Positions 1-64,000 of a DNA stretch of 64,000 nucleotides are shown here, one piece after another; position 1 is the stretch's first letter; each line of letters starts with the position of its first letter. Where the stretch lies: NCBI RefSeq assembly GCF_036345155.1, contig NZ_CP107772.1, positions 9,734,001-9,798,000 of the forward strand, given 5' to 3'. The stretch is from Streptomyces sp. NBC_00582. GTDB lineage: Bacteria; Actinomycetota; Actinomycetes; Streptomycetales; Streptomycetaceae. The translations under genes and the position numbers were made by a program. The notes beneath the pieces are model-generated. The model saw only the letters and a program-made list of their open reading frames with translations. It did no database searches and was not told where the DNA came from.

Positions 1-49
1 GCCGGGGACGGGAACGGGCCTCACCGTGGCCTCGGCAGGTGGCACGGAT

Positions 50-95
50 CAGGGGTTTCCCGTTGCCTCTCGGCGCGATGCCCGGGAAACCCCTG
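50..95. terminator. Inverted repeat, likely terminator of the secreted-protein gene to its right
   Basis: A perfect 13-bp inverted repeat (CAGGGGTTTCCCG at 50-62 and CGGGAAACCCCTG at 83-95) with a 20-base loop lies 12 bases past the stop of the minus-strand gene that ends at 107. There is no T-run, as is common for Streptomyces terminators. A role as a terminator is inferred from position and stem. Confidence 0.6.
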
Positions 96-106
96 TTCCG
101 GCCCGC

Positions 107-619
107 TCAGCCGCGCCAGATCTTGATGTACGTCACCGCGTCGTTGAGCGTGTCGCCGACGTAGGGGATGGAGCGGCCGAAGGTGCCGTTGCCCCTCGGG
201 CCGCTCAGGAAGGCCTTGGTGCATCCCCCGTCGACGAGGAGCGACGACAGGTGCGTAGACCAGTAGCTGTTCGGGTTGAAGCTGTAGCCCGCCGCGTCGC
301 AGGGCCCGGCGCTGCCGTAGACCTTGGTGTACTCGCCGCCCCAGTCGGCGTGCTCGGACCAGGTCATCAGCTCCGTCTGCGCGGCCCGCGGCACGGCCGC
401 CGCGGCCCGGGCGGAGGCGCCGGGACCGCTGAAGCAGGAGTACGACTGGACGTCGGAGACCTGCTCGCCGGCCTTCACCTCGTCGAGGACGAGGACGCAG
501 TGGGTGGCGGTGGATGCGGCGGACGGGGCGGCGGCGCCCGGCGCGGCGAGCGCGGGGCTGCCCACGGCCGCCAGCAGCGCGGCCGAGGCGAGTGCGAGCG
601 CGGTGCGTGGTGTGTTCAT
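107..619 (-). CDS. Secreted beta/gamma-crystallin-like small protein
   Basis: A 170-residue protein with a Sec signal peptide (MNTPRT, hydrophobic stretch, then SPALAAPG). After an Ala-rich linker the mature part has three widely spaced cysteines and ends SIPYVGDTLNDAVTYIKIWRG-like, the kind of closing strand seen in secreted beta/gamma-crystallin and peptidase-inhibitor I36 proteins of Streptomyces. That assignment rests on pattern only. The ATG at 619 was chosen because GGAG sits six bases upstream; a TTG at 631 is in frame but would place the RBS inside the gene. A strong inverted repeat follows the stop. A second secreted protein is encoded just upstream on the same strand. Confidence 0.7.
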   Translation of the reverse strand: MNTPRTALALASAALLAAVGSPALAAPGAAAPSAASTATHCVLVLDEVKAGEQVSDVQSYSCFSGPGASARAAAAVPRAAQTELMTWSEHADWGGEYTKVYGSAGPCDAAGYSFNPNSYWSTHLSSLLVDGGCTKAFLSGPRGNGTFGRSIPYVGDTLNDAVTYIKIWRG

Positions 620-718
620 GCGGAACTCCAAAGGTGCGTCACGGACGTCGGACGGAGGTCGGCCGGAGAGCTGGAGAGAGGGGGACGGCGGTCGGACGGG
701 GCAGGGCCGCGCGCGGGC

Positions 719-1216
719 CTACCACCAGGCCGTGCAGTGGATCCCGGACCGCGTCGAACCGCAGGCGCGGAACTTCCAGTTGGCGTCGTTGCTGGTGCGC
801 TGGGCCGCGCTCGTCTTGTTCTCGCCGCCCCGTGAGGTGAACGGCCCGCACTGGAGCCAGGTCCGGCCGCCGTCCTGGCTCCAGTCCATCCACACCTGGT
901 TGCCCGGCTGCACATCACCGGCGATGCGGGCCCAACCGCGCTGGACGCCGCGGATGTTGCCGTACTGCACGCTGATGTTGATGCCCTCGCTCCACAGCGT
1001 CACCTGGGGTCCGGCGGTGTCGTAGGCCTCGTCGGAGATGTCGATGAAGCCGTTGCGGCCGCCCTCGCAGTCCGACGCGGCGGCCTGCGCGGTGCCCGCC
1101 GTGCCGAGGAGTGTCATGCTGCCGGCGAGCAGCAGCGCGGCCGTCACCGCGGAGAAGATCCCGCTGCCCCGGCCGGACCGGCGTCCGACGGACGAAACAC
1201 GATTCCACCTGTTCAC
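719..1216 (-). CDS. Secreted hypothetical protein
   Basis: A 165-residue protein starting at GTG 1216, with AAGGA about ten bases upstream. An Arg-rich n-region is followed by a hydrophobic core and GTAQAAAS, a good signal peptidase I site near residue 45. The mature part carries four cysteines and a DWSQDGGRTWLQCG segment, which recalls the BNR/Asp-box turn (S-x-D-x-G-x-T-W) found in secreted beta-propeller and binding proteins, but there is only one copy. I do not recognise the family. It ends CTAWW. It shares strand with the secreted protein at 107-619, and 99 bases separate them, so they may be co-expressed. Confidence 0.65.
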   Translation of the reverse strand: MNRWNRVSSVGRRSGRGSGIFSAVTAALLLAGSMTLLGTAGTAQAAASDCEGGRNGFIDISDEAYDTAGPQVTLWSEGINISVQYGNIRGVQRGWARIAGDVQPGNQVWMDWSQDGGRTWLQCGPFTSRGGENKTSAAQRTSNDANWKFRACGSTRSGIHCTAWW

Positions 1217-1394
1217 TGGCGCAGATCCTTACGTGAGTGCTGCCCACGGGACCGCCGCACGGCGCGGCGACGCTCCCGGGGATCGACGGAGCTCACGTTC
1301 TCGTCGGGGGCCACCGGACGACCAGGCGTTTCCCGGGGATTTCCCGTTGCCCGTGCAGTGGGAAACGGCGGCCCCGGAAGCGAGCGAAATGAGC

Positions 1395-1410
1395 AAGCGC
1401 TTAGTAGGAT
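1395..1410 (+). promoter_or_regulatory. Palindromic operator overlapping a promoter of the thioesterase gene
   Basis: GAGCAAGCGCTTAGTAGGAT contains the palindrome AAGCGCTT (1395-1402) followed directly by a good -10 element TAGGAT (1405-1410). AGCAAGCGCTTGCT-like sites are typical of TetR-family repressors of fatty-acid/acyl-CoA genes in actinobacteria. The site lies 43 bases before the GTG of the acyl-CoA thioesterase-like gene. A second inverted repeat, CGTTTCCC/GGGAAACG (1327-1334 and 1360-1367), lies a little upstream. Binding is inferred. Confidence 0.45.
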
Positions 1411-1452
1411 GGGGGGAACGGGACGCGGCGTCACGGAGGGAAGGCCACACCG

Positions 1453-2247
1453 GTGTCGGAGGCAGAAGCTTTCTACGAGCGGGAGACCGAGGACCGGTTC
1501 CTGCCCACCCCCTATTCGCGGGGGCCATGGGACGCCGGCTCGCAGCACGCGGGGCCACCGGCCGCGCTGCTCGGGCTGGCCGTCGAGCAACGGCCCGACG
1601 CCCGGCCGGATCTACGGGTCGCCCGGCTGACGTACGAGATCATGCGCCCCGTTCCGATACGGCCGCTGACCGTGTCGGTGCGCGTGCTGCGCGCCGGGCG
1701 CAGCACCGAGCTCGTCGAGGCCGCCCTGACGCCTGACGGCGGCGCGGAGGTGATGCGCGTGACCGCTCTGCTCCTGAAGACGGCGCCGCACTCGGTCCCC
1801 GAGGTGTCGCCGGGCCCGCAGGTGCCCGGCCCCACGGCCGCGTCCGAGGAGGCGTTCTTCCCCGTCCCGTGGGACCGCGGCTACCACACCGGCATGGAAG
1901 TGCGTTTCGCGGCCGGTTCCTTCCTCGAGCCCGGCCCGGCGACGGCGTGGATGCGGATGAGGGTTCCCCTGGTCGCGGGGGAGGAGATCACACCGCTCAG
2001 CAGGGTGCTGGTCGCCGCGGACTCGGGCAACGGGGTCAGCGCGGCACTGGACTTCCACCGGTACGTCTTCGTCAACGCCGATCTCAGCGTCGGGGTGCAT
2101 CGCCATCCCGAGGGCGAGTGGGTCTGTCTGGACGCCCGGACGATGGTCGACGGCGCCGGCATCGGCCTCGCCGAATCCGCCCTGCACGACGAGAAGGGCC
2201 CGCTCGGCCGCAGCACCCAGAGCCTGTACGTGGCCGCACGCGACTGA
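1453..2247 (+). CDS. Thioesterase family protein (double-hotdog, TesB-like)
   Basis: A 264-residue protein that fits the acyl-CoA thioesterase double-hotdog family (hydrolysis of acyl-CoA to acid and CoA). The first hotdog carries WDAGSQHAGPPAALLG, the family's substrate-pocket segment, followed by the strand RLTYEIMRPVPIRPL. The second hotdog, from about residue 135, carries LVAADSGNGVSAALD and ends with a strand containing GLAESALHDEKGPLGRSTQS, the usual C-terminal signature. The GTG at 1453 follows CGGAGGGAAGG. No partner gene is in the same operon, since the next region is degraded. The upstream palindrome suggests control by an acyl-CoA-type TetR repressor that is not encoded nearby. Substrate unknown. 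Confidence 0.8.
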   Translation: MSEAEAFYERETEDRFLPTPYSRGPWDAGSQHAGPPAALLGLAVEQRPDARPDLRVARLTYEIMRPVPIRPLTVSVRVLRAGRSTELVEAALTPDGGAEVMRVTALLLKTAPHSVPEVSPGPQVPGPTAASEEAFFPVPWDRGYHTGMEVRFAAGSFLEPGPATAWMRMRVPLVAGEEITPLSRVLVAADSGNGVSAALDFHRYVFVNADLSVGVHRHPEGEWVCLDARTMVDGAGIGLAESALHDEKGPLGRSTQSLYVAARD

Positions 2248-2389
2248 GTGGATCCCCCGGGTCGGGTCCGTGAAGTCCCGCCCGCCCCGCGGCGCCCGGC
2301 ACGCACTCCCGCCGCGCCGAGAGCACGCTCCGGACGCGTCCCGCCCTTCGGGCGGACGACGGGACGGTGCGGACACGACCCGGGGCACC

Positions 2390-2588
2390 AGCGCACAGGG
2401 CCGGCCGTGGTGCGGCGCGCCACCAGCGTGGGGGAGAGCCTGACCTGGACCGACGGCTTGGCGCGGTCCGTGATCCGCTCCAGCAGCAGACGGGTGGCGT
2501 TCCTGCCGATCTCCCGGCCCGCCTGGTCGACGCTCGTCAGGGAGATCGGCCCGAGCGCGGCGAAGGTCGTGTTGTCGTAGTCGGCCAC
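2390..2588 (-). pseudogene. LacI-family regulator, C-terminal remnant
   Basis: About 66 codons on the minus strand encode the end of a LacI/GalR sugar-binding domain: GYDN-like start (ADYDNTTFAALGPISLTSV), DQAGREIGRNATRLLLERI and RLSPTLVARRTT. The DNA-binding helix-turn-helix and most of the effector domain are absent; just upstream the frame hits unrelated sequence at about 2590. The frame also runs past the normal C-terminus. This is the remains of the regulator of the sugar locus whose other fragments lie between 2.8 and 6.5 kb. Confidence 0.75.
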
Positions 2589-2796
2589 GGAGAGGCGCCC
2601 TGCTCCTCGTCTATCCGGCCGAGACCGCCCGGTTCGTCAGCCGCTGGGATCGCCGGCCCCGGTCGATCACCGTCGCCACGGGCGTCACCGGACAGGAGGA
2701 CAGCCCCCACGGCAGGGGCCGGATCGTCGTGGACCCGGAGCGGACGGTGACCGACCCACAGCGGGCCGCCTCGGCACCGGTCACCCCTGCGGGGTC

Positions 2797-3440
2797 GTGC
2801 TGCCCTGGACCCTGTGGCAGATGACCGGCGCCCCGGCCGTCGTCGAGGACAACTGGCCCGCGATGACCCGCTATCTCGACTGGATCCGGCGGCAGACCGG
2901 CGACACCTACGCCGGGCAGGGCTCCCTCACCGGCGACTGGCTCGCCCCGCAGAAGACCAGCGCCCGGCTCATGAGCGACGTCTACTACGGCTATGTCGCC
3001 CGGCTCATGGCCCGGATGGCCCGGGCCCTCGACCGCCCGGACGAGGCCGCGGCGTACGAGCGACTCTTCGCCGACATCAAGAAGGCGTTCCTCGCCGAGT
3101 ACCTGAGCACCGAGGGCGGGACGGTCACGGTCAGGTCCAGCCTCGGCGACGCCTCCCCGATCGAACCCGGAACCGACCCCGACCAGAAGACCGAGGACAA
3201 CGCCGCTCCATAATCGGCCACTTGGCCGACAACATCGGCAACGACGCGGCCTACAAGGGGGCCCACCCGCACAGCAGCCGCGTCCGGTACGCCGAGAACA
3301 CCCTGTCCGTGGGCTTCCTCGGCGTCAACGTCCTCGCCCCCGACCTCACCGACGAGGGCCGCGCCGACCTGGCGTACAGGCTCCTGCACCAGGACGCGCT
3401 GCCGTCGGGCTCGTACCGCCTGACGAGCACCCCGAGCTGA
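2797..3440 (+). pseudogene. GH78 alpha-L-rhamnosidase fragment with frameshift
   Basis: The frame from 2797 reads LPWTLWQMTGAPAVVEDN, AMTRYLDWIRRQTGD, GDWLAPQKTSARLMSDVYYG and then MARALDRPDEAAAYERLF, the (alpha/alpha)6 catalytic barrel of family 78 rhamnosidases. It stops at 3213; the next conserved block (LSVGFLGVNVLAPDLTDEG, DLAYRLLHQDALPSGSY) is in another frame and runs to 3440. The N-terminal domains and the end are missing. About 190 bases upstream (2600-2790) also read openly (LLVYPAETARFVSRWD...) but I cannot assign them. Intact enzymes are about 900-1,100 residues, so this is a non-functional remnant. Confidence 0.8.
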
Positions 3441-3568
3441 CCCCGGAACGAGGCTGGAGATCGTCGCCACCCTGACGGGCGCGCCGTTGACCTCCGATGG
3501 CGCGCTCGCTAGCCTCGTCCAGAAATTGATCATGCCCGGATGCGAACGTTTCTCTCTTCGGAGGGTTC

Positions 3569-5089
3569 ATGCGAAGGCTGTCGAGCGCGCCCAAGGGGGA
3601 CACCGTCCTCAGCAACCCCGTGATCCCGGGATTCCACCCCGATCCGAGCGTCTGCCGGGTGGGAGAGGACTTCTACCTCGTCTGCTCGAGCTTCGAGTAC
3701 TACCCGGGCGTGCCGGTCTTCCACAGCCGCGACCTGGTCCACTGGACCCAGATCGGCAACGCCCTGGACCGGCCGAGCCAACTGCGTCTGCCGCCCGACT
3801 CCGCCTCGTCCGGCGGACTCTACGCACCCACACTGCGCCACCACGACGGCCGCTTCTGGCTGATCGTCACGAACGTGAGCGGTGACGGCAACCTCCTCTT
3901 CACCGCCACCGACCCGGCCGGCCCCTGGTCGGACCCGATCCCGCTGCCCGGTGTGCGGGGCATCGACCCGGACCTCGCCTGGGACGACGACGGCACCTGC
4001 TGGTGCACCGTCGCGGGCGTCAGCCAGGTCCGTATCGATCCGCACACCGGGGAGACCTTGGGCGAGCCGCAGCCTCTGTGGTCCGGCACGCCCGGCGCCA
4101 AGGCCCCGGAGGCGCCGCACCTCCATCACATCGGTGACTACTGGTACCTGCTCATCGCCGAGGGGGGCACCGAGCGCTGTCACGGTGTCTCGATCGCCCG
4201 GGGCCGCACCCCGCAGGGCCCGTTCGAGCCCTGCCCGGCCAACCCGATCCTCACCCACCGGGGCACCGACCACCCCATCCAGAACACGGGCCACGGGGAC
4301 CTGGTCCAAGGGCCGGACGGTTCCTGGTGGATGGTGTTCCTCGGCGTGCGGCCGCACGGTGGGTCGCCCGGCTGGCACGTCCTCGGCCGGGAGACCTTCC
4401 TCGCCCCGGTCACCTGGGTCGACGGCTGGCCGGTGGTGGGCGAGGTGTCACCGGTCCTGTCCCCACCGCCCTGGCCGCTCCAGGAGCCCGTGCCGACGCC
4501 CGTCCGGGACGACTTCGAGCACGGCGAGCTCGCTCCCCGCTGGATCTCCCCGCGTTCCCGGCCCGTGGAGCACTGCACCACGGAGGAACGGCCCGGATGG
4601 CTGAGCCTGCGCGCCCGCGGGGACTCCCTCGACGACCCCGAGGCCGTCTTCGTCGGCCGCCGCCAGCAGGACCCCACCTGCCGCGTGCGCACCCTGGTCG
4701 ACCCGGCCGCGGGACGCGGCGGTCTCGCCGTCCGGCTCGACGAACGGCACCACTACGAGATCGAGGCGACCCGGGAAGAGGTCCTGGTGATCGCCCGTGT
4801 CGGACCGCTGCGATCCGTGCTGGCGTCCCACCCGGCGCCCGGGGGGCCGGTGGTGCTCAGGGTCGAGGTGGCCGCCACCCGGGAGGTCCGCGACCCACGC
4901 CAGGGACCCGACACCGTCTCCCTCGGTCTGGAGGACGCGGAGGGCCGGTACGTCGACTTGGCCCGGCTGGACGGCCGGTATCTGTCCACCGAGGTCGCCG
5001 GCGGCTTCACCGGCCGCGTCATCGGCATGTACGCCGCGGCCGGCACCGTCCACTTCGACTGGTTCGACTACTCAGGGGGAGAGGGCTGA
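3569..5089 (+). CDS. Glycoside hydrolase family 43 protein (beta-xylosidase / arabinofuranosidase type)
   Basis: A 506-residue intact protein. The first 300 residues form the five-bladed GH43 propeller: NPVIPGFHPDPSVCRVGEDF supplies the catalytic base Asp, GIDPDLAWDDDG the pKa-modulating Asp, and KAPEAPHLH the acid Glu. The remainder (from about 315, DDFEHGELAPRWI) is the beta-sandwich C2 domain usual in xylan-acting subfamilies. No signal peptide is visible, so it probably acts in the cytoplasm on imported oligosaccharides. CGGAGGG lies three bases before the ATG, which is close but the best start available. It is the only intact gene in a degraded sugar locus: regulator, rhamnosidase and transporter are all remnants, so its expression and role are uncertain. 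Confidence 0.88.
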   Translation: MRRLSSAPKGDTVLSNPVIPGFHPDPSVCRVGEDFYLVCSSFEYYPGVPVFHSRDLVHWTQIGNALDRPSQLRLPPDSASSGGLYAPTLRHHDGRFWLIVTNVSGDGNLLFTATDPAGPWSDPIPLPGVRGIDPDLAWDDDGTCWCTVAGVSQVRIDPHTGETLGEPQPLWSGTPGAKAPEAPHLHHIGDYWYLLIAEGGTERCHGVSIARGRTPQGPFEPCPANPILTHRGTDHPIQNTGHGDLVQGPDGSWWMVFLGVRPHGGSPGWHVLGRETFLAPVTWVDGWPVVGEVSPVLSPPPWPLQEPVPTPVRDDFEHGELAPRWISPRSRPVEHCTTEERPGWLSLRARGDSLDDPEAVFVGRRQQDPTCRVRTLVDPAAGRGGLAVRLDERHHYEIEATREEVLVIARVGPLRSVLASHPAPGGPVVLRVEVAATREVRDPRQGPDTVSLGLEDAEGRYVDLARLDGRYLSTEVAGGFTGRVIGMYAAAGTVHFDWFDYSGGEG

Positions 5090-5340
5090 GCGGCCCGCCG
5101 TGGTGTCAGGGCACGACGGGCCGCGCTCAAGGGCCGGCGGGGCGGACCGGCGTCGGCTGTCACGGCAGGGGCATCGCCCATCCCCATCAGCTTCTCCAGC
5201 AGCTCGCGCGGCAGGTGCCGGGGAAGGAACCCGAGGAACCGACGCAGCGCCGGCGAGGACACCGGACGCAGGGCGTCGACGGCGCCCTCGGCGGGGGCGG
5301 CCGCCCGCTCGGTGCGTCCGCCCGTCAGCGCCGCGATCAA
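5068..5340 (-). pseudogene. Possible C-terminal remnant of an unidentified gene
   Basis: On the minus strand the stretch SSPALRRFLGFLPRHLPREL, followed by LEKLMGMGDAP, looks like a protein C-terminus rather than shadow coding (amphipathic, non-repetitive), but it is flanked by low-complexity sequence and has no upstream partner. It may be the end of a short-chain dehydrogenase-like protein; I cannot confirm this. It overlaps the last 22 bases of the GH43 gene. Confidence 0.25.
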
Positions 5341-5384
5341 CGCGGGGCCGACGACCGGATGTCGGAGCCAGTCACCGATGGGGG

Positions 5385-5640
5385 AGTCCGTCTACAAGGT
5401 CTGGACCCAGGAACTCTTCCCCACCCTGCTGCGCTCCACCGCCACCGGCCTGACCATGGCCTTCACCCGGCCGTCGCCGCACTGGCCGCCCTGGGCACGC
5501 CCGCCCTCGCCCTCGGCCACACCCGGCTGTTCTTCGGCGCGCTGTTCGGCTGCGTCCTGCCGGCGGCGGTCATCGGCCTGGCCTGGGTGCCCCGGCTGAC
5601 CCCCGCCGACCGGCCGGAGCGGGACGCCGTACCGGAGGAC
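5385..5640 (+). pseudogene. MFS sugar transporter, C-terminal remnant with frameshift
   Basis: SVYKVWTQELFPTLLRSTA followed by GLTMAFTR is the loop and helix before the last membrane segments of sugar-porter MFS proteins. At about 5465 the reading frame shifts and continues as AVAALAALGTPALALGHTRL, then FFGALFGCVLPAAVIGLAWV and a charged tail. Only about 85 codons remain of an expected 450 or so, and the two halves are in different frames. It belongs with the LacI, rhamnosidase and GH43 genes as the former importer of the locus. Confidence 0.75.
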
Positions 5641-5742
5641 CGCCGGCGACCCGTGCGGCCGCCCGCTGACCACCGGCCCGCTCGCCGCGACCGCGACGGC
5701 GGAGCCCACGACCCCCCGCACACCTCACCACAGGAGGCCCCG

Positions 5743-6502
5743 ATGGACCTGCCCCCCGCCCTTCGATCCGGAACTCGCCGCCGAGCTCGAGGCGATCGGC
5801 GCCTTTCTGCCGCCCACGATCACCCCGGACGTGATCCCCGCCGGACGACAGACCGACGGCGGTCCGTTCGCGCCTCCCACGAACGAGGAACTGGCCGGCG
5901 GCGGCCTCTTCGAGATCGAGGAGCGGACGGCCCCGGGTCCTCCGGGCGCGCCCGAGGTGCCGCTGCTTTTCTGCCGGCCCACCGCCGCGACCGCACCGCG
6001 CCCGATCGTCTGCGCCATCCACGGCGGCGGCATGGTGACGGGCAGCCACCGGCTGGGACTGCCCCGCGCCCGTGACCGCGCCGGACCGCGGGCGATCGGA
6101 CAGGTGCTGATGTGCCCGATGCTCGACGACCGCAACGACACCCCGTCCGCCCACCAGATGGCCGGCCTGGGCGTATGGGACCGCACCTCCAACGACACCG
6201 GGTGGAGCGCCCTGCTGGGTGCGGCACGCGGCACGGCCGACGTCTCCCCGTACGCCGCGCCCGCCCGCGCCGACGACCTGTCGGGGCTTCCTCCCGCCTT
6301 CATCGACGTCGGCTCGGCCGAGACCTTCCGCGACGAGGACGTCGCCCACGCGAGCCGTATCCGGCAGGCGGGCGGCAGCGCCGAACTGCATGTCTGGCCG
6401 GGCGGTTTCCACGGTTTCGACGGGCTGGTGCCGCAGGCCGCGCTCTCCCGGGACGCCCGCGCGGCCCGCCTGCGGTGGCTGCGCCGACTGCTGGGCGAGT
6501 GA
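5743..6502 (+). pseudogene. HSL-type alpha/beta hydrolase, frameshifted and lacking the nucleophile region
   Basis: The ATG at 5743 follows CACAGGAGGCC, but its frame is lost at once: the family-like sequence FDPELAAELEAIGAFLPPT continues in the +1 frame after a run of six C. The rest reads in one frame: CAIHGGGMVTGS supplies the HGGG oxyanion motif, ADDLSGLPPAFIDVGSAETF the acid region, and PGGFHGFDG the catalytic His. Between the HGGG block and IGQVLMCPMLDDRND about 60 residues are missing, including the expected GDSAGG nucleophile elbow. With no serine nucleophile it cannot be an active esterase, so I call it a decaying gene of the neighbouring sugar locus. Confidence 0.8.
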
Positions 6503-6527
6503 CCCGGGGCCCCGGCCCGGCACGGAC

Positions 6528-8087
6528 TCAGAGCCCGGCGACCTTGGCGCTCGCCGACAGTTCGTAGACCAGGGTGACCGTGCGCCGGCCGCCGGGTGCG
6601 AGGGCGAGCCGCCACTGCGCGACACCGTCGGCGTCGACCGCGTCCGGCGCGGGGGAGCAGCCCTCCTCCCGCAGGCGTACCTGGACCGCCGACACCTCGG
6701 AGACCGGGATCCGCTCACGCAGGACGACCACCCGCTCGTCCCGTTCGTCCGGGGCGGAGAACCGGGACACATGGAGCCGGACGGTGTGCGTCACCACGGT
6801 CCGCTGGGTGAGCGCCGCCGTGTCACGGCTCTCCTCGGTGTGCCGTACGACCCGCAGGTCGTCATGGCTGCCGTAGGCGAGTTCCACGGCGGCACCGGGA
6901 GCCGTGAAGTCCAGCATCCCGCGCCCGCTGAAACCGCCCGCCCGCAGCAGGTCCACGGGGCCCGCGAGCAGGGCGTGGCCGGACCGGTTGTCGCCCCGCA
7001 CGACCTGGGTGACCAGCGGGGACAGCTCGGGTGCGCAGACGTACTCGCTGCGCGCGGTCGTGGTGAACACGGACAGCGGCACCCGGTGGGCGCGACCGTC
7101 CGCGGGCACCGAGACCGGCGCCGGGGAGCGCAGCACCCTGACCTCGCCGCCGTCGTCCACGCCCGGCAGACCGAGCACCGCGGCCGGACCGATATCCGCG
7201 ATCTCCTCCTCGCGCAGCTCGACGTCGATGGTGCGGCGCTCCGCGGCCGTGCGGTCCTGGAGCGTCAGCCGGTCCTCGCCGAGCCGGGGCGGTTCCGCGG
7301 ACAGCGCCGAGCGCGCCGTCGACAGCGTCAGCCGTACGTCGGACCAGTCCTCGCCGGTGCGCTGCCACACCGTCGCCTCGGTCTCGAGCGTGAGGGCGTC
7401 CCCGTCGAGCACGGCCCGGTAGGCGGGCCTCCACAGCGCGCAGGGGGTGAGATGGGTCAGGCGCAGTCCGGCCGGTCCGGCGGCCGAGGCCTCGACGGTC
7501 AGTTCGATGTGGCCGGTCAGCTCGGCCGGTTCCTCCTCCGCGAGGTCAAGGGCCCGCAGGGCGGTGCCGAGCTCCTCGGCGAGGGCGGCCAGTCGGGCCT
7601 CCGCGGCGCGCAGCCGCTCGGCGCAGGAGTCGCGTTCGTCGTCCACCCGGTCCAGTTCGAGGGTCCAGCGGGGCCCTTCGTCCTCTCCGCCGCCGGCGCC
7701 TTCGCCGATCTCCCGCAGCAGGTCGGCGGCGAGTCGGCCGAGCGCGTCGAGGCGGGCCCGCAGCCGGTCGCGCCGCTGCTCCACGGCGAGCCGCTCGTCC
7801 TCCAGCCGGGCCACGTGGTGGCGCAGGGCCGAGTCGTCGTCGGTGGGGCGCGGCCCGCGCGGCGTCCAGGCACGGACGATCCGCACGTCGAGCACGGTCG
7901 CCGGGTGCGCGGCGGTCAGCGCGGCCTGCAGGGTACGGTCGACGGCCAGCGCGCTGACCGGCCCGAGACGCAGCCGCTGGACACCGGCCCGGAGGTCGAC
8001 CGTGGTCGTGCGCTCGATGTGCGCGCGGTCCTCCAGACAGGTGACGGCGGTGACGGGGAGGGGGATCGGCTCCGGTGCCGTGGACAT
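6528..8087 (-). CDS. DUF4139 domain-containing protein (second of a pair)
   Basis: A 519-residue cytoplasmic protein of the DUF4140/DUF4139 (MuiA-like) family. The N-terminal 100 residues form the DUF4140 beta-domain; residues about 100-210 are a heavily charged coiled coil (RHHVARLEDERLAVEQRRDR and following); the remainder is the DUF4139 beta-sandwich ending with YELSASAKVAGL. The ATG at 8087 was chosen because the upstream gene stops at 8096, eight bases away, so the pair is certainly co-transcribed. The biochemical role is unknown; homologues in other bacteria have been linked to envelope or mucoidy phenotypes, which I treat as background only. Confidence 0.8.
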   Translation of the reverse strand: MSTAPEPIPLPVTAVTCLEDRAHIERTTTVDLRAGVQRLRLGPVSALAVDRTLQAALTAAHPATVLDVRIVRAWTPRGPRPTDDDSALRHHVARLEDERLAVEQRRDRLRARLDALGRLAADLLREIGEGAGGGEDEGPRWTLELDRVDDERDSCAERLRAAEARLAALAEELGTALRALDLAEEEPAELTGHIELTVEASAAGPAGLRLTHLTPCALWRPAYRAVLDGDALTLETEATVWQRTGEDWSDVRLTLSTARSALSAEPPRLGEDRLTLQDRTAAERRTIDVELREEEIADIGPAAVLGLPGVDDGGEVRVLRSPAPVSVPADGRAHRVPLSVFTTTARSEYVCAPELSPLVTQVVRGDNRSGHALLAGPVDLLRAGGFSGRGMLDFTAPGAAVELAYGSHDDLRVVRHTEESRDTAALTQRTVVTHTVRLHVSRFSAPDERDERVVVLRERIPVSEVSAVQVRLREEGCSPAPDAVDADGVAQWRLALAPGGRRTVTLVYELSASAKVAGL

Positions 8088-8095
8088 GGGGTGGG

Positions 8096-10252
8096 TCAGC
8101 TCCTGCGGTTGCCGCCGGCGAGGGTCTTGCCGGACGGGATGCGGATCTCGTAGCCGCCTTCGAGGACGGTGGTGCCGCCGGCGGGCAGTTCCACCCGCCA
8201 CAGGCGGGTGCCCGGCGTGTGGAGGTCGGGCCCCGTGACGTCCCGGGGAGCGGTCCAGTCGGCGCGCTCCTCGATGCGGACGTCGGTGTCGGAGGTCACC
8301 GGGACCCGCTCACGGACCTCGACGGTGACCGGCCCGGCGAGCCGGTTGGCCAGTTCGACGTGGACGCGGTGGTCGAGCACGGTGGTCTGGCCGCGGATGC
8401 CCGCGGTCGACTCGTGCAGGTGCGTCCGGCGGCTGACCCGGACGCCCTCGGCCGGCCCGAGCCCCACCCGGCGTTCACCGCCCGGGGGGAGCGTCGGCAG
8501 CGCGGCGGTCACCAGGAAGTCGTCCCCGGAGGCGACCTCCACCGGGCCGGCCAGCAGGGCCTGGTCCGTCGCGTTCGACAGCACGAGGGTGGCGTACACG
8601 GTCTGTTCCACGGACGGCACGCAGAGGTACTCGGTGCGCAGACCGACCGGAATCCCACCGACGGTGACCGTGTGCCAGGAGCCGTCCGAGGGGATGTCGG
8701 CGCGGGCCACCGCGTCGAAGCGGTGATCGAAGGAACCGGCCGACTCACGGGGCCGCACGGCGTGACCCGGCAGGGGCAGCGCGGCCACCGCGTCGGCGCG
8801 GCGCCGGTACTCGGCCGCCACCGGGTCGAAGGGGGCGTCGGGAAACAGCAGGCCCCGGCGAGCGCCCTGCTCGTCCGGACCGCACAGGGTGAGGGCGGAG
8901 TAGTCGAGTTCGGCGCTGCTCGGCCGCGGCGGACCGGCCACGGGGGGCGGTGCGGGTGCGGCCGCCTTGCCCAGGGGCGCGGGCGCCGGCGCGCTGCCGG
9001 GGGCCGAGGGCACCATGGCGCGGGCAGCGGGGGCCGCGGCCGACCTGCCGCCAACCCGCGGTCGGCCGGCCGAGGGCGGCGGGGCCGACCGCGCGAGATC
9101 GTCCATCCGGCCGTCCATCCCGCCACCGAAGCCCTCCGGGACCGGGCCGCCGACCTGGGGAGCGGGGGCCGCCGCGCCGTAAACCGGCGGCGCGGTGGGC
9201 AGGGACACGCCGTAGCCCGGCGGCGCCGCGAGGTCGGGCGCGCCGTAGCTCTGCAGTGGTAGAGGTGGTGGCGGGGGCGGGACGAGCCCGGCCCCGACGC
9301 TCACGGGCACGGCGACCGGAGCGGGCCGGGGGCCCACCGCGTCGTATCCGGCGAACAGGTCGGCCAGCCCCGCCGGAGGCTCGCGCCAGCCGGAGGGCTC
9401 GGGCTCGGGTTGCCTGCGCCCGATCCGCAGCGAGCGCAGCCTCGGCAGATCGGTGCGGCGTCGCAGGTCGGCGGTGGCCAGCGCGATCCGCACCCCGGTC
9501 CAGTCCTCACCGGTGCGCTGGGCGACCGAGGCGCGCAGCACCAGACGGGCGGTGCCCTCGTCCTGACGGTGGGTGAGACGGTACGCAGGCACCCATACGG
9601 CGCCCTGCACGCCGTACTCCACCTCGACCTCCACCTCCGTGTCCCCGGCCCCGTCGAGGGTCAGGACGGCCGAGACCGTGGTCTCGACGTGCGCCGACGG
9701 CGCGTCGGTGGAGGCGCGGGCGAGTCTGTCCTCGGCGACGGAGAGCTCGTGCTCGACGCGGCGCAGCACCTCCTCCTGTTCGACGAGGCGGCTGTGCAGC
9801 CGGGTCAGCCGTTCGTCGACGAAGTCGGCCAGCCGAAGCCAAGCGTCGACCGGGGTACGACGGTGCGGATCGTCCCGTCTACGGGGCGGCGGGACCGGGC
9901 GCAGCGCCCCGATCTCCTCGATCAGGCCCCTTTGGCGGTCCCGGCGACCCCGCGCCGCCGCACACTCGTCGCGCAGCCGCTCCACCTCACCGCGCAGGTC
10001 GTCGTCGACGGCGCTGCCGCGCGGTGCGGCCTCGACCTCCACGCGTGCCGCACCGACCCGCGCTCCGGGAGCGCCACCCGTGACCCGGGCCCGGAGCGAT
10101 CCCGCGTCCAGTGAGCGCGGCAGTCCCGTCACCCGCACCCGGCCGTCCGGCGGCACACTGCCCCGGGCCAGCCGGCGGCACACCGCTCCCTGCGCGTACA
10201 CCACGACCGAGTCGAGGCTCGATTCCCACCGCTGTGTCGTCTCCGACGTCAT
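8096..10252 (-). CDS. DUF4139 domain-containing protein with proline-rich insert (first of a pair)
   Basis: A 718-residue protein with the same architecture as its downstream neighbour: N-terminal DUF4140 (SLDSVVVYAQGAVCRRLARG), a coiled coil at about 85-185, and C-terminal DUF4139 ending EGGYEIRIPSGKTLAGG. It differs by a long Pro/Ala/Gly-rich low-complexity insert between about residues 300 and 470 with PPPPPLPLQ and VGGRSAAAPAARA, which may be a flexible linker or exposed binding segment. It is the upstream gene of a two-gene operon and probably a diverged duplicate of the downstream partner, suggesting a heteromeric complex. No signal peptide or membrane segment. The ATG at 10252 begins MTSETTQRW. 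Confidence 0.8.
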   Translation of the reverse strand: MTSETTQRWESSLDSVVVYAQGAVCRRLARGSVPPDGRVRVTGLPRSLDAGSLRARVTGGAPGARVGAARVEVEAAPRGSAVDDDLRGEVERLRDECAAARGRRDRQRGLIEEIGALRPVPPPRRRDDPHRRTPVDAWLRLADFVDERLTRLHSRLVEQEEVLRRVEHELSVAEDRLARASTDAPSAHVETTVSAVLTLDGAGDTEVEVEVEYGVQGAVWVPAYRLTHRQDEGTARLVLRASVAQRTGEDWTGVRIALATADLRRRTDLPRLRSLRIGRRQPEPEPSGWREPPAGLADLFAGYDAVGPRPAPVAVPVSVGAGLVPPPPPPLPLQSYGAPDLAAPPGYGVSLPTAPPVYGAAAPAPQVGGPVPEGFGGGMDGRMDDLARSAPPPSAGRPRVGGRSAAAPAARAMVPSAPGSAPAPAPLGKAAAPAPPPVAGPPRPSSAELDYSALTLCGPDEQGARRGLLFPDAPFDPVAAEYRRRADAVAALPLPGHAVRPRESAGSFDHRFDAVARADIPSDGSWHTVTVGGIPVGLRTEYLCVPSVEQTVYATLVLSNATDQALLAGPVEVASGDDFLVTAALPTLPPGGERRVGLGPAEGVRVSRRTHLHESTAGIRGQTTVLDHRVHVELANRLAGPVTVEVRERVPVTSDTDVRIEERADWTAPRDVTGPDLHTPGTRLWRVELPAGGTTVLEGGYEIRIPSGKTLAGGNRRS

Positions 10253-10415
10253 CCGCTCCCCCGGGCCGTGACCGTGCTGTGCGCAGCCTACGCCCGGACC
10301 GATCGCCCACCTCCGCCGAGCCCCGGTTCCGACGTCCGCCGACGACGATGTCGCGTACGGCTGGACGGGCGGGCGTGGCGGCGTCGACGAGGTCGAGGAA
10401 GTCGCTGCGCGGGGC

Positions 10416-10691
10416 CTACAGGTCGTCGGGGTCGGCCGCGCGGTGCCGGTAGGCGTCGGTGAGGCCGCCCGGGTCCGTGACGGCGGCCCGCCGCATCTCG
10501 GTGACGAGGGCCGTTTCGTCGGCGGGCGGAAGGAGGCGCCGCCGTTCGTCGAGCGGCACGTGCCGCCAGACGCGGTGCTGGTCGAGGGCGGCGCGGACCG
10601 CCCGGTGCATCTGGAAGACGCGCATGTCGTCGCGGGTGGCGCCCAACCTCCCGCAGGTCGGGGACGGACACGACCGCCCCGGGCGGGTCAT
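10416..10691 (-). CDS. Small hypothetical protein coupled to the STAS gene
   Basis: A 91-residue basic protein. The ATG at 10691 overlaps the stop of the upstream STAS gene (ATGA), so translation is probably coupled, which is the main support for the call. The body (VFQMHRAVRAALDQHRVWRH, VPLDERRRLLPPADETALV, TEMRRAAVTDPGG) looks like an all-helical domain. I do not recognise the family. The link with a STAS protein suggests a signalling partner, but that is inference. The following 163 bases up to the DUF4139 start hold nothing I can support. Confidence 0.55.
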   Translation of the reverse strand: MTRPGRSCPSPTCGRLGATRDDMRVFQMHRAVRAALDQHRVWRHVPLDERRRLLPPADETALVTEMRRAAVTDPGGLTDAYRHRAADPDDL

Positions 10692-11050
10692 GCGGCCACC
10701 GCGAGCGCGGTCGCGCCGGCGATCGCCGTGTCGATGCGGGCGTGGACGACGAGCCGCGTGCCGTCGAGACCGTCCGCCCAGGTCTCGAGCAGATGCCGCG
10801 CGGGGGCGCTGTGCGTGGCCACGGACATCAGAATGCCGAGCCGAGCGCACAGACGGTGGACCCGCAGGACGACGCCGATCACCGGGCGGGCCGCGGCCGG
10901 CTCGTCGAGGATCATGACGAGGGTGGACGGCCGGTGCGCCTGGACCAGATCGCCGATCCTCGCCTGCAGCGCGGCGCGAGCGTCGGCGCCCGGGTCCTCG
11001 TACACCGTGATGACGAGCACTCCGCCCTGGACTGAATGGGAGAGCAACAC
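10688..11050 (-). CDS. STAS-like domain protein
   Basis: A 120-residue protein beginning at GTG 11050 (VLLSHSVQGGVLVITVYE). The order of strands and helices (GGVLVITVYEDPGADARAAL, ARIGDLVQAHRPSTLVMILD, VLRVHRLCARLGILMSV) fits a STAS fold as in anti-sigma-factor antagonists, but the usual DSSG-type phosphoacceptor loop is replaced by DEPAAARPVIGV, with no serine or threonine. It may therefore act without phosphorylation control. The reading frame continues upstream to 11176, but the sequence there is low-complexity; the GTG is preceded by GGGA about 11 bases away. It is coupled to the small gene downstream. Confidence 0.6.
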   Translation of the reverse strand: MLLSHSVQGGVLVITVYEDPGADARAALQARIGDLVQAHRPSTLVMILDEPAAARPVIGVVLRVHRLCARLGILMSVATHSAPARHLLETWADGLDGTRLVVHARIDTAIAGATALAVAA

Positions 11051-11243
11051 GGCCCCACGTCCCTTCTGATGGCGGATCGGTCGGCGCTCCGAGTACCCCG
11101 CCGCCGAACGCGCCAAGCGTTGAACGTAGAACGACCCCGGTACGGCGGACGCGGCCGCAATGCGCCGGGCCCGCATCCGAACGCGCCGCGCGGCCGGAAG
11201 AGAAGGTGACGCACGATCCCGGCCACGTCATCGAGGAAGCCCC

Positions 11244-11699
11244 ATGAGCGAGTACCAGGACGGCCCCGACCAGCGGCACCGGCGCCCCGAGGGCGTCGAC
11301 GACAAGACCGTGGAGGCCCTCGGCTCCCTGTCGAAGGCCCTGGAGACCACCGAGCGGGCCCGCGGGCACCTCTACGGCTTCCACCAGCTCACCGGCGGGG
11401 CCGACCTGGAACTGGACCGCGCCGTACGACTCCTCCACGAAGCGGGACATCACGCGTGGGCCGACAAGGTCCGCACGGAGATCCTCGGCCGCAACGTCAT
11501 CCCCGGCCACTGGACCTTCCAGGTCGTCGAGGCCTACGACGACACCTACTACCGGCCGTTCCAGGAGCTGGAGCGCTCCGTGGTGAGCGACCTGGCACAG
11601 GGCCGCGACCACCTCTACGAGGCGGAGATGAAGGAGGACCGCCGCACCGCCCGACATCCCGACCACACGGCCCGCCCCCCGGCACGAGAAGCGAGTTGA
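11244..11699 (+). CDS. Conserved hypothetical protein
   Basis: A 151-residue acidic, helical protein starting at ATG 11244 after GAGGAAG. Its centre, KALETTERARGHLYGFHQLT and ELDRAVRLLHEAGHHAWADK, then GRNVIPGHWTFQVVEAYDD, is well conserved in feel and typical of a small actinobacterial family of unknown function that I know only as hypothetical. No signal peptide, membrane segment or metal site is obvious, although the two His pairs could bind metal. It is followed 31 bases later by the MSMEG_6728-like gene on the same strand, so both may form an operon, and it is divergent from the STAS gene. Confidence 0.65.
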   Translation: MSEYQDGPDQRHRRPEGVDDKTVEALGSLSKALETTERARGHLYGFHQLTGGADLELDRAVRLLHEAGHHAWADKVRTEILGRNVIPGHWTFQVVEAYDDTYYRPFQELERSVVSDLAQGRDHLYEAEMKEDRRTARHPDHTARPPAREAS

Positions 11700-11730
11700 C
11701 CCCGCCGCACCCCACGACAGGAGGGCGCCC

Positions 11731-12216
11731 ATGCAGACGTTCCTGCCCGATGCCGACTTCCGGCGCTCCGCCCAGCTCCTGGACCGCCGCCGGCTGGGCA
11801 AACAGCGGGTCGAGGCACTCCAGGTCCTGCGCGGTCTGACCCTGCCCGGGTACGGCTGGCACAGACACCCGGCGGTGCGCATGTGGTGCGGATACGAGGA
11901 AGCACTGGTCCGCTACGGCCTGGAGGTCTGCCAGGTGTGGCGGGACCAGGGGCATCCGGACAGCTGCGCCGCCTCACTGATCACCGGATACGAGGCCTGG
12001 TGCCCGGGCGCTCCGGTGCGCGATCAGCCCGCTCTCGCCCGTGCGGGAGCGCTGCCGCCGTGGCTCGGCGACGAGGCCTTCCACCGCAGCCACCAGTCCG
12101 CGCTGGTCCGCAAGGATCCGCTGACGTACGCGCCCGAGTTCCCCGGCGTCCCCGACGATCTCCCCTACGTGTGGCCGTCGTCCGACCGGGAAGACCTCAT
12201 CCCTCGGGGAAGGTGA
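11731..12216 (+). CDS. MSMEG_6728 family protein (related to pyrimidine-dimer DNA glycosylases)
   Basis: A 161-residue protein beginning MQTFLPDADFRRSAQLLD, with DRRRLGKQRVEALQVLRGL, GWHRHPAVRMWCGYEEALV and HRSHQSALVRKDP. These blocks are characteristic of the MSMEG_6728 family, which shares a fold with T4 endonuclease V-type pyrimidine-dimer glycosylases; the RLGKQRVE and HRSHQS motifs line the active site in that view. A DNA-repair role is plausible but not shown by the sequence. GACAGGAGGG lies seven bases before the ATG. It ends 37 bases before the convergent flavin monooxygenase gene, with only a weak hairpin between them. Confidence 0.75.
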   Translation: MQTFLPDADFRRSAQLLDRRRLGKQRVEALQVLRGLTLPGYGWHRHPAVRMWCGYEEALVRYGLEVCQVWRDQGHPDSCAASLITGYEAWCPGAPVRDQPALARAGALPPWLGDEAFHRSHQSALVRKDPLTYAPEFPGVPDDLPYVWPSSDREDLIPRGR

Positions 12217-12253
12217 AGGCGCTGAACCAGTGCCGGGGCACCAGCTCGGGAGC

Positions 12254-13303
12254 TCACCGGAGCGCCTCCCGTGCCGTCGTGAGGGCGGGGCGCCAGCCCA
12301 ACTCGGGCGCGATCAGGTGGCGCACGTCGTGCAGGATCTGTTCGTACTCCTCCCGGTGGAACTCGTACGGCAGTTCCAGGCGCAGCTCCGACACCTCCGC
12401 GAGGACGGGGTCGGCGGCGAGTCGCTCGAGGATCTGCTCGGCGGTGCCCACCACGTCGGGGGCGAACAGGGTCCGTCGTGGGCCCTGGGGCGCCAGGGTC
12501 CGTGCGTGGCGGCTCGCGGCGTAGGCGCGGTAGCGGGCCCGGCCGGCCGCGTCGGCGCCGTCGAAGGGCACGATCACCCGGCCCAGCGCCACCCGCGCCG
12601 GACGGTCCGTGTCCCGCGCGCTCCGTGCGCTGCGGTACGCGGCCAGCAGGTTCCGCTGGGCCGTGGTGAAGTCGTCGGTGGCCTCGCCGGTGACGATGTT
12701 GCCCGTCAGCAGACCGAGGCCGTTCTCGCCGGCCCAGCGCACCGAGCGCAGGCTGCCGCCGCCGTACCAGATGCGCCGCGCCAGGGCCGGATTGTGCGGT
12801 TGCAGCCGGGGACGCTGGACGTTGCCGGGCGAGTGGATGACGGTGTCCGGGCCGCCGAGGTAGTCGCCGCGCAGGTGTTCGAGGACGCGGGCGATCCTGC
12901 CGTACGACAGGTCGAAGCCGCGCCAGTCCCCGTCGTGCACGAGGTCGCCGAGCAGGTCGGCGTGCGGCATCCCGGTGCTGAAGCCGATCTGGAGCCGCCC
13001 CCGCGACAGCACGTCGGCCAGCGCCAGGTCCTCGGCGAGGCGGAAGGGGTTCTCGTAGCCGATCGGGATGACCGCGCTGCCCAGCTCGATCCGTTCGGTG
13101 CGCTGGCCCGCCGCGGCGAGGAACACGGCGGCCGAGCCGACACCGTGTTCGAGGTGGCGCTGTCTGATCCAGGCGCCGTCGAAACCGAGCCGCTCGCCGT
13201 ACTCGAACAGCCGGAGCGTCTCCTCCAGGCCGGTGTACGGGTCGTCGTCGGCGAAGTTGCCCGGGGTGAGCAGGGCCAGGGAGGTGATGGTGGGTGTGCT
13301 CAT
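12254..13303 (-). CDS. LLM-class flavin-dependent monooxygenase
   Basis: A 349-residue luciferase-like (beta/alpha)8 protein that uses reduced FMN. Seen are the N-terminal strand TPTITSLALLTPGNF, DGAWIRQRHLEHGVGSAAVF, the LGSAVIPIGYENPFRLAEDL core and RLQIGFSTGMPHADLLGD. It is the last gene of an operon with a peptide-type ABC importer (13-base gap to the ATP-binding gene) led by a cysteine-rich leader peptide, so it probably oxidises an imported sulfur-containing compound to release usable sulfur. Substrate unknown. The ATG at 13303 was preferred to an upstream in-frame start inside the neighbouring gene's stop region. Confidence 0.85.
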   Translation of the reverse strand: MSTPTITSLALLTPGNFADDDPYTGLEETLRLFEYGERLGFDGAWIRQRHLEHGVGSAAVFLAAAGQRTERIELGSAVIPIGYENPFRLAEDLALADVLSRGRLQIGFSTGMPHADLLGDLVHDGDWRGFDLSYGRIARVLEHLRGDYLGGPDTVIHSPGNVQRPRLQPHNPALARRIWYGGGSLRSVRWAGENGLGLLTGNIVTGEATDDFTTAQRNLLAAYRSARSARDTDRPARVALGRVIVPFDGADAAGRARYRAYAASRHARTLAPQGPRRTLFAPDVVGTAEQILERLAADPVLAEVSELRLELPYEFHREEYEQILHDVRHLIAPELGWRPALTTAREALR

Positions 13304-13316
13304 GGGACGCCGGTCC

Positions 13317-14989
<1,673 letters not shown>

Positions 14990-14993
<4 letters not shown>

Positions 14994-15973
14994 CGCTGCC
15001 GGGACCATTCGCCGTCCAGCGCCCGGGCGATGCGGTTGGTGGCCAGCACGGTCGCGGCGATCGCCAGCCCGGGCAGCGCGGTCAGCCACCAGGCGTTGGC
15101 GAGGTAGTTACGGCCGTCGGAGATCAACGTGCCCCACTCCGGGGCCGGCGGGGGCGCCCCGTAGCCGAGGAAGCTCAGCGCCGACACCGCCAGGATGGAG
15201 GCGCCGAAGTCGAGGGTGGCCAGAACGACCACCGGGCCCGCGGCATTGGGCAGCACATGCCGGCCCAGCACCGAGTACCAGCGGGCCCCGCACGAGCGCG
15301 ACGCCTCGACGAACACCGCCTGCCGCACCCGGAGCACCTCCGAGCGCGCCACCCGGGCGAACGAGGCGACACTGGCGAGGCCGACCGCGATCGCCACCTT
15401 CACCGTGCCGTAGCCGAGCGCGGTGACGAGGGCGAGGGACAGGAACAGCGCGGGGATGGACAGCAGCACGTCGACGCAGCGCATCAGTACGTCGTCCACC
15501 CAGCGGCCCACGAACCCGGCGACCACACCCAGCAGTCCGCCGACCACGAACGCCACCAGCACCGCGATCAGCGTGGCCTTCAAGGACAGTTGGGCGCCGT
15601 GCACCACGCGGGAGAACACATCGCGCCCCAGTTCGTCCGTGCCGAACCAGTGGGTGGCGCTCGGCCCGCGGAAGTTCCGCGTCGGCTCCCCCTTCAGCGG
15701 ATCGCGCGAGGTGAACGACTCCGGCCGGAACGAGGCCAGCACCACCAGCACGAGCACGGCCAGCGACAGCAGCAGACCCGGGCGGCGCAGCAGGAACCGC
15801 AGCACCCGCCGTACGTCGACGCCGCGCCCCGCTGCGCGGTCGGTCCCCGCGGCGTCCTTCGGCCGGGTGCGGTCGGGGCGGCCGCCGGCCGGTTCGTCGA
15901 CGTGTGCGTCGGCACCGGCAGCGGCGTTGTCGGGGTTGGCGTCGGCGTCGGCGTCGACAAGGTTGTGGCTCAT
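14990..15973 (-). CDS. ABC transporter permease, DppC type
   Basis: A 327-residue inner-membrane permease. A 50-residue acidic, low-complexity N-terminal tail rich in Asp and Ala (DADADANPDNAAAGADAH) precedes the first membrane helix and FRGPSATHWFGTDELGRDVF, the conserved entry to the transport domain. The EAA loop reads EASRSCGARWYSVLGRHVLP. The last part, LSFLGYGAPPPAPEWGTLIS, is the standard DppC-type signature. It pairs with the DppB-type permease, whose stop overlaps its ATG by four bases. Confidence 0.9.
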
Positions 15974-16929
15974 GCGAGGCTCGCCCTTCTGTCCGAGGCC
16001 ACCACGATCCGCGGGTCGAGCAGCGGATAGACCAGGTCGATGACGAGGTTCGTGGTCACGAAGATCAGCGCCCCGAAGACCACCACCCCCTGGACGAGCG
16101 GGATGTCCTGGGCCGTGACCGCCGCGGCGGTCACCCGGCCGAGGCCGTCGCGGGAGAACACCGTCTCGACGACCACCGAACCGGCGATGAGCTGCCCCAC
16201 CAGCAGGCCGACGACCGTCAGCGCGGGCAGCGACGCGTTGCGCAGCGCGTGCCGCAGATGGACCCGCCAGCGGCCGGCGCCCTTGGCCCGCGCGGTCTCC
16301 ACATACGCCTGGTCCAGCGCCGTGAGCAGACTCTTGGCGAGCACCTGGGCGATCTGCGCGCCGGTCGGGACCGCCAGCGTCAGAGCCGGCAGCACCAGTC
16401 CCCGGAGCCCGTCGTTGCCGAACGCGGGGAACCAGTGCAGCCGGAACGAGAACGCCTCGACGAGCAGCAGGCCGACCCAGAACGTGGGGACGGACACCCC
16501 CAGCGGAGGCAGCGACAGCAGAAGCTGCCGCAGCCAACGCCGGGAGGTGTAGGTCGCCACCACCGCCAGACCGCCGCCGAGGAGCACCGCGAGCAGCAGC
16601 GCCGCGCCGGTGAGCTGGAGGGTCTGCGGGAGCGCGTCGGCCAGCGTCGCGGTGACCGGCCGGCCGGTGGCGACCGAGTCGCCGAAGTCCCCGCGCACCG
16701 CCCGGCCGAGGTAGTCGGCGTACTGCGCCAACACCGGCTTGTCGAAGCCGTACTCGTGCCGCAGGGCGGCCAGTTGCTTCGGATCGACCTGCCCCGAGTC
16801 CATGCCGGCCCCGGCCATCGCGGTGACCGGGTCACCCGGCAGATAGTCCAGCACCAGGAACGAGACGGTGTAGGCCGCCCACAGCACGCCCACCGCCTGG
16901 GCGAGACGTTTGATCACATAGCCGCGCAC
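15970..16929 (-). CDS. ABC transporter permease, DppB type
   Basis: A 319-residue membrane protein: MRGYVIKRLAQAVGVLWAAY begins the conserved N-terminal helix, then YLPGDPVTAMAGAG and a periplasmic segment, followed by the transport domain with RRWLRQLLLSLPPLGVSVPT, and the EAA loop ETARAKGAGRWRVHLRHALR. It ends in a hydrophobic helix with LVIDLVYPLLDPRI. All are typical of the peptide/nickel family DppB subunit. It lies three bases after the binding-protein gene and overlaps the DppC-type gene. Confidence 0.9.
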   Translation of the reverse strand: MRGYVIKRLAQAVGVLWAAYTVSFLVLDYLPGDPVTAMAGAGMDSGQVDPKQLAALRHEYGFDKPVLAQYADYLGRAVRGDFGDSVATGRPVTATLADALPQTLQLTGAALLLAVLLGGGLAVVATYTSRRWLRQLLLSLPPLGVSVPTFWVGLLLVEAFSFRLHWFPAFGNDGLRGLVLPALTLAVPTGAQIAQVLAKSLLTALDQAYVETARAKGAGRWRVHLRHALRNASLPALTVVGLLVGQLIAGSVVVETVFSRDGLGRVTAAAVTAQDIPLVQGVVVFGALIFVTTNLVIDLVYPLLDPRIVVASDRRASLA

Positions 16930-16932
16930 GGG

Positions 16933-18552
16933 CTAGCCGATCCAGGTGTCGTGGAGCTGGAGCCGGCTGGAGGCGTCGAAGTCCAGATCGTGCACCTTCT
17001 TCGCGACGCCCAACTGGGTCTGGAGTTCGACCACCGGCACGTAGTAGGCGTTCCGCACGATCAACTGCTGGGCCTCGCCCACCAGTTGCTTGCGCTTGGC
17101 CGCGTCCGTGGTGGCCGCCTGCGCGGTCAGCGCCGTGTCCAGGCTCCCCTTCGGCAGGCGGTAGAAGTTGGCGAGTTCGGTGGAGAAGTTGCTGCGCAGG
17201 ATGTCCGGGTCGGCGCGGGTGATGTTCCCCCAGGAGGCGTCGTAGTCACCCGACTGGAGCGTCGGCGCGAGTTGGGTGATCTGGAGCTGCTTGAGCTTCA
17301 CCTGAATTCCGACCGCCTTGAGTTGCTGCTGGATCAACTCCAACGCGGGCTGGTTGGTGGCGGCGTTGGGGATCCAGGTGATCGTCAGGCTGAGCTTCTT
17401 GCCGTCCTTGGTGCGGACACCGTCGCTGCCCTCCTTCCAACCGGCCGCGTCCAGCAGGGACTTCGCCTTGCCCGCGTCCAGGGACAGGTCCCCGGCGAGG
17501 CTGGTGTAGTCGGGCGTGGTGTGGGCGAGGACGCTGGTCGCCGCCTGGGTTCCGGTGGGGAACACGGTGTCGGCGATCTGCTTGCGGTCGATGGCGAACA
17601 GGATCGCCTGGCGCACCCGCGCGTCCTTCAGCGCCGGCCGTGCGTTGTTGAGCCCGAGACCGAACACGACGCCGGGGTTGGCCCGCCGCTGGAGCGTGAC
17701 CTGACCTCCCCCGAGCGCCGCCTCGTTGGCCTTGCCGACGCTGCCGATGGCGTCCACCTGACCGGACTGCAGGCTGCCGGCCCGCACGCCCGCCTCCGGT
17801 ACGACCTTGAACACCAGCTTGTCCAGATACGCCTCGCCCTTCTTGCTCCACCGCGAGGAACCCCAGGCGTATCCGGTGCGCTTGGCCAGGGTGATCGACT
17901 GGTTCTGCACATACTGCTTCAGCACGAAGGGCCCGGATCCGACGACCCCGTCACTGCACTTCTGCTGCGGGGTCCGCTTCACGCTGGCCGACGACTCGAT
18001 CCCCAGCGAGTGGGTCGAGGTGGCCTGCAGGAACTGGGCGTTGGGCTGTGCGAAGGTCACCCTGACGGTGAGCGGGTCGACCACCGCGGTGCTCTTCACA
18101 CCGCTCAGGTAGCCCTGGGCCAGGGTCCCCAGGGCGCCGAGCCTCGGCACGGCGTCGAAATTGTCCTTGACCACCTGCGCGGTCAGCTTCGACCCGTCGC
18201 TGAAGGTGACCCCCGACCTCAGGTGGAAGGTGAACGTGGTCGTGTCGGAGCTGATGTCCCAGCTCTCGGCCAGCCACGGCACGATCTTGCCGGTCGTGGG
18301 GTCCTGGTCCGTCAGGGAGTCCACGATCTGCCGCACCGAGTAGATGGTGTCGTTGCTGCCGACCTGCTGGGGATCCACGCAGCCGGCGTCCGAACCGACC
18401 GCGAAGGTCAGGGTTCCGCCGGCCTTCGCCGTGCCGCCGCCGGAGCCGGAGTCGTCGGTGCTCGACCCGCAGGCGGTCAGCAGCACACTGGTGGTCACCA
18501 GGGCGGTCACGGCCGCCCACCGGGAGGATCTGAAGACGGGAAGTGCTGTCAC
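16933..18552 (-). CDS. ABC transporter substrate-binding lipoprotein (SBP_bac_5 family)
   Basis: A 539-residue lipoprotein. The start was set at GTG 18552, preceded by AGTAGGAG; the signal sequence then ends TTSVLLTACGSS, with the lipobox cysteine. The mature protein shows family-5 landmarks: GGTLTFAVGSDAGCVDPQQV, IVPWLAESWDISSDTTTFTF, HLRSGVTFSDGSKLTAQVVK and DARVRQAILFAIDRKQIAD. Family 5 proteins bind peptides, nickel, glutathione or other solutes. The leader peptide upstream and the flavin monooxygenase at the operon's end suggest an organosulfur ligand. An ATG at 18609 is in frame but encodes no signal-like sequence. Confidence 0.9.
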   Translation of the reverse strand: MTALPVFRSSRWAAVTALVTTSVLLTACGSSTDDSGSGGGTAKAGGTLTFAVGSDAGCVDPQQVGSNDTIYSVRQIVDSLTDQDPTTGKIVPWLAESWDISSDTTTFTFHLRSGVTFSDGSKLTAQVVKDNFDAVPRLGALGTLAQGYLSGVKSTAVVDPLTVRVTFAQPNAQFLQATSTHSLGIESSASVKRTPQQKCSDGVVGSGPFVLKQYVQNQSITLAKRTGYAWGSSRWSKKGEAYLDKLVFKVVPEAGVRAGSLQSGQVDAIGSVGKANEAALGGGQVTLQRRANPGVVFGLGLNNARPALKDARVRQAILFAIDRKQIADTVFPTGTQAATSVLAHTTPDYTSLAGDLSLDAGKAKSLLDAAGWKEGSDGVRTKDGKKLSLTITWIPNAATNQPALELIQQQLKAVGIQVKLKQLQITQLAPTLQSGDYDASWGNITRADPDILRSNFSTELANFYRLPKGSLDTALTAQAATTDAAKRKQLVGEAQQLIVRNAYYVPVVELQTQLGVAKKVHDLDFDASSRLQLHDTWIG

Positions 18553-18578
18553 GGAGGGTGCTCCTACTCGTGTCACCA

Positions 18579-18591
18579 GGCACGGGGTGCC
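18579..18591 (-). promoter_or_regulatory. Hairpin near the RBS of the binding-protein gene
   Basis: GGCACCCCGTGCC (minus strand) is a perfect five-base-pair stem with a three-base loop, ending about 15 bases before the AGGAG of the binding-protein gene. It lies in the 188-base untranslated stretch after the leader peptide. It could limit ribosome access, but no T-run follows, so transcription attenuation at this place is not evident. Role inferred. Confidence 0.35.
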
Positions 18592-18740
18592 GTGGGCGCG
18601 GCCGTGCACGGGCGTGCGACCCCCGGCCGACGCGACACCGGCGGCGGCGGGGGGAGCGCTGGACAGACAGGGATCAGGAAGAACGGGGGAAAGCGAAGAG
18701 GGTGGGAACGGCCGTCAGCGATCGGCGGTGGGCGGTCCCG

Positions 18741-18857
18741 TCAGGCCGGACAGAGACAGCTCGTCGAGCGCTGCAGATCGATGTGACGCCGACGCGAGAG
18801 CCGGGAGAAGACCGCCGCGACGGCGAAGCAGGCGCTGAGCTCCCCACCGTGCCGCAT
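18741..18857 (-). CDS. Cysteine-rich leader peptide (RRRHIDL type) of the peptide-type ABC operon
   Basis: A 38-codon ORF reading MRHGGELSACFAVAAVF, then SRLSRRRHIDLQRSTSCLCPA. The core RRRHIDLQR and the Cys-x-Cys tail match the short leader peptides found ahead of sulfur-uptake and other transport operons in Streptomyces. Both tail cysteines use TGT, rare in this GC-rich genome, which suits ribosome stalling when cysteinyl-tRNA is scarce. GGAGG lies six bases before the ATG. It ends 188 bases before the binding-protein start. A strong promoter-like pair lies about 150 bases upstream. Confidence 0.8.
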   Translation of the reverse strand: MRHGGELSACFAVAAVFSRLSRRRHIDLQRSTSCLCPA

Positions 18858-19011
18858 ACCGGTCCTCCACATCTCCGGCCCCGCTCAGGGGGCCACGCGC
18901 TTGCGGGAACCTCGGTGATCCCGCCGGGCTTTCACCTGGAGCACCCCACCGCGCGGGAGGGTTGCCGGTCAGCGAGCCAGGGCTTGACGCTGACACTCAA
19001 TGCCGATCGTG

Positions 19012-19041
19012 ATCGTACGGAGCGGTCTTGTCGTACGTCAA
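19012..19041 (-). promoter_or_regulatory. Candidate promoter of the leader-controlled ABC operon
   Basis: On the minus strand TTGACG (19036-19041) and TACGAT (19012-19017) are separated by 18 bases, a very good match to a housekeeping promoter. Transcription would start near 19005 and give a 150-base untranslated region before the leader peptide. CGGCATTGA occurs twice around it (19038-19046 and 18997-19005), a direct repeat spaced 41 bases that could bind a regulator. The remaining stretch between 18858 and 19272 holds no gene I can support. Confidence 0.5.
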
Positions 19042-19272
19042 TGCCGCAAGGCCGTCGGCGCCGCGACAGCCGTCGTGTCCGCCACGGTCGTAGCGCTGCG
19101 CCCGGCACACGGGTCGCCCTCCCGCACCGCCTCAGCGCCCCCACCGCGCGGGCGTCCCCAACTCCCTTCCCCCGAGGGCCGGTCCGCCGACCGTAACCGC
19201 ACGCCGGCGTCCGAGTCGTCCACCGGACGCGCTCCTCAGGACCGAGCCGACCGGTGCGACGGCCTCAGGCCC

Positions 19273-20097
19273 TCAGGCCCCGCCCCGCTCGCGGGGAATC
19301 CTCTGGCCCGCCTCGATCGCCACCGGCAGACGGTTCTCGGCCGGCGGCAAGGGGCAGGTGGCCAGGTCGGTGTAGGCGCACGGCAGGTTCGCCGCGCGGT
19401 TGAAGTCCAGGACGACCGTGCCGTCGGCGGCGGGCGGCCCCACGGCGAGACTGCGGTTGGCCGCATAGGTGGTGACGCCGGAGGTCGCGTCGGTGAACAG
19501 GACCATGAGCTGTCCCGCTCCCCGTCCGGGGAACGCGGTCAAGGCCAGCGGGCGCCCGTCCAGCTCGAACTCGATCCTGCCCGGTGCGTCGTACACATGC
19601 TCAAGTCCTTCGACCGCCGCGCCCACGGTGGTCGGCCGGGGCACCTCGAAGGGGACGTACCGGCCGGTCACGGCCCAGCGCGGATCGGGGGCGTAGGCGG
19701 GCGTTCCGGTGAAAGCCGTCCGCAGCGGCGCGTCCGGGTGCCGGGGACGCACGATGTCGTGTCCGCCCCGCTTGGCGATCTCGATCACGGCGTCTCCCCA
19801 GACCGCGTCGACGCCGCCGCGCTCGGGAAGCACACCGAAGCGGTGTTCACCCCGCACCGGTGTTCCGTCGACGACCAGTTCCTCTCCTTCGTCGAGGTGG
19901 ACGACGACCCCTTCGCCGCCGGTGTGCCACGCACCGGGCGCGTCGGGGAAGCGCTGCGGCCGCTCCTCCAGCCAGTGCAGGCCGGTGATCGCCAGGAACC
20001 CGTGCGGGTCGGCGAGCCGGGCCTCCTGGGCGCGGTACCAGTCCAGCCAGTTCTCGGTGAAGGCGTGGAGGTCCCTGGTGGTCGCCTCGGTGGTCAT
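19273..20097 (-). CDS. DUF1684 domain-containing protein
   Basis: A 274-residue cytoplasmic protein. Landmarks of DUF1684 are present: ENWLDWYRAQEARLADPHG, FLAITGLHWLEERPQRFPDA, then a beta-rich centre, RYVPFEVPRPTTVGAAVEGL and VLDFNRAANLPCAYTDLATC, LPPAENRLPVAIEAGQR. The last block contains the conserved Asn, Cys and Asp residues that look like an active site; the reaction is unknown. ATG at 20097. It shares its strand with the ABC operon, which has its own promoter, and is divergent from the 2OG dioxygenase and sulfhydrylase genes, so it may belong to the same sulfur-scavenging island. Confidence 0.85.
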   Translation of the reverse strand: MTTEATTRDLHAFTENWLDWYRAQEARLADPHGFLAITGLHWLEERPQRFPDAPGAWHTGGEGVVVHLDEGEELVVDGTPVRGEHRFGVLPERGGVDAVWGDAVIEIAKRGGHDIVRPRHPDAPLRTAFTGTPAYAPDPRWAVTGRYVPFEVPRPTTVGAAVEGLEHVYDAPGRIEFELDGRPLALTAFPGRGAGQLMVLFTDATSGVTTYAANRSLAVGPPAADGTVVLDFNRAANLPCAYTDLATCPLPPAENRLPVAIEAGQRIPRERGGA

Positions 20098-20351
20098 GTG
20101 TCCTCCTTCGTCACGCGAGGCCCGGCCTCGCAGGGGGTGCGGGGTTGGTACCGGGCGGCAGGCCGGCCGGCCGCCGTCCGACGGGCGCACTCAGCCGGCC
20201 AGTTCGCCGAGGAGTGCCCAGATGAGAACGGGCGCCGGCCTAATGCGCATTCCGGCCCGCGTGTGACAGCTTCTTGTCAGTCATGTGTACGCGAGCCGTG
20301 GCGCGACCCGCCGTGCTTTCCTCGGTTTTCCCGTCGCCGCGAAGGAACCTC

Positions 20352-21380
20352 ATGGCCCAGCCCACAGCCCTGCCCGTCATCGACATCTCCCGCTTCCGCG
20401 CCCCGCACGCGGAACGCGAGGCGTTCCTCGCCGAACTCCGGTCCGCCGCCCACGAGGTGGGCTTCTTCTACGTCACCGGGCACGGCGTCCCCTTCTCGCT
20501 GCGCGACGAGGTGCTGAGCGCGGCACGCAGCTTCTTCGCCCTGCCCGAGGAGCAGCGGCTGGAGATCGAGAACGTCAACTCACCGCAGTTCCGCGGCTAC
20601 ACGCGCACCGGGACCGAGTACACGGCGGGCGGCGCCGACTGGCGCGAGCAGATCGACATCGGTCCGGAGCGTACGGCGCTGAGGACCGGCCCCGGCGACC
20701 CCGACTATCTGCGGCTCGTCGGACCCAACCAATGGCCGTCCGCGCTGCCCGAGTTGCGCGAACTCGTGCTGCGCTGGCAGGCGGAGGCGCTGAGGGTGAG
20801 CCGCGAGGTGCTCCGGGCCCTCGCCGCCGCGCTCGGACAGGACGAGGGCTACTTCGACCGGTGGTTCGACGAAGAGGCCGCCGTGCACGTGAAGATCGTC
20901 CACTACCCGCCGCGCGCCACCGACGACGCCGACCAGGGCGTCGGCGCGCACAAGGACTACGGCTATCTCGCCCTGTTGCAGCAGGACGAGGTCGGCGGCC
21001 TCCAGGTGCAGCGCGAGGACGGCGAGTGGATCGACGCCGTGCCCCTGCCGGATGCCTTCGTGTTCAACATCGGTGAGATGCTGGAGATCGCCACCCAGGG
21101 CTATCTGCGGGCCACCCGGCACCGCGTGGTGAGCCCTCGGGCGGGCGTGCACCGTTACTCCATCCCGTTCTTCCTCGGCCCGCGCCTCGACGCCGTCGTC
21201 CGGCCGCTTCCGCTGCCGCCCGAGCTGGCGGCCCTCAGCCGCGGGGTGAGCGACGACCCGGACAACCCCCTCCTGGCGGCCTTCGGGGAGAACGCCGTGA
21301 TCGGCTGGCTCCGCTCGCATCCACGGGTAGCCGAGCGCTGGTGGTCCGACGTCCTGGCCGGGCGGGAGGGCGGTCGATGA
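20352..21380 (+). CDS. 2-oxoglutarate / Fe(II)-dependent oxygenase (isopenicillin N synthase family)
   Basis: A 342-residue non-heme iron enzyme. The N-terminal DIOX_N block is PVIDISRFRAPHAEREAF and VGFFYVTGHGVPFSLRDEV; the catalytic jelly roll has GAHKDYGYLALLQQDEVGGL (His-x-Asp) and ATRHRVVSPRAG (distal His), with RYSIPFFLGP as the RxS cosubstrate site. The ATG at 20352 follows AAGGAA; an in-frame start at 20274 would add an unrelated 26-residue tail. Its stop overlaps the ATG of the MetY-like gene, so it likely acts on a compound whose sulfur is then assimilated. Substrate unknown. Confidence 0.85.
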   Translation: MAQPTALPVIDISRFRAPHAEREAFLAELRSAAHEVGFFYVTGHGVPFSLRDEVLSAARSFFALPEEQRLEIENVNSPQFRGYTRTGTEYTAGGADWREQIDIGPERTALRTGPGDPDYLRLVGPNQWPSALPELRELVLRWQAEALRVSREVLRALAAALGQDEGYFDRWFDEEAAVHVKIVHYPPRATDDADQGVGAHKDYGYLALLQQDEVGGLQVQREDGEWIDAVPLPDAFVFNIGEMLEIATQGYLRATRHRVVSPRAGVHRYSIPFFLGPRLDAVVRPLPLPPELAALSRGVSDDPDNPLLAAFGENAVIGWLRSHPRVAERWWSDVLAGREGGR

Positions 21381-22681
21381 CCAGCGGCACATGGGCCTTC
21401 GAGACCCGGCAGGTGCACGCCGGCGCGGTCCCCGACCCGGCCACCGGCGCACGCGCGGTGCCGATCCATCCGACCGCCGGGTACGTGTTCCGGGACACCG
21501 GGCACGCCGCGGCGGCCTTCGAGCTGGCCGACCTCACGACCCACGCCTACTCCCGGCTGTCGAACCCGACGACCGCCGTGGCCGAGGAACGCCTCGCCTC
21601 CCTGGAGGGCGGCTCGGCGGCCGTCGCCGTGGCCAGCGGCCAGGCCGCGACGAGCCTCGCCCTGCTCAACCTCGCCCGCGCGGGCGACCATCTCGTCGCC
21701 TCGTCCTCCCTGTACGGAGGCACCCGCACCCTCCTGGAGCACACGTTCGCCGACTTCGGGATCGACGTCACCTTCGTCGACGACCCGGACGACCTGTGCG
21801 CCTGGTACGACGCCGTACGGCCGACGACGCAGGCCTTCTTCGGCGAGACCCTCGGCAACCCGCGCGGCAACGTGCTCGACGTGGAGGCCGTCGCCGGCAT
21901 CGCCCACGAGGTGGGGGTCCCGCTCGTCGTCGACAACACCGTGCTCACCCCGTACCTGCTGCGCCCGCTGGAGCACGGCGCCGACATCGTCGTGCACTCC
22001 ACCACCAAGTTCCTGTCCGGCCACGGCACCGGCATCGGCGGGGCGGTCGTCGACGGCGGACACTTCGACTTCGGTGCCGATCCCGGCCGATGGCCCGGGC
22101 TGACCCGGCCGGACCCGACGTACAACGGGCTGTCCTTCTGGGACTCCTTCTCCGACCTCGGCCTGGCGTACGCGATGCGGATGCGCACCCGCCTGGTACG
22201 CGATCTCGGACCGGCCGTCTCCCCCTTCAACAGCTTCCTGCTGCTGCAGGGCCTGGAGACGCTCAGCCTGCGCATCGAACGGCACGTCGCGAACGCCCAG
22301 GCCGTCGCCGCATGGCTGGAGGAACAGCCCCAGGTGACGCGGGTGCACTACGCCGGACTGGCCTCCAGCCCGTGGCGGACGCGGGCCAAGCGCTGTCTGC
22401 CGCGGGGCGCCGGAGCGGTCCTCGCCTTCGAACTCGCCGACGGACGGGAGGCGGGCCGGCGCTTCGTGGAAGGGGTCCGGCTCTTCAGCCATCTCGCGAA
22501 CATCGGCGACGTACGCAGCCTCGTCATCCACCCCGCCTCCACCACCCACGCCCAGTTGGACGCCCGTCAGCAGGCGGCGGCCGGGGTCACGCCCGGGCTG
22601 GTGCGGCTGTCGGTCGGTCTGGAGGGCGTCGAGGATCTGATCGCCGACCTCGCGACGGGCCTGCGAGCGGCGGCCGTATGA
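21377..22681 (+). CDS. O-acetylhomoserine/O-acetylserine sulfhydrylase family (MetY-like), PLP-dependent
   Basis: A 434-residue Cys/Met-metabolism PLP enzyme. Seen are ETRQVHAGAVPDPATGARAV, YSRLSNPTTAVAEERLASLE, VASGQAATSLALLNLARAGD, and the PLP lysine in HSTTKFLSGHGT at about residue 211. The FGADPGRWPGLTRPDPTYNG insert is typical of MetY rather than of cystathionine gamma-synthase. It would combine sulfide (or methanethiol) with an acetylated amino acid to make homocysteine, methionine or cysteine. It is translationally coupled to the preceding dioxygenase and followed by an 8-bp-stem hairpin, so the two form a small sulfur-assimilation operon. Confidence 0.9.
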   Translation: MTSGTWAFETRQVHAGAVPDPATGARAVPIHPTAGYVFRDTGHAAAAFELADLTTHAYSRLSNPTTAVAEERLASLEGGSAAVAVASGQAATSLALLNLARAGDHLVASSSLYGGTRTLLEHTFADFGIDVTFVDDPDDLCAWYDAVRPTTQAFFGETLGNPRGNVLDVEAVAGIAHEVGVPLVVDNTVLTPYLLRPLEHGADIVVHSTTKFLSGHGTGIGGAVVDGGHFDFGADPGRWPGLTRPDPTYNGLSFWDSFSDLGLAYAMRMRTRLVRDLGPAVSPFNSFLLLQGLETLSLRIERHVANAQAVAAWLEEQPQVTRVHYAGLASSPWRTRAKRCLPRGAGAVLAFELADGREAGRRFVEGVRLFSHLANIGDVRSLVIHPASTTHAQLDARQQAAAGVTPGLVRLSVGLEGVEDLIADLATGLRAAAV

Positions 22682-22721
22682 CGGACCGGCTGGACCTGCG
22701 GCCCCGATCACCCCGCACGGT

Positions 22722-22749
22722 CCGGCGGGACCCGGCTGAGGCCCGCCGG
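22722..22749. terminator. Hairpin between convergent genes
   Basis: CCGGCGGG (22722-22729) and CCCGCCGG (22742-22749) form an eight-base-pair stem with a 12-base loop, midway between the MetY-like stop (22681) and the STAS-gene stop (22757). It could end transcription in both directions. No T-run. Confidence 0.5.
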
Positions 22750-22756
22750 CCTCCGC

Positions 22757-23134
22757 TCACCGCGTGACCGCGTCCTCCACGGTGGACCGGATGTCCAGGA
22801 CGGTGTCCGCTCCGGTCAGTTCCAGGACCCGGCGGAGCGGGGGAGCGGGCCTGGCCAGCCGCAGGTCGGTGGTCCGGTTGACGGTGAGCAGCGTGTTGAG
22901 CACCGTGGAATCCGCGAAGGTGACGTCGGCGGCGTCGACGACCACCGCGGAGTGCGTCCTGGCCCCGGTCTGAAGAGCCTCGGTCAGCAAGGGCGCGGAG
23001 TTCGCGTCGAAGGCGCCGTGCAGGGCCACCACCCACGCGCCGCGCAGCTCCTGTTGGGTGAGACGAGGCAGGTCCGCCGCATGCGGCGTGGTCGGGTCCG
23101 GGGGGCCGCTGTCGGCGCCGCTTGCGGAACTCAT
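22757..23134 (-). CDS. STAS-domain anti-sigma factor antagonist
   Basis: A 125-residue single-domain STAS protein. The strand LRGAWVVALHGAFDANSAPL, helix LLTEALQTGARTHSAVVVD and the loop ADVTFADSTVLNTLLTVN are all standard; the serine of FADST is the likely phosphoacceptor for an RsbW-type kinase. It would free a sigma factor by binding its anti-sigma kinase. No kinase is adjacent; a SpoIIE-type phosphatase is encoded at 55.6 kb. The ANTAR gene lies 41 bases upstream on the same strand, so both may be co-transcribed. Confidence 0.85.
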   Translation of the reverse strand: MSSASGADSGPPDPTTPHAADLPRLTQQELRGAWVVALHGAFDANSAPLLTEALQTGARTHSAVVVDAADVTFADSTVLNTLLTVNRTTDLRLARPAPPLRRVLELTGADTVLDIRSTVEDAVTR

Positions 23135-23175
23135 GGCATGAGTATGGCGTGAAGATCGCCCTCACGCGAGGGCTT

Positions 23176-23550
23176 CTACGGGCATGCGGCCGGGGCCGGC
23201 GGACGAGCCGCGTCCCGGCACCCCCGATACCGGGTCACCGCACGGCGCAGCTCGACGAGCTCGGCCTCCGGCAGATCGCCGCCCTGGGCGAACACCAGGA
23301 TGTGCTCGGCGACGGTGCGCAGTTTGGTGTTGGTGTGCTGGGACACGTCGCGCAGCGCCCGCCACGCCTCTTCCGGGGGGATCTGTCCCAGGACGACGAC
23401 GGCGCCGAGCGCCTGGTCGACGACGGCGTGAGAGGTCACCGCCCGCTGGAGCTGTGCGCTCTCCTCCTGAAGGCGGGCGTTCTCCCGCGCGAGGTCGGTC
23501 GCCGACAGGAGCGCGAAGGGCTGCGTACGGGAGAGGGCGAAGAAAGCCAT
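23176..23550 (-). CDS. ANTAR-domain protein
   Basis: A 124-residue protein: an N-terminal coiled coil (LARENARLQEESAQLQRAVT) leads into the three-helix ANTAR RNA-binding domain, with SHAVVDQALGAVVVLGQIPP and EEAWRALRDVSQHTNTKLRT followed by VAEHILVFAQG. ANTAR proteins bind dual hairpins and prevent transcription termination. There is no sensory domain, so activity would depend on a partner, perhaps the STAS protein encoded next. ATG 23550 was chosen over an upstream in-frame start at 23562 because it gives the usual short N-terminus. Confidence 0.85.
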   Translation of the reverse strand: MAFFALSRTQPFALLSATDLARENARLQEESAQLQRAVTSHAVVDQALGAVVVLGQIPPEEAWRALRDVSQHTNTKLRTVAEHILVFAQGGDLPEAELVELRRAVTRYRGCRDAARPPAPAACP

Positions 23551-23688
23551 GAGTCGTCTCACTACCAGGGGGGCGGCATCTCGGACGCCCTCTCAGTTTC
23601 CCGCAGAGCCGCGGAGCACACCAGCGGAAGCGGCCGAGGGCGATCGGCCGCTGCCCGCGAAGTGCCAGGGCTGCCGCCCCGGCCGTGG

Positions 23689-25977
23689 TCACCGCCTCCT
23701 GCGGGGTCGTCGAGGCCGGAGGTGCGGCAGCGCCGGGCCGGAGGGATCCGGCGACCCCTTGTGACGCGCGTACGGGAGGAGGGTGAGCGGGGCCGCGGTG
23801 AACACCGAGGAGTAGGTGCCGACCGCCAGGCCGATGAGCAGGGCGAGGGCGAAGTCGGTGAGGGCGCCGTCCGCCAGGACGGCCAGGGCGGTGAGGACGA
23901 GGGCGGCGCCCGTGCCGGTGTTGACGGTGCGGGGCACGGTCTGCAGGATCGCCCGGTTCGTCAGCCGAGGCGGTGGCGTGGTGCGGTCGCGGGCGAGGAG
24001 TTCGCGGATGCGGTCGAACAGGACGACGGAGTCGTTGACCGAGTAACCGATGACGGTCAGCAGAGCGGCCAGGAAGAGGCCGTCGACGGGCTTGCCCAGC
24101 CAGGCGAAGACCCCGACGAGGATCACCACGTCGTGGACGAGCGCGCCGACGGCCGCGGTGGCGAACCTCCATCGGAAGCGCGCCGCCAGATAGAGCAACT
24201 GGGCGCCCAGAGCGAGACCGAGGGCGATGAGGGCGTGACGGCGCAGCTCGTCGCCCAGGCTCGGGCCGATCAGTTCGTCACGGATCTTCTCCGTCTTCCC
24301 GCCGAGACCGCTGACGGTGTCGGCCACGGTGGCCTCCTCCGCCCCGGTCAGGTGCTCCGCGCGCACCGTGAGGGAACGGTCGCCGGAGAACTGGACGGTC
24401 GCGCGGGGGAATCCGGCGTCGGTGAGGGCTTCGCGTGCCCGGTCGGGGTCGACGGGAGTGGTCGTGGAGTACTCGATGAGCCGGCCTCCGGTGAAATCGA
24501 TGCCGAGGTCGAGCCCCCGCACCAGCACGCCCGAGGCGCTGAGGACGAGGAGGGCCGCGGAGACGGCCAGCCAGCGGCGCGGACGGCGCATCAGGTACGG
24601 ATCCCGGCGCAGCAGTCGGTCGCGGACCCATCCGGTGTCCGTGATGCCGGTGACATGCGGCCGGCGCGAGGCCGCGGGGCGGCCGACCGCGTACTCGGCG
24701 AGCACCCGCGTGACGACCAGGGCACTGATCATGGAGGCGAGGACACCGATGCCGAGGGTGACGCCGAAGCCGCGCACCGGGCCGGAGCCGAGCCCGAACA
24801 GCAGGGCGGCGGCGATCAGCGTGGTGATGTTGGAGTCGGCGATCGCGCTGAACGCGCCGCGGAACCCGGCCGTCAGGGCCGAGCGGGGGCTGGGCCGGCT
24901 GCGGGCCGCGTGTTCCTCGCGGGCCCGTTCGAACACCAGGACGTTGGCGTCCACGGCCATACCGATGGCCAGGACGAACCCGGCGAGGCCGGGCAGGGTC
25001 AGGGTGGCGCCGAGGGCGGCCAGGGCGGCGTAGGAGATCAGGCCGTAGCAGGCCAGGGCCACCGTCGCGAGGAGACCCATGAGCCGGTAGACGGCGATGA
25101 CGAACAACGCGGTCAGCGCGGTGCCGATGACCGCGGCCCGGGCCGCGGCCTCGATGGCCGCGTCGCCGAGGGTGGCGCCGACGGTGCGCTGTTCGACCGT
25201 TTCGACCGGTACGGGCAGGGCGCCGCCGGAGATGAGCAGGGCCAGTTCACGTGCCTCGGTGTCGTCGAAGGCGCCGGTGATCTGCGTGGTGCCGCCCGCG
25301 ATGCCCGCGCCGCAGGCCACGGACGGGTCCACCTGCGGGGCGGAGATGATCTTGTTGTCGAGGACGATGGCGACCCGGCGCCGCGCATCGTCGGCCGGAT
25401 GGCAGGCCGCCTCTGCCGTGACCTGCGTCCACCGCTCGCGGCCGGGGTCGGTGAAGTCGAGGGCGACGTGCCATCCGGCGCCGCTCTGCTGGTCGAAGCG
25501 GGCGTCGGCGCCTTCGACGTCCTGCCCGGTCAGGTCGGCGCTCTTCAGCCGCAGGACGTGCCCGGAGCCGTCCGGCAGGACACGCTCCTCGGCCGTAGAC
25601 GCCGAGGACTCGGCGGTGCCGAGGACGGCGTGGACGGTGAGCTGCGCGGTGCGGCCCAGGACGTCCGCCGCCTTCTCCGGGTCCTGTACGCCGGGCAGTT
25701 CGACGAGGATGCGGTGGTCGCCGGAGCGGACGAGCGTCGGTTCGGTGACACCGAGCGCGTCGATACGGCCCCGCAGCACCTCCAGGGTGCGGTCGGTGGT
25801 CTCCGGTCCGGCGTCGACGGTGTCGGTGGGGCGGGTCTCCAGCAGGATCTGGGTGCCGCCGCGCAGGTCGAGCCCCAGGCGGACGGGTGTGGTGAGGGCG
25901 ATGGCCAGCGATCCGGCGATCACGGCGAGGGCGAGCAGCGCACGCGGGCGCGAGGCGTACTTCCGGCGTTTCAACAC
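23689..25977 (-). CDS. secDF: Protein translocase subunit SecDF (SecD-SecF fusion)
   Basis: A 762-residue membrane protein. The SecD half starts with a single helix and LGLDLRGGTQILLETRP, has the P1 head (LEVLRGRIDALGVTEPTLV, HRILVELPGVQDPEKAADVL) and six-helix core with ALGATLTLPGLAGFVLAIGM and MAVDANVLVFERAREE. The SecF half begins DLGIDFTGGRLIEYS and has VIGYSVNDSVVLFDRIRE. The start is GTG 25977 or TTG 25974; GGAGG is six bases before the TTG. It uses the proton gradient to help Sec export. Actinobacteria usually have separate secD and secF, so this fused copy is probably a paralogue acquired or kept for a special condition. Its C-terminus is Arg-rich. Confidence 0.9.
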   Translation of the reverse strand: MLKRRKYASRPRALLALAVIAGSLAIALTTPVRLGLDLRGGTQILLETRPTDTVDAGPETTDRTLEVLRGRIDALGVTEPTLVRSGDHRILVELPGVQDPEKAADVLGRTAQLTVHAVLGTAESSASTAEERVLPDGSGHVLRLKSADLTGQDVEGADARFDQQSGAGWHVALDFTDPGRERWTQVTAEAACHPADDARRRVAIVLDNKIISAPQVDPSVACGAGIAGGTTQITGAFDDTEARELALLISGGALPVPVETVEQRTVGATLGDAAIEAAARAAVIGTALTALFVIAVYRLMGLLATVALACYGLISYAALAALGATLTLPGLAGFVLAIGMAVDANVLVFERAREEHAARSRPSPRSALTAGFRGAFSAIADSNITTLIAAALLFGLGSGPVRGFGVTLGIGVLASMISALVVTRVLAEYAVGRPAASRRPHVTGITDTGWVRDRLLRRDPYLMRRPRRWLAVSAALLVLSASGVLVRGLDLGIDFTGGRLIEYSTTTPVDPDRAREALTDAGFPRATVQFSGDRSLTVRAEHLTGAEEATVADTVSGLGGKTEKIRDELIGPSLGDELRRHALIALGLALGAQLLYLAARFRWRFATAAVGALVHDVVILVGVFAWLGKPVDGLFLAALLTVIGYSVNDSVVLFDRIRELLARDRTTPPPRLTNRAILQTVPRTVNTGTGAALVLTALAVLADGALTDFALALLIGLAVGTYSSVFTAAPLTLLPYARHKGSPDPSGPALPHLRPRRPRRRR

Positions 25978-26047
25978 GAGCCTCCGGCAGGCAGGTCGCG
26001 GCGGCGGCACGGGCGGGCCGCGACAGGAATAGGGGTGAGGGGCCGTC

Positions 26048-26461
26048 TCAGGTGCCGGAAGGCGGGGGAGGGGCCCGGCCGCGGTCGTGCGCGGATCGGT
26101 CGCGGGGGACGGGGCCGCGGGCGGGTGGCGCGGAAGGACGTACACCGGCGGCGGGCGCGGCGGTCGTACCGCGGGGGTGGGTGGCCTGCTGGTCCGGTGG
26201 CTGCGGGCGCTCACCGAGACGGTCGTGGCGGACCCCGGCCTCGGCGGTGCGTCCGGCGACGTCCGGGTCGTCCGCGCGGGGACCGCTGTCCGTCCGCTCG
26301 GCGCCCGCGGCCCCGGCCGCCACGGCCGGGTGGGGCACGCCGGCGCGGGCGCCGGCTTCCGCGACTGCGGGAACCGTCGCCAGCAGGACGGCGAGCAGCG
26401 CGCCGAGTGCCGCGGCGAGCCGGTGGCCGGAGGTCGGGACGGCGCGGGACGCCGGGCGCAT
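26048..26461 (-). CDS. Small secreted or membrane-anchored hypothetical protein
   Basis: A 137-residue protein with a clear signal peptide (HRLAAALGALLAVLLATVPA, then VAEAGA) and a mature region that is hydrophilic, disordered and rich in Pro, Arg, His and Asp. It has no recognisable domain. It is located between the response regulator gene (53 bases downstream of that gene's stop) and secDF on the same strand, so all may be in one transcript. The coding call depends on the signal peptide and position; the C-terminal half could be noise. Confidence 0.5.
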   Translation of the reverse strand: MRPASRAVPTSGHRLAAALGALLAVLLATVPAVAEAGARAGVPHPAVAAGAAGAERTDSGPRADDPDVAGRTAEAGVRHDRLGERPQPPDQQATHPRGTTAAPAAGVRPSAPPARGPVPRDRSAHDRGRAPPPPSGT

Positions 26462-26514
26462 GCACCGTCTCTTTCTCGAGGTCCGGATGCGGGGGAGGGC
26501 AGGCGGGGCAGACG

Positions 26515-27216
26515 TCAGGGTTCGATGAGCCCGGCGCGGATGGCGTAGCGGGTCAGCTCCAGCCGGTCGTGCAGGCCGAGTTTGTGCAGGAGGTTGGCCC
26601 GGTGCCGGTGCACGGTCTTGACGCTGATGAACAGGATCTCGGCGATCTCCTTCGAGGAATGACCCTCGGCGACCAGCTTGAGGACCTCCTCCTCGCGCGG
26701 TGTGAGCAGGTGATCGGCGTTCTCCTCGCCGTGCCGCACGCGTTCCAGATATGCGCGGATCAGAGCGGTGACCGCACCCGGGTAGAGGAACGGCTCGTTG
26801 CGCATCGCGGCCCGGCAGGCGGCCACCAGGTCGCGGTCGGCCACCGACTTCAGCACATAGCCGCAGGCCCCGGCCTTGAGTGCCTGGAACAGGTACTGCT
26901 CGTTGTCGTGCATGGTCAGCATCAGGATCCGCAGCCCCGGCTTGAGCGCCGCCAGTTCGCGGGTCGCCTGGAGGCCGGTCAGACGCGGCATGGCGATGTC
27001 GAGGACGGCGAGGTCGACCTCCGTCGCGCGGGCCTCGTCGATGGCCTCGGCACCGTCCCCGGCCTCGGCGACGACCCGCAGGTCGGGTTCGCGGTCGAGG
27101 ATCAGACGTACGCCGCGCCGTACGAGGGCGTGGTCGTCGGCGAGCAGGATACGGATCGGCTTCGGCGTCGACAGGGCCGCGGCCGTGCCGCGTTCGGGAG
27201 GGATGTCGTCGGACAT
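26515..27216 (-). CDS. NarL/FixJ-type response regulator
   Basis: A 233-residue regulator: receiver domain (RILLADDHALVRRGVRLILD, phosphoacceptor Asp73 in VDLAVLDIAMPRL, Lys in GYVLKSV) followed by a LuxR helix-turn-helix (LTPREEEVLKLVAEGHSSKE, ISVKTVHRHRANLLHKLGL). It lies two bases after its cognate histidine kinase. The combination with DksA/TraR-like, MreB-like and Rv1733c-like genes divergent from it recalls hypoxia/dormancy regulons controlled by DevR/OsdR-type regulators, but the target genes are inferred. ATG 27216. Confidence 0.92.
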   Translation of the reverse strand: MSDDIPPERGTAAALSTPKPIRILLADDHALVRRGVRLILDREPDLRVVAEAGDGAEAIDEARATEVDLAVLDIAMPRLTGLQATRELAALKPGLRILMLTMHDNEQYLFQALKAGACGYVLKSVADRDLVAACRAAMRNEPFLYPGAVTALIRAYLERVRHGEENADHLLTPREEEVLKLVAEGHSSKEIAEILFISVKTVHRHRANLLHKLGLHDRLELTRYAIRAGLIEP

Positions 27217-27218
27217 GG

Positions 27219-28178
27219 TCAGCGCTGCTTCCTGGGGACGGGGGTGGTCAGGCGGATCCGGGTGCCGGTGCCGGGTGTCGAGGAGATGTCCAGGGCGGCC
27301 CCGGCGAGCAGGGCCCGTTCCCGCATGCCGCGGATCCCGGCGCCCTCGCAGGCGGCCTCGATGCCGCGCCCGTCGTCGGCGACCTCCAGCACCACCGCCC
27401 CGTCGGCGCGGCGCAGGCCCACCTCCACCCGACGCGCGTCCGCGTGGCGGGCCGCGTTGGTGAGGCTCTCCTGGGCCACCCGGTACAGGACGAGTTCGCC
27501 CTCCTGGCCCAGGTCGGGCAGGTCGGTGTCCAGACGCCGCACGACACGCAGCCCGGTGTGCGTGGCGAAGTCCTGGGTGAGCGAGGTCAGCGCGCTGACC
27601 AGGCCCAGATCGTCCAGAACACCCGGCCGCAGGCGGCGCACCAGCCGCCGTACCTCGTCCAGGCTCTCCCGGGTGATCTCCTGTGCCTGCCGGAGATCTC
27701 CGCGCAGCGGCTCCGGGGCGTCGTCCGCGGCCCGTTTGAGCACCAGCAGGATCGCGGTCATGCTCTGCCCGACCTCGTCGTGCAGTTCCTGGGCGATACG
27801 GCGCCGTTCCGCCTCCTGGGCCAGCAGCGCCCGGGCGCTGGAGGTGGCGCGTTCGTGCTCCAGCCGGTCGAGCATGGCGTTGAAGGTGCGGATCAGCTCG
27901 GACACCTCGCCGCCGCCGGCGCCGGGGACGGGCAGCCGCTGACCGGGCCGCAGCAGGTCGACGGTGGTCATCAGACGGGTCAGCCGGCCCAGCGGCGCCA
28001 GGCCCCAGCGCAGCAGGGTGCCGTTGGCGACCAGCATGACGGCCAGACCGCCCACCAGGATGACCGCCTCGGTCAGCAGCACCGGCACCGAGACCGTCAC
28101 CGGCGCCCACAGCAGCAGCGCCGTGGCGGTGCCCAGCACCAGGGCGTTGAGCCCGAAGATCCGCCAGAACAGCGACAC
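27219..28178 (-). CDS. Sensor histidine kinase (HisKA_3 / NarX type)
   Basis: A 319-residue kinase beginning at GTG 28178 after AGGAGGAG. Two membrane helices (LFWRIFGLNALVLGTATALL; VLLTEAVILVGGLAVMLVAN) with almost no extracellular loop, a HAMP segment (LAPLGRLTRLMTTVDLL), then AERRRIAQELHDEVGQSMTA with the phosphoacceptor His, and an HATPase_c domain (RVAQESLTNAARHADARRVE, DDGRGIEAACEGAGIRGMRE). The lack of an external sensor suggests it senses membrane or intracellular signals. The 322 bases between this start and the divergent zinc-finger gene hold a cluster of ATGGG pentamers and no gene. Confidence 0.9.
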   Translation of the reverse strand: MSLFWRIFGLNALVLGTATALLLWAPVTVSVPVLLTEAVILVGGLAVMLVANGTLLRWGLAPLGRLTRLMTTVDLLRPGQRLPVPGAGGGEVSELIRTFNAMLDRLEHERATSSARALLAQEAERRRIAQELHDEVGQSMTAILLVLKRAADDAPEPLRGDLRQAQEITRESLDEVRRLVRRLRPGVLDDLGLVSALTSLTQDFATHTGLRVVRRLDTDLPDLGQEGELVLYRVAQESLTNAARHADARRVEVGLRRADGAVVLEVADDGRGIEAACEGAGIRGMRERALLAGAALDISSTPGTGTRIRLTTPVPRKQR

Positions 28179-28305
28179 GGGAACAGCTCCTCCTTCCGCG
28201 ACCCGTCCCGACCGGCCTTCTCGCGCTCCTCGCACGGGCGCACGCCACGGGACACGGTCGTGACCGGTCCTGCCCCCAGCCTCCGTCGCCCGGTGCCCGC
28301 CGTCG

Positions 28306-28413
28306 ATGGGGCCCAACACCCATTTCCCACACCACGCACCACCCATCCACCGCCCCGTGCGAGCGCCGTATGGGTAGCGCGGTACCGGGCGAATGGGGTC
28401 CGCGCCCGATGGG
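28306..28413. promoter_or_regulatory. Cluster of ATGGG/CCCAT pentamers in a divergent promoter region
   Basis: Six copies of ATGGG or its complement occur in 108 bases (28306, 28319, 28342, 28370, 28393, 28409), the first two forming ATGGG-N8-CCCAT. They lie between the histidine kinase and the DksA-like gene. This may be the binding site of the NarL-type regulator; nothing else supports that. Confidence 0.3.
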
Positions 28414-28500
28414 CTTTCCCCACGGCACCGAGCAGAGTCGACGGTGACCGAGGGCCTGTCGCGAACGCGGCGCCCGCCGCACCCGGAGGAAGGACCCGTC

Positions 28501-28830
28501 GTGCCGCTCGACACCCCCCAGACCGATCCCCGTCCCGGACGGCCCGCCGCCTACGAGGCACGGCAGCGCCTCGAACACGCCCGCAGCAGCCGGATGGCCC
28601 AGCTCCGGGCCCTCGACGAGGCCGGCCGGATCGTGAAGGACCAGGTGATGTCCGCCCAGGCCGAAGCGATCCAGCGGGTCCTCAAGGAGATCGACGAGGC
28701 GTTCGCCCGCGTCGACGACAGCTCCTACGGCACCTGCCAGGGCTGCGCGAAGCCGGTCCCCGCCGAACGTCTGGAGATCCTCCCCTACACCCGGTACTGC
28801 GTCGCCTGCCAGCGCCGCGCCGCCGCCTGA
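28501..28830 (+). CDS. TraR/DksA-type zinc-finger protein
   Basis: A 109-residue protein starting at GTG 28501 after GGAGGAAGGA. A long coiled-coil (RLEHARSSRMAQLRALDEAG, then SAQAEAIQRVLKEIDEAFAR) is followed by the C4 zinc finger YGTCQGCAKPVPAERLEILP and TRYCVACQRR. DksA/TraR proteins enter the RNA polymerase secondary channel and alter initiation, often with ppGpp. Actinobacterial members lack the classic DxxDxA tip, and none is visible here, so binding to polymerase is likely but the effect is unknown. First gene of a three- or four-gene run. Confidence 0.85.
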   Translation: MPLDTPQTDPRPGRPAAYEARQRLEHARSSRMAQLRALDEAGRIVKDQVMSAQAEAIQRVLKEIDEAFARVDDSSYGTCQGCAKPVPAERLEILPYTRYCVACQRRAAA

Positions 28831-28881
28831 CCGGCCCCGCCCCGACCCGCCTCCGTCTCCGTCCTGCACACAAGGGGTGAA

Positions 28882-29250
28882 GTGGTGAACCACCAGACCG
28901 CCGACGACCAGGCCACGCACCTGTCGCCCGAGGACCTCGCCGCGCTGCGGGAGAACCTGCACGAGCAGCGCCTCTTTCGCAGGGAACAGCTGCGGCAGAT
29001 CGCCGCGGCGCCCCGCACCGGGACCCTGCCCCGGCACCGCTCCGCCGCCCGGGCCGAGGTGCAGGGCAAACTCGCCGACTCCGCGCGCATGGTCCTCCAC
29101 GACGTCGAGGCGGCGCTCGAGCGCATGGCCGAGGGCCGTTACGGCGGCTGCCACCGGTGCCGGCGCCCCGTCGACCGTGAACGCCTGATGATCGTGCCGC
29201 ACGCCCGCTACTGCGCACGGTGCCAGCACCTGCGGGAGGCCGCGGGATGA
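28882..29250 (+). CDS. TraR/DksA-type zinc-finger protein, second copy
   Basis: A 122-residue protein from GTG 28882 (a second GTG follows directly). The helical part (LSPEDLAALRENLHEQRLFR) carries a shorter coiled coil than the upstream copy, then DVEAALERMAEGRYGGCHRC, RRPVDRERLMIVPHARYCAR and CQHLREAAG form the C4 zinc finger. It is a diverged duplicate of the gene 51 bases upstream. Its stop overlaps the ATG of the MreB-like gene (ATGA), so their translation is coupled. Confidence 0.8.
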   Translation: MVNHQTADDQATHLSPEDLAALRENLHEQRLFRREQLRQIAAAPRTGTLPRHRSAARAEVQGKLADSARMVLHDVEAALERMAEGRYGGCHRCRRPVDRERLMIVPHARYCARCQHLREAAG

Positions 29251-30071
29251 CCGCCGTACGCCGCCCCCGCACCGGCGTCCGCGCCGCACATCCGCCCTGG
29301 CCGCGATGCCGGCGGTGCTACGGCCTCGCCCTCGACCTGGGCAGCGACCGGACCCGCGCCTGGATCGCCGGCCACCGAACGATCCTCGACGTCCCCACGG
29401 TCACCTTCCCCGGCGCCGGGGCGGTGCACCCGTTCCAGCGGGGCGCCGTCATCGACGTGACCGCGACGGCCCGCATGCTCGACCGGTTGCTCGGCCACCG
29501 CCTGCCGCCCCTCGCCCGTCCGCTGGTCGTGGTCACCACGCCGGTGCTGGACGGCCCCACCCACCGGGACCGGGCCCGCACGGCCCTGCGGGTGCTGCGC
29601 CCGCGCGCCGTGCTGACCGTGCCCACCGCGCGCGCCGTCGCGCTGGCCACGGGCGCCGACCTCACCCGTCCCCTGCTCGTGGTGGACCTCGGCGCCCGGC
29701 TCACCGAAGTGGTCCTGCTCGTCGACGGCGTCGTCCTCGACGCCCGCCGCACCGCCCTGGGCACCACCGACCTCTCCTGCCCGGGCGCCTCGGCGGACAT
29801 CGGCGAAGCCGTCACCGCCATGATCACCTCCATGATCCGGCAGGACCGCACCTCCCACACGGCCGACGCCCTCGCCGCAGGACCCCTCCTGGCCGGCGGC
29901 GGAGCCCTGCGCCCCGACCTCGTCCGCCTGCTCACCGACGGCCTGCACACACCCGTGCGCACGGTCCCCGCACCGCACACCGCCGCGCTGCGCGGCGCCG
30001 CCACCGTCCTGCGATCCGCGCACACCCATCCGTCGACCCGCGGCATCCGACCACCGCGTCCCGACCGTTGA
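29247..30071 (+). CDS. MreB-like actin-family ATPase
   Basis: A 274-residue protein with actin-fold landmarks: YGLALDLGSDRTRAWIAGH (phosphate-1), RPLVVVTTPVLDGPTHRDRA and LLVVDLGARLTEVVLLVDG (phosphate-2), and LAAGPLLAGGGALRPDLV (adenosine motif). It is much shorter than MreB (about 340 residues), lacking most of subdomain 2/4, and has a basic N-terminus with CRRC. Such short MreB-like proteins occur in Streptomyces arms. A filament-forming role is unproven. It sits between two zinc-finger genes and a membrane protein, suggesting a shared stress function. Confidence 0.75.
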   Translation: MTAVRRPRTGVRAAHPPWPRCRRCYGLALDLGSDRTRAWIAGHRTILDVPTVTFPGAGAVHPFQRGAVIDVTATARMLDRLLGHRLPPLARPLVVVTTPVLDGPTHRDRARTALRVLRPRAVLTVPTARAVALATGADLTRPLLVVDLGARLTEVVLLVDGVVLDARRTALGTTDLSCPGASADIGEAVTAMITSMIRQDRTSHTADALAAGPLLAGGGALRPDLVRLLTDGLHTPVRTVPAPHTAALRGAATVLRSAHTHPSTRGIRPPRPDR

Positions 30072-30109
30072 CCTCGCCGACCCCGTCCCTCGCCCCCCGG
30101 CCGGTACCG

Positions 30110-30380
30110 CTCCACCGGCCGTGGGGCACCCCTGCTGGTGCGGCCTCCGGCCACGCCTGCTGGTGCGGCCTCCCGGCCGCCCCCGCTCCCGCGGCCACCA
30201 GACGCCCCTGCTCCCGCGGCCACCCGGCCACCGCCGCTCCCGCGCCCACCCGGCCGCCCCGCCACGAGCGCCGCCCCGCCATGAGCGCCTCCCTGGCCGC
30301 CCCTCCACGAGCGCCGCCCCTCCACGAGCGCCTCCCCGGCCGCCCCTCCACGAGCGCCGCCCCTCCACGAGCGCCTCCCC
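30110..30380. repeat. GC-rich imperfect tandem repeats
   Basis: The 324 bases between the MreB-like stop and the next start hold tandem repeats instead of a gene. The clearest unit is CCCCTCCACGAGCGCC(G/T), repeated about seven times from 30262 to 30378, in pairs giving a period near 43. An older set (CTGCTGGTGCGGCCTCC and CTCCCGCGGCCAC variants) fills 30129-30240. The repeats are open in several frames but code only for Ala/Pro/Arg or Gly/Arg strings. Confidence 0.7.
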
Positions 30381-30395
30381 GGAAGGAGAACCACT

Positions 30396-31035
30396 GTGTC
30401 CGGCGCGACACCCCCCGCGCAGCCGCCCCCCGATTCCCGGTGGAAGCCGACGCTCTCCCCGTCCCTGTGGCGCCGGCGACGTCGCAACCCCCTGCGCCGG
30501 CGCACCGACCGGCTCCGGGACGGGATCGCCCTCGCCCTGCTCCTGATCGTCCCCCCTGGGCCTGGCCGCCCTGTTCACCGTCGGTGACGCCGCCTACCGG
30601 CACTACCGCACGACAGCCGACCACCAGAGGCAGAGCAGGCACCCCACCACCGCCGTCCTCGCCCATGACACCCGACGCCATCCGGAACCCGGATCGGCGG
30701 AGGCCGAAGAGACCCGCCACCCCGTCACGGTCCGCTTCACCGATCCACACGGACGGACCCGCACCGCACGGACGGACGCGCTGCCGGGACTGACCTCGGG
30801 CAGCACCGTCGACGTCTGGCTCGACGAGAAGGACGGAACCATCACCGAACCGCCCATGACCGCCGACCAGATCCGCAGCCGCACCATGGGCTGGGCGATC
30901 ATCGCCTTCCTGGCCGTCGCCCTCACCGGCGCAGCCGTCCACGTCTGCGCCGCCCGGCTGTCGCACCGCCGGGACCTCGCCGACTGGGAGACGCTGTGGG
31001 CCGAGACGGCACCACGCCGGACGACCTCACGTTGA
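30396..31035 (+). pseudogene. Rv1733c-like membrane protein, frameshifted
   Basis: GTG 30396 follows GGAAGGAGAA. The frame encodes a basic N-terminus with NPLRRRTDRLRDGIALALLL and IVP, then is lost at a run of six C at 30551-30556; in the next frame it continues with GLAALFTVGDAAYRHYRTT, a soluble domain containing VTVRFTDPHGRTRTARTDAL and GSTVDVWLDEKDG, and the second membrane helix (MGWAIIAFLAVALTGAAV) to the stop at 31035. The two-helix layout with RRRTDRLRD is the Rv1733c family, dormancy-associated in mycobacteria. Removing one C restores a 212-residue protein, so a sequencing error is possible. Confidence 0.8.
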
Positions 31036-31094
31036 GCGAAACGAACCGCCACCGCCGCTTCACACCTCGTGCACAGGCTATGTAGAGTACGAGT

Positions 31095-31439
31095 ATGGGG
31101 AGTCCGCGTATGACCCTGCAGACCCAACTGGTGCTGCGGGCCCTGCTGGAGGAACCCGCCAGGGAGCGCTACGGCCTGGAGCTGTGCGAGCTGGCGGGAT
31201 TGCCGTCGGGCACGATCTATCCGATCCTCGCCCGTCTGGAACAGGTCGGCTGGGTGGACAGCACCTGGGAGGACCCCGCCGTGCACCAGGAAGCGGGCCG
31301 ACCGCGTCGACGCTTCTACCGGATCACCGACGAGGGTGCCGAGCGGGCACGGGACGCCCTCGCCCACGTCTACCGCGCCCGCAGACAGCGCCTACCGGGG
31401 TGGATCGCCGGCCTGGTCGGTGACGGGGGAGAGCCGTGA
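31095..31439 (+). CDS. PadR-family transcriptional regulator
   Basis: A 114-residue winged-helix regulator: TLQTQLVLRALLEEPARERY, GLELCELAGLPSGTIYPILA (recognition helix), RLEQVGWVDSTWED and the wing GRPRRRFYRITDEGAERARD. It lacks the C-terminal dimerisation extension of PadR-s1 proteins beyond one helix. A TATGTAGAGT element lies only about seven bases before the ATG, so the transcript may be leaderless. No partner membrane protein follows; the DUF6434-like gene is convergent and overlaps its last 48 bases. Confidence 0.88.
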   Translation: MGSPRMTLQTQLVLRALLEEPARERYGLELCELAGLPSGTIYPILARLEQVGWVDSTWEDPAVHQEAGRPRRRFYRITDEGAERARDALAHVYRARRQRLPGWIAGLVGDGGEP

Positions 31440-32030
31440 GCGTCCCGCGTCGCCGTTGAGCGCCTTGGGCAGCGCGCGGTGTGCGTACCAGGCCTCAAGA
31501 GCCTCGGCGCGGGTGCCGGCCGGATTCCGCCGGTGCCAGGCGCTGGTGAAGCGGTTGTACTCGAACTGCTCCTCGATCTCGCGCGGCCGGGCCGCGTCCG
31601 GGCGGGTGGCGTGCCAGTGCGCCACCGCGTCCGCGAGGGTCCGGCCGGCCTTGCGGGCGATGAAGTCCCGCATGAAGGCGTCGAAGTGGAAACCGGGGCC
31701 GATCGCCTCGAGGAAATACGTCCGCAGGACCTGACTGCACCGCTGGCCGGCCGGGATCACGGTGTCGCCGTCGACGGGCCCGGCCAACTGCGCCGCCTTC
31801 GGGCGCCGAGGGGCCGGAGCGGCCGGCAGCGGCAGGCCGTCCAGCGCCGCGGCGAGCCGGGCGGTGAGCGCCGCCTTGCCGCCGTGCCGCGCGACACCCA
31901 GCGTGCGGGCGAGACCGGTGAGCTCCTCCAGCGTCCAGTACCAGCGCAGCAGCTCGGCGCCGCCGAGGCCGGCCGTCAGCGGCGGTCTGGACTCGACCGA
32001 TGTCGTACGGGTGTTCGGGCTCTCGTTCAT
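31392..32030 (-). CDS. DUF6434 / SAP-type domain protein
   Basis: A 212-residue protein. The N-terminal 75 residues (GGAELLRWYWTLEELTGLAR, HGGKAALTARLAAALDG) form a SAP-like helix-extension-helix with a DUF6434 flavour; the second part (FHFDAFMRDFIARKAGRTLA, AVAHWHATRPDAARPREIEE) and EQFEYNRFTSAWHRRNP is another conserved module. SAP motifs bind nucleic acid, so a DNA-associated role is possible. Starts considered are ATG 32030 (MNESPN) and 32039. Its 3' end overlaps the convergent PadR gene. Confidence 0.7.
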   Translation of the reverse strand: MNESPNTRTTSVESRPPLTAGLGGAELLRWYWTLEELTGLARTLGVARHGGKAALTARLAAALDGLPLPAAPAPRRPKAAQLAGPVDGDTVIPAGQRCSQVLRTYFLEAIGPGFHFDAFMRDFIARKAGRTLADAVAHWHATRPDAARPREIEEQFEYNRFTSAWHRRNPAGTRAEALEAWYAHRALPKALNGDAGRSRLSPVTDQAGDPPR

Positions 32031-32134
32031 GCCCGCCATTCTGCCCGGCCGTGTCCCCGAGGCCCGCCCGAGCATGCGTCGCAGGCCGATGCGGTGTGAC
32101 GTGAGCTGTCGGGGCGTCATGTGAGGATGTGCCC

Positions 32135-33265
32135 ATGAGGTGGCTGGAGAGACCTGGGCGGCGCGCGGTCGGGCTCGTGATGGCGGCGCTGGCGCTGACC
32201 TCCTGCGGTAGAGGCGGCTCCGACGACGGGGCGTCAGGGAGCCGCGAGGCCACGTACAAGCAGGTCGTCGAAGACCCTCACCCGCGTCCCGCCGATGTGA
32301 TCGAGGCGGCCGGCGCACCCTACGGCGTGGCCCGTGCGGGCGACGGCTCGCTGCTGCTGACGTACGAGGCCGACAACGTCGAGGACGACGAGGGTCCGGC
32401 CGCCGCGGCCTGGCGGATCGTCGGCCCGGACGGCCGTACGGTCGCCGAGCACGCGGAACACACGAACGCGGAGGACACACGGGCCGTGTTCAAGGGGGCG
32501 CCGAAGGGCTTCGTGCGGGTGCCGTCGGGGGAGGGGGCCGAGGGGGCGTACACCCTCGACCTGCGCGGCAGGCGCCACCAGGTCGTCGTCGACGAGACCC
32601 CGTTGGGCTCGCGCGCCGGCGACATCCTGCTGGGCGAGTGGGAGCCGGTCCTCGTCCACCGCCCCGCGACCCGCACCGTGGCGCCCCTGAGCGGGGTGCC
32701 CGACGGTGCCGCCCGCCTCGCCCTCGACGAGCGCGGCACGGTCTGGAGTCTGGACCAGTCCCTGACGGAGGAGAGCGCCGACCGCGTGGTGTGGCAGCGC
32801 GACGGCCGCACCCTGGGCACCAAGGCCGTCCCCGAGCCGTACACGGGAGGCGTCCTCGCCGCGCGGGGCGGCACCGTGGCGCTGTCCCTCACCCAGGGGG
32901 ACAAAGAGCGCGGCCTGCTGGTGACGGCGGACGACGGCGGGCACCGGAGGACCGTCCTCGACGGCGGCATCCCGTGGAAGGACCTCGAGGGCGGCCCCGA
33001 CGCGCTCGTACTGGAGCCGCTCGAGGACGGGCGGCTGCTCGTCGGCGAGGCGGGCGGCCGGTACTGGCTCGCCGACGACCCCACCAACAACGCCTTCCAC
33101 CAGCTGGAGACACCGGCGACCCTGACCTCGCTCACCGTCCACGGCACCACGCTCTACGGCATCACGGACGCGACGACACCGTCGTACGACCTGGTGAAGG
33201 ACGAGGGGCTGTGGATCTCCCGCGACGGCGGCCGCGCGTGGCGGGCGTACACACCTTCGCCCTGA
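32135..33265 (+). CDS. Lipoprotein with beta-propeller-like repeats
   Basis: A 376-residue protein with a lipoprotein signal (RRAVGLVMAALALTSCGRGG). The body is beta-rich with sialidase/YVTN-like repeats: RLALDERGTVWSLDQSLTEE, SLTQGDKERGLLVTADDGG and, at the end, DEGLWISRDGGRAWRAYTP, whose SRDGGRAW is an Asp-box. It is probably an extracytoplasmic propeller; ligand unknown. ATG 32135 preferred over GTG 32129, six bases earlier. It is alone, just upstream of the FAAL operon but separated by a 264-base region with its own promoter. Confidence 0.7.
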   Translation: MRWLERPGRRAVGLVMAALALTSCGRGGSDDGASGSREATYKQVVEDPHPRPADVIEAAGAPYGVARAGDGSLLLTYEADNVEDDEGPAAAAWRIVGPDGRTVAEHAEHTNAEDTRAVFKGAPKGFVRVPSGEGAEGAYTLDLRGRRHQVVVDETPLGSRAGDILLGEWEPVLVHRPATRTVAPLSGVPDGAARLALDERGTVWSLDQSLTEESADRVVWQRDGRTLGTKAVPEPYTGGVLAARGGTVALSLTQGDKERGLLVTADDGGHRRTVLDGGIPWKDLEGGPDALVLEPLEDGRLLVGEAGGRYWLADDPTNNAFHQLETPATLTSLTVHGTTLYGITDATTPSYDLVKDEGLWISRDGGRAWRAYTPSP

Positions 33266-33529
33266 CTCCTCCGCCCCGCGGCGGGTGCTCACGGTGTCTG
33301 CCGGAACGGAACTCGCCGTCCTGGCCGCTCGATCGTGCCGTGACGGGGGGTGCGCGGACGTGACCTGCCCCGACGTCTCCCCGGCTGATCCGCTCCACAA
33401 CGGCCCTGTAGTCAAGCGGAAGTTGAAGAAGATACAGTGTCGGCCTCGCACACGACCGGATCACCGGACTCACGAGTTCAGCCTGAGTAGCGGGAGCGCC
33501 CCGACCCGGCGGCTCTGGGAAGGGGTTCG
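33266..33529 (+). promoter_or_regulatory. Promoter region of the FAAL-desaturase operon
   Basis: TAGTCA (33409-33414) and TACAGT (33433-33438) are separated by 18 bases, a fair housekeeping-type promoter that would start transcription near 33445. The flanking sequence (AAGTTGAAGAAGATACAG) is unusually AT-rich for this genome. GGGAAGGGG lies just before the GTG at 33530. No coding signal was found in the 264 bases. Confidence 0.4.
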
Positions 33530-35341
33530 GTGGGACAAGGGGCGGTGACCCGCGAGCGGGAACGACCGGATGCGACGCTCATCGAGGTCCTCGACCGCCG
33601 GGCACGGTCGACGCCTCACCGAACGGCGTTCCGCTTCCTCGCCGACGGGACGAGCGACCACATCGAGTCGTGGACCTACGGCGAACTGAAGCGGTACTCC
33701 GACGCCCTCGCGGCGAGGTTGAGATCCGCGGGGCACGGCGGTGACCGCGTGGTGGTGGCCGGCCGGCCCGGACTGCGGTTCGTGGCGGGGCTCATGGGTG
33801 TACTCCGGGCCGGAGCGACGGTCGTACCGGCCTTTCCGCCGACGAACCGGCGCGCCGTGACCCGACTGCGTTCGATCCTGGCCGACTGCGCGCCCGGCGC
33901 GATCCTGGCCGACTCCCGCCATGAGCGGCGGTTCGCCGGGACGGCGGCCGCGGGGGAGCCGTTACCGCGGCTGATCCCGCTGGACGACGAACCCCGCGGG
34001 ACGCCGGGCGACGCACAGGTCCCGACGGCGCCGGACGATCCGGCGCCGCCGACGGACATCGCGCTGATCCAGTACTCGTCCGGCTCGACGGGCGACCCGA
34101 AGGGCGTGGAACTGACCCACGCCCACCTGATGAGCAACTGCCACGCCATCGGCCGGCACATCGGCGCCGAGGACGACCGCGTCGGGCTGACCTGGTTGCC
34201 GCCGTACCACGACATGGGGCTCATCGGCACCATCATGCTGGCGCTGCACGGCGGTTGGCCGCTGCTGATGATGACACCGGAGCACTTCGTCCAGCAGCCG
34301 GCGCGCTGGCTCCGGGCGATCGGCGACTACCGGGTCACCATCACCGTCGCGCCGAACTTCGCCTTCCAGCTCTGCGCGGACACCGTCGAGGAGGAGGACC
34401 TCGCCGGTGTGGACCTGTCGTCGCTCCGGCACGTCTTCTGCGGCTCCGAGCCGATCGCCCTCGACACCCTCCGCGCCTTCCGGAAGCGGTTCGAGCCCCT
34501 GGGCTACCGGGAGAGGACACTGATCCCCTGCTACGGGCTCGCCGAGGCCACCCTGCTCGTGACGGCCAAGGCACCCGGGGCCGCCCTCAGCGTCGAATGG
34601 GCGGACCGGGAGGAGCTCTCGCAGGGCAGGGTGGCGCTCTCGCGCGGCGCGGCCGACACGCCGAACGGCACCGTCCCCCTCGTCGGGTGCGGTGGACCGG
34701 CTGAGGGCCACGAACTGCTGGTCGTCGATCCCGACTCCGGCCGTGTCCTGGGCGACGGCGAGATCGGGGAGATCTGGGTGCACGGGCCCGGCGTCGCCAC
34801 CGGTTACCACCGTCGACCCGGACCGACCGCCGCGGTGTTCGGCGCGACGCCCGCCGGCCGTGCCGCTCCGCGGGACGGTGAGCGGAAGACGTATCTGCGG
34901 ACCGGTGACCTCGGCTATCTGCGCGACGGCGACCTGTTCGTGACCGGCCGGATCAGCGGTCTGCTCGTGGTGGCCGGCCGCAACCTCTACCCCCAGGACA
35001 TCGAGCGCACCGTCGACCGCGCCGACCCGTCCGTGCACCGGTCGGTCGCCTTCGCCGTGCCCGGCACACCCGAGGAACACGTCATGGTGGTCGCCGAGGT
35101 GCGCGACAGCCGCCGGACCCGACCCCAACTCGACGCCCTGCGCGGCAGACTGCTGGCCGCGGTGGCCGCCGACCACGGCGTCCGGCCGAGCGCGGTGCAC
35201 CTCGTGCGGGTCGGCTCCATTCCCCTGACCACCAGCGGCAAGATCCGCCGAGGAGCAGCCCGGACGGCGTACCTGGAGCACTCCCTGGCCGGCGCCCTCG
35301 TACCCTCCGATGGATCCGGGGACGAGGGAGCCGTGTCATGA
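33530..35341 (+). CDS. Fatty acyl-AMP ligase (FAAL) of a polyyne-like cluster
   Basis: A 603-residue adenylate-forming enzyme. Seen are the P-loop-like A3 motif LIQYSSGSTGDPKGVELTH, the HHxxG-type WLPPYHDMGLIGTIM, PCYGLAEATLLVTAKAPG, the A7/A8 hinge YLRTGDLGYLRDGDLFVTGR, and the lysine in LTTSGKIRRGAAR. The PPYHDMGLIG segment and the FAAL insertion before YLRTGDLG point to an acyl-AMP ligase instead of an acyl-CoA ligase. It would activate a medium or long fatty acid with ATP and load it onto the carrier protein encoded three genes downstream. Start GTG 33530; another GTG at 33545. Its stop overlaps the next ATG by four bases. Confidence 0.9.
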   Translation: MGQGAVTRERERPDATLIEVLDRRARSTPHRTAFRFLADGTSDHIESWTYGELKRYSDALAARLRSAGHGGDRVVVAGRPGLRFVAGLMGVLRAGATVVPAFPPTNRRAVTRLRSILADCAPGAILADSRHERRFAGTAAAGEPLPRLIPLDDEPRGTPGDAQVPTAPDDPAPPTDIALIQYSSGSTGDPKGVELTHAHLMSNCHAIGRHIGAEDDRVGLTWLPPYHDMGLIGTIMLALHGGWPLLMMTPEHFVQQPARWLRAIGDYRVTITVAPNFAFQLCADTVEEEDLAGVDLSSLRHVFCGSEPIALDTLRAFRKRFEPLGYRERTLIPCYGLAEATLLVTAKAPGAALSVEWADREELSQGRVALSRGAADTPNGTVPLVGCGGPAEGHELLVVDPDSGRVLGDGEIGEIWVHGPGVATGYHRRPGPTAAVFGATPAGRAAPRDGERKTYLRTGDLGYLRDGDLFVTGRISGLLVVAGRNLYPQDIERTVDRADPSVHRSVAFAVPGTPEEHVMVVAEVRDSRRTRPQLDALRGRLLAAVAADHGVRPSAVHLVRVGSIPLTTSGKIRRGAARTAYLEHSLAGALVPSDGSGDEGAVS

Positions 35342-36282
35342 GACCTGAAGCCCAAGCCGGGCCACCGGCCGATGCGCACCGCGCCCCGCCCACGGACCGC
35401 CTCGCCCTCGCGCTCGCCTGCGCCACCGTCGGCGGGTCCACGGCCGGTTTCGTGGCCGCGATCGTCTTCACCGTCCACCACGGCTGGTCGTGGCTGCACT
35501 TCGCGCTGTTCACCGGCATGTACCTCGTCACCTCCCTGGGCGTCGAGGGAGGGCTGCACCGGTTCTTCTCGCACCGCTCGTTCTCCGCCGGTCCGGTGCT
35601 GACATTCCTGTGGGGTGTCGCGGGCAGCATGGCGGCACAGGGGCCGATCCTGTTCTGGGTGTCGGTGCACCGCAAGCACCACGCCTTCGCCGACCGGGAC
35701 GGCGATCCCCACTCGCCGCGCCCTCGGGGCGAGGGCCGGCTGGCGGTCGTGCGCGGTCTGTGGCACGGCCATGTCGGCTGGCTGTTCACGGTCCGGCGCG
35801 AAGGCTGGGCCAAGTTCGTTCCCGACCTGCTCCGCAACCGCCACGTCCACACCATCGACCGCTACTACATCGGGTGGATCTCCCTCGGCCTGGCCCTGCC
35901 GGCCGCGGTGGGCTGGGCGATCACCGGCCGGCCGGTGGACGCGCTCGGCGGACTGCTGTGGGGCGGGTTCGCCCGGATGTTCGTCCTCGACCATGTGACC
36001 TGGACGGTCAACTCGCTGGGACACACGCTGGGCCACCGCCCGTACGACACCCGTGACTCCAGCCAGAACCTCGCCGTGCTCGCGCCGGTCTCCGTGGGCG
36101 GGTCCTGGCACAACAACCACCACTCGCAGCCGTCGCTGGCGCACAACCGGCACCGCTTCTGGCAGCTCGACCTCACCGGCGGGGTCATCGGCCTCCTGGA
36201 CCGGGCGGGACTGGTGTCGGACGTCCGCTACCCGCCGCGCGCGAAATGGGCTCAGGCAGTCCGGACAAGAGAAGGAGAGTGA
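35338..36282 (+). CDS. Membrane fatty acid desaturase (delta-9/acyl-CoA desaturase type), first copy
   Basis: A 314-residue integral membrane di-iron enzyme. All histidine boxes are present: GLHRFFSHRS (HxxxxH), VSVHRKHHAFADRDGDPHSP (HxxHH plus the conserved DPHSP) and GGSWHNNHHSQPS (HxxHH). Four hydrophobic helices flank them. In this setting it would insert a double bond, or convert one to an alkyne, in the acyl chain held by the cluster's carrier protein. It overlaps the FAAL gene by four bases and ends three bases before the second desaturase. Its sequence is clearly paralogous to that protein. Confidence 0.92.
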   Translation: MRPEAQAGPPADAHRAPPTDRLALALACATVGGSTAGFVAAIVFTVHHGWSWLHFALFTGMYLVTSLGVEGGLHRFFSHRSFSAGPVLTFLWGVAGSMAAQGPILFWVSVHRKHHAFADRDGDPHSPRPRGEGRLAVVRGLWHGHVGWLFTVRREGWAKFVPDLLRNRHVHTIDRYYIGWISLGLALPAAVGWAITGRPVDALGGLLWGGFARMFVLDHVTWTVNSLGHTLGHRPYDTRDSSQNLAVLAPVSVGGSWHNNHHSQPSLAHNRHRFWQLDLTGGVIGLLDRAGLVSDVRYPPRAKWAQAVRTREGE

Positions 36283-36285
36283 ACC

Positions 36286-37230
36286 ATGGCGGCTGTCGGC
36301 GCCCCGGCGGGCATCGTCCGGCTCGACCCCAGAAGCCTGCGGGTCAAGAGATTCTCGGCACTGACCACCATGGTCCTTCCGCTCATCGGCACCGTCGCCG
36401 CCGGATACCTCCTGGTCACCGGGCGAGGCACGACGACCGACGCGGTGCTGTTCGGGGTGTTCTACGGCGTGCACCTCGGCGGAGTCACCGTCGGGCTGCA
36501 CCGGTACCTCGCCCACCGGGCGTTCAAGACCTCGCCCTGGTTCCAGGACGTCCTGATGGCCGCCGGGTCGATGGCCGCACAGGGCCCGCTGCTGTTCTGG
36601 GTGGCGACCCACCGCAGACACCACAAGTACGCCGACCGCGAAGGCGATCCGCACTCGCCCCACCTGCACGGCACGGAGTGGCGGGCCCGGCTGCGCGGCC
36701 TGTGGTACGCGCACATGCCGTGGATGCTGAGCGAGGAGTCGTCGAAGTGGTCCGTCTACGCGCCGGACGTGCTGCGTGAGCGGCGCCTGGTCCTGCACCA
36801 CCGCCTCTACCCGACCTGGGTGCTGGCGGGGCTCGTCCTCCCGGCCGCGATCGGTTTCGCCGTCGGGCACACGGCCCTGTCCGCCTTCTCCGGCCTCGTC
36901 TTCGGCGGCCTCGCCCGGATCTTCGTCGCCAACCAGGCCGCGTGGTGCGTCGGTTCGCTCTGCCACGCCTTCGGCAGCAGGCCGTTCGACAACGGCGACA
37001 AGAGCACCAACAACTGGTGGGTCGCCGTCCTCACCTTCGGCGAGGGACTGCAGAACAACCACCACGCCTTTCCCGGGTCCTACCGCCACGCCGTCCGGTG
37101 GTGGGAGCCCGACCTCAGCGGCTGGGTGCTGACCGTCCTCGGCCGGCTGCACCTCGTGTGGGATCTGCACGAGCCCTCGGCCGCACGTATCGCCCGGAAA
37201 CGACAGGAGTCCCAGCGTGTTTCGCCGTGA
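36286..37230 (+). CDS. Membrane fatty acid desaturase, second copy with altered third histidine box
   Basis: A 314-residue paralogue of the preceding protein, of equal length. Box one is GLHRYLAHRAFK and box two ATHRRHHKYADREGDPHSPH, both complete. Box three reads GEGLQNNHHAFPGSYRHA: the first His of HxxHH is Gln here, while the preceding enzyme has WHNNHH. Changes near the metal centre are of the kind that might separate acetylenases from desaturases, but this is inference. The next gene's GTG overlaps its end by 14 bases, supporting a tight operon. An overlapping GAAGGAGAG serves as the RBS. Confidence 0.9.
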   Translation: MAAVGAPAGIVRLDPRSLRVKRFSALTTMVLPLIGTVAAGYLLVTGRGTTTDAVLFGVFYGVHLGGVTVGLHRYLAHRAFKTSPWFQDVLMAAGSMAAQGPLLFWVATHRRHHKYADREGDPHSPHLHGTEWRARLRGLWYAHMPWMLSEESSKWSVYAPDVLRERRLVLHHRLYPTWVLAGLVLPAAIGFAVGHTALSAFSGLVFGGLARIFVANQAAWCVGSLCHAFGSRPFDNGDKSTNNWWVAVLTFGEGLQNNHHAFPGSYRHAVRWWEPDLSGWVLTVLGRLHLVWDLHEPSAARIARKRQESQRVSP

Positions 37231-37513
37231 CAAGAACGAACGCACCCCCGACGGCCCGGTCACCGAGGACGCCATCCGCGCGTGGATGGTCGACTACCTG
37301 GTGAACAGGCTGTCCGTCGAACCCGCCGCGGTCGACACGAGCCGGTCCTTCGAGGACTACGGGCTCGACTCCCGCGCCGGCATACAGATGTGCGGAAAGC
37401 TCGAGAAGTTCGTCGAACTCCGCCTGTCGCCCGCCCTGTTGTACGAGCACTCCTCCATCGACGCCGTGGCCGCCCATCTCGGCCGGCGGCTCGTCGAGGA
37501 GAGCAGCCACTGA
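37217..37513 (+). CDS. Acyl carrier protein
   Basis: A 98-residue carrier protein with helix I (EDAIRAWMVDYLVNRLSVEP) and the phosphopantetheine site FEDYGLDSRAGIQMCGKLE, where Ser52 of DSR is modified. Helix III contains ALLYEHSSIDAVAAHLGRRL. The DSR instead of DSL site and the stand-alone context are typical of carrier proteins that serve FAALs, not fatty-acid synthase. It would carry the acyl chain while the three desaturases act on it. GTG 37217 lies inside the end of the preceding gene. Confidence 0.92.
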   Translation: MFRRDKNERTPDGPVTEDAIRAWMVDYLVNRLSVEPAAVDTSRSFEDYGLDSRAGIQMCGKLEKFVELRLSPALLYEHSSIDAVAAHLGRRLVEESSH

Positions 37514-37526
37514 GAGCGAGGACATC

Positions 37527-38627
37527 ATGGCCCTGAGCTCCACACCCACCAGCCCGGACCGGCGGTTCGAGGAGTTCCTGGACAAGTCGCGGGCGCTGGA
37601 GGGGCGGCACCTGACGGAGTCGATCCCGCGCGAGTACTTCACCCCGCGCACGGCCCGCGGGCTGCTCGGGCTCGCCGTGAGCCTCGCCCTCTACACGGGG
37701 GCGATCACCGGAGTCGTGTTCTCCCCCTCCTGGCTGCTGGACATCCCGCTGTGGTTCGTGGCCGGCCTCGGCGGCTGGGGCCTGCACTGCATCGCGCACG
37801 ACTGCGGCCACGGCTCCTTCTCCCGTTCACGACGTCTCAACACCGCCGTGGGCAGCTTCGCCCTGCTCCCGCTCGTGTACCCGTACCACTCCTGGCGGCA
37901 CGTGCACAATCTGCATCACTCGTACACCAACAACCTCGAACTCGACACCGACTGGCGGCCCCTGCCCCCGGACGCCTACCAGCGCCTTTCCCCCGTCGCC
38001 AAGGCCGTCTACGCCGGCACCCGCACCTGGGCCTTCTGGGGAGGCACCGTCCGGTACTGGTTCGTGTCGGGCTTCCGCCCCGGCTACTTCCCCAAGCGGT
38101 CGATGCGCCGCGAGGTGTGGCGGTCCATCGCCTTCACCGCGCCCGTCGCCGTCGCCGGTCTGTCGGCGCTCACGGTGTTCACCGGCGTACGGGGCCTGCT
38201 GTCCTACTTCGTCCTGCCGTGGCTGATGATCCACCTGTGGTTCAGCGCCACCACCCTCATGCACCACAGCGCCGCCGACGTCCCCTTCCTGACCTCGCAG
38301 CACTGGACACGCAACGCCGCCCGGCTGCTGCTCACCACGGACTACGCGTACCCGAGGGTGCTGTCGTTCCTCACCCACAACATCTCCGTGCACACCGCGC
38401 ACCACGTGGCCCCGGCGATCCCGTTCTACAACCTCCCCCAAGCGCAACTGGCCTTGAAGGAAGCGCATCCGGGCATGGTCAGGGAGGAGCGGCTGGGGTT
38501 CGGCCGGCTGTGGCGGATCCTGCGCGGCCTTCACCTGTACGACACGGAAGCGGGCTTCTACACCGACTTCCGGGCGGCGAAGGAACCGCCGGGAAGCCGG
38601 CCCGAGCAACTGTCCCGCCCTGCGTGA
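37527..38627 (+). CDS. Membrane fatty acid desaturase (delta-12/FADS type), third copy
   Basis: A 366-residue membrane enzyme from a different branch than the two upstream ones. Boxes: HCIAHDCGHGSFSRS (HDCGH), SWRHVHNLHHSYTNN (HNLHH) and SVHTAHHVAPAIPFYN (HTAHH). Hydrophobic helix pairs lie between them. Delta-12-type members of this branch include acetylenases, so this is a good candidate for the triple-bond-forming enzyme. Thirteen bases separate it from the carrier-protein gene, and the P450 starts 32 bases after its stop. Confidence 0.92.
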   Translation: MALSSTPTSPDRRFEEFLDKSRALEGRHLTESIPREYFTPRTARGLLGLAVSLALYTGAITGVVFSPSWLLDIPLWFVAGLGGWGLHCIAHDCGHGSFSRSRRLNTAVGSFALLPLVYPYHSWRHVHNLHHSYTNNLELDTDWRPLPPDAYQRLSPVAKAVYAGTRTWAFWGGTVRYWFVSGFRPGYFPKRSMRREVWRSIAFTAPVAVAGLSALTVFTGVRGLLSYFVLPWLMIHLWFSATTLMHHSAADVPFLTSQHWTRNAARLLLTTDYAYPRVLSFLTHNISVHTAHHVAPAIPFYNLPQAQLALKEAHPGMVREERLGFGRLWRILRGLHLYDTEAGFYTDFRAAKEPPGSRPEQLSRPA

Positions 38628-38659
38628 CCGCGACGGAGCGACTCGACGGAGGCAACGTC

Positions 38660-39901
38660 ATGCCAGCGACCGACCACCGGCCGACCGAGCCGGCCATGGG
38701 GCCGGCCGAGGCCCTCTCGGAGCTGTTCACCCCGGCCGGAAAACACCACCCCTACTCCCTGTACGACGCACTGTGGCACCTGGGACCGGTGATCCCCCTC
38801 GGCCCCTCGGGAACCCTCGTCCTCGGCTACGACGAGATCTGCACCGCCCTGCGCGACTCCCGCCTCCTGGTCACCGACGCCACCGTGCACCGGACGACCG
38901 GCATGATCGAGCACTCCTCGTGGCAGTGCTTCACCAAGATCATGATGTTCAGCAACCCGCCCGACCACGAGCGCATGCGCCGGTTCTCCGCCTGGGCCTA
39001 CGCGCCCCGCCAGGTCGCCGAGCGGCGGCACCTGGCGGTCCGGGCGGCCGAGCACTGGGCGGCCCGGCTCGCCACCCTCGACGACGGCGGCCCGATCGAC
39101 CTGGTCGAGGCGTTCGCCACCCGCGTCCCCGTCACCGTCACCGGAGAGCTCCTCGGAATCCCCGAGGAGGACCGGATGGCGCTGCGCACCGCCATCACCG
39201 CGACCACGACCGCGTTCGAGCCCGTCTTCGACCGCGAGGAACTGCGGCCCGCCGACGCGGGAATGGACGTCCTGGTCGACTACCTCGACGACCTCGTACG
39301 GGAACGCCGGCGCCGGCCGGGCGACGACCTGATCAGTACGATGGTCCGGGACCGGGACACCGGCGGGGAGCTGAGCGAGGAGGAACTCGTCGCCAGTCTG
39401 GTGATGTTCCTCATCGCCGGCGTGCAGAGCCCCAGCGACCTGATCGGCAGCACCGTACGGCTCGCCCTCGACCACCCCGCCGAGGGCCGCAGACTGACGA
39501 GCGACGACGACCACATCCGGGCCTTCGTGACCGAGACCCTGCGGTTCGACCCCCCGAACCATGTGCTGACACGCGCCGCCGCCACGGACATCGACTTCCA
39601 CGGCCACCGCATCGCCGCAGGCACCAGAGCCCTGCTCGTCCTGGCCGCCGCCAACCGCGACCCCCGCCAGTTCACCGACCCGGCCGCCTTCGACCTCACC
39701 CGGACGGACAACCGGCCGCTCTCCTTCGGGCTGGGCCCGCACTACTGCCTGGGCGCCGCCTTCGCCCGAACGCAGGTCGAAGCCGCCGTACCCGTCCTGC
39801 TGCGCCGCTTCCCCCATCTGACCCTCACCGCCCCACCCGCCTACCGGGACCAACTGGTCACCCGCGGCTTCGCCCACATGGAGGTGTCGCTCGGCGCCTA
39901 G
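38660..39901 (+). CDS. Cytochrome P450 of the polyyne-like cluster
   Basis: A 413-residue bacterial class I P450. The start is ATG 38660 after GACGGAGG. Landmarks: FSNPPDHERMRRFSAWAYAP, the I-helix SLVMFLIAGVQSPSDLIGST (Ser where the oxygen-activating Thr is usual), ETLRFDPPNHVLTR (ExxR), and the heme loop SFGLGPHYCLGAAFA with Cys363 as ligand. It would hydroxylate, epoxidise or desaturate the carrier-bound or free acid, as the P450 of the caryoynencin cluster does. No ferredoxin or reductase gene is nearby, so host partners would be used. Confidence 0.92.
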   Translation: MPATDHRPTEPAMGPAEALSELFTPAGKHHPYSLYDALWHLGPVIPLGPSGTLVLGYDEICTALRDSRLLVTDATVHRTTGMIEHSSWQCFTKIMMFSNPPDHERMRRFSAWAYAPRQVAERRHLAVRAAEHWAARLATLDDGGPIDLVEAFATRVPVTVTGELLGIPEEDRMALRTAITATTTAFEPVFDREELRPADAGMDVLVDYLDDLVRERRRRPGDDLISTMVRDRDTGGELSEEELVASLVMFLIAGVQSPSDLIGSTVRLALDHPAEGRRLTSDDDHIRAFVTETLRFDPPNHVLTRAAATDIDFHGHRIAAGTRALLVLAAANRDPRQFTDPAAFDLTRTDNRPLSFGLGPHYCLGAAFARTQVEAAVPVLLRRFPHLTLTAPPAYRDQLVTRGFAHMEVSLGA

Positions 39902-39947
39902 GCTGTGGGCGCGGGATCAACCAGGCCCAGCGGGACGGGAGGTCGCA

Positions 39948-40951
39948 GTGACGGCAGGTGCGGTGCGAAGGACGGTGGCCGTTTTCACCCTCGGTGGCAC
40001 CATCACCATGACCACCGACCCGGCGACCGGAGGGGTCGTACCGGCCCTCTCCGCGCACGACCTGCTGGCCGCCGTCCCCGGCCTGGACGCCCACCCCATC
40101 GATCTGCGGCTGCGGGAGGTCCGTCGGGTACCCAGTGCGTCGCTGGACTTCGACGATCTCACCGCACTCGCCGGGGCGATCGACCGGACCCTCGCCGCCG
40201 GGGCGTCGACGGTGTGGTGGTGGTGCAGGGCACGGACACGATCGAGGAGAGCGCGTTCCTCCTCGACCTCCACCACCGTCATGACGAGCCGCTCGTGGTG
40301 ACGGGCGCGATGCGCAACCCCACCCTGGCGGGTCCTGACGGGCCGGCCAATCTGTACGGGGCGGTCGTCGCCGCGGCGGACCCGCGGGTGCGCGGGGGCG
40401 GGGTGCTGGTCGTCCTGAACGACGAGATCCACGCGGCACGCCGGGTCCGCAAGTCCCACACCACCAGCCCCGCCGCCTTCACCTCGCCCGGCACCGGACC
40501 CGTGGGCCTGATCGCGGAGGGCCGTGTCCTGCTGACGTCCCCGCTTCCCCCGCGCACGGACCCCCTGGCGCCGGCGGCCCGTGACGTCCGCGTGGGCCTG
40601 TACACCGTCAGCCTCGGTGACGACGGCACGCTGCTGGAGGCGTGGGACGGCCGGTGCGACGGGCTGGTGGTCGCCGCCTTCGGCGGGGGACACGTCCCCG
40701 AGCGGCTCGTCGAGGGTCTCGGGCGGCTCGCCGGGCGCATCCCCGTCGTCCTCGCCTCACGCATCGACAACGGCCCCGTCCTGACCGCGACTTACGGCTA
40801 CCCCGGCTCGGAGCGGGACCTGATCGGCCGGGGCCTCGTCCCGGCCGGCGACCTCGGCCCGTACCGGGCACGCCTGTTGCTCCGGACGCTGCTCGCCCAC
40901 GACGCGGACCTCGAGACGATCACCGCGAGGTTCTCCGCGTTCATCCGCTGA
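39948..40951 (+). pseudogene. Asparaginase, frameshifted
   Basis: The frame from 39948 (AVFTLGGTITMTTDPATGG, the first catalytic Thr motif) is lost near 40203, where LAAGAS should continue as GVDGVVVVQGTDTIEESAFL (second Thr motif). The rest of the protein is intact in the other frame: VVTGAMRNPTLAGPDGPANL, YGAVVAAADPRVRGGGVLVV, PVVLASRIDNGPVLTATYG and a normal end at 40951. One missing G in the GGGG at 40198-40201 would explain it, giving about 334 residues. Either a recent loss or a sequencing error. It starts 46 bases after the P450 and could be read from the same transcript. Confidence 0.85.
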
Positions 40952-41744
40952 CGGGAGCGCCTCGGCCACCGCGGTCTTCCCGCGGCCGCCCCATGGCCTG
41001 GTCCAGATGCGTGATGACGGCCGGCACGTCGTCGTTCTCGGTGCTCCGGATCAGCTGCAGAGCCGGCCGCACCACGCCGCCCGGCCGCGCGATCAGCCGC
41101 GCGAGTACGGCGGCCCGGACGTCGAGCCGCTCGACGGTGGCCGTGCGTTCCTTCTCGCTCTGGCCGGCCAGCAGGAGGGCGTTGTACCACGCCTCCTCGC
41201 GGGACTGGCGGACACTGAAGTCGAGGATCCGCTCATCGGTACGGGCTCCGATCCTGTCCAGCACCGACAGGAGTGGTGACAGACCGTCGACCGAGTCCTG
41301 CACCGCGAGCACCACCCGCGCGAGGATGTCGTTGATCAGCAGAAAGTCGTGCCGCAAGGTGTGGATGGCCTCGCCCGGGCCGGTCCGTGCGGCGGCGATG
41401 GCCAGGTCGAGGTTGATGTGCGCGTTCACGCCGAGCAGCAGGTGCTGGACGATGACGGTGTCGGCGTCGTCGAGCAGTCCGAACGCCTCCCGCCAGCAGC
41501 GCGGCCCGCTCCGGTCACGGCGCCAGGCGTCGTACGCGTCGAAGTAGCGGTTGCCGAAGTGGGTGTCGAAACGGTCCATGCGGGCGCCGTCCTCGAAGAG
41601 CCCGCCGTGGATGGCCGTACGGACCTCCACCGTCACCTGTCGGTACAGCGCCGCGAAGTACCCGACCCGGTCACCGTCGCGGGCGGCCTCCCGCACGATC
41701 CCGGCCAGCCCGTCCACGACATCGTCGATGTTCTCCGCCGTCAT
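40941..41744 (-). CDS. DUF5995 family protein
   Basis: A 267-residue all-helical protein with GGAG six bases before ATG 41744. Conserved blocks are YFAALYRQVTVEVRTAIHGG, RMDRFDTHFGNRYFDAYDAW, IVQHLLLGVNAHINLDLAIA and HDFLLINDILARVVLAVQDS. The His and Asp residues in NAHINLDL and HDFLLIND could hold a metal. Function unknown. It converges with and overlaps the asparaginase by 11 bases. It lies upstream and divergent to the TetR gene, with the operator region in between. Confidence 0.8.
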   Translation of the reverse strand: MTAENIDDVVDGLAGIVREAARDGDRVGYFAALYRQVTVEVRTAIHGGLFEDGARMDRFDTHFGNRYFDAYDAWRRDRSGPRCWREAFGLLDDADTVIVQHLLLGVNAHINLDLAIAAARTGPGEAIHTLRHDFLLINDILARVVLAVQDSVDGLSPLLSVLDRIGARTDERILDFSVRQSREEAWYNALLLAGQSEKERTATVERLDVRAAVLARLIARPGGVVRPALQLIRSTENDDVPAVITHLDQAMGRPREDRGGRGAPVSG

Positions 41745-41880
41745 GCCCAACTCCCCTCCCGCGCGCCCTGGTTGGGCCCGCCCGCTGCCTGCCGTCCACC
41801 GTGCCGATGACAGCCCCCGTCCTACCACCGCACACCGGGAAGCGTCCCCGCCCTACGGGAAATGGGACGGGGCCGACTGT

Positions 41881-41939
41881 AAAAAGAACCGCGGTTCTGC
41901 TTGTAGAGTGGCTTCATAAGCAGAACCGCCGCTCTTTTT
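41881..41939. promoter_or_regulatory. Double operator for the TetR regulator
   Basis: A 22-bp inverted repeat with 20 matches (41881-41902 and 41918-41939) flanks a 15-base spacer. Its inner 12 bases, GCGGTTCTGCTT and AAGCAGAACCGC, match perfectly. The left arm also contains a perfect 14-bp palindrome, AGAACCGCGGTTCT (41885-41898), and the right arm a degenerate version. A TAGAGT -10-like element lies in the spacer. It ends 14 bases before the TetR start, so it is almost surely the regulator's own operator. Confidence 0.8.
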
Positions 41940-41953
41940 GAGGGAGGATCGCC

Positions 41954-42511
41954 ATGCCCCGGCTCACCGACGCGCGCAAGGAGCTCCGGCGTGCCCAGAT
42001 CACGGAGGCCGCCGTACGCTGCTTCGGGCGCAACGGTCTGGAACGGACCTCGATCGCCGACATCACCGCCGAGTCCGGGCTCTCGGCCGGCTCGATCTAC
42101 GCCCACTACAGCGGCAAGGCCGAGCTGGTCCAGGCCGCCGCCCGCGAGGTCCTCGCCGAGCGCGCCGAGGTGCTCGGCCGGTACGCCGCGAGCGACACCC
42201 CGCCCGACCCCGATGAACTGCTCGCCCGGCTCATCGCCGCGATCGACCCCGCCGAGGCCCGGGTCGGCGTACAGACCTGGGGCGAGGCGACCACCAACCC
42301 CGCCGTCCGCGACATCGTCGTCGACATGACCGACCGGATGCGCGCCATGCTCCACGACTGCGTCACGGCCTGGCTGGTCAAGGCCGAGCACCACGAGCCC
42401 GCCGAGGCAGGGGAGCGCGCCACCCCCATCGCCCGCCGACTCATGGCGCTCTACCAGGCCGAACTGCTGTACACCGCCCTGCACGCACCGACTGAGGAGA
42501 CGACGTCATGA
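41954..42511 (+). CDS. TetR-family transcriptional regulator
   Basis: A 185-residue repressor: helix-turn-helix in ITEAAVRCFGRNGLERTSIA, DITAESGLSAGSIYAHYSGK, then a ligand-binding domain with VGVQTWGEATTNPAVRDIVV and a helical end containing ALYQAELLYTALHAP. ATG 41954 follows GAGGGAGG. Its stop overlaps the ATG of the aldo/keto reductase gene (ATGA), so it controls its own operon through the double operator upstream. The inducer is unknown; the two oxidoreductases suggest a reactive carbonyl or quinone. Confidence 0.93.
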   Translation: MPRLTDARKELRRAQITEAAVRCFGRNGLERTSIADITAESGLSAGSIYAHYSGKAELVQAAAREVLAERAEVLGRYAASDTPPDPDELLARLIAAIDPAEARVGVQTWGEATTNPAVRDIVVDMTDRMRAMLHDCVTAWLVKAEHHEPAEAGERATPIARRLMALYQAELLYTALHAPTEETTS

Positions 42512-43413
42512 CCACCGCGACGACTTCCTTGGCAGGCCGCACCGTCTCCCGGATCGGCTACGGCGCGTTGCAGCTCGAACGCCTGCACGGCCGCCGCGAG
42601 GAGGCCGTCGCGCTGCTGCGCCGCGCGGTCGAGCTCGGCGTCGACCACGTCGACACCGCCGAGTTCTACGGCTACGGATTCGCCAACGAGGTGATCCGGG
42701 ACGTTCTCCGCGACGTTCTCCGCGACGAAGACGGCGTCCTGGTCGTCACGAAGGTCGGCGCCGCCCCCGACCCCGGAGGGCCCCTCCCGCTGCGTCTGGC
42801 GCAGCGTCCCGAGCAGCTGCGCGCCGGCGTGGAGGACAATCTGCGCAGCCTCGGCCTCGACCGGCTCCCGGTGGTCAACCTCCGACGCCTGGACTCCGGC
42901 CCCGGGCTGCGTCCCGAGGGCGACCAGATCGTCGGCCTCGACGACCAGCTGGCCGTGATGACCGCCCTGCGCGACGAGGGCAAGATCGGTGCGATCGGCC
43001 TGAGCGGCGTCACCCTCGACGGGCTCCGCCGTGCCCTGCCGGCCGGTGTCGCCTGCGTGCAGAACGCCTACAGTCTCGTCTCCCGCGACGACGAGGACCT
43101 GCTGCGGCTGTGCCAGGCCGAGGGCATCGCCTGGGTGCCGTTCTTCCCGCTCGGCGGCGCCTTCCCGGGCCTGCCCAAGGCGACCGAGGAGCCGGTGGTG
43201 CGTGCCGTCGCCGAGTCCCTCGGCGTCACGCCCACGCAGGTCGCCCTCGCCTGGCTGCTGCACCACGCGCCCCACGTGCTCCTCATCCCCGGCACCGCCG
43301 ACCTCGCCCACCTGGAGGCCAACATGGCGGTCGCCGGGATCACCCTCGACAGCGCGACCCTGGCCGCCCTGGACGCCGTCGAGTCCCGCTCCCACGAGGT
43401 CCCCATCAGCTGA
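42508..43413 (+). CDS. Aldo/keto reductase
   Basis: A 301-residue (beta/alpha)8 NADPH-dependent reductase. Tetrad positions: Asp in ELGVDHVDTAEFYGYG, Tyr in FYGYG, Lys in VLVVTKVGAAPD. The usual His position falls in PVVNLRRLDSG, which has no His, as in several actinobacterial relatives. The cofactor end is LGVTPTQVALAWLLHHAPHV and LLIPGTADLAHLEANMAVAG. It is coupled to the TetR gene and followed by a quinone reductase-like gene, so likely used in detoxification of carbonyl compounds. Confidence 0.9.
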   Translation: MTTATTSLAGRTVSRIGYGALQLERLHGRREEAVALLRRAVELGVDHVDTAEFYGYGFANEVIRDVLRDVLRDEDGVLVVTKVGAAPDPGGPLPLRLAQRPEQLRAGVEDNLRSLGLDRLPVVNLRRLDSGPGLRPEGDQIVGLDDQLAVMTALRDEGKIGAIGLSGVTLDGLRRALPAGVACVQNAYSLVSRDDEDLLRLCQAEGIAWVPFFPLGGAFPGLPKATEEPVVRAVAESLGVTPTQVALAWLLHHAPHVLLIPGTADLAHLEANMAVAGITLDSATLAALDAVESRSHEVPIS

Positions 43414-43527
43414 CCGGACCCCGGGGAAGCGGACATGCGACCCCGCACCGAACCACCCGACGACGACGAGCTTCCGGCCGTGCCGGGACCTCTTCCTCAC
43501 CGAGCCACAACTCTCCAAGGACGGACC

Positions 43528-44571
43528 ATGAAGGCGATCGTTTACCGCGACAACGGCGGCCCGGAGGTTCTCCGGCTCGTCGACCGTGACCTGCCCGCGC
43601 CCGGCCCCGGCGAGGTACGGGTCCGGGTCGCCGTGTCCGGGGTCAACCCGACCGACTGGCAGGCCCGCCACGGCGCCGACCACCCCAAGCGCTTCCCCGA
43701 GGTCACCCCGCACCTCGACGGCGCCGGCACGATCGACGCCGTGGGCGAGGGGGTCGACCGGAGCCGGGTCGGCCAGCGGGTCTGGGTGTTCATGGCCGCG
43801 GCCGGACGGCCCACCGGTACCGCCGCCGAGGCCACCGTCGTGCCCGCCGAACGCGCCGTACCCCTGCCCGACGACGCCGGCTTCGACGTGGGCGCGTCGC
43901 TGGGCGTCCCCGCGCTCACCGCCCACCGCGCGCTGACCGTCGCCGAGGACGGGCCCCGCCGTCTGCGGCCCGGGGCACTCGACGGGGCCGCGGTGCTCGT
44001 CGCGGGCGGGGCCGGGGCGGTCGGCCACGCGGCGATCCAGCTCGCCCGGTGGGCCGGCGCCACCGTGATCAGCACGGTCAGCGGCCCCCGCAAGGCCCGG
44101 CTCGCCACCGCTGCCGGGGCCCACCACGTGGTCGACTACCGTGAGGGTGACCCGGCCGCCGAGATCCGCGCAATCGCCCCGGACGGCGTCGACCTCGTCG
44201 CCGAGGTCGCCCTGGGCGCGAACCTCGTGCTGGACCTGGCCGTACTGCGGACCCGCGGCACGATCTCGACGTACGCCAACCTCGGCGGCAAGCCGGTCGA
44301 ACTGGACGTACTGCGGAACATGGTGCTGAACACCCGCCTGCAGTTCCTCGTCCTGTACACGGCCGGACCGCAGGTGCTCGGCGCCGCCGCCGAGGACGTC
44401 GCCGCCGCGGTCCGCGACGGCGCCCTGCCGGTCGGGGAGGAGCACGGCCTCCCGCTGGTCCGCTTTCCGCTCGAAGCCACCGCCGACGCGCACCGGGCGG
44501 TGGAGGGCGGCACCGTCGGCAAGGTGCTGGTGGACATCCCCACGGTTAAGCATGGAAGTTGCGGTGCTTGA
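43528..44571 (+). CDS. Zeta-crystallin-type NADPH:quinone oxidoreductase
   Basis: A 347-residue medium-chain reductase: MKAIVYRDNGGPEVLRLVDR, GVNPTDWQARHGAD, then the Rossmann fold with VLVAGGAGAVGHAAIQLARW and ATVISTVSGPRKARLATAAG. There are no zinc-binding cysteines. It ends HRAVEGGTVGKVLVDIP. It would reduce quinones or enones with NADPH. The ATG at 43528 follows CCAAGGACGG; 114 bases separate it from the aldo/keto reductase, with no terminator visible, so it is probably the third gene of the TetR operon. Confidence 0.88.
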   Translation: MKAIVYRDNGGPEVLRLVDRDLPAPGPGEVRVRVAVSGVNPTDWQARHGADHPKRFPEVTPHLDGAGTIDAVGEGVDRSRVGQRVWVFMAAAGRPTGTAAEATVVPAERAVPLPDDAGFDVGASLGVPALTAHRALTVAEDGPRRLRPGALDGAAVLVAGGAGAVGHAAIQLARWAGATVISTVSGPRKARLATAAGAHHVVDYREGDPAAEIRAIAPDGVDLVAEVALGANLVLDLAVLRTRGTISTYANLGGKPVELDVLRNMVLNTRLQFLVLYTAGPQVLGAAAEDVAAAVRDGALPVGEEHGLPLVRFPLEATADAHRAVEGGTVGKVLVDIPTVKHGSCGA

Positions 44572-44585
44572 GCGGGGACAGGCGA

Positions 44586-44768
44586 AAGATGCCTCAGGAG
44601 GGCGGCCGCGGCGATCGTCTTGAACACCGAGCAGATCGGGAAGAGCTCGTCCGCGCGATGTGTGAGGGCGCGTCCGGTGGCGGTGTCGTGGGCGACCCCC
44701 CGACGGGTGCCGTACTCCCGCTCCAACCGGGCGAGTTGGGCGGCCTCATGCCTGGCACACCGGAGCAA
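44586..44768 (-). pseudogene. Class A beta-lactamase, N-terminal remnant
   Basis: About 61 codons on the minus strand read LARLEREYGTRRGVAHDTA, RADELFPICSVFKTIAAAAL and LRH. PICSVFKT holds the SxxK active-site serine and lysine of class A enzymes, and the preceding part is the usual first strand. Everything after the first catalytic helix is missing; the frame continues into the quinone reductase's antisense. The signal peptide is missing as well. A clear relic of a beta-lactamase gene. Confidence 0.8.
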
Positions 44769-44770
44769 CC

Positions 44771-44805
44771 AGGGCCTGCCCGGCGGAACGTGCCGGACAG
44801 GCCCT
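44771..44805. terminator. Strong hairpin, likely terminator of the DUF1062 gene
   Basis: AGGGCCTGCCCGGC (44771-44784) and GCCGGACAGGCCCT (44792-44805) pair over 14 positions with one mismatch and a seven-base loop. It lies 14 bases past the stop of the minus-strand DUF1062 gene. Confidence 0.7.
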
Positions 44806-44819
44806 TGGTCCCGGCGGGC

Positions 44820-45368
44820 TCAGCGCTTGAGCGTGAAGGTGAAGTCGCCCGAGAGCCTGCCGCTCAGCCGGACCGCCGAAACGAGCTTGCCTTCCGTGAT
44901 CAGTCTCTCGACCGTGGCCCGTGAGAGACCGCAGCCTTCGGCGATCAGTCGTGCCGGCCGGACCGGGATCCGTGCGGCGAAGTGCACCGAGACGTCGATC
45001 ACCTCGCGGTCCAGGTGCTCCGTTCCGCCGGTGTCGAGACGCCAGGCGTCGTCCCAGTCGAGTGCGACGCGATTACGGCGCTGCACGCCCGGATCCTGGA
45101 GCAGTGCTGCCGTCAGGCCGAGGTCGTTGTCATGCAGCCGGTCCAGCAGCTCGGGACGTACGGAGCGCACAGGCGTCCGCTCCAGGAGCGTGAGCTTCGC
45201 CGTCTCCCCGCACCCGGTGCAGAGCACGAGGAGCCAGGCGTCGATGAGCTTGTGGTTCGCGTTGACGCGGAATTTGCCGCTTGAGCGGAAGCGCCGGGAC
45301 GCGCACGTGGAGCAACGGCGCATGACGAGCGGCAGGCAGGTGGGCATGACCACCCAGTTGGTGAGCAC
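44820..45368 (-). CDS. DUF1062 domain-containing protein
   Basis: A 182-residue protein. The N-terminal part has RRCSTCASRRFRSSGKFRVN and NHKLIDAWLLVLCTGCGETA, giving two CxxC pairs that probably bind zinc; these define DUF1062. The second half contains RIPVRPARLIAEGCGLSRAT and VERLITEGKLVSAV, which resembles a helix-turn-helix or S4-like module. It may be a small nucleic-acid-binding protein. GTG 45368 was taken as start because VVMPTCLPLV is part of the family; ATG 45347 is the alternative. Confidence 0.8.
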   Translation of the reverse strand: MLTNWVVMPTCLPLVMRRCSTCASRRFRSSGKFRVNANHKLIDAWLLVLCTGCGETAKLTLLERTPVRSVRPELLDRLHDNDLGLTAALLQDPGVQRRNRVALDWDDAWRLDTGGTEHLDREVIDVSVHFAARIPVRPARLIAEGCGLSRATVERLITEGKLVSAVRLSGRLSGDFTFTLKR

Positions 45369-45607
45369 AGGAGTACACCGGTTTCAGTGAGAAGTCCGCA
45401 GCAAAAAGAGGCGCGGCGCACAGGCGCGACGCGCGACGATTCAGCGCTCGGGAGGTCTCACAGGGTGTACAACGGCACGTCCTTGATCAGACGACTTGGG
45501 TCCGCAGCAAGGTAATGGTGCACAGTGGCGGTGTACCACTGGTTTTCGAGCCCGCCGAGTCAGCGGGGGTGGGGGACAGGGGATGCTTGCGGAAAGGTTC
45601 GGGCCGC

Positions 45608-46243
45608 ATGGCTGAGCGGGCCGTGGTGCGCCGGATGGGTGCCGCCGGTATGTCTCTGGCCGTGCTCGGGGTCGCGGCGGGACAGGCCGCAGCTGAGCCG
45701 TCCCCGCCGGCCGCCTACACCCCTGTCACCGAAACGGTGAGGGGCAGGGTGGGGGACACCGTCGTGGTCCGGCTCGGTGTGGCGAACCTGGGCCCCGGTT
45801 CCCCCGACGGCGGAGCCCTTGGAACCTTCGCGGTGGTGCCCCCGGCCGGGACCACGATCACGTCCATTCCCTGGGAAGGGGACGACGACGATCGGCGGTA
45901 CTCCTGCCGGCCGCCGCAGGACGAGGACAACTCCTTCTTCTTGTGCGACCTCTCGGAGTGGAGCGCCCCGCGGCCCGGGGCCCCGGTCACGATCGGTTTC
46001 CACATCCGTATCGACAAGCGGATCCCCGGCGCCAAGGGCTCCCTCACCGTGTACGGTCCGAACGACCCCGTGCCCGGCAACGACAGGGACACCATCTCGG
46101 TGGAGGCCGCACCCGCGCCGTTCTGGCGGTGGCAGGAGCCGCTCTCGCCCGGGCAGCACTGGGCGCTGGCGGCGGGGGCGCTGGCCTTCGTGGCCTCGGC
46201 GGGCAGATGGTTCGTCAAGAAGCGTCGGCGGGAGGCGTCGTAG
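45608..46243 (+). CDS. Secreted, C-terminally membrane-anchored protein with a DUF11-like domain
   Basis: A 211-residue protein: signal peptide (AAGMSLAVLGVAAGQAAAEP), an Ig-like beta domain (VRGRVGDTVVVRLGVANLGP, PPAGTTITSIPWEG, GFHIRIDKRIPGAKGSLTVY, NDPVPGNDRDTISVEA) and a C-terminal helix (WALAAGALAFVASAGRWFVK) with a KKRRRE stop-transfer tail. The domain is nearly the same in order and motifs as the C-terminal domain of the 481-residue protein at 62214-63659, so the two are paralogues. It is probably anchored on the outer face of the membrane. ATG 45608; no partner genes. Confidence 0.75.
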   Translation: MAERAVVRRMGAAGMSLAVLGVAAGQAAAEPSPPAAYTPVTETVRGRVGDTVVVRLGVANLGPGSPDGGALGTFAVVPPAGTTITSIPWEGDDDDRRYSCRPPQDEDNSFFLCDLSEWSAPRPGAPVTIGFHIRIDKRIPGAKGSLTVYGPNDPVPGNDRDTISVEAAPAPFWRWQEPLSPGQHWALAAGALAFVASAGRWFVKKRRREAS

Positions 46244-46292
46244 AACCTCCGTCGTGAAACCTCGGTCGTTTACGGCCTCGGTCGTCAGGACC

Positions 46293-46860
46293 TCAGTCCC
46301 GCAGCAGGGCGAGCTGGTGCTCGACGGCCTCGGTGAGCCGCTCCTCGTCGTCGGTGGCGAGGAGGTCGAGCAGGGCGCCTCGCAGGACGGCCAGGGCCAG
46401 GGTGCGGCGGGCGCCACCGTCCTGGCCGTCACGTTCGGCCGGCGGCTGGCAGTCGGCCAGGACGTCGAGCCAACTCTCCACCGTGGCACGGGCGAAACCG
46501 GCCCAGGGCCCGTCGGGCTCGACCAGGGACCGCGTGTACGCCTCCGCCCACAGCCGCAGCAGTGGCCGGTGCTCCTTCGCCGCGAGCCACGCCCAGACCC
46601 GCTCGACGGCCGGGACCAGCCCGGCGGGGAGATCGGGCTGCCGGGCCCGGTCCAGGAGCGCCGGCTCGTCCGTGCGGGCACGTGCCAGCAGCGCCCGCAC
46701 CAGGCCGTCCTTGCTTCCGAAGAGGAAGAGCGGGCCCCGGGCTGGAGCCGATCGCCTCGGCCAGCGGCCGCAGTGACATGTCGGTCAGGCCGTGGGCGAG
46801 GGCGTACTGGTACGCCGCCTCCAGCAGCTCGGTCTGCCGGGCGGAGGGGGTTGGCGCTTC
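46293..46860 (-). pseudogene. TetR-family regulator, frameshifted
   Basis: In one frame TPSARQTELLEAAYQYALAH and GLTDMSLRPLAEAIGSSPG gives the N-terminal helix-turn-helix; near 46740 the frame changes and continues as LFLFGSKDGLVRALLARARTD, DRARQPDLPAGLVPAVERVW and the ligand domain to 46293. One extra C in GGGGCCCG explains the shift. No ATG precedes the first part; TTG at 46893 is possible but overlaps the divergent AraC-type gene. May be functional if the extra base is an error. Confidence 0.75.
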
Positions 46861-46870
46861 CTCGGGTGGG

Positions 46871-47900
46871 GTGATTCCCCGGCTCGACTTCAACCCGCCC
46901 GAGGAACGGGTCCCCGGCTTCGAGATCGTCGACCTGGCGACCCTGCACGAGCGGCGCCGGCGTCGGCGCAGTCTGCCCCACGCGGTCCACCGGGTGGACT
47001 TCCACACCCTCACGCTGGTCACGGAGGGAATGGGGAGAGCACACGATCGACTTCGTGACGCATCCCTGCCGCCCGGGGACCCTGGTGTGGATCCGGCCGG
47101 GACAGGTGCAGCGTTTCGCCGGCCCCGGCACCACCAACGGCACACACCTCCTCTTCACGCCCTCCTTCCCGCCACGCTTCAGCAGTGCGGAGCGGTTGGT
47201 GAAGGAGTGGTACGGCCCCGTGTACTGGCAGCTCGGTACGAGCCCCGAATTCGCCGCCCTCTCCACCTTGTTGGGGCAGATGCGGGCCGAGTGCGACCGC
47301 GCCGATCAGGCGGTGTCGGCGGAGATCCTTCAACTCCTGCTGGCCACCGTGCTGTTGCGGATCGACCGGCTGCCGGATCCTGAGGGCGGCGGCACCCCGC
47401 ACACGGGCGGCGGGGTCTACGCCCACTTCCGCGCCGAGCTGGAACGCTCGTACGCCACCACCCGGCGCGCCGCCGACTACGCCGACCGGCTCGGCTACAC
47501 CGTCAAGACCCTCACCCGCGCCTGCACGGCCGCCACCGGGCAGCCCGTCAAGCACGTCATCGACGGCCGTGTCGCTCTGGAGGCCAGGCGACGGCTCGCG
47601 CACACCGACGAACCGGTGGCCACCATCGCCCGCCGCCTCGGGTTCCCCGAACCCACCGACTTCGGCAAGTTCTTCACCCGCCACACGGGCACCACACCGG
47701 GCGCCTTCCGCAGGCCCAACAGCGCACCTGAGAGGACGCCGTCGGGCCCTCAGCCGGAGATCTTCAGCACGGCCCGGAAGTGGGTCTCGGCGGCCATTGT
47801 TCGGTCGTACGCCTCGCGGGCCCGGTCGAGAGGGCAGACCTCGACCAGGGGCGGACGTTCGGCGAGGGCGCTGCACTTCACGGCGGCCTCCAGCGCGTGA
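46871..47900 (+). pseudogene. AraC-family regulator, frameshifted
   Basis: From GTG 46871 the frame reads IPRLDFNPPEERVPGFEIVD and VDFHTLTLVTEG, the cupin-like AraC N-terminus. Near 47033 it shifts and continues as HTIDFVTHPCRPGTLVWIRP, through GVYAHFRAELERSYATTRRA and the two helix-turn-helix motifs (DYADRLGYTVKTLTRACTAA, PVATIARRLGFPEPTDFGKF). Homology ends about 47720 (PGAFRR), after which the frame runs through an antisense dehydrogenase remnant to 47900. One extra base explains the shift. It is head-to-head with the frameshifted TetR gene. Confidence 0.8.
47750..47881 (-). pseudogene. Zinc-type alcohol dehydrogenase, C-terminal remnant
   Basis: Minus-strand codons read ALAERPPLVEVCPLDRAREA then YDRTMAAETHFRAVLKISG and stop at 47750. 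This is the C-terminal strand-helix-strand end of medium-chain dehydrogenases. Nothing recognisable of the rest remains upstream, apart from a short open stretch (VIAFVQRLRAPAHLYITDV) up to about 47960 in another frame. A relic lying under the run-out of the AraC gene. Confidence 0.65.
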
Positions 47901-48011
47901 CGTCGGTGATGTACAGGTGGGCAGGGGCCCTCAGACGCTGAACGAAGGCGATCACCGACCCGTCGTCCCGCGCTCGCCGTGTCCGCAATGCAAGACCTGT
48001 CCGGGAAGTTA

Positions 48012-48041
48012 TTGACCAACGCGGTGGGCGTCTGCTGAACT
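48012..48041 (+). promoter_or_regulatory. Candidate promoter of the sulfonate operon
   Basis: TTGACC (48012-48017) and TGAACT (48036-48041) are 18 bases apart. The -35 matches well, the -10 moderately. Transcription would start close to 48048, so the leader peptide (ATG 48049) could be on a leaderless transcript, consistent with the lack of a good RBS before it. Confidence 0.45.
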
Positions 48042-48048
48042 CCCGTCC

Positions 48049-48126
48049 ATGAACCCGCGCGTGGACCTGACCCGGCGGCGCCACATCGATCTGGCGCACG
48101 TCTCCAGCGCGTTTTGTTGTCGCTGA
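48049..48126 (+). CDS. Cysteine-rich leader peptide (RRRHIDL type) of the sulfonate operon
   Basis: A 25-codon ORF: MNPRVDLTRRRHIDLAHVSS then AFCCR and TGA. It shares RRRHIDL with the leader at 18741-18857 and ends in two adjacent cysteines, both TGT, preceded by a TTT Phe codon; these codons are rare here. Stalling at Cys-Cys under cysteine shortage would put the ribosome about 65 bases before the hairpin cluster at 48184-48237. The taurine-dioxygenase-type gene starts 357 bases downstream. Confidence 0.85.
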   Translation: MNPRVDLTRRRHIDLAHVSSAFCCR

Positions 48127-48183
48127 GCCGGCACGTGGTCCCCGGCGGCAGCCGGTGTGCGCCGACGGCGCGCGCCGGTCAGA

Positions 48184-48237
48184 GGCGGTAGGAAGCCGCC
48201 CGCACCGCGACGCCTCCCCGCGGGATCGTCGTTTTTT
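48184..48237 (+). terminator. Possible attenuator: competing hairpins followed by T6
   Basis: CGACG (48208-48212) pairs with CGTCG (48227-48231) directly before TTTTTT (48232-48237), an exceptional T-run for this genome, forming an intrinsic-terminator-like structure. Two other stems overlap it: GGCGG/CCGCC (48184-48188 with 48196-48200) and CCCGC/GCGGG (48199-48203 with 48220-48224). They cannot all form at once, which is how attenuators work. The outer stem is short, and no folding was computed. The rest of 48127-48483 holds more GC hairpins (for instance GCGCC-GAC-GGCGC) and no gene. Confidence 0.5.
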
Positions 48238-48483
48238 CCACCCTCTGAGGGCTCTCCGCCTCCTCTCCTTCTCCGCATGAGCCGGGAGCCCGTCCGCGCA
48301 CGCCGACACGGTCGCTGAGAACGCGGCCGCAGCGGTCGCGCGACCACGCGCTCGCTTCTCCGGCCTCGCCAACCCGCGTTCCCCGTGCGGTCGTTCACGC
48401 CTGCGCGGCACCAGCCCATTCACCCCGACTCCCCGATCCCCAGCACCCTTCGGTGCGCCCGTCCGTCCGGGAGGGACCCCCTC

Positions 48484-49380
48484 ATGCCTCCGTCCATCCG
48501 TAAGCTCACCGGCCGCATCGGCGCGGTCGTCGAGGGCGTCGACCTCACGGCACCGCCCGACCCCTCGACGGTCACGGCGCTCCGGGACGCCCTCAACGAG
48601 CACAAGGCGATCGTCTTCGACGACGTGCGGCTCGACAACGCCGGCCAGGAGCGCGTGGCCGGCTGGTTCGGCGAGCCGACGACCGCTCATCCGAATGTGC
48701 CCGCCGTCGACGGCACGACGAACGTACTCGCCGTCGACAGCGACACCTCCAAGGCCAACGAGTGGCACACGGACGTCACGTTCGTGGTCAACCCGCCGCA
48801 GCTCACCACGCTCCGGTCCATCGTGACGACGCCCTACGGCGGTGAGACGCTCGTCGCCAACGCCGCCGCGGCCTACCGTGACCTGCCCGAACCGCTGCGC
48901 GCCCTCGCGGACACCCTGCGCGTCGTGCACACCAACCAGTACGACTACGCGCGCCCCGAGGCCACCTCCGCCGCACGGGCGGAGTACGACCGCGTCTTCG
49001 TCTCGACGCCCTACGAGGCCGAGCACCCGGTCGTACGGGTGCACCCCCTGACGGGTGAACGCGGGCTGTTCATCGGCGGGTTCGCTCACCGCGTCGTCGG
49101 CCTGTCGGGCAGCGAGTCGGCGGATCTGCTGCGCATCCTGCAGTCGTACGTGACCCGCCCCGAGAACATCCTGCGCTGGACCTGGTCCCCGAACCAGTTG
49201 CTGATCTTCGACAACCGGATCACCCAGCACTACGGGGTGGACAACTACGACGACCACCCGCGCCGCCTGAACCGGGTGACGATCGCCGGAGAGGTGCCGG
49301 TGGGCGTCGACGGACGCCGCAGCGAGCAACTTCTCGGCGACGCCTCGCACTACACGAGTGTGCTGGAGGCTGCGGCATGA
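48484..49380 (+). CDS. TauD/TfdA-type 2-oxoglutarate dioxygenase (alkylsulfonate or sulfate ester)
   Basis: A 298-residue Fe(II)/2OG dioxygenase: TGRIGAVVEGVDLTAPPDPS, HKAIVFDDVRLDNAGQERVA, the iron ligands in NEWHTDVTFVVNPPQLTTL (His-x-Asp) and ITQHYGVDNYDDHPRRLNRV (distal His and cosubstrate Arg). TauD-type enzymes hydroxylate taurine, alkylsulfonates or sulfate esters so that sulfite or sulfate is released. It is the first gene after the cysteine leader and overlaps the permease gene, so sulfur scavenging is the likely role. Exact substrate unknown. Confidence 0.9.
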   Translation: MPPSIRKLTGRIGAVVEGVDLTAPPDPSTVTALRDALNEHKAIVFDDVRLDNAGQERVAGWFGEPTTAHPNVPAVDGTTNVLAVDSDTSKANEWHTDVTFVVNPPQLTTLRSIVTTPYGGETLVANAAAAYRDLPEPLRALADTLRVVHTNQYDYARPEATSAARAEYDRVFVSTPYEAEHPVVRVHPLTGERGLFIGGFAHRVVGLSGSESADLLRILQSYVTRPENILRWTWSPNQLLIFDNRITQHYGVDNYDDHPRRLNRVTIAGEVPVGVDGRRSEQLLGDASHYTSVLEAAA

Positions 49381-50270
49381 CCGAGATCGGCCTCAAGGCG
49401 CCGGCCCTCGCCAAGGGCCAGGACACCGGGACGGCGCGCGTGCGGGAGCGCGAGGTGTTCCTGCCGCGCGACGCCCGCCGCCGGACGCGGTTCAGCACGC
49501 TCCGTGAGCGACTTCGCTGGCCGCTGGGCATCTACACGACACCGGTCCTGATTCTCGTCGTCTGGGAGGCACTCGCCCGGGCGGGAGCGGTGTCGAAGAC
49601 CTACGCTCCGGCGCCGACCTCGATCGTGAAGTCCGCCGCCGACCTGTGGCAGCAGGGCGTCCTCGGCCCCGACCTGGCCATCTCGCTGCAGCGGGCGGGC
49701 ATCGGTCTGGCGATCGGTCTGACGGTGGGCATCGTCGCCGGGGTGCTCGGCGGTCTGCTGCGCAGCGGTGAGTACCTCTTCAACGGCGTCGTCCAGGTGC
49801 TCAACACGATTCCCCTGCTGGCGGTGTTGCCGCTGATGATCGTGTGGTTCGGCATCGACGAACTCACGAAGGTACTGCTGATCTCCTTCGGAGCCGGCGT
49901 CCCGATGTACCTCAACCTGTTCGCCGCGATCCGGGGCGTCGACCAGCGGCTGATCGAGATGACCCGCACGACGGGCGCGGGCACATGGCGCCTGGTGACG
50001 CGCGTCCTGGTGCCCGGCGCCCTGCCGGGGTTCCTGGTCGGCCTGCGGTTCTCTCTCGCGTACAGCGTCCTGGGCCTCGTCGCTGCCGAAACGGTCAACG
50101 CGGACAAGGGACTCGGCTTTCTCATCACTCAAGGGCAGACGTATCTCCAGACCAACCAGGTCTTCGTGGGGCTGGTGATCTATTCGCTCCTCGGTCTGCT
50201 CGCCGACCAGTTCGTCCGGGTTCTCGAGCGGGTGCTGCTGCGGTGGCGACCCAGTTATGAGGCGTCATGA
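49377..50270 (+). CDS. Sulfonate-type ABC transporter permease (SsuC-like)
   Basis: A 297-residue inner-membrane permease with a basic cytoplasmic N-terminus and six hydrophobic helices. Blocks: YAPAPTSIVKSAADLWQQG, the helix AGIGLAIGLTVGIVAGVLGG, PLLAVLPLMIVWFGIDELTK and the EAA-type loop RGVDQRLIEMTRTTGAGTWR. These are typical of the SsuC/TauC family. ATG 49377 overlaps the dioxygenase stop, and its own stop overlaps the ATP-binding gene (ATGA). Confidence 0.9.
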   Translation: MTEIGLKAPALAKGQDTGTARVREREVFLPRDARRRTRFSTLRERLRWPLGIYTTPVLILVVWEALARAGAVSKTYAPAPTSIVKSAADLWQQGVLGPDLAISLQRAGIGLAIGLTVGIVAGVLGGLLRSGEYLFNGVVQVLNTIPLLAVLPLMIVWFGIDELTKVLLISFGAGVPMYLNLFAAIRGVDQRLIEMTRTTGAGTWRLVTRVLVPGALPGFLVGLRFSLAYSVLGLVAAETVNADKGLGFLITQGQTYLQTNQVFVGLVIYSLLGLLADQFVRVLERVLLRWRPSYEAS

Positions 50271-50998
50271 GCAGCGCAGTCACGACCGAGCCCCGTCGGC
50301 AGACCGGCGTCGTCGTGGAGCAGGTGGTCCGCCGGTTCGGCGAGCGGGCGGTGCTCGACCACCTCGATCTCACCATCGCCGACGAGGAGTTGGTGATCCT
50401 GCTCGGCCCCTCCGGCTGCGGCAAGAGCACCCTCCTGCGCCTCCTCGCCGGACTGGACCGGCCCGACGCGGGACGCGTGGAGGTCCCGGCCCGACGGGCG
50501 ATCGTCTTCCAGGCCGACCGTCTGCTGCCGTGGCAGCGCGTCCTGCGCAACGTCACGCTCGGGCTGCACGGGGCCGACGCGGAACAGCGCGCCCGCGACG
50601 TGCTCGCCGAGGTCGGACTCTCGGGCCGCGAGAAGGCATGGCCCAAGGAACTCTCCGGTGGCGAGGCCCAGCGGGTGTCCCTCGCCCGGGCCCTGGTCTC
50701 GGAGCCCGAACTCGTGCTCCTGGACGAGCCGTTCGCGGCCCTCGACGCGATCACCCGACTGCGTATGCACGACCTCGTACGGGCGCTGCGGACCAAGCAC
50801 CACGCCGCCATGCTGCTCGTCACCCACGACGTCGACGAGGCGATCGCCCTGGCCGACCGCGTCGTCGTCATGAGCAACGGCCGCATCGGCGCCTCGCACG
50901 ACGTCCGCCTCTCCGCCGCCGACCGTGAAGCGAGCGTCGCCCGCGAGGAACTCCGCGCCCGGCTCCTGGAAGACCTCGGCCTCGCAGGCCAGCACTGA
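50267..50998 (+). CDS. Sulfonate-type ABC transporter ATP-binding protein (SsuB-like)
   Basis: A 243-residue single-domain ABC ATPase: Walker A LLGPSGCGKSTLLRLLAGLD, Q-loop VFQADRLLPWQRVLRNV, signature LSGGEAQRVSLARALVSEPE, Walker B LVLLDEPFAALDAITRLRMH and switch His in LLVTHDVDEAIALADR. The LLPW segment after the Q-loop is characteristic of the nitrate/sulfonate/taurine subfamily. It drives the SsuC-like permease; overlap of four bases with that gene. Confidence 0.92.
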   Translation: MSSAVTTEPRRQTGVVVEQVVRRFGERAVLDHLDLTIADEELVILLGPSGCGKSTLLRLLAGLDRPDAGRVEVPARRAIVFQADRLLPWQRVLRNVTLGLHGADAEQRARDVLAEVGLSGREKAWPKELSGGEAQRVSLARALVSEPELVLLDEPFAALDAITRLRMHDLVRALRTKHHAAMLLVTHDVDEAIALADRVVVMSNGRIGASHDVRLSAADREASVAREELRARLLEDLGLAGQH

Positions 50999-51041
50999 CA
51001 CCCGAACACACTCACCCGGCACAGAAAGCACACGACATCCC

Positions 51042-52124
51042 ATGCGTAAGAGAAACACGCTCAAGAGAAACTCGCGCCAGAGGAACAGCAGAGTCATCGG
51101 CGCCGTCGGCCTGCTCGCCCTGGCGGGCACCCTCGTCGCCTGCGGATCGGAGTCGGACACCGCCGCGCCGCTGAGCAACGCCGCCGAGTCGAGCGACGCC
51201 AAGCACCCCGAGTGGAGCAAGTACACCTTCACCATCGGCGACAACGGCGGTGACGGCAGCGAGGCCCTCGCGAAGCTCACCGGCGTGTTCGACAACGCGT
51301 CCTACAAGGTCAAGTTCGCGCGCTTCACCTACGGCCCGCCGCTCGTGCAGGCCGCCGCGTCGGGCGACATCGACCTGGGCAGCGTCGGCGACGTACCGCC
51401 GATCACCGGGGCCGCGAAGGAGTACGGCTTCAAGATCGTCGCCGTGAACCGCTCGCTCACACCCGACCAGGCGGTGGAGAACATCATCGTGCCGAAGGGC
51501 TCCAAGCTGAGGACGGCCGCCGACCTCAAGGGCAAGAGGATCGCCGTGCCCCAGGGCAGTTCGGCCCACGGTCTCGCCCTGAACGCGCTGAAGAGCGTCG
51601 GCCTCACCCCCAAGGACGTGAAGCTGGTCTTCCTCGACCCGGCCGCCGGCGCGACGGCGTTCAACACCGGCAAGGTGGACGCCTGGTCGATCTGGAACCC
51701 GCAGTCGGCGATCGCGGTCAAGAACGGCGCGCGCATCCTGGTCAAGGGTCTCCCGCCGATCGACCAGACGAGCAGCTACTACGTGGCGAGCGACACGTCA
51801 CTGAAGGACAAGACCCGGCGTGCCGCTCTCACGGACGTCCTGAAAAGGCTCTCCCGGGAGTTCGCCTGGGCGGTCAAGAACCCCGACCAGTACGCCAAGG
51901 CGCTCTCGCAGGAGCAGGGCATCCCGTTGGCCGACGCCAAGGCGTCACTGGCCGCCTACTCCAACCGGGTGACACCGGTGGAGCAGTCCGACATCGAGCT
52001 GGAGCAGAAGCTCGCCGACGCCTTCCAGGAAGCGGGCCAGATCACCAAGAAGGTCGACGTCGCGTCGATCACCGACAACCTCCTCCCGGCCGGCTACGAC
52101 AGCTCCCGGCTGACGGTCGACTGA
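51042..52124 (+). CDS. Sulfonate-type ABC substrate-binding lipoprotein (SsuA-like)
   Basis: A 360-residue lipoprotein: a strongly basic N-terminus (MRKRNTLKRNSRQRNSR) and signal GLLALAGTLVACGSESDT with the lipobox cysteine. The mature protein fits SsuA/THI5-like binding proteins: FTYGPPLVQAAASGDIDLGS, VGDVPPITGAAKEYGFKIVA, IVPKGSKLRTAADLKGKRIA and VPQGSSAHGLALNALKSVGL. It delivers a sulfonate or similar organosulfur compound to the SsuBC-like pair, encoded 43 bases upstream. AGAAAGC is a weak RBS before ATG 51042. Confidence 0.9.
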   Translation: MRKRNTLKRNSRQRNSRVIGAVGLLALAGTLVACGSESDTAAPLSNAAESSDAKHPEWSKYTFTIGDNGGDGSEALAKLTGVFDNASYKVKFARFTYGPPLVQAAASGDIDLGSVGDVPPITGAAKEYGFKIVAVNRSLTPDQAVENIIVPKGSKLRTAADLKGKRIAVPQGSSAHGLALNALKSVGLTPKDVKLVFLDPAAGATAFNTGKVDAWSIWNPQSAIAVKNGARILVKGLPPIDQTSSYYVASDTSLKDKTRRAALTDVLKRLSREFAWAVKNPDQYAKALSQEQGIPLADAKASLAAYSNRVTPVEQSDIELEQKLADAFQEAGQITKKVDVASITDNLLPAGYDSSRLTVD

Positions 52125-52162
52125 GCCCCGCCGTCCACCTCGACACGTAAAGGAGAAAGACC

Positions 52163-53491
52163 GTGAGCGCGAGACGGCGCCGGCTCCACCTCAACGCCTT
52201 CCTCATGGAGGCGGGCCACCACGAGGCAGCGTGGCGGCTTCCCCACAGCAATCCCCGGGCGGACTTCGACCTGAGGCACTGGATCGAACTGGCGCAGCTG
52301 GCCGAGAGCGCCGCCTTCGACTCGCTGTTCCTCGCGGACGGCCCGGCCCTCATCGGCACCGGCGAGTTCCGGCCGCCGGGCCAGCTCGAGCCGCTGACCC
52401 TGCTGACCGCGCTGTCCCAGGCGACCAGCAGGATCGGCCTCATCGCGACCGTGTCGTCGACGTACAACGAGCCGTACAACCTCGCCCGCCGGCTCGCGTC
52501 CGTCGACCATGTCAGCGGCGGCCGGGCCGGCTGGAACATCGTCACCTCGGCAGGGGCGGACGAGGCGGCCAACTTCGGCCTCGACGACCGGCCCGGGCAC
52601 GCCGAGCGCTACGCCCGTGCCGACGAGTTCCTGAAGGTCGCCAAGGCGCTCTGGGACAGCTGGGAGTCCGAGGCCGTCGTGGCGGACAAGGCCACGGGAC
52701 GCTACGCCGACCCCGCACGACTGCACCCGCTCGGCCACCGGGGCGATCACTTCAAGGTGGCCGGCCCACTCAACGTCGAGCGCCCACCGCAGGGTTACCC
52801 CCTGCTCGTGCAGGCCGGCTCCTCCGAGGACGGCAAGGACTTCGCGGCCCGGCACGCCGAGGCGATCTTCACCGCCCATACGACGTACGAGCGCGCGGCC
52901 GCCTTCTACGCCGACATCAAGGCACGGACCCGGGCGGCGGGGCGGGACCCGGACGGGGTCGTCGTCCTGCCGGGCATCGTCCCGTACATCGGGTCGACCG
53001 AGGAGGAGGCCCGGGCGCTCGCGCGGCAGTTCGACGAGCTGCGCGTCCCGGAGTACGGGCTGCGCCAGCTGGCAGCCGTGTTCGAGACGGAGCCGTCGGT
53101 CTTCGAACTCGACGCGGCCCTACCGGAGTTCATCCTCGCCAGGCCGAAGCTCGAAGGCTCCCAGAGCCGTTCCGACCTGATCATCGAGCTCGCCGTGCGG
53201 GAGCGCCTGACGGTCCGCCAGATCATCTCCCGGCTCGGCGGCGGACGGGGCCACTTCGAGTTCGTCGGCACGCCCGAGCAGGTCGCGGACACCATCATCG
53301 CCTGGTTCGAGGGCGGTGCCGCGGACGGGTTCAACATCATGGCACCCGCGCTCCCCTCGGGTCTCGCGGCCTTCATCGAACACGTCCTGCCGATCCTGCG
53401 CGGCAAGGGGCTGTTCCGCGAGGAGTACGAGGGCACGACCCTGCGCGAGCACTACGGGCTCCCGGTCCCCGCGAACCAGTTCCATGACTGA
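52163..53491 (+). CDS. NtaA/SnaA/DszA-family FMN-dependent monooxygenase
   Basis: A 442-residue luciferase-superfamily monooxygenase: RLHLNAFLMEAGHHEAAWRL, HWIELAQLAESAAFDSLFLA, ATVSSTYNEPYNLARRLASV, DHVSGGRAGWNIVTSAGADE and ANFGLDDRPGHAERYARADE are family hallmarks. It uses FMNH2 supplied by a separate reductase. DszA and SnaA act on dibenzothiophene sulfone and pristinamycin; related genes in sulfonate operons desulfonate or oxidise organosulfur compounds. The GTG at 52163 follows AAAGGAGAAAG. It overlaps the next gene by eight bases. Confidence 0.9.
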   Translation: MSARRRRLHLNAFLMEAGHHEAAWRLPHSNPRADFDLRHWIELAQLAESAAFDSLFLADGPALIGTGEFRPPGQLEPLTLLTALSQATSRIGLIATVSSTYNEPYNLARRLASVDHVSGGRAGWNIVTSAGADEAANFGLDDRPGHAERYARADEFLKVAKALWDSWESEAVVADKATGRYADPARLHPLGHRGDHFKVAGPLNVERPPQGYPLLVQAGSSEDGKDFAARHAEAIFTAHTTYERAAAFYADIKARTRAAGRDPDGVVVLPGIVPYIGSTEEEARALARQFDELRVPEYGLRQLAAVFETEPSVFELDAALPEFILARPKLEGSQSRSDLIIELAVRERLTVRQIISRLGGGRGHFEFVGTPEQVADTIIAWFEGGAADGFNIMAPALPSGLAAFIEHVLPILRGKGLFREEYEGTTLREHYGLPVPANQFHD

Positions 53492-54266
53492 CCCGCTCGT
53501 GACTCCCGCCGCCTCCCGGAGCGGCGGGAGCCCGCCCGCCCTGCGCGTCGAGGGCCTGCGCAAGACGTACGAGGGCGGCTTCACCGCGGTGGCCGGGCTG
53601 GACCTGGAGATACCGGACGGCGCCTTCTTCGGCCTGCTCGGCCCGAACGGCGCGGGGAAGACCACGCTGATCGGCGCGGTGTGCAACCTCGTCCGCCCGA
53701 CGGCCGGCACCCTCTCCGTCTTCGGCCACGACCACCGCGGCCGTCAGGCACGCAGGCTGCTGGGGCTGGCCGCTCAGGAGATCAACGTCGACCGGTTCCT
53801 GTCCGTCCGGCAGATCCTGATCTACCACGCGGGCTACCACGGCATCGCCCGCAAGGCGGCCGTCCGGCGCGCCGACGAACTGCTCGCCCTGTTCCGCCTC
53901 GACGACAAGGCCGACGTACGCGCCTACGAACTGTCCGGCGGCATGCAACGGCGTCTCGTCCTCGCACGGGCGCTCATGCACCGCCCCCGCCTCCTCATCC
54001 TCGACGAGCCCACCGCCGGCGTCGACGTCGAACTGCGCACGGAGATCTGGCGGGTCGTCAAGGGTCTGAACGCGGCCGGCACCACCGTCCTGCTCACGAC
54101 GCACTACCTGGAGGAGGCCGAGACCCTGTGCGACGAGATCGCGCTGCTGCGCGCGGGCCGGATCGTCGACCGCGGCTCCGCCGCCTCACTGCGGGAACGG
54201 TACGAGGCCCGGGACATCTCGGAGGTCTACGACCGGGTGATCACGGCGGAGGAGGTGCCCTCGTGA
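53484..54266 (+). CDS. ABC-2 type transporter ATP-binding protein
   Basis: A 260-residue ATPase of the DrrA/CcmA type: Walker A FGLLGPNGAGKTTLIGAVCN, Q-loop LAAQEINVDRFLSVRQILIY, signature YELSGGMQRRLVLARALMH, Walker B RLLILDEPTAGVDVELRTE and LLTTHYLEEAETLCDE. Such proteins usually power export. It begins inside the end of the monooxygenase gene and is followed by its permease with a GTGA overlap. An exporter at the end of an import operon is odd: it could pump out the oxidised by-product. Confidence 0.9.
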   Translation: MTDPLVTPAASRSGGSPPALRVEGLRKTYEGGFTAVAGLDLEIPDGAFFGLLGPNGAGKTTLIGAVCNLVRPTAGTLSVFGHDHRGRQARRLLGLAAQEINVDRFLSVRQILIYHAGYHGIARKAAVRRADELLALFRLDDKADVRAYELSGGMQRRLVLARALMHRPRLLILDEPTAGVDVELRTEIWRVVKGLNAAGTTVLLTTHYLEEAETLCDEIALLRAGRIVDRGSAASLRERYEARDISEVYDRVITAEEVPS

Positions 54267-55075
54267 CCGTCACCGACACCCCGCCCCTCCCGGCCCACGA
54301 CGAGCCGTTCCGCCCGGAGCGGTCACCCTTCCTGTGGCTCCTGGAGCGCGAGATCCTGCGCTTCCTCACCATCTGGCGCTACAGCGTCGTGGGTCCGGTG
54401 CTGTCGACCGTGCTCTTCGTCGTCGTCTTCGGATCCGCTCTCGGCCGGCACGTCGACACGATCGACGGCATCGGCTACGGCAGGTTCATCGTGCCCGGAC
54501 TCTTCACCCAGGCGATCGTCAACGTCGGCTTCTTCAACGGCACGACCAGCCTCTTCGAGGCCCGGCGGGACCAGTACATCAACGACGTGTTCGCCAGCCC
54601 GCTCAGATGGTGGGAGATCAACGCGGCGCTGGTGGGCGGAGGTGTCGCCCGAGGCGTCGTCGTGGGCGCGGGCGTCCTGGCGGTGGCGCTCCCGCTCACC
54701 CACTCCGGCGCCCCGGCCCGCCCCCTCGTCCTGCTGTCCGGCACGCTCGGGGTGCTCCTGGTCGCCGCACAGGTGGGCGTGATCGCGGGCGGTCACGCCA
54801 AGTCCCTCGACCACGTCTACTCCATGGAGTCGATCATCCTGCTGCCGCTGGGCTTCCTCGGCGGTGTCTTCTACTCGGTCCACCAACTCCCGCCCCTCTG
54901 GGCCGCCCTGAGCCACCTCGACCCCGTCTTCTGGCTGGTACAGGTCGAACGGATCGGCTTCCTCGGCCACGGCGACGTCGACGCGTCCTTGGCCCTCGGG
55001 GTGGTGTGGGGCCTCGCGGCGGTGCTCACGGCCTGGTCGGCCGCGATGTTCGCCACCGGCCGCCTCAAGCCCTGA
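54263..55075 (+). CDS. ABC-2 type transporter permease
   Basis: A 270-residue six-helix permease: LEREILRFLTIWRYSVVGPV, FVVVFGSALGRHV, GRFIVPGLFTQAIVNVGFFN, FEARRDQYINDVFASPLRWW, LLPLGFLGGVFYSVHQLPPL and HLDPVFWLVQVERIGFLGHG are typical of the ABC-2 family. It is the partner of the preceding ATPase (four-base overlap, GTG 54263). Last gene of the sulfonate operon. Confidence 0.9.
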   Translation: MTVTDTPPLPAHDEPFRPERSPFLWLLEREILRFLTIWRYSVVGPVLSTVLFVVVFGSALGRHVDTIDGIGYGRFIVPGLFTQAIVNVGFFNGTTSLFEARRDQYINDVFASPLRWWEINAALVGGGVARGVVVGAGVLAVALPLTHSGAPARPLVLLSGTLGVLLVAAQVGVIAGGHAKSLDHVYSMESIILLPLGFLGGVFYSVHQLPPLWAALSHLDPVFWLVQVERIGFLGHGDVDASLALGVVWGLAAVLTAWSAAMFATGRLKP

Positions 55076-55624
55076 CATCGGCATCTCCAAGGGCCCGAGC
55101 CGGAGCACCGACACGCGACCAGGGCGTTCTTCAGCACGTTCACCCGCACCACCGGTCAGACTCCGGGCAATGGTGACAAAAGCGGTTGTCCGGGGCAGGT
55201 GGGAAGCGTGGAAGTGGACGCTGTCATCGGCGAGCCCCATCGCCTCCCGGGCGACCTCACCGCGGTGCGCGACGAGCGGGCCGGGGCGGCCGGGCGGCTC
55301 GGCAGGGGGCGCAGGGCGTCACCCGAGCCCGCCGGCCCCGGCGAGCCCCCCGCCCTTCACCCGAACCGTGCGCGTCGGCTCCCGATCCCCGCCCACACGA
55401 CGCGCCGACGAGGCCGGTCCGGCTGCCGCTCGCGGCCGCGGCCGTGAGTGGCAGGAGTGCGGTCACAGCGCTCAGCATGAGGGGGAGAAGAGCGTGGTGT
55501 GGGGCGACATGCAGGGGGCCGGCCCGGTGACGGCGCCTGCCCGGATGTTCACCGCCACCACACGGATCACTGCCGGCGGGCTGCTGTGCGCCGCGGAGAA
55601 GCCGCCCCGAGGGGAGTGGAGGGC
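55076..55624. other. Intergenic region with no supported gene
   Basis: 549 bases between the sulfonate operon and the phosphatase gene. At 55117-55167 the plus strand reads RAFFSTFTRTTGQTPG, which looks like the end of an AraC-type helix-turn-helix and may be a tiny relic. A minus-strand open stretch from 55488 begins with a signal-like sequence but turns to low-complexity Arg/Gly and is not supported. No clear terminator was seen. Confidence 0.4.
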
Positions 55625-57790
55625 ATGACCGGTATGGGTGAGCCGGGCAGGGACTCCGACGCACTGGACGCCGCGTTCGCGGAGACGGTGCGCCGGACCG
55701 GTGCGTCCATCGGCGCCCTGTACCTGCTCGCGCCGGACGAACGGCTGCTGTCCCTGGAGGCGGTGTGCGGGGTGCCCGTCGAGTTCGCCGCTCCCTGGGC
55801 GAGGGTCGCGCTCGCCTCTCCCGCGCCCGTGGCCGACGCCGTCCGTGAGGACCGTATGGTGTGGGTCGGCAGCCAGGAGGAGATGGTCCGCTCCTATCCG
55901 CGCACCGCCGTGGTGCTGCCCTACCCGCTGGCGCTGGCCGCCGCGCCGGTCAGCGGCGTCCGGCGGTGGGGGACCCTGCTGCTGATGTGGCCCGCCACGC
56001 GCCCGCCCCACATGACCCCGCGCGAGCGCGGCAACATCACGTCCAGTTGCCGCCGTCTGGCCCGGCTGCTGGAGGAGGCCGCCGAGCGGACGGGTCCGGC
56101 CCGCCGTGAGCGGCCGCGGGCCGTCCCCGTCGGAGCCGGCCGCGGATACGCGCCTCCGGCGCTGGCCGTCGCCGACTTCGTCGAGCGCCTGCCCGGCGGA
56201 AGCTGCGCCCTGGACCTGGAAGGACGCCTCACCTACGTCAGCACCGGTGCCGGCGACCTCCTCGGCCGCGAGGCCGACCAACTGCTGGGCACCGTGCCGT
56301 GGCAGTCCCTGCGCTGGCTCGACGACCCCGTCTACGAGGACCGCTACCGTGCCGCGGTGATCAGCCGGGAGCCCGTCTCGTTCACCGCGTGCCGTCCGCC
56401 GGACCTGTGGCTGGACATCCACCTGTTCCCGGACGACAGCGGCATCAGCGTCCGTATCGTCCCCAGCGGAACGCACCTGCCGCCCACACCGACGAGCACG
56501 CGCGCCGCGCCGGCCTCCGGCTCCGAAGCCGACTCCGTCCCGGCCCGAGCCGGCCAGCTCTACCAGCTCACGCATCTCGCCGCCGCGCTGACCGAGGTCG
56601 TCGGCGTCCAGGACGTCGTCGACCTGGTCGCCGACCAGATCATGCCCGCCTTCGGCGCTCAAGGCCTGGTCCTGTCGACCGCCGACGCCGGCCGGCTACG
56701 GATCACCGGCCACCGCGGCTACGCCTCCGACACCATCGCCCGCCTGGACGGCCTCCCCCTCGACACCGCCTTCACCCCGGCCGGACAGGCCCTCGCCAGC
56801 GGTATCCCCGCGTTCTACGCCGACGCGGAGGAGATGCGGCGCACCCATCCGGAGGCCCCGCCGGCCAGCGGAAAGCAGGCCTGGGCCTTCCTCCCCCTGA
56901 TCATCTCCGGACGCCCCGTCGGCATCTGCGTCCTGTCCTACGACAGCCCGCACACCTTCCCGGCCGACGAACGCGCCGTCATGACCTCACTCGCCGGACT
57001 CATCGCCCAGGCCTTCGACCGCGCCCGCCTCTACGACACGAAACACGAACTCGCCCACGGCCTCCAGCAGGCACTGCTCCCGCGCCGCCTGCCCACGATC
57101 GACGGCCTGCGCGTCGCCGCCCGCTACCTGCCCGCCACCCGCGGCATGGACATCGGCGGAGACTTCTACGACCTGATCCGCCTCGGCGACACCACCGCGG
57201 CGGCCGTCATCGGCGACGTCCAGGGCCACAACGTCGCCGCCGCCGCCCTGATGGGCCAGGTCCGCACCGGCGTCCACGCCCACGCGACCCTCGGCGCATC
57301 CCCCGACCAGGTGCTCCACCGGACCAACCGGCTCCTCACCGACCTCGCCCCCGACCTGTTCACCAGCTGCCTCTACGCCCACCTCGACCTCGCCCGCCGA
57401 CGCGTCACCCTGGCCAGCGCCGGCCACCCCCCACCGATCCTGCGCCTCCCCGGCGGCGAGACCCGGCCCCTCGACGTCCCGCCCGGGCCGCTCCTCGGCA
57501 TCGACCCCGACGCCGTCTTCCCCGTCACCGAGATTCCGCTCGCCGAGGGCATGCTGCTGGCCTTCTACACCGACGGCCTCGTCGAAACACCGGGAGTCGA
57601 CCTCGACGACTCCATCAACCGCCTCGTACGGCACCTCGCCGAGGCCGGCGACCGGGACCTGCACCGGCTCATCGACGCCGTACTGAGCAGGACCGACACC
57701 ATCGGGCAGCGCCTCGACGACATCGCCCTGCTCGTGCTGCAGGAAAGCAAGGGCACGGGGAGGGACGACAGGGCCGACAGGGCCGGCTGA
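55625..57790 (+). CDS. SpoIIE/PP2C-type serine phosphatase with GAF and PAS domains
   Basis: A 721-residue cytoplasmic signalling protein. Order: an N-terminal GAF domain (about 1-150), a PAS domain (about 185-285, LPGGSCALDLEGRLTYVSTG), a second GAF domain (about 315-465, TAFTPAGQALASGIPAFYAD), and a C-terminal PP2C/SpoIIE phosphatase from about 480: LQQALLPRRLPTIDGLRVAA, MDIGGDFYDLIRLGD and VIGDVQGHNVAAAALMGQVR supply metal-binding aspartates, and ILRLPGGETRPLDVPPGPLL and FYTDGLVETPGVDLDD complete the fold. It would dephosphorylate STAS anti-anti-sigma proteins, such as that at 22757-23134. ATG 55625 follows GTGGAGGGC. No kinase is adjacent. Confidence 0.9.
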   Translation: MTGMGEPGRDSDALDAAFAETVRRTGASIGALYLLAPDERLLSLEAVCGVPVEFAAPWARVALASPAPVADAVREDRMVWVGSQEEMVRSYPRTAVVLPYPLALAAAPVSGVRRWGTLLLMWPATRPPHMTPRERGNITSSCRRLARLLEEAAERTGPARRERPRAVPVGAGRGYAPPALAVADFVERLPGGSCALDLEGRLTYVSTGAGDLLGREADQLLGTVPWQSLRWLDDPVYEDRYRAAVISREPVSFTACRPPDLWLDIHLFPDDSGISVRIVPSGTHLPPTPTSTRAAPASGSEADSVPARAGQLYQLTHLAAALTEVVGVQDVVDLVADQIMPAFGAQGLVLSTADAGRLRITGHRGYASDTIARLDGLPLDTAFTPAGQALASGIPAFYADAEEMRRTHPEAPPASGKQAWAFLPLIISGRPVGICVLSYDSPHTFPADERAVMTSLAGLIAQAFDRARLYDTKHELAHGLQQALLPRRLPTIDGLRVAARYLPATRGMDIGGDFYDLIRLGDTTAAAVIGDVQGHNVAAAALMGQVRTGVHAHATLGASPDQVLHRTNRLLTDLAPDLFTSCLYAHLDLARRRVTLASAGHPPPILRLPGGETRPLDVPPGPLLGIDPDAVFPVTEIPLAEGMLLAFYTDGLVETPGVDLDDSINRLVRHLAEAGDRDLHRLIDAVLSRTDTIGQRLDDIALLVLQESKGTGRDDRADRAG

Positions 57791-57858
57791 GCGATCAGCG
57801 GGACGCGAGCGGGGCGGGGCGGTCCGCCGGCCAGGCGGATGCAGACCCCGGAACGCCT

Positions 57859-57937
57859 CCGCGTTGCGTGCGCACCAGTCCGCGAAGGCCCGTGGCCGGC
57901 GTCCGAGCAGCGGCTGGTCCTGTCGGGCCGAGGTCAT
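57859..57937 (-). pseudogene. NmrA/SDR-type reductase, C-terminal remnant
   Basis: The minus-strand reading QPLLGRRPRAFADWCARNAE and AFRG is the usual C-terminal end of NAD(P)-binding (NmrA/SDR a5) reductases, where RPPRTFxDWxRDNAxAFR is common. Only about 26 codons remain between the phosphatase gene and the membrane-protein operon. Confidence 0.55.
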
Positions 57938-57955
57938 CTCACCCTCACCCGACGA

Positions 57956-58531
57956 CTACCGTCTCGGTCCCGCGACGGCGTACGCCGCGGTGCCGGCCGC
58001 CGTGAGGATGAGGGCTGTCCAGGTGCCCGCCGCCGTGCCGGAGGGCAGCAGCATCCAGGACGCCACCTGCGTCGGCACACTCGTCGGGGCAGGGGCGAAG
58101 AACGCGTAGGAGAGCCAGGCGAACGGCAGTGTCCACGCGTACGGCCCCCCGCACACCGTCGCCCCGACCGCCGCCAGCCCCATCAGGCCCGCGCCGTCCC
58201 GGACGATGAACGCGGTGGTCGCCAGGTCGGCGCCCGCTGCCCGGACCGCCAGCGGGATCGCGGCGACGAGCGCACCGCCGAGCAGCACATGCGCCGCCCT
58301 GCGGGGTACCCACGGGATCGCGGCCGTCCGGTCCAGTGCGAGGTCCTGCCCGCCGAGCCCGACCGAGACCGCCATCGCTCCGGCGGCGAGGACCAGCACG
58401 GGCAGCCGGGGATCGGCCGGCTCCCCGCCGGCGTCGCGGGCGAGCGCCCATCCCGCCAGGGTGCTGATCAGCACCACGGCGAGCGACGCGGGCACCTGCC
58501 GCGAACGCGCGTACAGCGTCAGCCACCTCAC
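57956..58531 (-). CDS. Integral membrane protein, last gene of the ECF/ABC operon
   Basis: A 191-residue hydrophobic protein with about six helices (for example VPASLAVVLISTLAGWALAR, VLVLAAGAMAVSVGLGGQDL, ALVAAIPLAVRAAGADLATT, SWMLLPSGTAAGTWTALILT). Its length and helix number suggest a second permease-like subunit of the ABC system upstream. GTG 58531 overlaps the stop of the preceding gene (GTGA). I do not recognise the family. Confidence 0.75.
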   Translation of the reverse strand: MRWLTLYARSRQVPASLAVVLISTLAGWALARDAGGEPADPRLPVLVLAAGAMAVSVGLGGQDLALDRTAAIPWVPRRAAHVLLGGALVAAIPLAVRAAGADLATTAFIVRDGAGLMGLAAVGATVCGGPYAWTLPFAWLSYAFFAPAPTSVPTQVASWMLLPSGTAAGTWTALILTAAGTAAYAVAGPRR

Positions 58532-59925
58532 CCGGACACACCGCCCTTCAGCGCGTCGAGCGTGTTCCCCCGGCAGGAGAGCGCGGCGGCGCGCATCGCG
58601 TTGACCCGCGACACCTGCTCGGTTCGGGGCAGCGCCTCGAGGTCCTTCCACACCGCTCGGGCCTCGGTGTCGAACTCGTGGCGCAAGCCCGCCGACTGTG
58701 TGCTGGGCAGCGACTTGAGGTCCCCGAGGACCCAGCCCACCGCGACGGTCTGCGCGACGTCCTCCTCGCCCGCGCTGAACCAGCCGACGGGGGCGCACCC
58801 CGGCACCATGCCCTTGGCGATCAGGGCCCAGGTCAGCTCCTCGCCCTTCGCGTCGGTGATGACGTCGTCGTCGAAGCCGAAGAGCACGGTCCCACGGGAC
58901 CACCGCGGCGTGGTCCCCTCCGCCTGTACGGCGGTGTTCTCCCGGACCGAGACCGGGGCCCGGCCGCCCAGGGCGCCGCGCAGCAGACGCAGTGCCTCCT
59001 TGCCGGGACCCACGAGGCCGGCGAGTCGTGCCCGGTGCTCCCTGGCCACGCACACCGGGCCGTCGCACACCGACGCGGCGGCGGCCTCGTCGCGGACGTA
59101 GATCCGGCTCGGGTCGGACGGGAGGACGAGCAGGGCGATCGTCGCGCCCGCCAGGACGGGCGTCAGGGCGAGCAGTCGGGCGCGCCGGGTCGCGGCGACC
59201 AGCAGGGCGAAGCCCGTCGCGGCCACGCCGAGCAGCCAGATCGTCTGTCCGACGTGCACGGAGGCGGAGAGGGTGACGAACGCGTTGGTCACGTCGGCCA
59301 CCACCGGCGAGAGCAGCGAGATCTGCTTCGGCTCCGTGACCGGGATACCCTCCGCCGTGGTCGTCCGCGTCTGACCCAGGGACGCGTGCATGAGCGCGGT
59401 GAACGCGAAGGCGACCATGGTCAGCAGCGGCGGGGTGAGCGGGGACGGCAGGGCGCGCCCGGCCCCCATGCCCAGCACGGCTCCCGCGACGAGGGAGAAC
59501 GCCCCCACCAGCGAGATCGGCAGCCATCCCAGGTGCGTGTAGTCGGTGTGGGCGAGCACCTGGACCCCGCCCACGAGGACGAGGAGCCCGAACGCCGAAG
59601 CCAGGCTGATCGCCACCGTGCCCGCGAGTGCGGCGGCGCGGTGCCGGGCGGGACGCGAGGTCGTCGACAGCAGCTCGGACATCTTCGAGCGGTGGTCACG
59701 CAGCCCCTGCAGCGCGCCGAGTCCGACGGCCAGCGGCCACAGGTAGAACAGCACAGCGCGGGTCCACAGGGCCAGGGACGTCCACTGGGCCGTCCACGCC
59801 GTGGTGCCCGTCCACCACCCGGCGTCCAGCAGATACAGGAACGCGAGCGCGCCCGCCAGGACCACGGCGCCGGCCCAGGGGGCGACGGAGCGCTTCCACT
59901 CGGTGCGCAGGACACGGATGTTCAC
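58528..59925 (-). CDS. ABC-2-like membrane protein with a large extracytoplasmic part
   Basis: A 465-residue protein. Residues 1-270 contain about seven membrane helices with WAGAVVLAGALAFLYLLDAG, AVLFYLWPLAVGLGALQGLR and LAGTVAISLASAFGLLVLVG, consistent with an ABC-2 permease. The C-terminal 200 residues are soluble, with three cysteines (VCDGPVCVAREHRARL; ALSCRGNTLDALKG) and no known domain. It begins at GTG 59925, overlapping the ATP-binding gene by four bases, and so is the likely permease of that ABC protein. Confidence 0.8.
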   Translation of the reverse strand: MNIRVLRTEWKRSVAPWAGAVVLAGALAFLYLLDAGWWTGTTAWTAQWTSLALWTRAVLFYLWPLAVGLGALQGLRDHRSKMSELLSTTSRPARHRAAALAGTVAISLASAFGLLVLVGGVQVLAHTDYTHLGWLPISLVGAFSLVAGAVLGMGAGRALPSPLTPPLLTMVAFAFTALMHASLGQTRTTTAEGIPVTEPKQISLLSPVVADVTNAFVTLSASVHVGQTIWLLGVAATGFALLVAATRRARLLALTPVLAGATIALLVLPSDPSRIYVRDEAAAASVCDGPVCVAREHRARLAGLVGPGKEALRLLRGALGGRAPVSVRENTAVQAEGTTPRWSRGTVLFGFDDDVITDAKGEELTWALIAKGMVPGCAPVGWFSAGEEDVAQTVAVGWVLGDLKSLPSTQSAGLRHEFDTEARAVWKDLEALPRTEQVSRVNAMRAAALSCRGNTLDALKGGVSG

Positions 59926-60731
59926 CAGGTGCCCCTCTCCTGCTCCGGGTTCTGCAGCAGCGCCGAGTAGCCCCGCTCCAGCGGGCTGTCGCCCACATGG
60001 TCGGGCCCGCCCGCCGCGGCCAGCTCGTCCGGGGTGCCCTGGAAGACCAGTCGGCCGTCGGCGAAGAGCACCACGTCGGTGCAGGCGACGGCCACGTCCT
60101 CCACGAGGTGGGTGGAGACGACCACGCAGGTGTCCTTGCCGAGCTCCTGGAGCAGCTGGCGGAAGCGCAGCCGCTGCGCCGGGTCCAGGCCGACCGTCGG
60201 CTCGTCCAGCAGCAGGATCGTGGGGTCGTTGACGATGGCCTGGGCGATGCCCACCCGCCGCACCATGCCACCGGACAGGGTCTTCATCCGCTGGTCGGCG
60301 CGGTCGGCCAGGCCCACCCGCTCCACGGCGTGCTGCACCGCCGCGGGGATGTCCGCCTTGGGCACCTCCTTCAGCCACGCCATGTACTCGACGAACTCGC
60401 GGACCGTGAAGCGTTTGTAGTAGCCGAACTCCTGCGGCAGATAGCCGATCCGGCGACGCAGCGCACGGTGCTCGCCCCTGCCGCCGGCCGACTCGCCGAG
60501 CAGCTCCAGGGTGCCCTCGGCGGGGCGCAGCACGGTGGCCAGCGCCCGGATGAGGGTGGTCTTGCCCGCCCCGTTGGGACCGAGGAGGCCGTGTACGCCG
60601 GTGCCGAGCGACAGGTCGAGCCCGTCGACGGCCATCCGGTTCCTGCCGACCCTCACCTTCAGCCCGGTGGCCCGGATCTCCCAGGCGTAGGGCGTCGGTG
60701 CGATGTCGGCCGCGCTCACAGCGGGCAGCAT
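59922..60731 (-). CDS. ABC transporter ATP-binding protein
   Basis: A 269-residue ATPase: Walker A VHGLLGPNGAGKTTLIRALA, RRRIGYLPQEFGYYKRFTVR (Q-loop), signature TLSGGMVRRVGIAQAIVNDP, Walker B TILLLDEPTVGLDPAQRLRF and switch VVVSTHLVEDVAVACTDVV. The N-terminal RATGLKVRVGRNRMAVDGLD strand is usual for CcmA-type proteins. ATG 60731 follows GAGAGGAA. It sits 20 bases after the anti-sigma factor gene in an operon controlled by the ECF sigma factor, so it may export or modify something in response to envelope stress. Confidence 0.9.
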   Translation of the reverse strand: MLPAVSAADIAPTPYAWEIRATGLKVRVGRNRMAVDGLDLSLGTGVHGLLGPNGAGKTTLIRALATVLRPAEGTLELLGESAGGRGEHRALRRRIGYLPQEFGYYKRFTVREFVEYMAWLKEVPKADIPAAVQHAVERVGLADRADQRMKTLSGGMVRRVGIAQAIVNDPTILLLDEPTVGLDPAQRLRFRQLLQELGKDTCVVVSTHLVEDVAVACTDVVLFADGRLVFQGTPDELAAAGGPDHVGDSPLERGYSALLQNPEQERGTW

Positions 60732-60751
60732 GTGGTGTTCCTCTCCGATGG

Positions 60752-61603
60752 TCAACGATGGGCTCCCAGCACGGAGTACGCGCCCCTGCGGGCGATCACG
60801 ACACCGATGCCGAGCGCGAGGATCAGCCCCCACACGGGCAGGCCGACGGTCCGCAGGGCGAAGGTCGTACGGCCGGAGGACAGGCTCGGGGCCACGACCA
60901 CGGCGGCCCATCCGGCCACCAGCCAGGCGGCGGCGCGGGTCACCCCGACGACACCGCCGAGCGCCAGGGTGGTCGAGGTGAAGGCCAGACAGGGCAGCAG
61001 CCATTGCGCGGCCGTCACCCCGGTCACCCCCGTCGCCCAGCCGCCGATCAGCAGCGCGGGGACGACCACGGCGAGCACGGACGCGGTACGCCGCAGCACC
61101 AGATACAGTCCCGCCCTCGGCGCGGAGGCCGTCAGCTCGTACGCCGGGTCCAGGCCGCGCGACCATGACGCCGCGACGCCGAGCACGGGCAGGACCGGGG
61201 CGAACAGCAGCACCAGCGACACCCCGTCGGAACCGGAGCCGTAGCCGGTGCCCGGGACGGTGCCGGTCAGGTCGAGCAGCAACGCGAGCAGGGTCACGCA
61301 CACGACCATGGCCACCCACGGCACCGTCGTCGGTGTCAGCCATCTCGCCACCCGCGCGGACCAGCGTCGTCGTCGCGGCATCGGGGCGATCTCGGCGAGC
61401 CGCGGTTCGAGGTCGGACCACACGGTGCCGACCAGCGCCGCGACGGCGGGCGCCTGCTCCGTGACGGCGGCCGACAGCCGGTCTCGGCACACCCGGCACG
61501 CCTCCAGATGGGCCTCCAGGGCCCACACCTCGTCGGCGGCGAGCTCCGTGTCGCCGCGCGCGTAGCCGTCGATGATCCGAATCGACGCGTGTTCCCCACT
61601 CAT
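60752..61603 (-). CDS. Zinc-finger anti-sigma factor with six membrane helices
   Basis: A 283-residue protein. The N-terminal 50 residues form a zinc-binding anti-sigma (ZAS/zf-HC2) domain: VWALEAHLEACRVCRDRLSA has HxxxCxxC. A linker with MPRRRRWSARVARWL leads to six hydrophobic helices (VPWVAMVVCVTLLALLLDLT and others). The large membrane part is more than a simple anchor and may sense or bind a ligand. ATG 61603 overlaps the sigma-factor stop (ATGA), the classic pairing. Confidence 0.85.
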   Translation of the reverse strand: MSGEHASIRIIDGYARGDTELAADEVWALEAHLEACRVCRDRLSAAVTEQAPAVAALVGTVWSDLEPRLAEIAPMPRRRRWSARVARWLTPTTVPWVAMVVCVTLLALLLDLTGTVPGTGYGSGSDGVSLVLLFAPVLPVLGVAASWSRGLDPAYELTASAPRAGLYLVLRRTASVLAVVVPALLIGGWATGVTGVTAAQWLLPCLAFTSTTLALGGVVGVTRAAAWLVAGWAAVVVAPSLSSGRTTFALRTVGLPVWGLILALGIGVVIARRGAYSVLGAHR

Positions 61604-62160
61604 GCCAGCGCCTTCCGCATCTCGATCCGGGCCCGGCGGGCACGGGTCTTGACCGTGCCCTCGGGCAGTCCCAGCAGCACCGAGGTCTCCCGGACGGACA
61701 GCCCGTCGAGCACCATGGCCTGCAGGACATCTCTGAGCTCCGGCGCGAGGCGCCGCAGCGCGTCGCCGACCTCACCGCCGACGGTCGTCGCGAGCGCCTC
61801 CTCCTCGGCGGCGGGCGCCACGGGCCGCGACGCGGCCGCGGGTGGCGGCTCCGCGTGGTGGGCCCGGCGCCGGAACGCGTCGACGAGTCGGCGCGCCGCG
61901 ATCGTCCACAGCCAGCCGACGGCGGTCCCCCCGGCCGTGGTCCCGACGAACGCGCCCGCCGCGCGCCACACCGCCAGATAGGTCTCCTGCATGACCTCGG
62001 CGACGATCTGCTCGTCCGCACAGCGGCGGCGCAGCCGCACCGCCATCCACGGCGACGTACGCCGGTACAGCTCCTCGAACGCGGCACGGTCACCCTTGGC
62101 CACCAGCCGCACGAGATGCTCCTCGTCCGGCTCGCCCGGTGCCTTCCTGACTGATCTCAC
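61600..62160 (-). CDS. ECF-family RNA polymerase sigma factor
   Basis: A 186-residue sigma factor. Region 2 is EEHLVRLVAKGDRAAFEELY, RRTSPWMAVRLRRRCADEQI, VAEVMQETYLAVWRAAGAF and GTAVGWLWTIAARRLVDAFR; region 4 is LRRLAPELRDVLQAMVLDGL, SVRETSVLLGLPEGTVKTRA, RRARIEMRK. GTG 62160 gives the normal short N-terminus. Another GTG at 62217 overlaps the upstream secreted protein's stop (GTGA) and would add 19 residues. It directs RNA polymerase to its own operon when released by the zinc-finger anti-sigma factor. Confidence 0.9.
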   Translation of the reverse strand: MRSVRKAPGEPDEEHLVRLVAKGDRAAFEELYRRTSPWMAVRLRRRCADEQIVAEVMQETYLAVWRAAGAFVGTTAGGTAVGWLWTIAARRLVDAFRRRAHHAEPPPAAASRPVAPAAEEEALATTVGGEVGDALRRLAPELRDVLQAMVLDGLSVRETSVLLGLPEGTVKTRARRARIEMRKALA

Positions 62161-62213
62161 ACCCGCAAGACGCCGGCCACGGACGGCAGGTTTTCCCCTG
62201 GGCGTGATCCCCG

Positions 62214-63659
62214 TCACATCGTCGTACGGCGTCGGCGACGGCGGTACACCGCGATCCCGGCGAGTATCGCCACGGCGGTCAGGGCGCTCGGCACCAGAAC
62301 CGCGGGCTTCCGGTACGGCGGGGCCGGGGACGCCTCCAGGGGGATGACAGCGGTGTCGTTGCCGGGGGTGCGGTCGTAGGGGTTGTGGACGCGGATGGTG
62401 CCTTTGGCGCCCGCGATCCGCCGGTCGACTCGGAAGCGGAACTCGACCGTGGTCGTCCCGTCGGACCCCGGCCAGAACACGTCGCTGTTGAGATCGCAGA
62501 CGAACGCGCCGCCGGGTTTCCCGGGGCGCTCGCACGCCCACTTCCCGTCCGTGTCCTCGAAGGTGAAGGGGACGGACGTGACGGTGGTGCCCTCCGGCGG
62601 CACCACCTCGAAGCCGCCCACGTCGCCGCTCGGAGTCCCCGGACCGAGCCGCCGTACCCCGAGCCTCACGCTCACCGTGTCGCCGACCCGGCCCCGGACG
62701 GTCCCGGTGACCGGCTCGTAGTCGGCCTGCACGGTGGTGGTGACCCCGACCCTGCCGTGGCTGTCGTCGAAGTCCCGGTGCGCGGCGGTGCGGACCAGGG
62801 TGAGCGCGGCGCCCGTGCCGCGCACGGTGTGACCCTCGGGCTTTCGCGGGTCGGACGACCAGGTGTAGGTCACCTCGCCGGCCAGGGTCTTCGGGCCGGT
62901 GACGGTGTACGGCAGCGGTGCGCTCGTGCGGTACGCGGCGCCCGGGGCGGCCACCGTGTCGAACGCGCACCAGGCGGAGGTGGGCGACGGGCCGGCGTAG
63001 AAGCAGTTGCGGTACCGGGTGGTGAGCGTGAGGCCCTCCGAGACGTTCACCCGCAGAGCGACCCCGCGCACCGCCGGGAAGCGGGTGTTGTCGGCCAACC
63101 GGGGTGTCAGCCGCGCGGGCTTCCCCGGCGCCAGTCCGCTCACGCCCCTCTCCTGACCGGGCGCGGACAGGGTCGGACCGCCCACCGTCATCCGGGTGGT
63201 GCCGGTGATCGTGGCCGCGTTGTCGGCGGTCGCCGTGTACGTCACCGTGCCGCTGTCGCCCGGCTCGACGCCGTCCACGCCGAGGAGGACCAGCGGGTCG
63301 TAGCTCTCGCCGTCGCCGTTCTCGAGATCGCCGTACTCGCAGGTGCGGACCGGGCCCTCGGCCTTGCACATGCCGCTGTCCCCGACCCGGGCGACGCCCT
63401 CCAGACCCGAGGCGTCCACGACCACCCGCACCTTGCGGGCCGGCGTACCGCCCTCGCTCCGCTCGACGAAGACGGGCACATGGAAGTCGCCGTTCGAGGC
63501 GCTCGCCCCCTCGTCCGCGTTGTACATGACGAAGGTCTTCTCGGTCTCGAAGCGCATCACGACACGGTCCGAGCCGTCTGCGGCGGCGGGTGTCACGGCC
63601 GCCGCGAACACCGTCGCGAGGGCTGCGAGGATTCCCGGCACGCGTTTCCGTAAAGGCAT
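62214..63659 (-). CDS. Secreted, C-terminally anchored multi-domain protein
   Basis: A 481-residue protein with a signal peptide (MPLRKRVPGILAALATVFAA, AVTPAAAD). Three or four beta-sandwich (DUF11-like) domains follow: VMYNADEGASASNGDFHVPV to about 170, a second to about 300, and a C-terminal one (VRGRVGDTVSVRLGVRRLGP, VPPEGTTVTSVPFTFED, EFRFRVDRRIAGAKGTIRVH, NPYDRTPGNDTAVIPLEA) equal to that of the 211-residue protein at 45608-46243. It ends in a helix and RRRRRR tail. It heads the sigma/anti-sigma/ABC operon (54 bases before the sigma gene), so it may be the sensor or target at the cell surface. ATG 63659. Confidence 0.8.
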   Translation of the reverse strand: MPLRKRVPGILAALATVFAAAVTPAAADGSDRVVMRFETEKTFVMYNADEGASASNGDFHVPVFVERSEGGTPARKVRVVVDASGLEGVARVGDSGMCKAEGPVRTCEYGDLENGDGESYDPLVLLGVDGVEPGDSGTVTYTATADNAATITGTTRMTVGGPTLSAPGQERGVSGLAPGKPARLTPRLADNTRFPAVRGVALRVNVSEGLTLTTRYRNCFYAGPSPTSAWCAFDTVAAPGAAYRTSAPLPYTVTGPKTLAGEVTYTWSSDPRKPEGHTVRGTGAALTLVRTAAHRDFDDSHGRVGVTTTVQADYEPVTGTVRGRVGDTVSVRLGVRRLGPGTPSGDVGGFEVVPPEGTTVTSVPFTFEDTDGKWACERPGKPGGAFVCDLNSDVFWPGSDGTTTVEFRFRVDRRIAGAKGTIRVHNPYDRTPGNDTAVIPLEASPAPPYRKPAVLVPSALTAVAILAGIAVYRRRRRRTTM

Positions 63660-63666
63660 CCGGGCA

Positions 63667-63871
63667 CTATGCCACCCGGGGTGCCGTCCACGGACACGGG
63701 GCGCCGCGGCGGCCCGAGGTGAGGTGCTCGGCGAGTTTGACGACGATGCCCTCGGGTTCGCGGACATGGCAGAGCCGGTAGACGTTCTCGTACCGCACGA
63801 TCTCGCCCACCGGTTCAGCCCCGTGGGGCGCAGGCGGGCCACGACGTGCTCGATGTCGTCGACGGGGGCTG
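63667..63871 (-). pseudogene. VOC/glyoxalase-like protein, frameshifted remnant
   Basis: The C-terminal part reads VGEIVRYENVYRLCHVREPE then GIVVKLAEHLTSG and stops at 63667; the segment before it (DDIEHVVARLRP) is in another frame, with the shift in a C-rich stretch near 63822. Together they are the second half of a vicinal-oxygen-chelate domain with Tyr-Arg-x-x-x-x-Arg-Glu-Pro-Glu-Gly, as in glyoxalase/bleomycin-resistance proteins. The first half is lacking. Confidence 0.65.
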
Positions 63872-64000
63872 TCAGATCACACGGAAGAGGTCGGCGGCGG
63901 TGTGGACGTCGGTGAGGTCCTCGACGGAGCGGAGGTTGTCGCACAGGGCCTCGAGGACCGAGTCGGCTTCGGCGACGCGAGGGGCTCCGACGGCGACGCC
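63872..64000 (-). CDS. C-terminal end of a gene cut by the window edge
   Basis: Forty-two codons ending at a TGA at 63872 read VAVGAPRVAEADSVLEALCD then NLRSVEDLTDVHTAADLFRV I. It looks like a helical C-terminus of a cytoplasmic protein. Too short to name. The gene continues beyond 64000. Confidence 0.5.
   Translation of the reverse strand, partial: GVAVGAPRVAEADSVLEALCDNLRSVEDLTDVHTAADLFRVI

What the first reader, a model, noticed from the sequence alone, without database searches (positions are those of the whole stretch)
33530..39901. Polyyne-type (acetylenic fatty acid) biosynthetic operon in a Streptomyces-like genome
Seen: an uninterrupted run FAAL, desaturase, desaturase, ACP, desaturase, P450 with overlaps or gaps of at most 32 bases. 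Known: polyyne clusters such as that for caryoynencin in Burkholderia are built on a FAAL, two desaturases, an ACP and a third desaturase, followed by a thioesterase and P450; the order here is the same, without the thioesterase. JamABC/TtuABC terminal-alkyne loci use only one desaturase. Inferred: the operon makes a conjugated polyyne or related poly-unsaturated acid, a class little described from actinomycetes and unstable on isolation.
Basis: partly seen in the sequence, partly recalled or inferred. Interest (0 to 1): 0.88.

Follow-up and report, generated by a model that had tools for sequence, protein, structure and literature searches.

The report
Pared-down polyyne operon in a Streptomyces
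A soil-type bacterium carries a compact six-gene set that most likely builds a fatty acid with several carbon-carbon triple bonds; it belongs to an already noted but uncharacterised subgroup that lacks the usual enzyme for cutting the product loose and the usual electron carrier.

Summary
FAAL, desaturase, desaturase, ACP, desaturase and P450 run uninterrupted at 33530-39901 (+), with overlaps or gaps of at most 32 bases. The architecture is not new: Mullins et al. 2021 (PMC8406139, passages read) reported 10 actinobacterial genomes in one polyyne subclade whose thioesterase and rubredoxin genes are 'replaced' by a P450.

I found seven compact operons, the window's included (one lacks a desaturase); they form one clade. 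Three points go beyond the passages read. (1) The P450 is no replacement: 23 actinobacterial clusters that keep thioesterase and rubredoxin carry a related P450. (2) Rubredoxin was found nowhere in six of seven compact genomes, and no close thioesterase relative in any of the seven. (3) The P450 stands out in having a changed active site: 19 of 108 testable conserved positions switched, against 22 of 606 in the other five proteins, including Glu to Gln and Ala to Ser in the I-helix.

Most likely it makes a conjugated acetylenic acyl-ACP that the P450 oxidises. Release and electron supply are unknown.

The parts
33530..35341 (+). Fatty acyl-AMP ligase (FAAL), 603 aa, first gene of the operon; one TTA codon
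   Evidence: Pfam AMP-binding 1.8e-74; NCBIfam best matches are an NRPS/PKS model and FAAL/FadD models, all below their cut-offs; in the polyyne FAAL clade, SH-aLRT 100, apart from 19 other FAALs; TTA at codon index 144
35338..36282 (+). Desaturase 1 (CayB/CayC-like di-iron membrane desaturase), 314 aa
   Evidence: Pfam FA_desaturase; 90-92% identical to three Streptomyces orthologues, 52-67% to other polyyne actinomycetes; His74, 79, 111, 114, 115, 258, 261, 262 invariant in 45 rows
36286..37230 (+). Desaturase 2 (CayB/CayC-like), 314 aa
   Evidence: Pfam FA_desaturase; 87-92% to the three Streptomyces orthologues; His72, 77, 109, 112, 113, 259, 260 invariant in 46 rows
37217..37513 (+). Acyl carrier protein, 98 aa; phosphopantetheine serine Ser52 in GLDSR
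   Evidence: Pfam PP-binding 2e-11; D51 and S52 invariant in 47 rows
37527..38627 (+). Desaturase 3 (CayE/PgnH/JamB-like acetylenase candidate), 366 aa
   Evidence: Pfam FA_desaturase 8.3e-38; des3 tree; His87, 91, 95, 125, 127, 130, 131, 289, 292, 293 invariant in 47 rows
38660..39901 (+). Cytochrome P450, 413 aa; heme Cys363, ExxR Glu292-Arg295
   Evidence: Pfam p450 5.7e-23; Cys363, Glu292 and Arg295 invariant in 21 rows; model mean pLDDT 83.4 but under 50 at 357-363 by the heme cysteine; nearest solved structures P450BioI and CYP164A2, tied
39425..39430 (+). I-helix codons for Gln256-Ser257, in place of the Glu-Ala seen in the P450s of full actinobacterial polyyne clusters
   Evidence: Gln-Ser in 7 of 7 compact rows, Glu-Ala in 23 of 23 others; codons CAG AGC

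Best explanation
A reduced, still functional polyyne operon of the P450-only actinobacterial subclade. Steps and their standing: (1) the FAAL activates a fatty acid as its adenylate and loads it on the operon's ACP at Ser52 (inferred from family, clade and intact residues). (2) Three di-iron membrane desaturases dehydrogenate the ACP-bound chain stepwise to a conjugated acetylenic or ene-yne chain (inferred by orthology to pathways where the desaturases were shown to be essential). (3) Their electrons come from some carrier other than rubredoxin, because none was found in the genome (absence by search; substitute unknown). (4) The P450 oxidises the acetylenic chain, perhaps while it is still on the ACP, with an active site changed from that of its relatives (sequence change shown; chemistry inferred). 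(5) Release happens without the cognate thioesterase (absence by search; route unknown: an unlinked hydrolase, transfer to another enzyme, or the P450 itself). I put 0.72 on the product being a polyyne or conjugated ene-yne fatty acid derivative.
For: The FAAL and des3 lie in the polyyne clade. All three desaturases are present with complete histidine boxes. Of the genes called around six other compact loci, only the operon genes recur in all of them. Whole-gene dN/dS is 0.13-0.50 for all six genes against three Streptomyces. Published deletions of pgnE, pgnF and pgnH (desaturase-thioesterase didomain) and of cayB, cayC and cayE abolished the polyynes (PMC8406139, passages). The compact rows are one clade in the des3 tree (7 rows, 100/99), the P450 tree (7 rows, 100) and the FAAL tree (6 rows, 99). 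The P450 switch is concentrated at ligand-contact positions of P450BioI: 8 of 18 switched against 8 of 84 kept, Fisher p 0.001.
Against: No product is known and none was measured. Deletion of cayF (thioesterase) abolished caryoynencin, and absence of the rubredoxin MasJ significantly decreased polyynes in E. coli (PMC8406139; PMC9098870); both genes are missing here. Nocardia colli, in the same clade, lacks des1 altogether, so the clade tolerates a smaller desaturase set. Amycolatopsis pithecellobii, also in the clade, has an in-frame stop in its FAAL, cut by a contig start, so that copy may be dead or misassembled. No exporter or resistance gene was recognised beside the window's operon.
Confidence: 0.72

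Rival explanations
1. The operon makes a terminal alkyne or conjugated polyene acyl-ACP with fewer unsaturations, used as a starter by an unlinked PKS/NRPS or acyltransferase; that would explain the missing thioesterase.
For: No thioesterase relative at the locus or in the genome at E <= 0.001; JamABC-type cassettes hand acyl-ACP to a synthase (recalled). Nocardia colli keeps only two of the three desaturases. The window genome has six further FAAL matches at E <= 1e-50, so unlinked lipid pathways exist.
Against: I saw no PKS or NRPS among the window's translations read (not every one was scanned), and no neighbour is shared by all compact loci. Three desaturases in polyyne order are more than one alkyne needs; FAAL and des3 sit in the polyyne clade.
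Confidence: 0.15
2. A decaying remnant: with thioesterase, rubredoxin and exporter lost, the pathway no longer makes its product.
For: The lost genes matter in characterised pathways (PMC8406139; PMC9098870). One clade member has an interrupted FAAL and one lacks des1.
Against: Whole-gene dN/dS 0.13-0.50 in 18 comparisons, intact catalytic residues, tight packing kept in seven genomes, and 19 lineage-fixed changes in the P450 look like re-purposing, not decay.
Confidence: 0.07
3. Ordinary lipid desaturation: the enzymes adjust membrane or storage lipids.
For: Pfam sees only generic desaturases, and NCBIfam matches lie below their cut-offs.
Against: The genome has a separate desaturase at C1:6341573-6342439, 36-39% identical, which could serve the membrane. 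The set is rare: des2 matches at E <= 1e-90 in 7 of 391 genomes of the order, own included.
Confidence: 0.06

Closest known systems
P450-only actinobacterial subclade of the polyyne clade (Mullins et al. 2021, PMC8406139; passages read)
   Same: Thioesterase and rubredoxin genes absent and a P450 present; Streptomyces and Amycolatopsis among the hosts; inside the polyyne clade.
   Different: The passages read do not name the 10 genomes, so identity with my loci could not be checked. Here the P450 proves related to one already present in full clusters, so it looks retained, not substituted.
Caryoynencin (cay) and protegencin (pgn) clusters
   Different: Those have a thioesterase (fused to the desaturase in PgnH); rubredoxin is in all four BGCs compared in that paper, caryoynencin's included. 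This operon has neither. CayG, the caryoynencin P450 (name recalled), was not fetched, so its relation to this P450 is untested.
Full actinobacterial polyyne clusters, e.g. Streptomyces goshikiensis plasmid NZ_CP108058.1 (L021)
   Same: Same five-gene core at 48-66% identity and a related P450 at 43%.
   Different: It adds an alpha/beta hydrolase (TE), rubredoxin, MFS exporter and an upstream thioesterase-family gene; P450s of 23 such clusters have Glu-Ala where this has Gln-Ser.
JamABC/TtuABC terminal-alkyne cassettes
   Same: FAAL, JamB-like desaturase and ACP.
   Different: JamABC sequences were not fetched.
P450BioI (CYP107H1), which cleaves ACP-bound fatty acids (PMC10741444, passages)
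   Same: Top by sequence profile and Foldseek, about 30% identity; here too an ACP is encoded in the same operon.

Membership tests
Canonical bacterial polyyne cluster (FAAL, 2 desaturases, ACP, desaturase, thioesterase, rubredoxin) | FAAL of the polyyne clade | tested here: met
   32 polyyne rows incl. window in one clade, SH-aLRT 100, against 19 other FAALs
Canonical bacterial polyyne cluster (FAAL, 2 desaturases, ACP, desaturase, thioesterase, rubredoxin) | Three desaturases with intact histidine boxes, and an ACP between the second and third | tested here: met
Canonical bacterial polyyne cluster (FAAL, 2 desaturases, ACP, desaturase, thioesterase, rubredoxin) | Thioesterase at the locus | tested here: not met
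   No match at the window locus; none in the genome at E <= 0.001
Canonical bacterial polyyne cluster (FAAL, 2 desaturases, ACP, desaturase, thioesterase, rubredoxin) | Rubredoxin at the locus | tested here: not met
   None at the locus, none found in the genome
P450-only subclade of the polyyne clade (Mullins 2021) | Polyyne core with a P450 and without co-located thioesterase and rubredoxin | tested here: met
P450-only subclade of the polyyne clade (Mullins 2021) | One subclade inside the polyyne clade | tested here: met
   7 compact rows 100/99 in the des3 tree of 53 rows; placement among actinobacterial clusters only 86-91
P450-only subclade of the polyyne clade (Mullins 2021) | Falls with the 10 genomes of the paper | not testable with these tools
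JamABC terminal-alkyne cassette | A single desaturase with FAAL and ACP | tested here: not met
   Three desaturases
P450BioI-type acyl-ACP cleaving P450 | Nearest solved relative, with ACP-bound acyl substrate | tested here: inconclusive
   BioI and CYP164A2 tie; substrate not testable

The most novel reading that the evidence does not exclude
The P450 has taken over product release. Working on the ACP-bound acetylenic chain as P450BioI does on fatty acyl-ACP, it cleaves a carbon-carbon bond of the chain and so frees the acetylenic end as an aldehyde or acid, making the thioesterase dispensable. The Glu to Gln and Ala to Ser switch in its I-helix, with the other pocket changes fixed in all seven compact operons, would mark this change of chemistry.
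Probability: 0.1. Interest if true: 0.75.

Novelty: new member of a known kind. Interest (0 to 1): 0.45.

Why it matters
Polyynes are potent, unstable antimicrobials. PMC8406139 (2021, passages) says no actinobacterial polyyne had been tied to a gene cluster, and my literature searches listed no title or abstract start that reports one. This six-gene operon is small enough to clone whole, and it poses a clean question: how does a polyyne pathway run without the thioesterase and rubredoxin that matter elsewhere? The natural contrasts are ready-made: seven compact against 23 full-cluster actinobacterial P450s, and a Nocardia version with only two of the three desaturases.

Tried and rejected
AsnB-type amidotransferase as the release enzyme (product amide): an AsnB gene adjoins the operon in L040 (same strand, 48 bp after the P450), L041 and L082 (opposite strand). 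But L040's AsnB groups with two S. roseoverticillatus copies (75% and 66% identical) on other contigs than its polyyne cluster, the three cluster-side copies do not form one group, and the window genome has no match at E <= 1e-60. Kept only as a weak lead.

Asparaginase downstream as a cluster gene: not found among the genes called beside the other compact loci, and split by a frameshift.

P450 as a newly recruited replacement for TE and rubredoxin: rejected, because 23 full actinobacterial clusters carry a related P450 at 43-50% identity to the window's.

P450BioI as the single nearest relative: rejected as a firm claim, because CYP164A2 ties with it.

Sigma-70 promoter scan: 0 sites in 33150-40100, one terminator-like site against 1.2 expected; uninformative for Streptomyces. 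The first P450 Pfam and NCBIfam scans used a wrong frame (38632) and found nothing; repeated in frame for Pfam only.

Rows dropped before counts: the des3 tree left out eight duplicates (L021, L022, L023, L032, L034, L035, L036, L060) and ten of 13 cyanobacterial loci (L087-L096). The FAAL tree left out the same eight duplicates, L041 (cut by the contig start) and 11 near-duplicates; its 19 outside FAALs are those of the 30 loci that were neither cluster copies (9), a fragment nor a second identical copy, out of 56 matches. The invariance count also left out L042 and L061. The like-for-like count used 22 comparison clusters (L042 left out), of which 21 had usable rows for des1, des2 and FAAL; L068 was left out for des1, because its match was its des2. 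Two of 30 dN/dS comparisons (FAAL and des3 of L041) were not computed because of a stop in the matched stretch.
Full report
WHAT IS THERE. The window is bases 9,734,001-9,798,000 of a 10.8 Mb contig in an 11.1 Mb Streptomyces-like genome. The six genes lie at 33530-39901 on the + strand with junctions of -4, +3, -14, +13 and +32 bases. Pfam gives AMP-binding, three FA_desaturase, PP-binding and, in the right frame, p450. The P450 start is taken as ATG 38660, not the mechanical ORF start 37751. Flanking genes are a protein without a Pfam match, lipoprotein-like by eye (32129-33265), a frameshifted asparaginase (about 39948-40951), DUF5995 and a TetR regulator. None of these is shared by all compact loci.

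RELATIVES. A genome-contig scan with a des3 profile returned 60 loci: 47 with des3 at 50% identity or more, and 13 cyanobacterial ones at 33-34% with no other match above my thresholds. Of the 47, six are compact like the window: Streptomyces griseoruber L038, S. coacervatus L039, Streptomyces sp. yr375 L040, Amycolatopsis pithecellobii L041, Kibdelosporangium banguiense L082 and Nocardia colli L068. The other 41 all show a thioesterase match next to des3, and 35 also a rubredoxin match; the six without are L061 (contig end), L075, L076, L083, L077 and L078. N. colli lacks des1 at the locus, and its genome's only match to des1 is its own des2 at 43%. L041 starts inside the FAAL, so its upstream side is unseen, and that FAAL has one in-frame stop. 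In samples, close des2 matches (E <= 1e-90) occur in 7 of 391 genomes of the order, and close des3 matches (E <= 1e-100) in 2 of 394 of the class, own included in both.

TREES. In the des3 tree (53 rows) the seven compact rows are one clade, 100/99. Their place among actinobacterial full clusters has support of 86-91 only. In the FAAL tree (51 rows, quick method) the 32 polyyne rows, six compact ones included, separate from 19 other FAALs with SH-aLRT 100. In the P450 tree (30 rows, quick method) the seven compact rows face 23 others, 100. Since clusters with thioesterase surround the compact clade in the rooted des3 tree, loss of thioesterase and rubredoxin is the simpler reading.

WHAT WAS LOST. 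Rubredoxin (PF00301) was not found in the window genome nor in 6 of 7 compact genomes; the exception is N. colli, with two on another contig than the operon. At least one was found in 16 of 16 other genomes tested, one of which (M. hubeiense, L075) has its two on another contig than its cluster. For the L021 thioesterase, seven compact genomes give nothing (three) or weak matches (four; best E 1.5e-5, the longest spanning 56-257 of 284 residues at 27%), against 59-100% identical full-length matches in 3 of 3 full-cluster genomes. Generic alpha/beta hydrolases exist (e.g. L068:2613-3416), so an unlinked hydrolase is not excluded. The MFS exporter and upstream thioesterase-family gene, common beside full Streptomyces clusters, have no match at the compact loci; S. 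griseoruber has another MFS gene about 4 kb upstream (L038:1782-3065). Six of the seven genomes may be incomplete drafts; the window's is rated 100% complete.

WHAT CHANGED. Count positions conserved in at least 90% of the same 21-22 actinobacterial full clusters and invariant in the compact rows. The P450 has switched at 19 of 108, FAAL at 4 of 153, des1 4 of 129, des2 6 of 136, des3 7 of 158 and ACP 1 of 30. P450 against the rest is 19 of 108 to 22 of 606, Fisher p 8e-7. FAAL and ACP are nearly as divergent between the groups (mean identity 0.53 and 0.51 against 0.47), so overall divergence alone does not explain it, though related rows make the p-value optimistic. Two switched sites are the I-helix pair: Glu-Ala in 23 of 23, Gln-Ser in 7 of 7, residues 256-257 here. 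Mapped on P450BioI with the ligand contacts listed in PMC10741444 (passages), 8 of 18 switched positions are contacts, against 8 of 84 kept ones, p 0.001; one switched site has no BioI counterpart and one contact (S56) could not be mapped. Neither Q256 nor its BioI counterpart Glu237 is on that contact list; S257 (Thr238) is. The desaturases, by contrast, keep the histidines of their boxes.

REGULATION. All four Streptomyces compact operons have one TTA codon in the FAAL match, at codon indices 144, 37, 217 and 214; S. griseoruber has one in des3 as well. Full Streptomyces clusters have one in the FAAL in 2 of 19, and 1 of 31 other window ORFs of 200 aa or more does. That suggests control by the leucyl-tRNA gene bldA (recalled); the sample is small and the three non-Streptomyces FAALs have none.

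MECHANISM. Loading by FAAL, stepwise dehydrogenation on the ACP and oxidation by the P450 follow from orthology. The essential role of the desaturases and of cayF is from passages of PMC8406139. The significant loss of polyynes without the rubredoxin MasJ in E. coli, and the common core FAAL, two desaturases, ACP, desaturase, hydrolase/thioesterase, rubredoxin over 56 clusters, are from passages of PMC9098870. Electron supply and release are open.

KNOWN OR NEW. PMC8406139 states that 10 actinobacterial genomes (Streptomyces, Micromonospora, Amycolatopsis) in one subclade appear to have thioesterase and rubredoxin replaced by a P450, and that no actinobacterial polyyne had been linked to a cluster to date. 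antiSMASH 8 has a polyyne rule (PMC12230676, one passage). Nine searches on this theme listed no paper whose title or abstract start reports a product of such a cluster; only openly licensed PMC papers were searched, and of those listed I read passages of five (PMC8406139, PMC9098870, PMC10741444, PMC12560086, PMC12230676). The finding is a new member of a noted, uncharacterised kind. The genome-wide losses and the P450 switch are my additions relative to the passages read.

LIMITS. The large protein database was off, so relatives come from one scan of one genome per species and from sampled genomes. CayG, JamABC and the ten published genomes were not compared directly. No expression or product data exist here.

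Noticed in passing
window 39948-40951 (+): Type II asparaginase-like gene right after the P450, split by a frameshift near 40200: its N-terminal half reads in the frame of 39948, its C-terminal half in the frame of 39905. Natural or an assembly error, not decided.
   Followed up: partly
L068:7140-12276: Nocardia colli carries a compact operon without des1 (FAAL, des2, ACP, des3, P450), a natural version with two of the three desaturases.
   Followed up: yes
L041:2-1390: The FAAL of the Amycolatopsis pithecellobii compact operon, cut by the contig start, has one in-frame stop.
   Followed up: partly
L040:12410-14263; L041:5783-7612; L082:12351-14180: An AsnB-type amidotransferase gene adjoins three compact operons, although the three copies do not form one group.
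   Followed up: yes
window 33530-35341; L038, L039, L040: One TTA codon in the FAAL of all four Streptomyces compact operons, against 2 of 19 in full Streptomyces clusters.
   Followed up: partly
L059 and L060: Streptomyces griseofuscus DSM 40191 has a full polyyne cluster near both ends of its chromosome record, on opposite strands, as if in the terminal repeats.
   Followed up: no
L075, L076, L083: Mycobacterium hubeiense, an uncultured Mycolicibacterium and an actinomycete MAG have a polyyne core with thioesterase but no rubredoxin match at the locus, followed by a second FAAL.
   Followed up: no
window 23689-28514 and 40941-41828; L038:12394-19907: S. griseoruber has relatives (83-86%) of the window's SecDF-like and sensor-kinase-like genes (names by eye) and DUF5995 gene near its compact operon too, in a different arrangement, which points to local rearrangement.
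   Followed up: no
window 48385-54266 (+): From reading the translations only: TauD-like dioxygenase, ABC permease, ATPase and substrate-binding protein, and a flavin monooxygenase, resembling a sulfonate or sulfur uptake operon.
   Followed up: no
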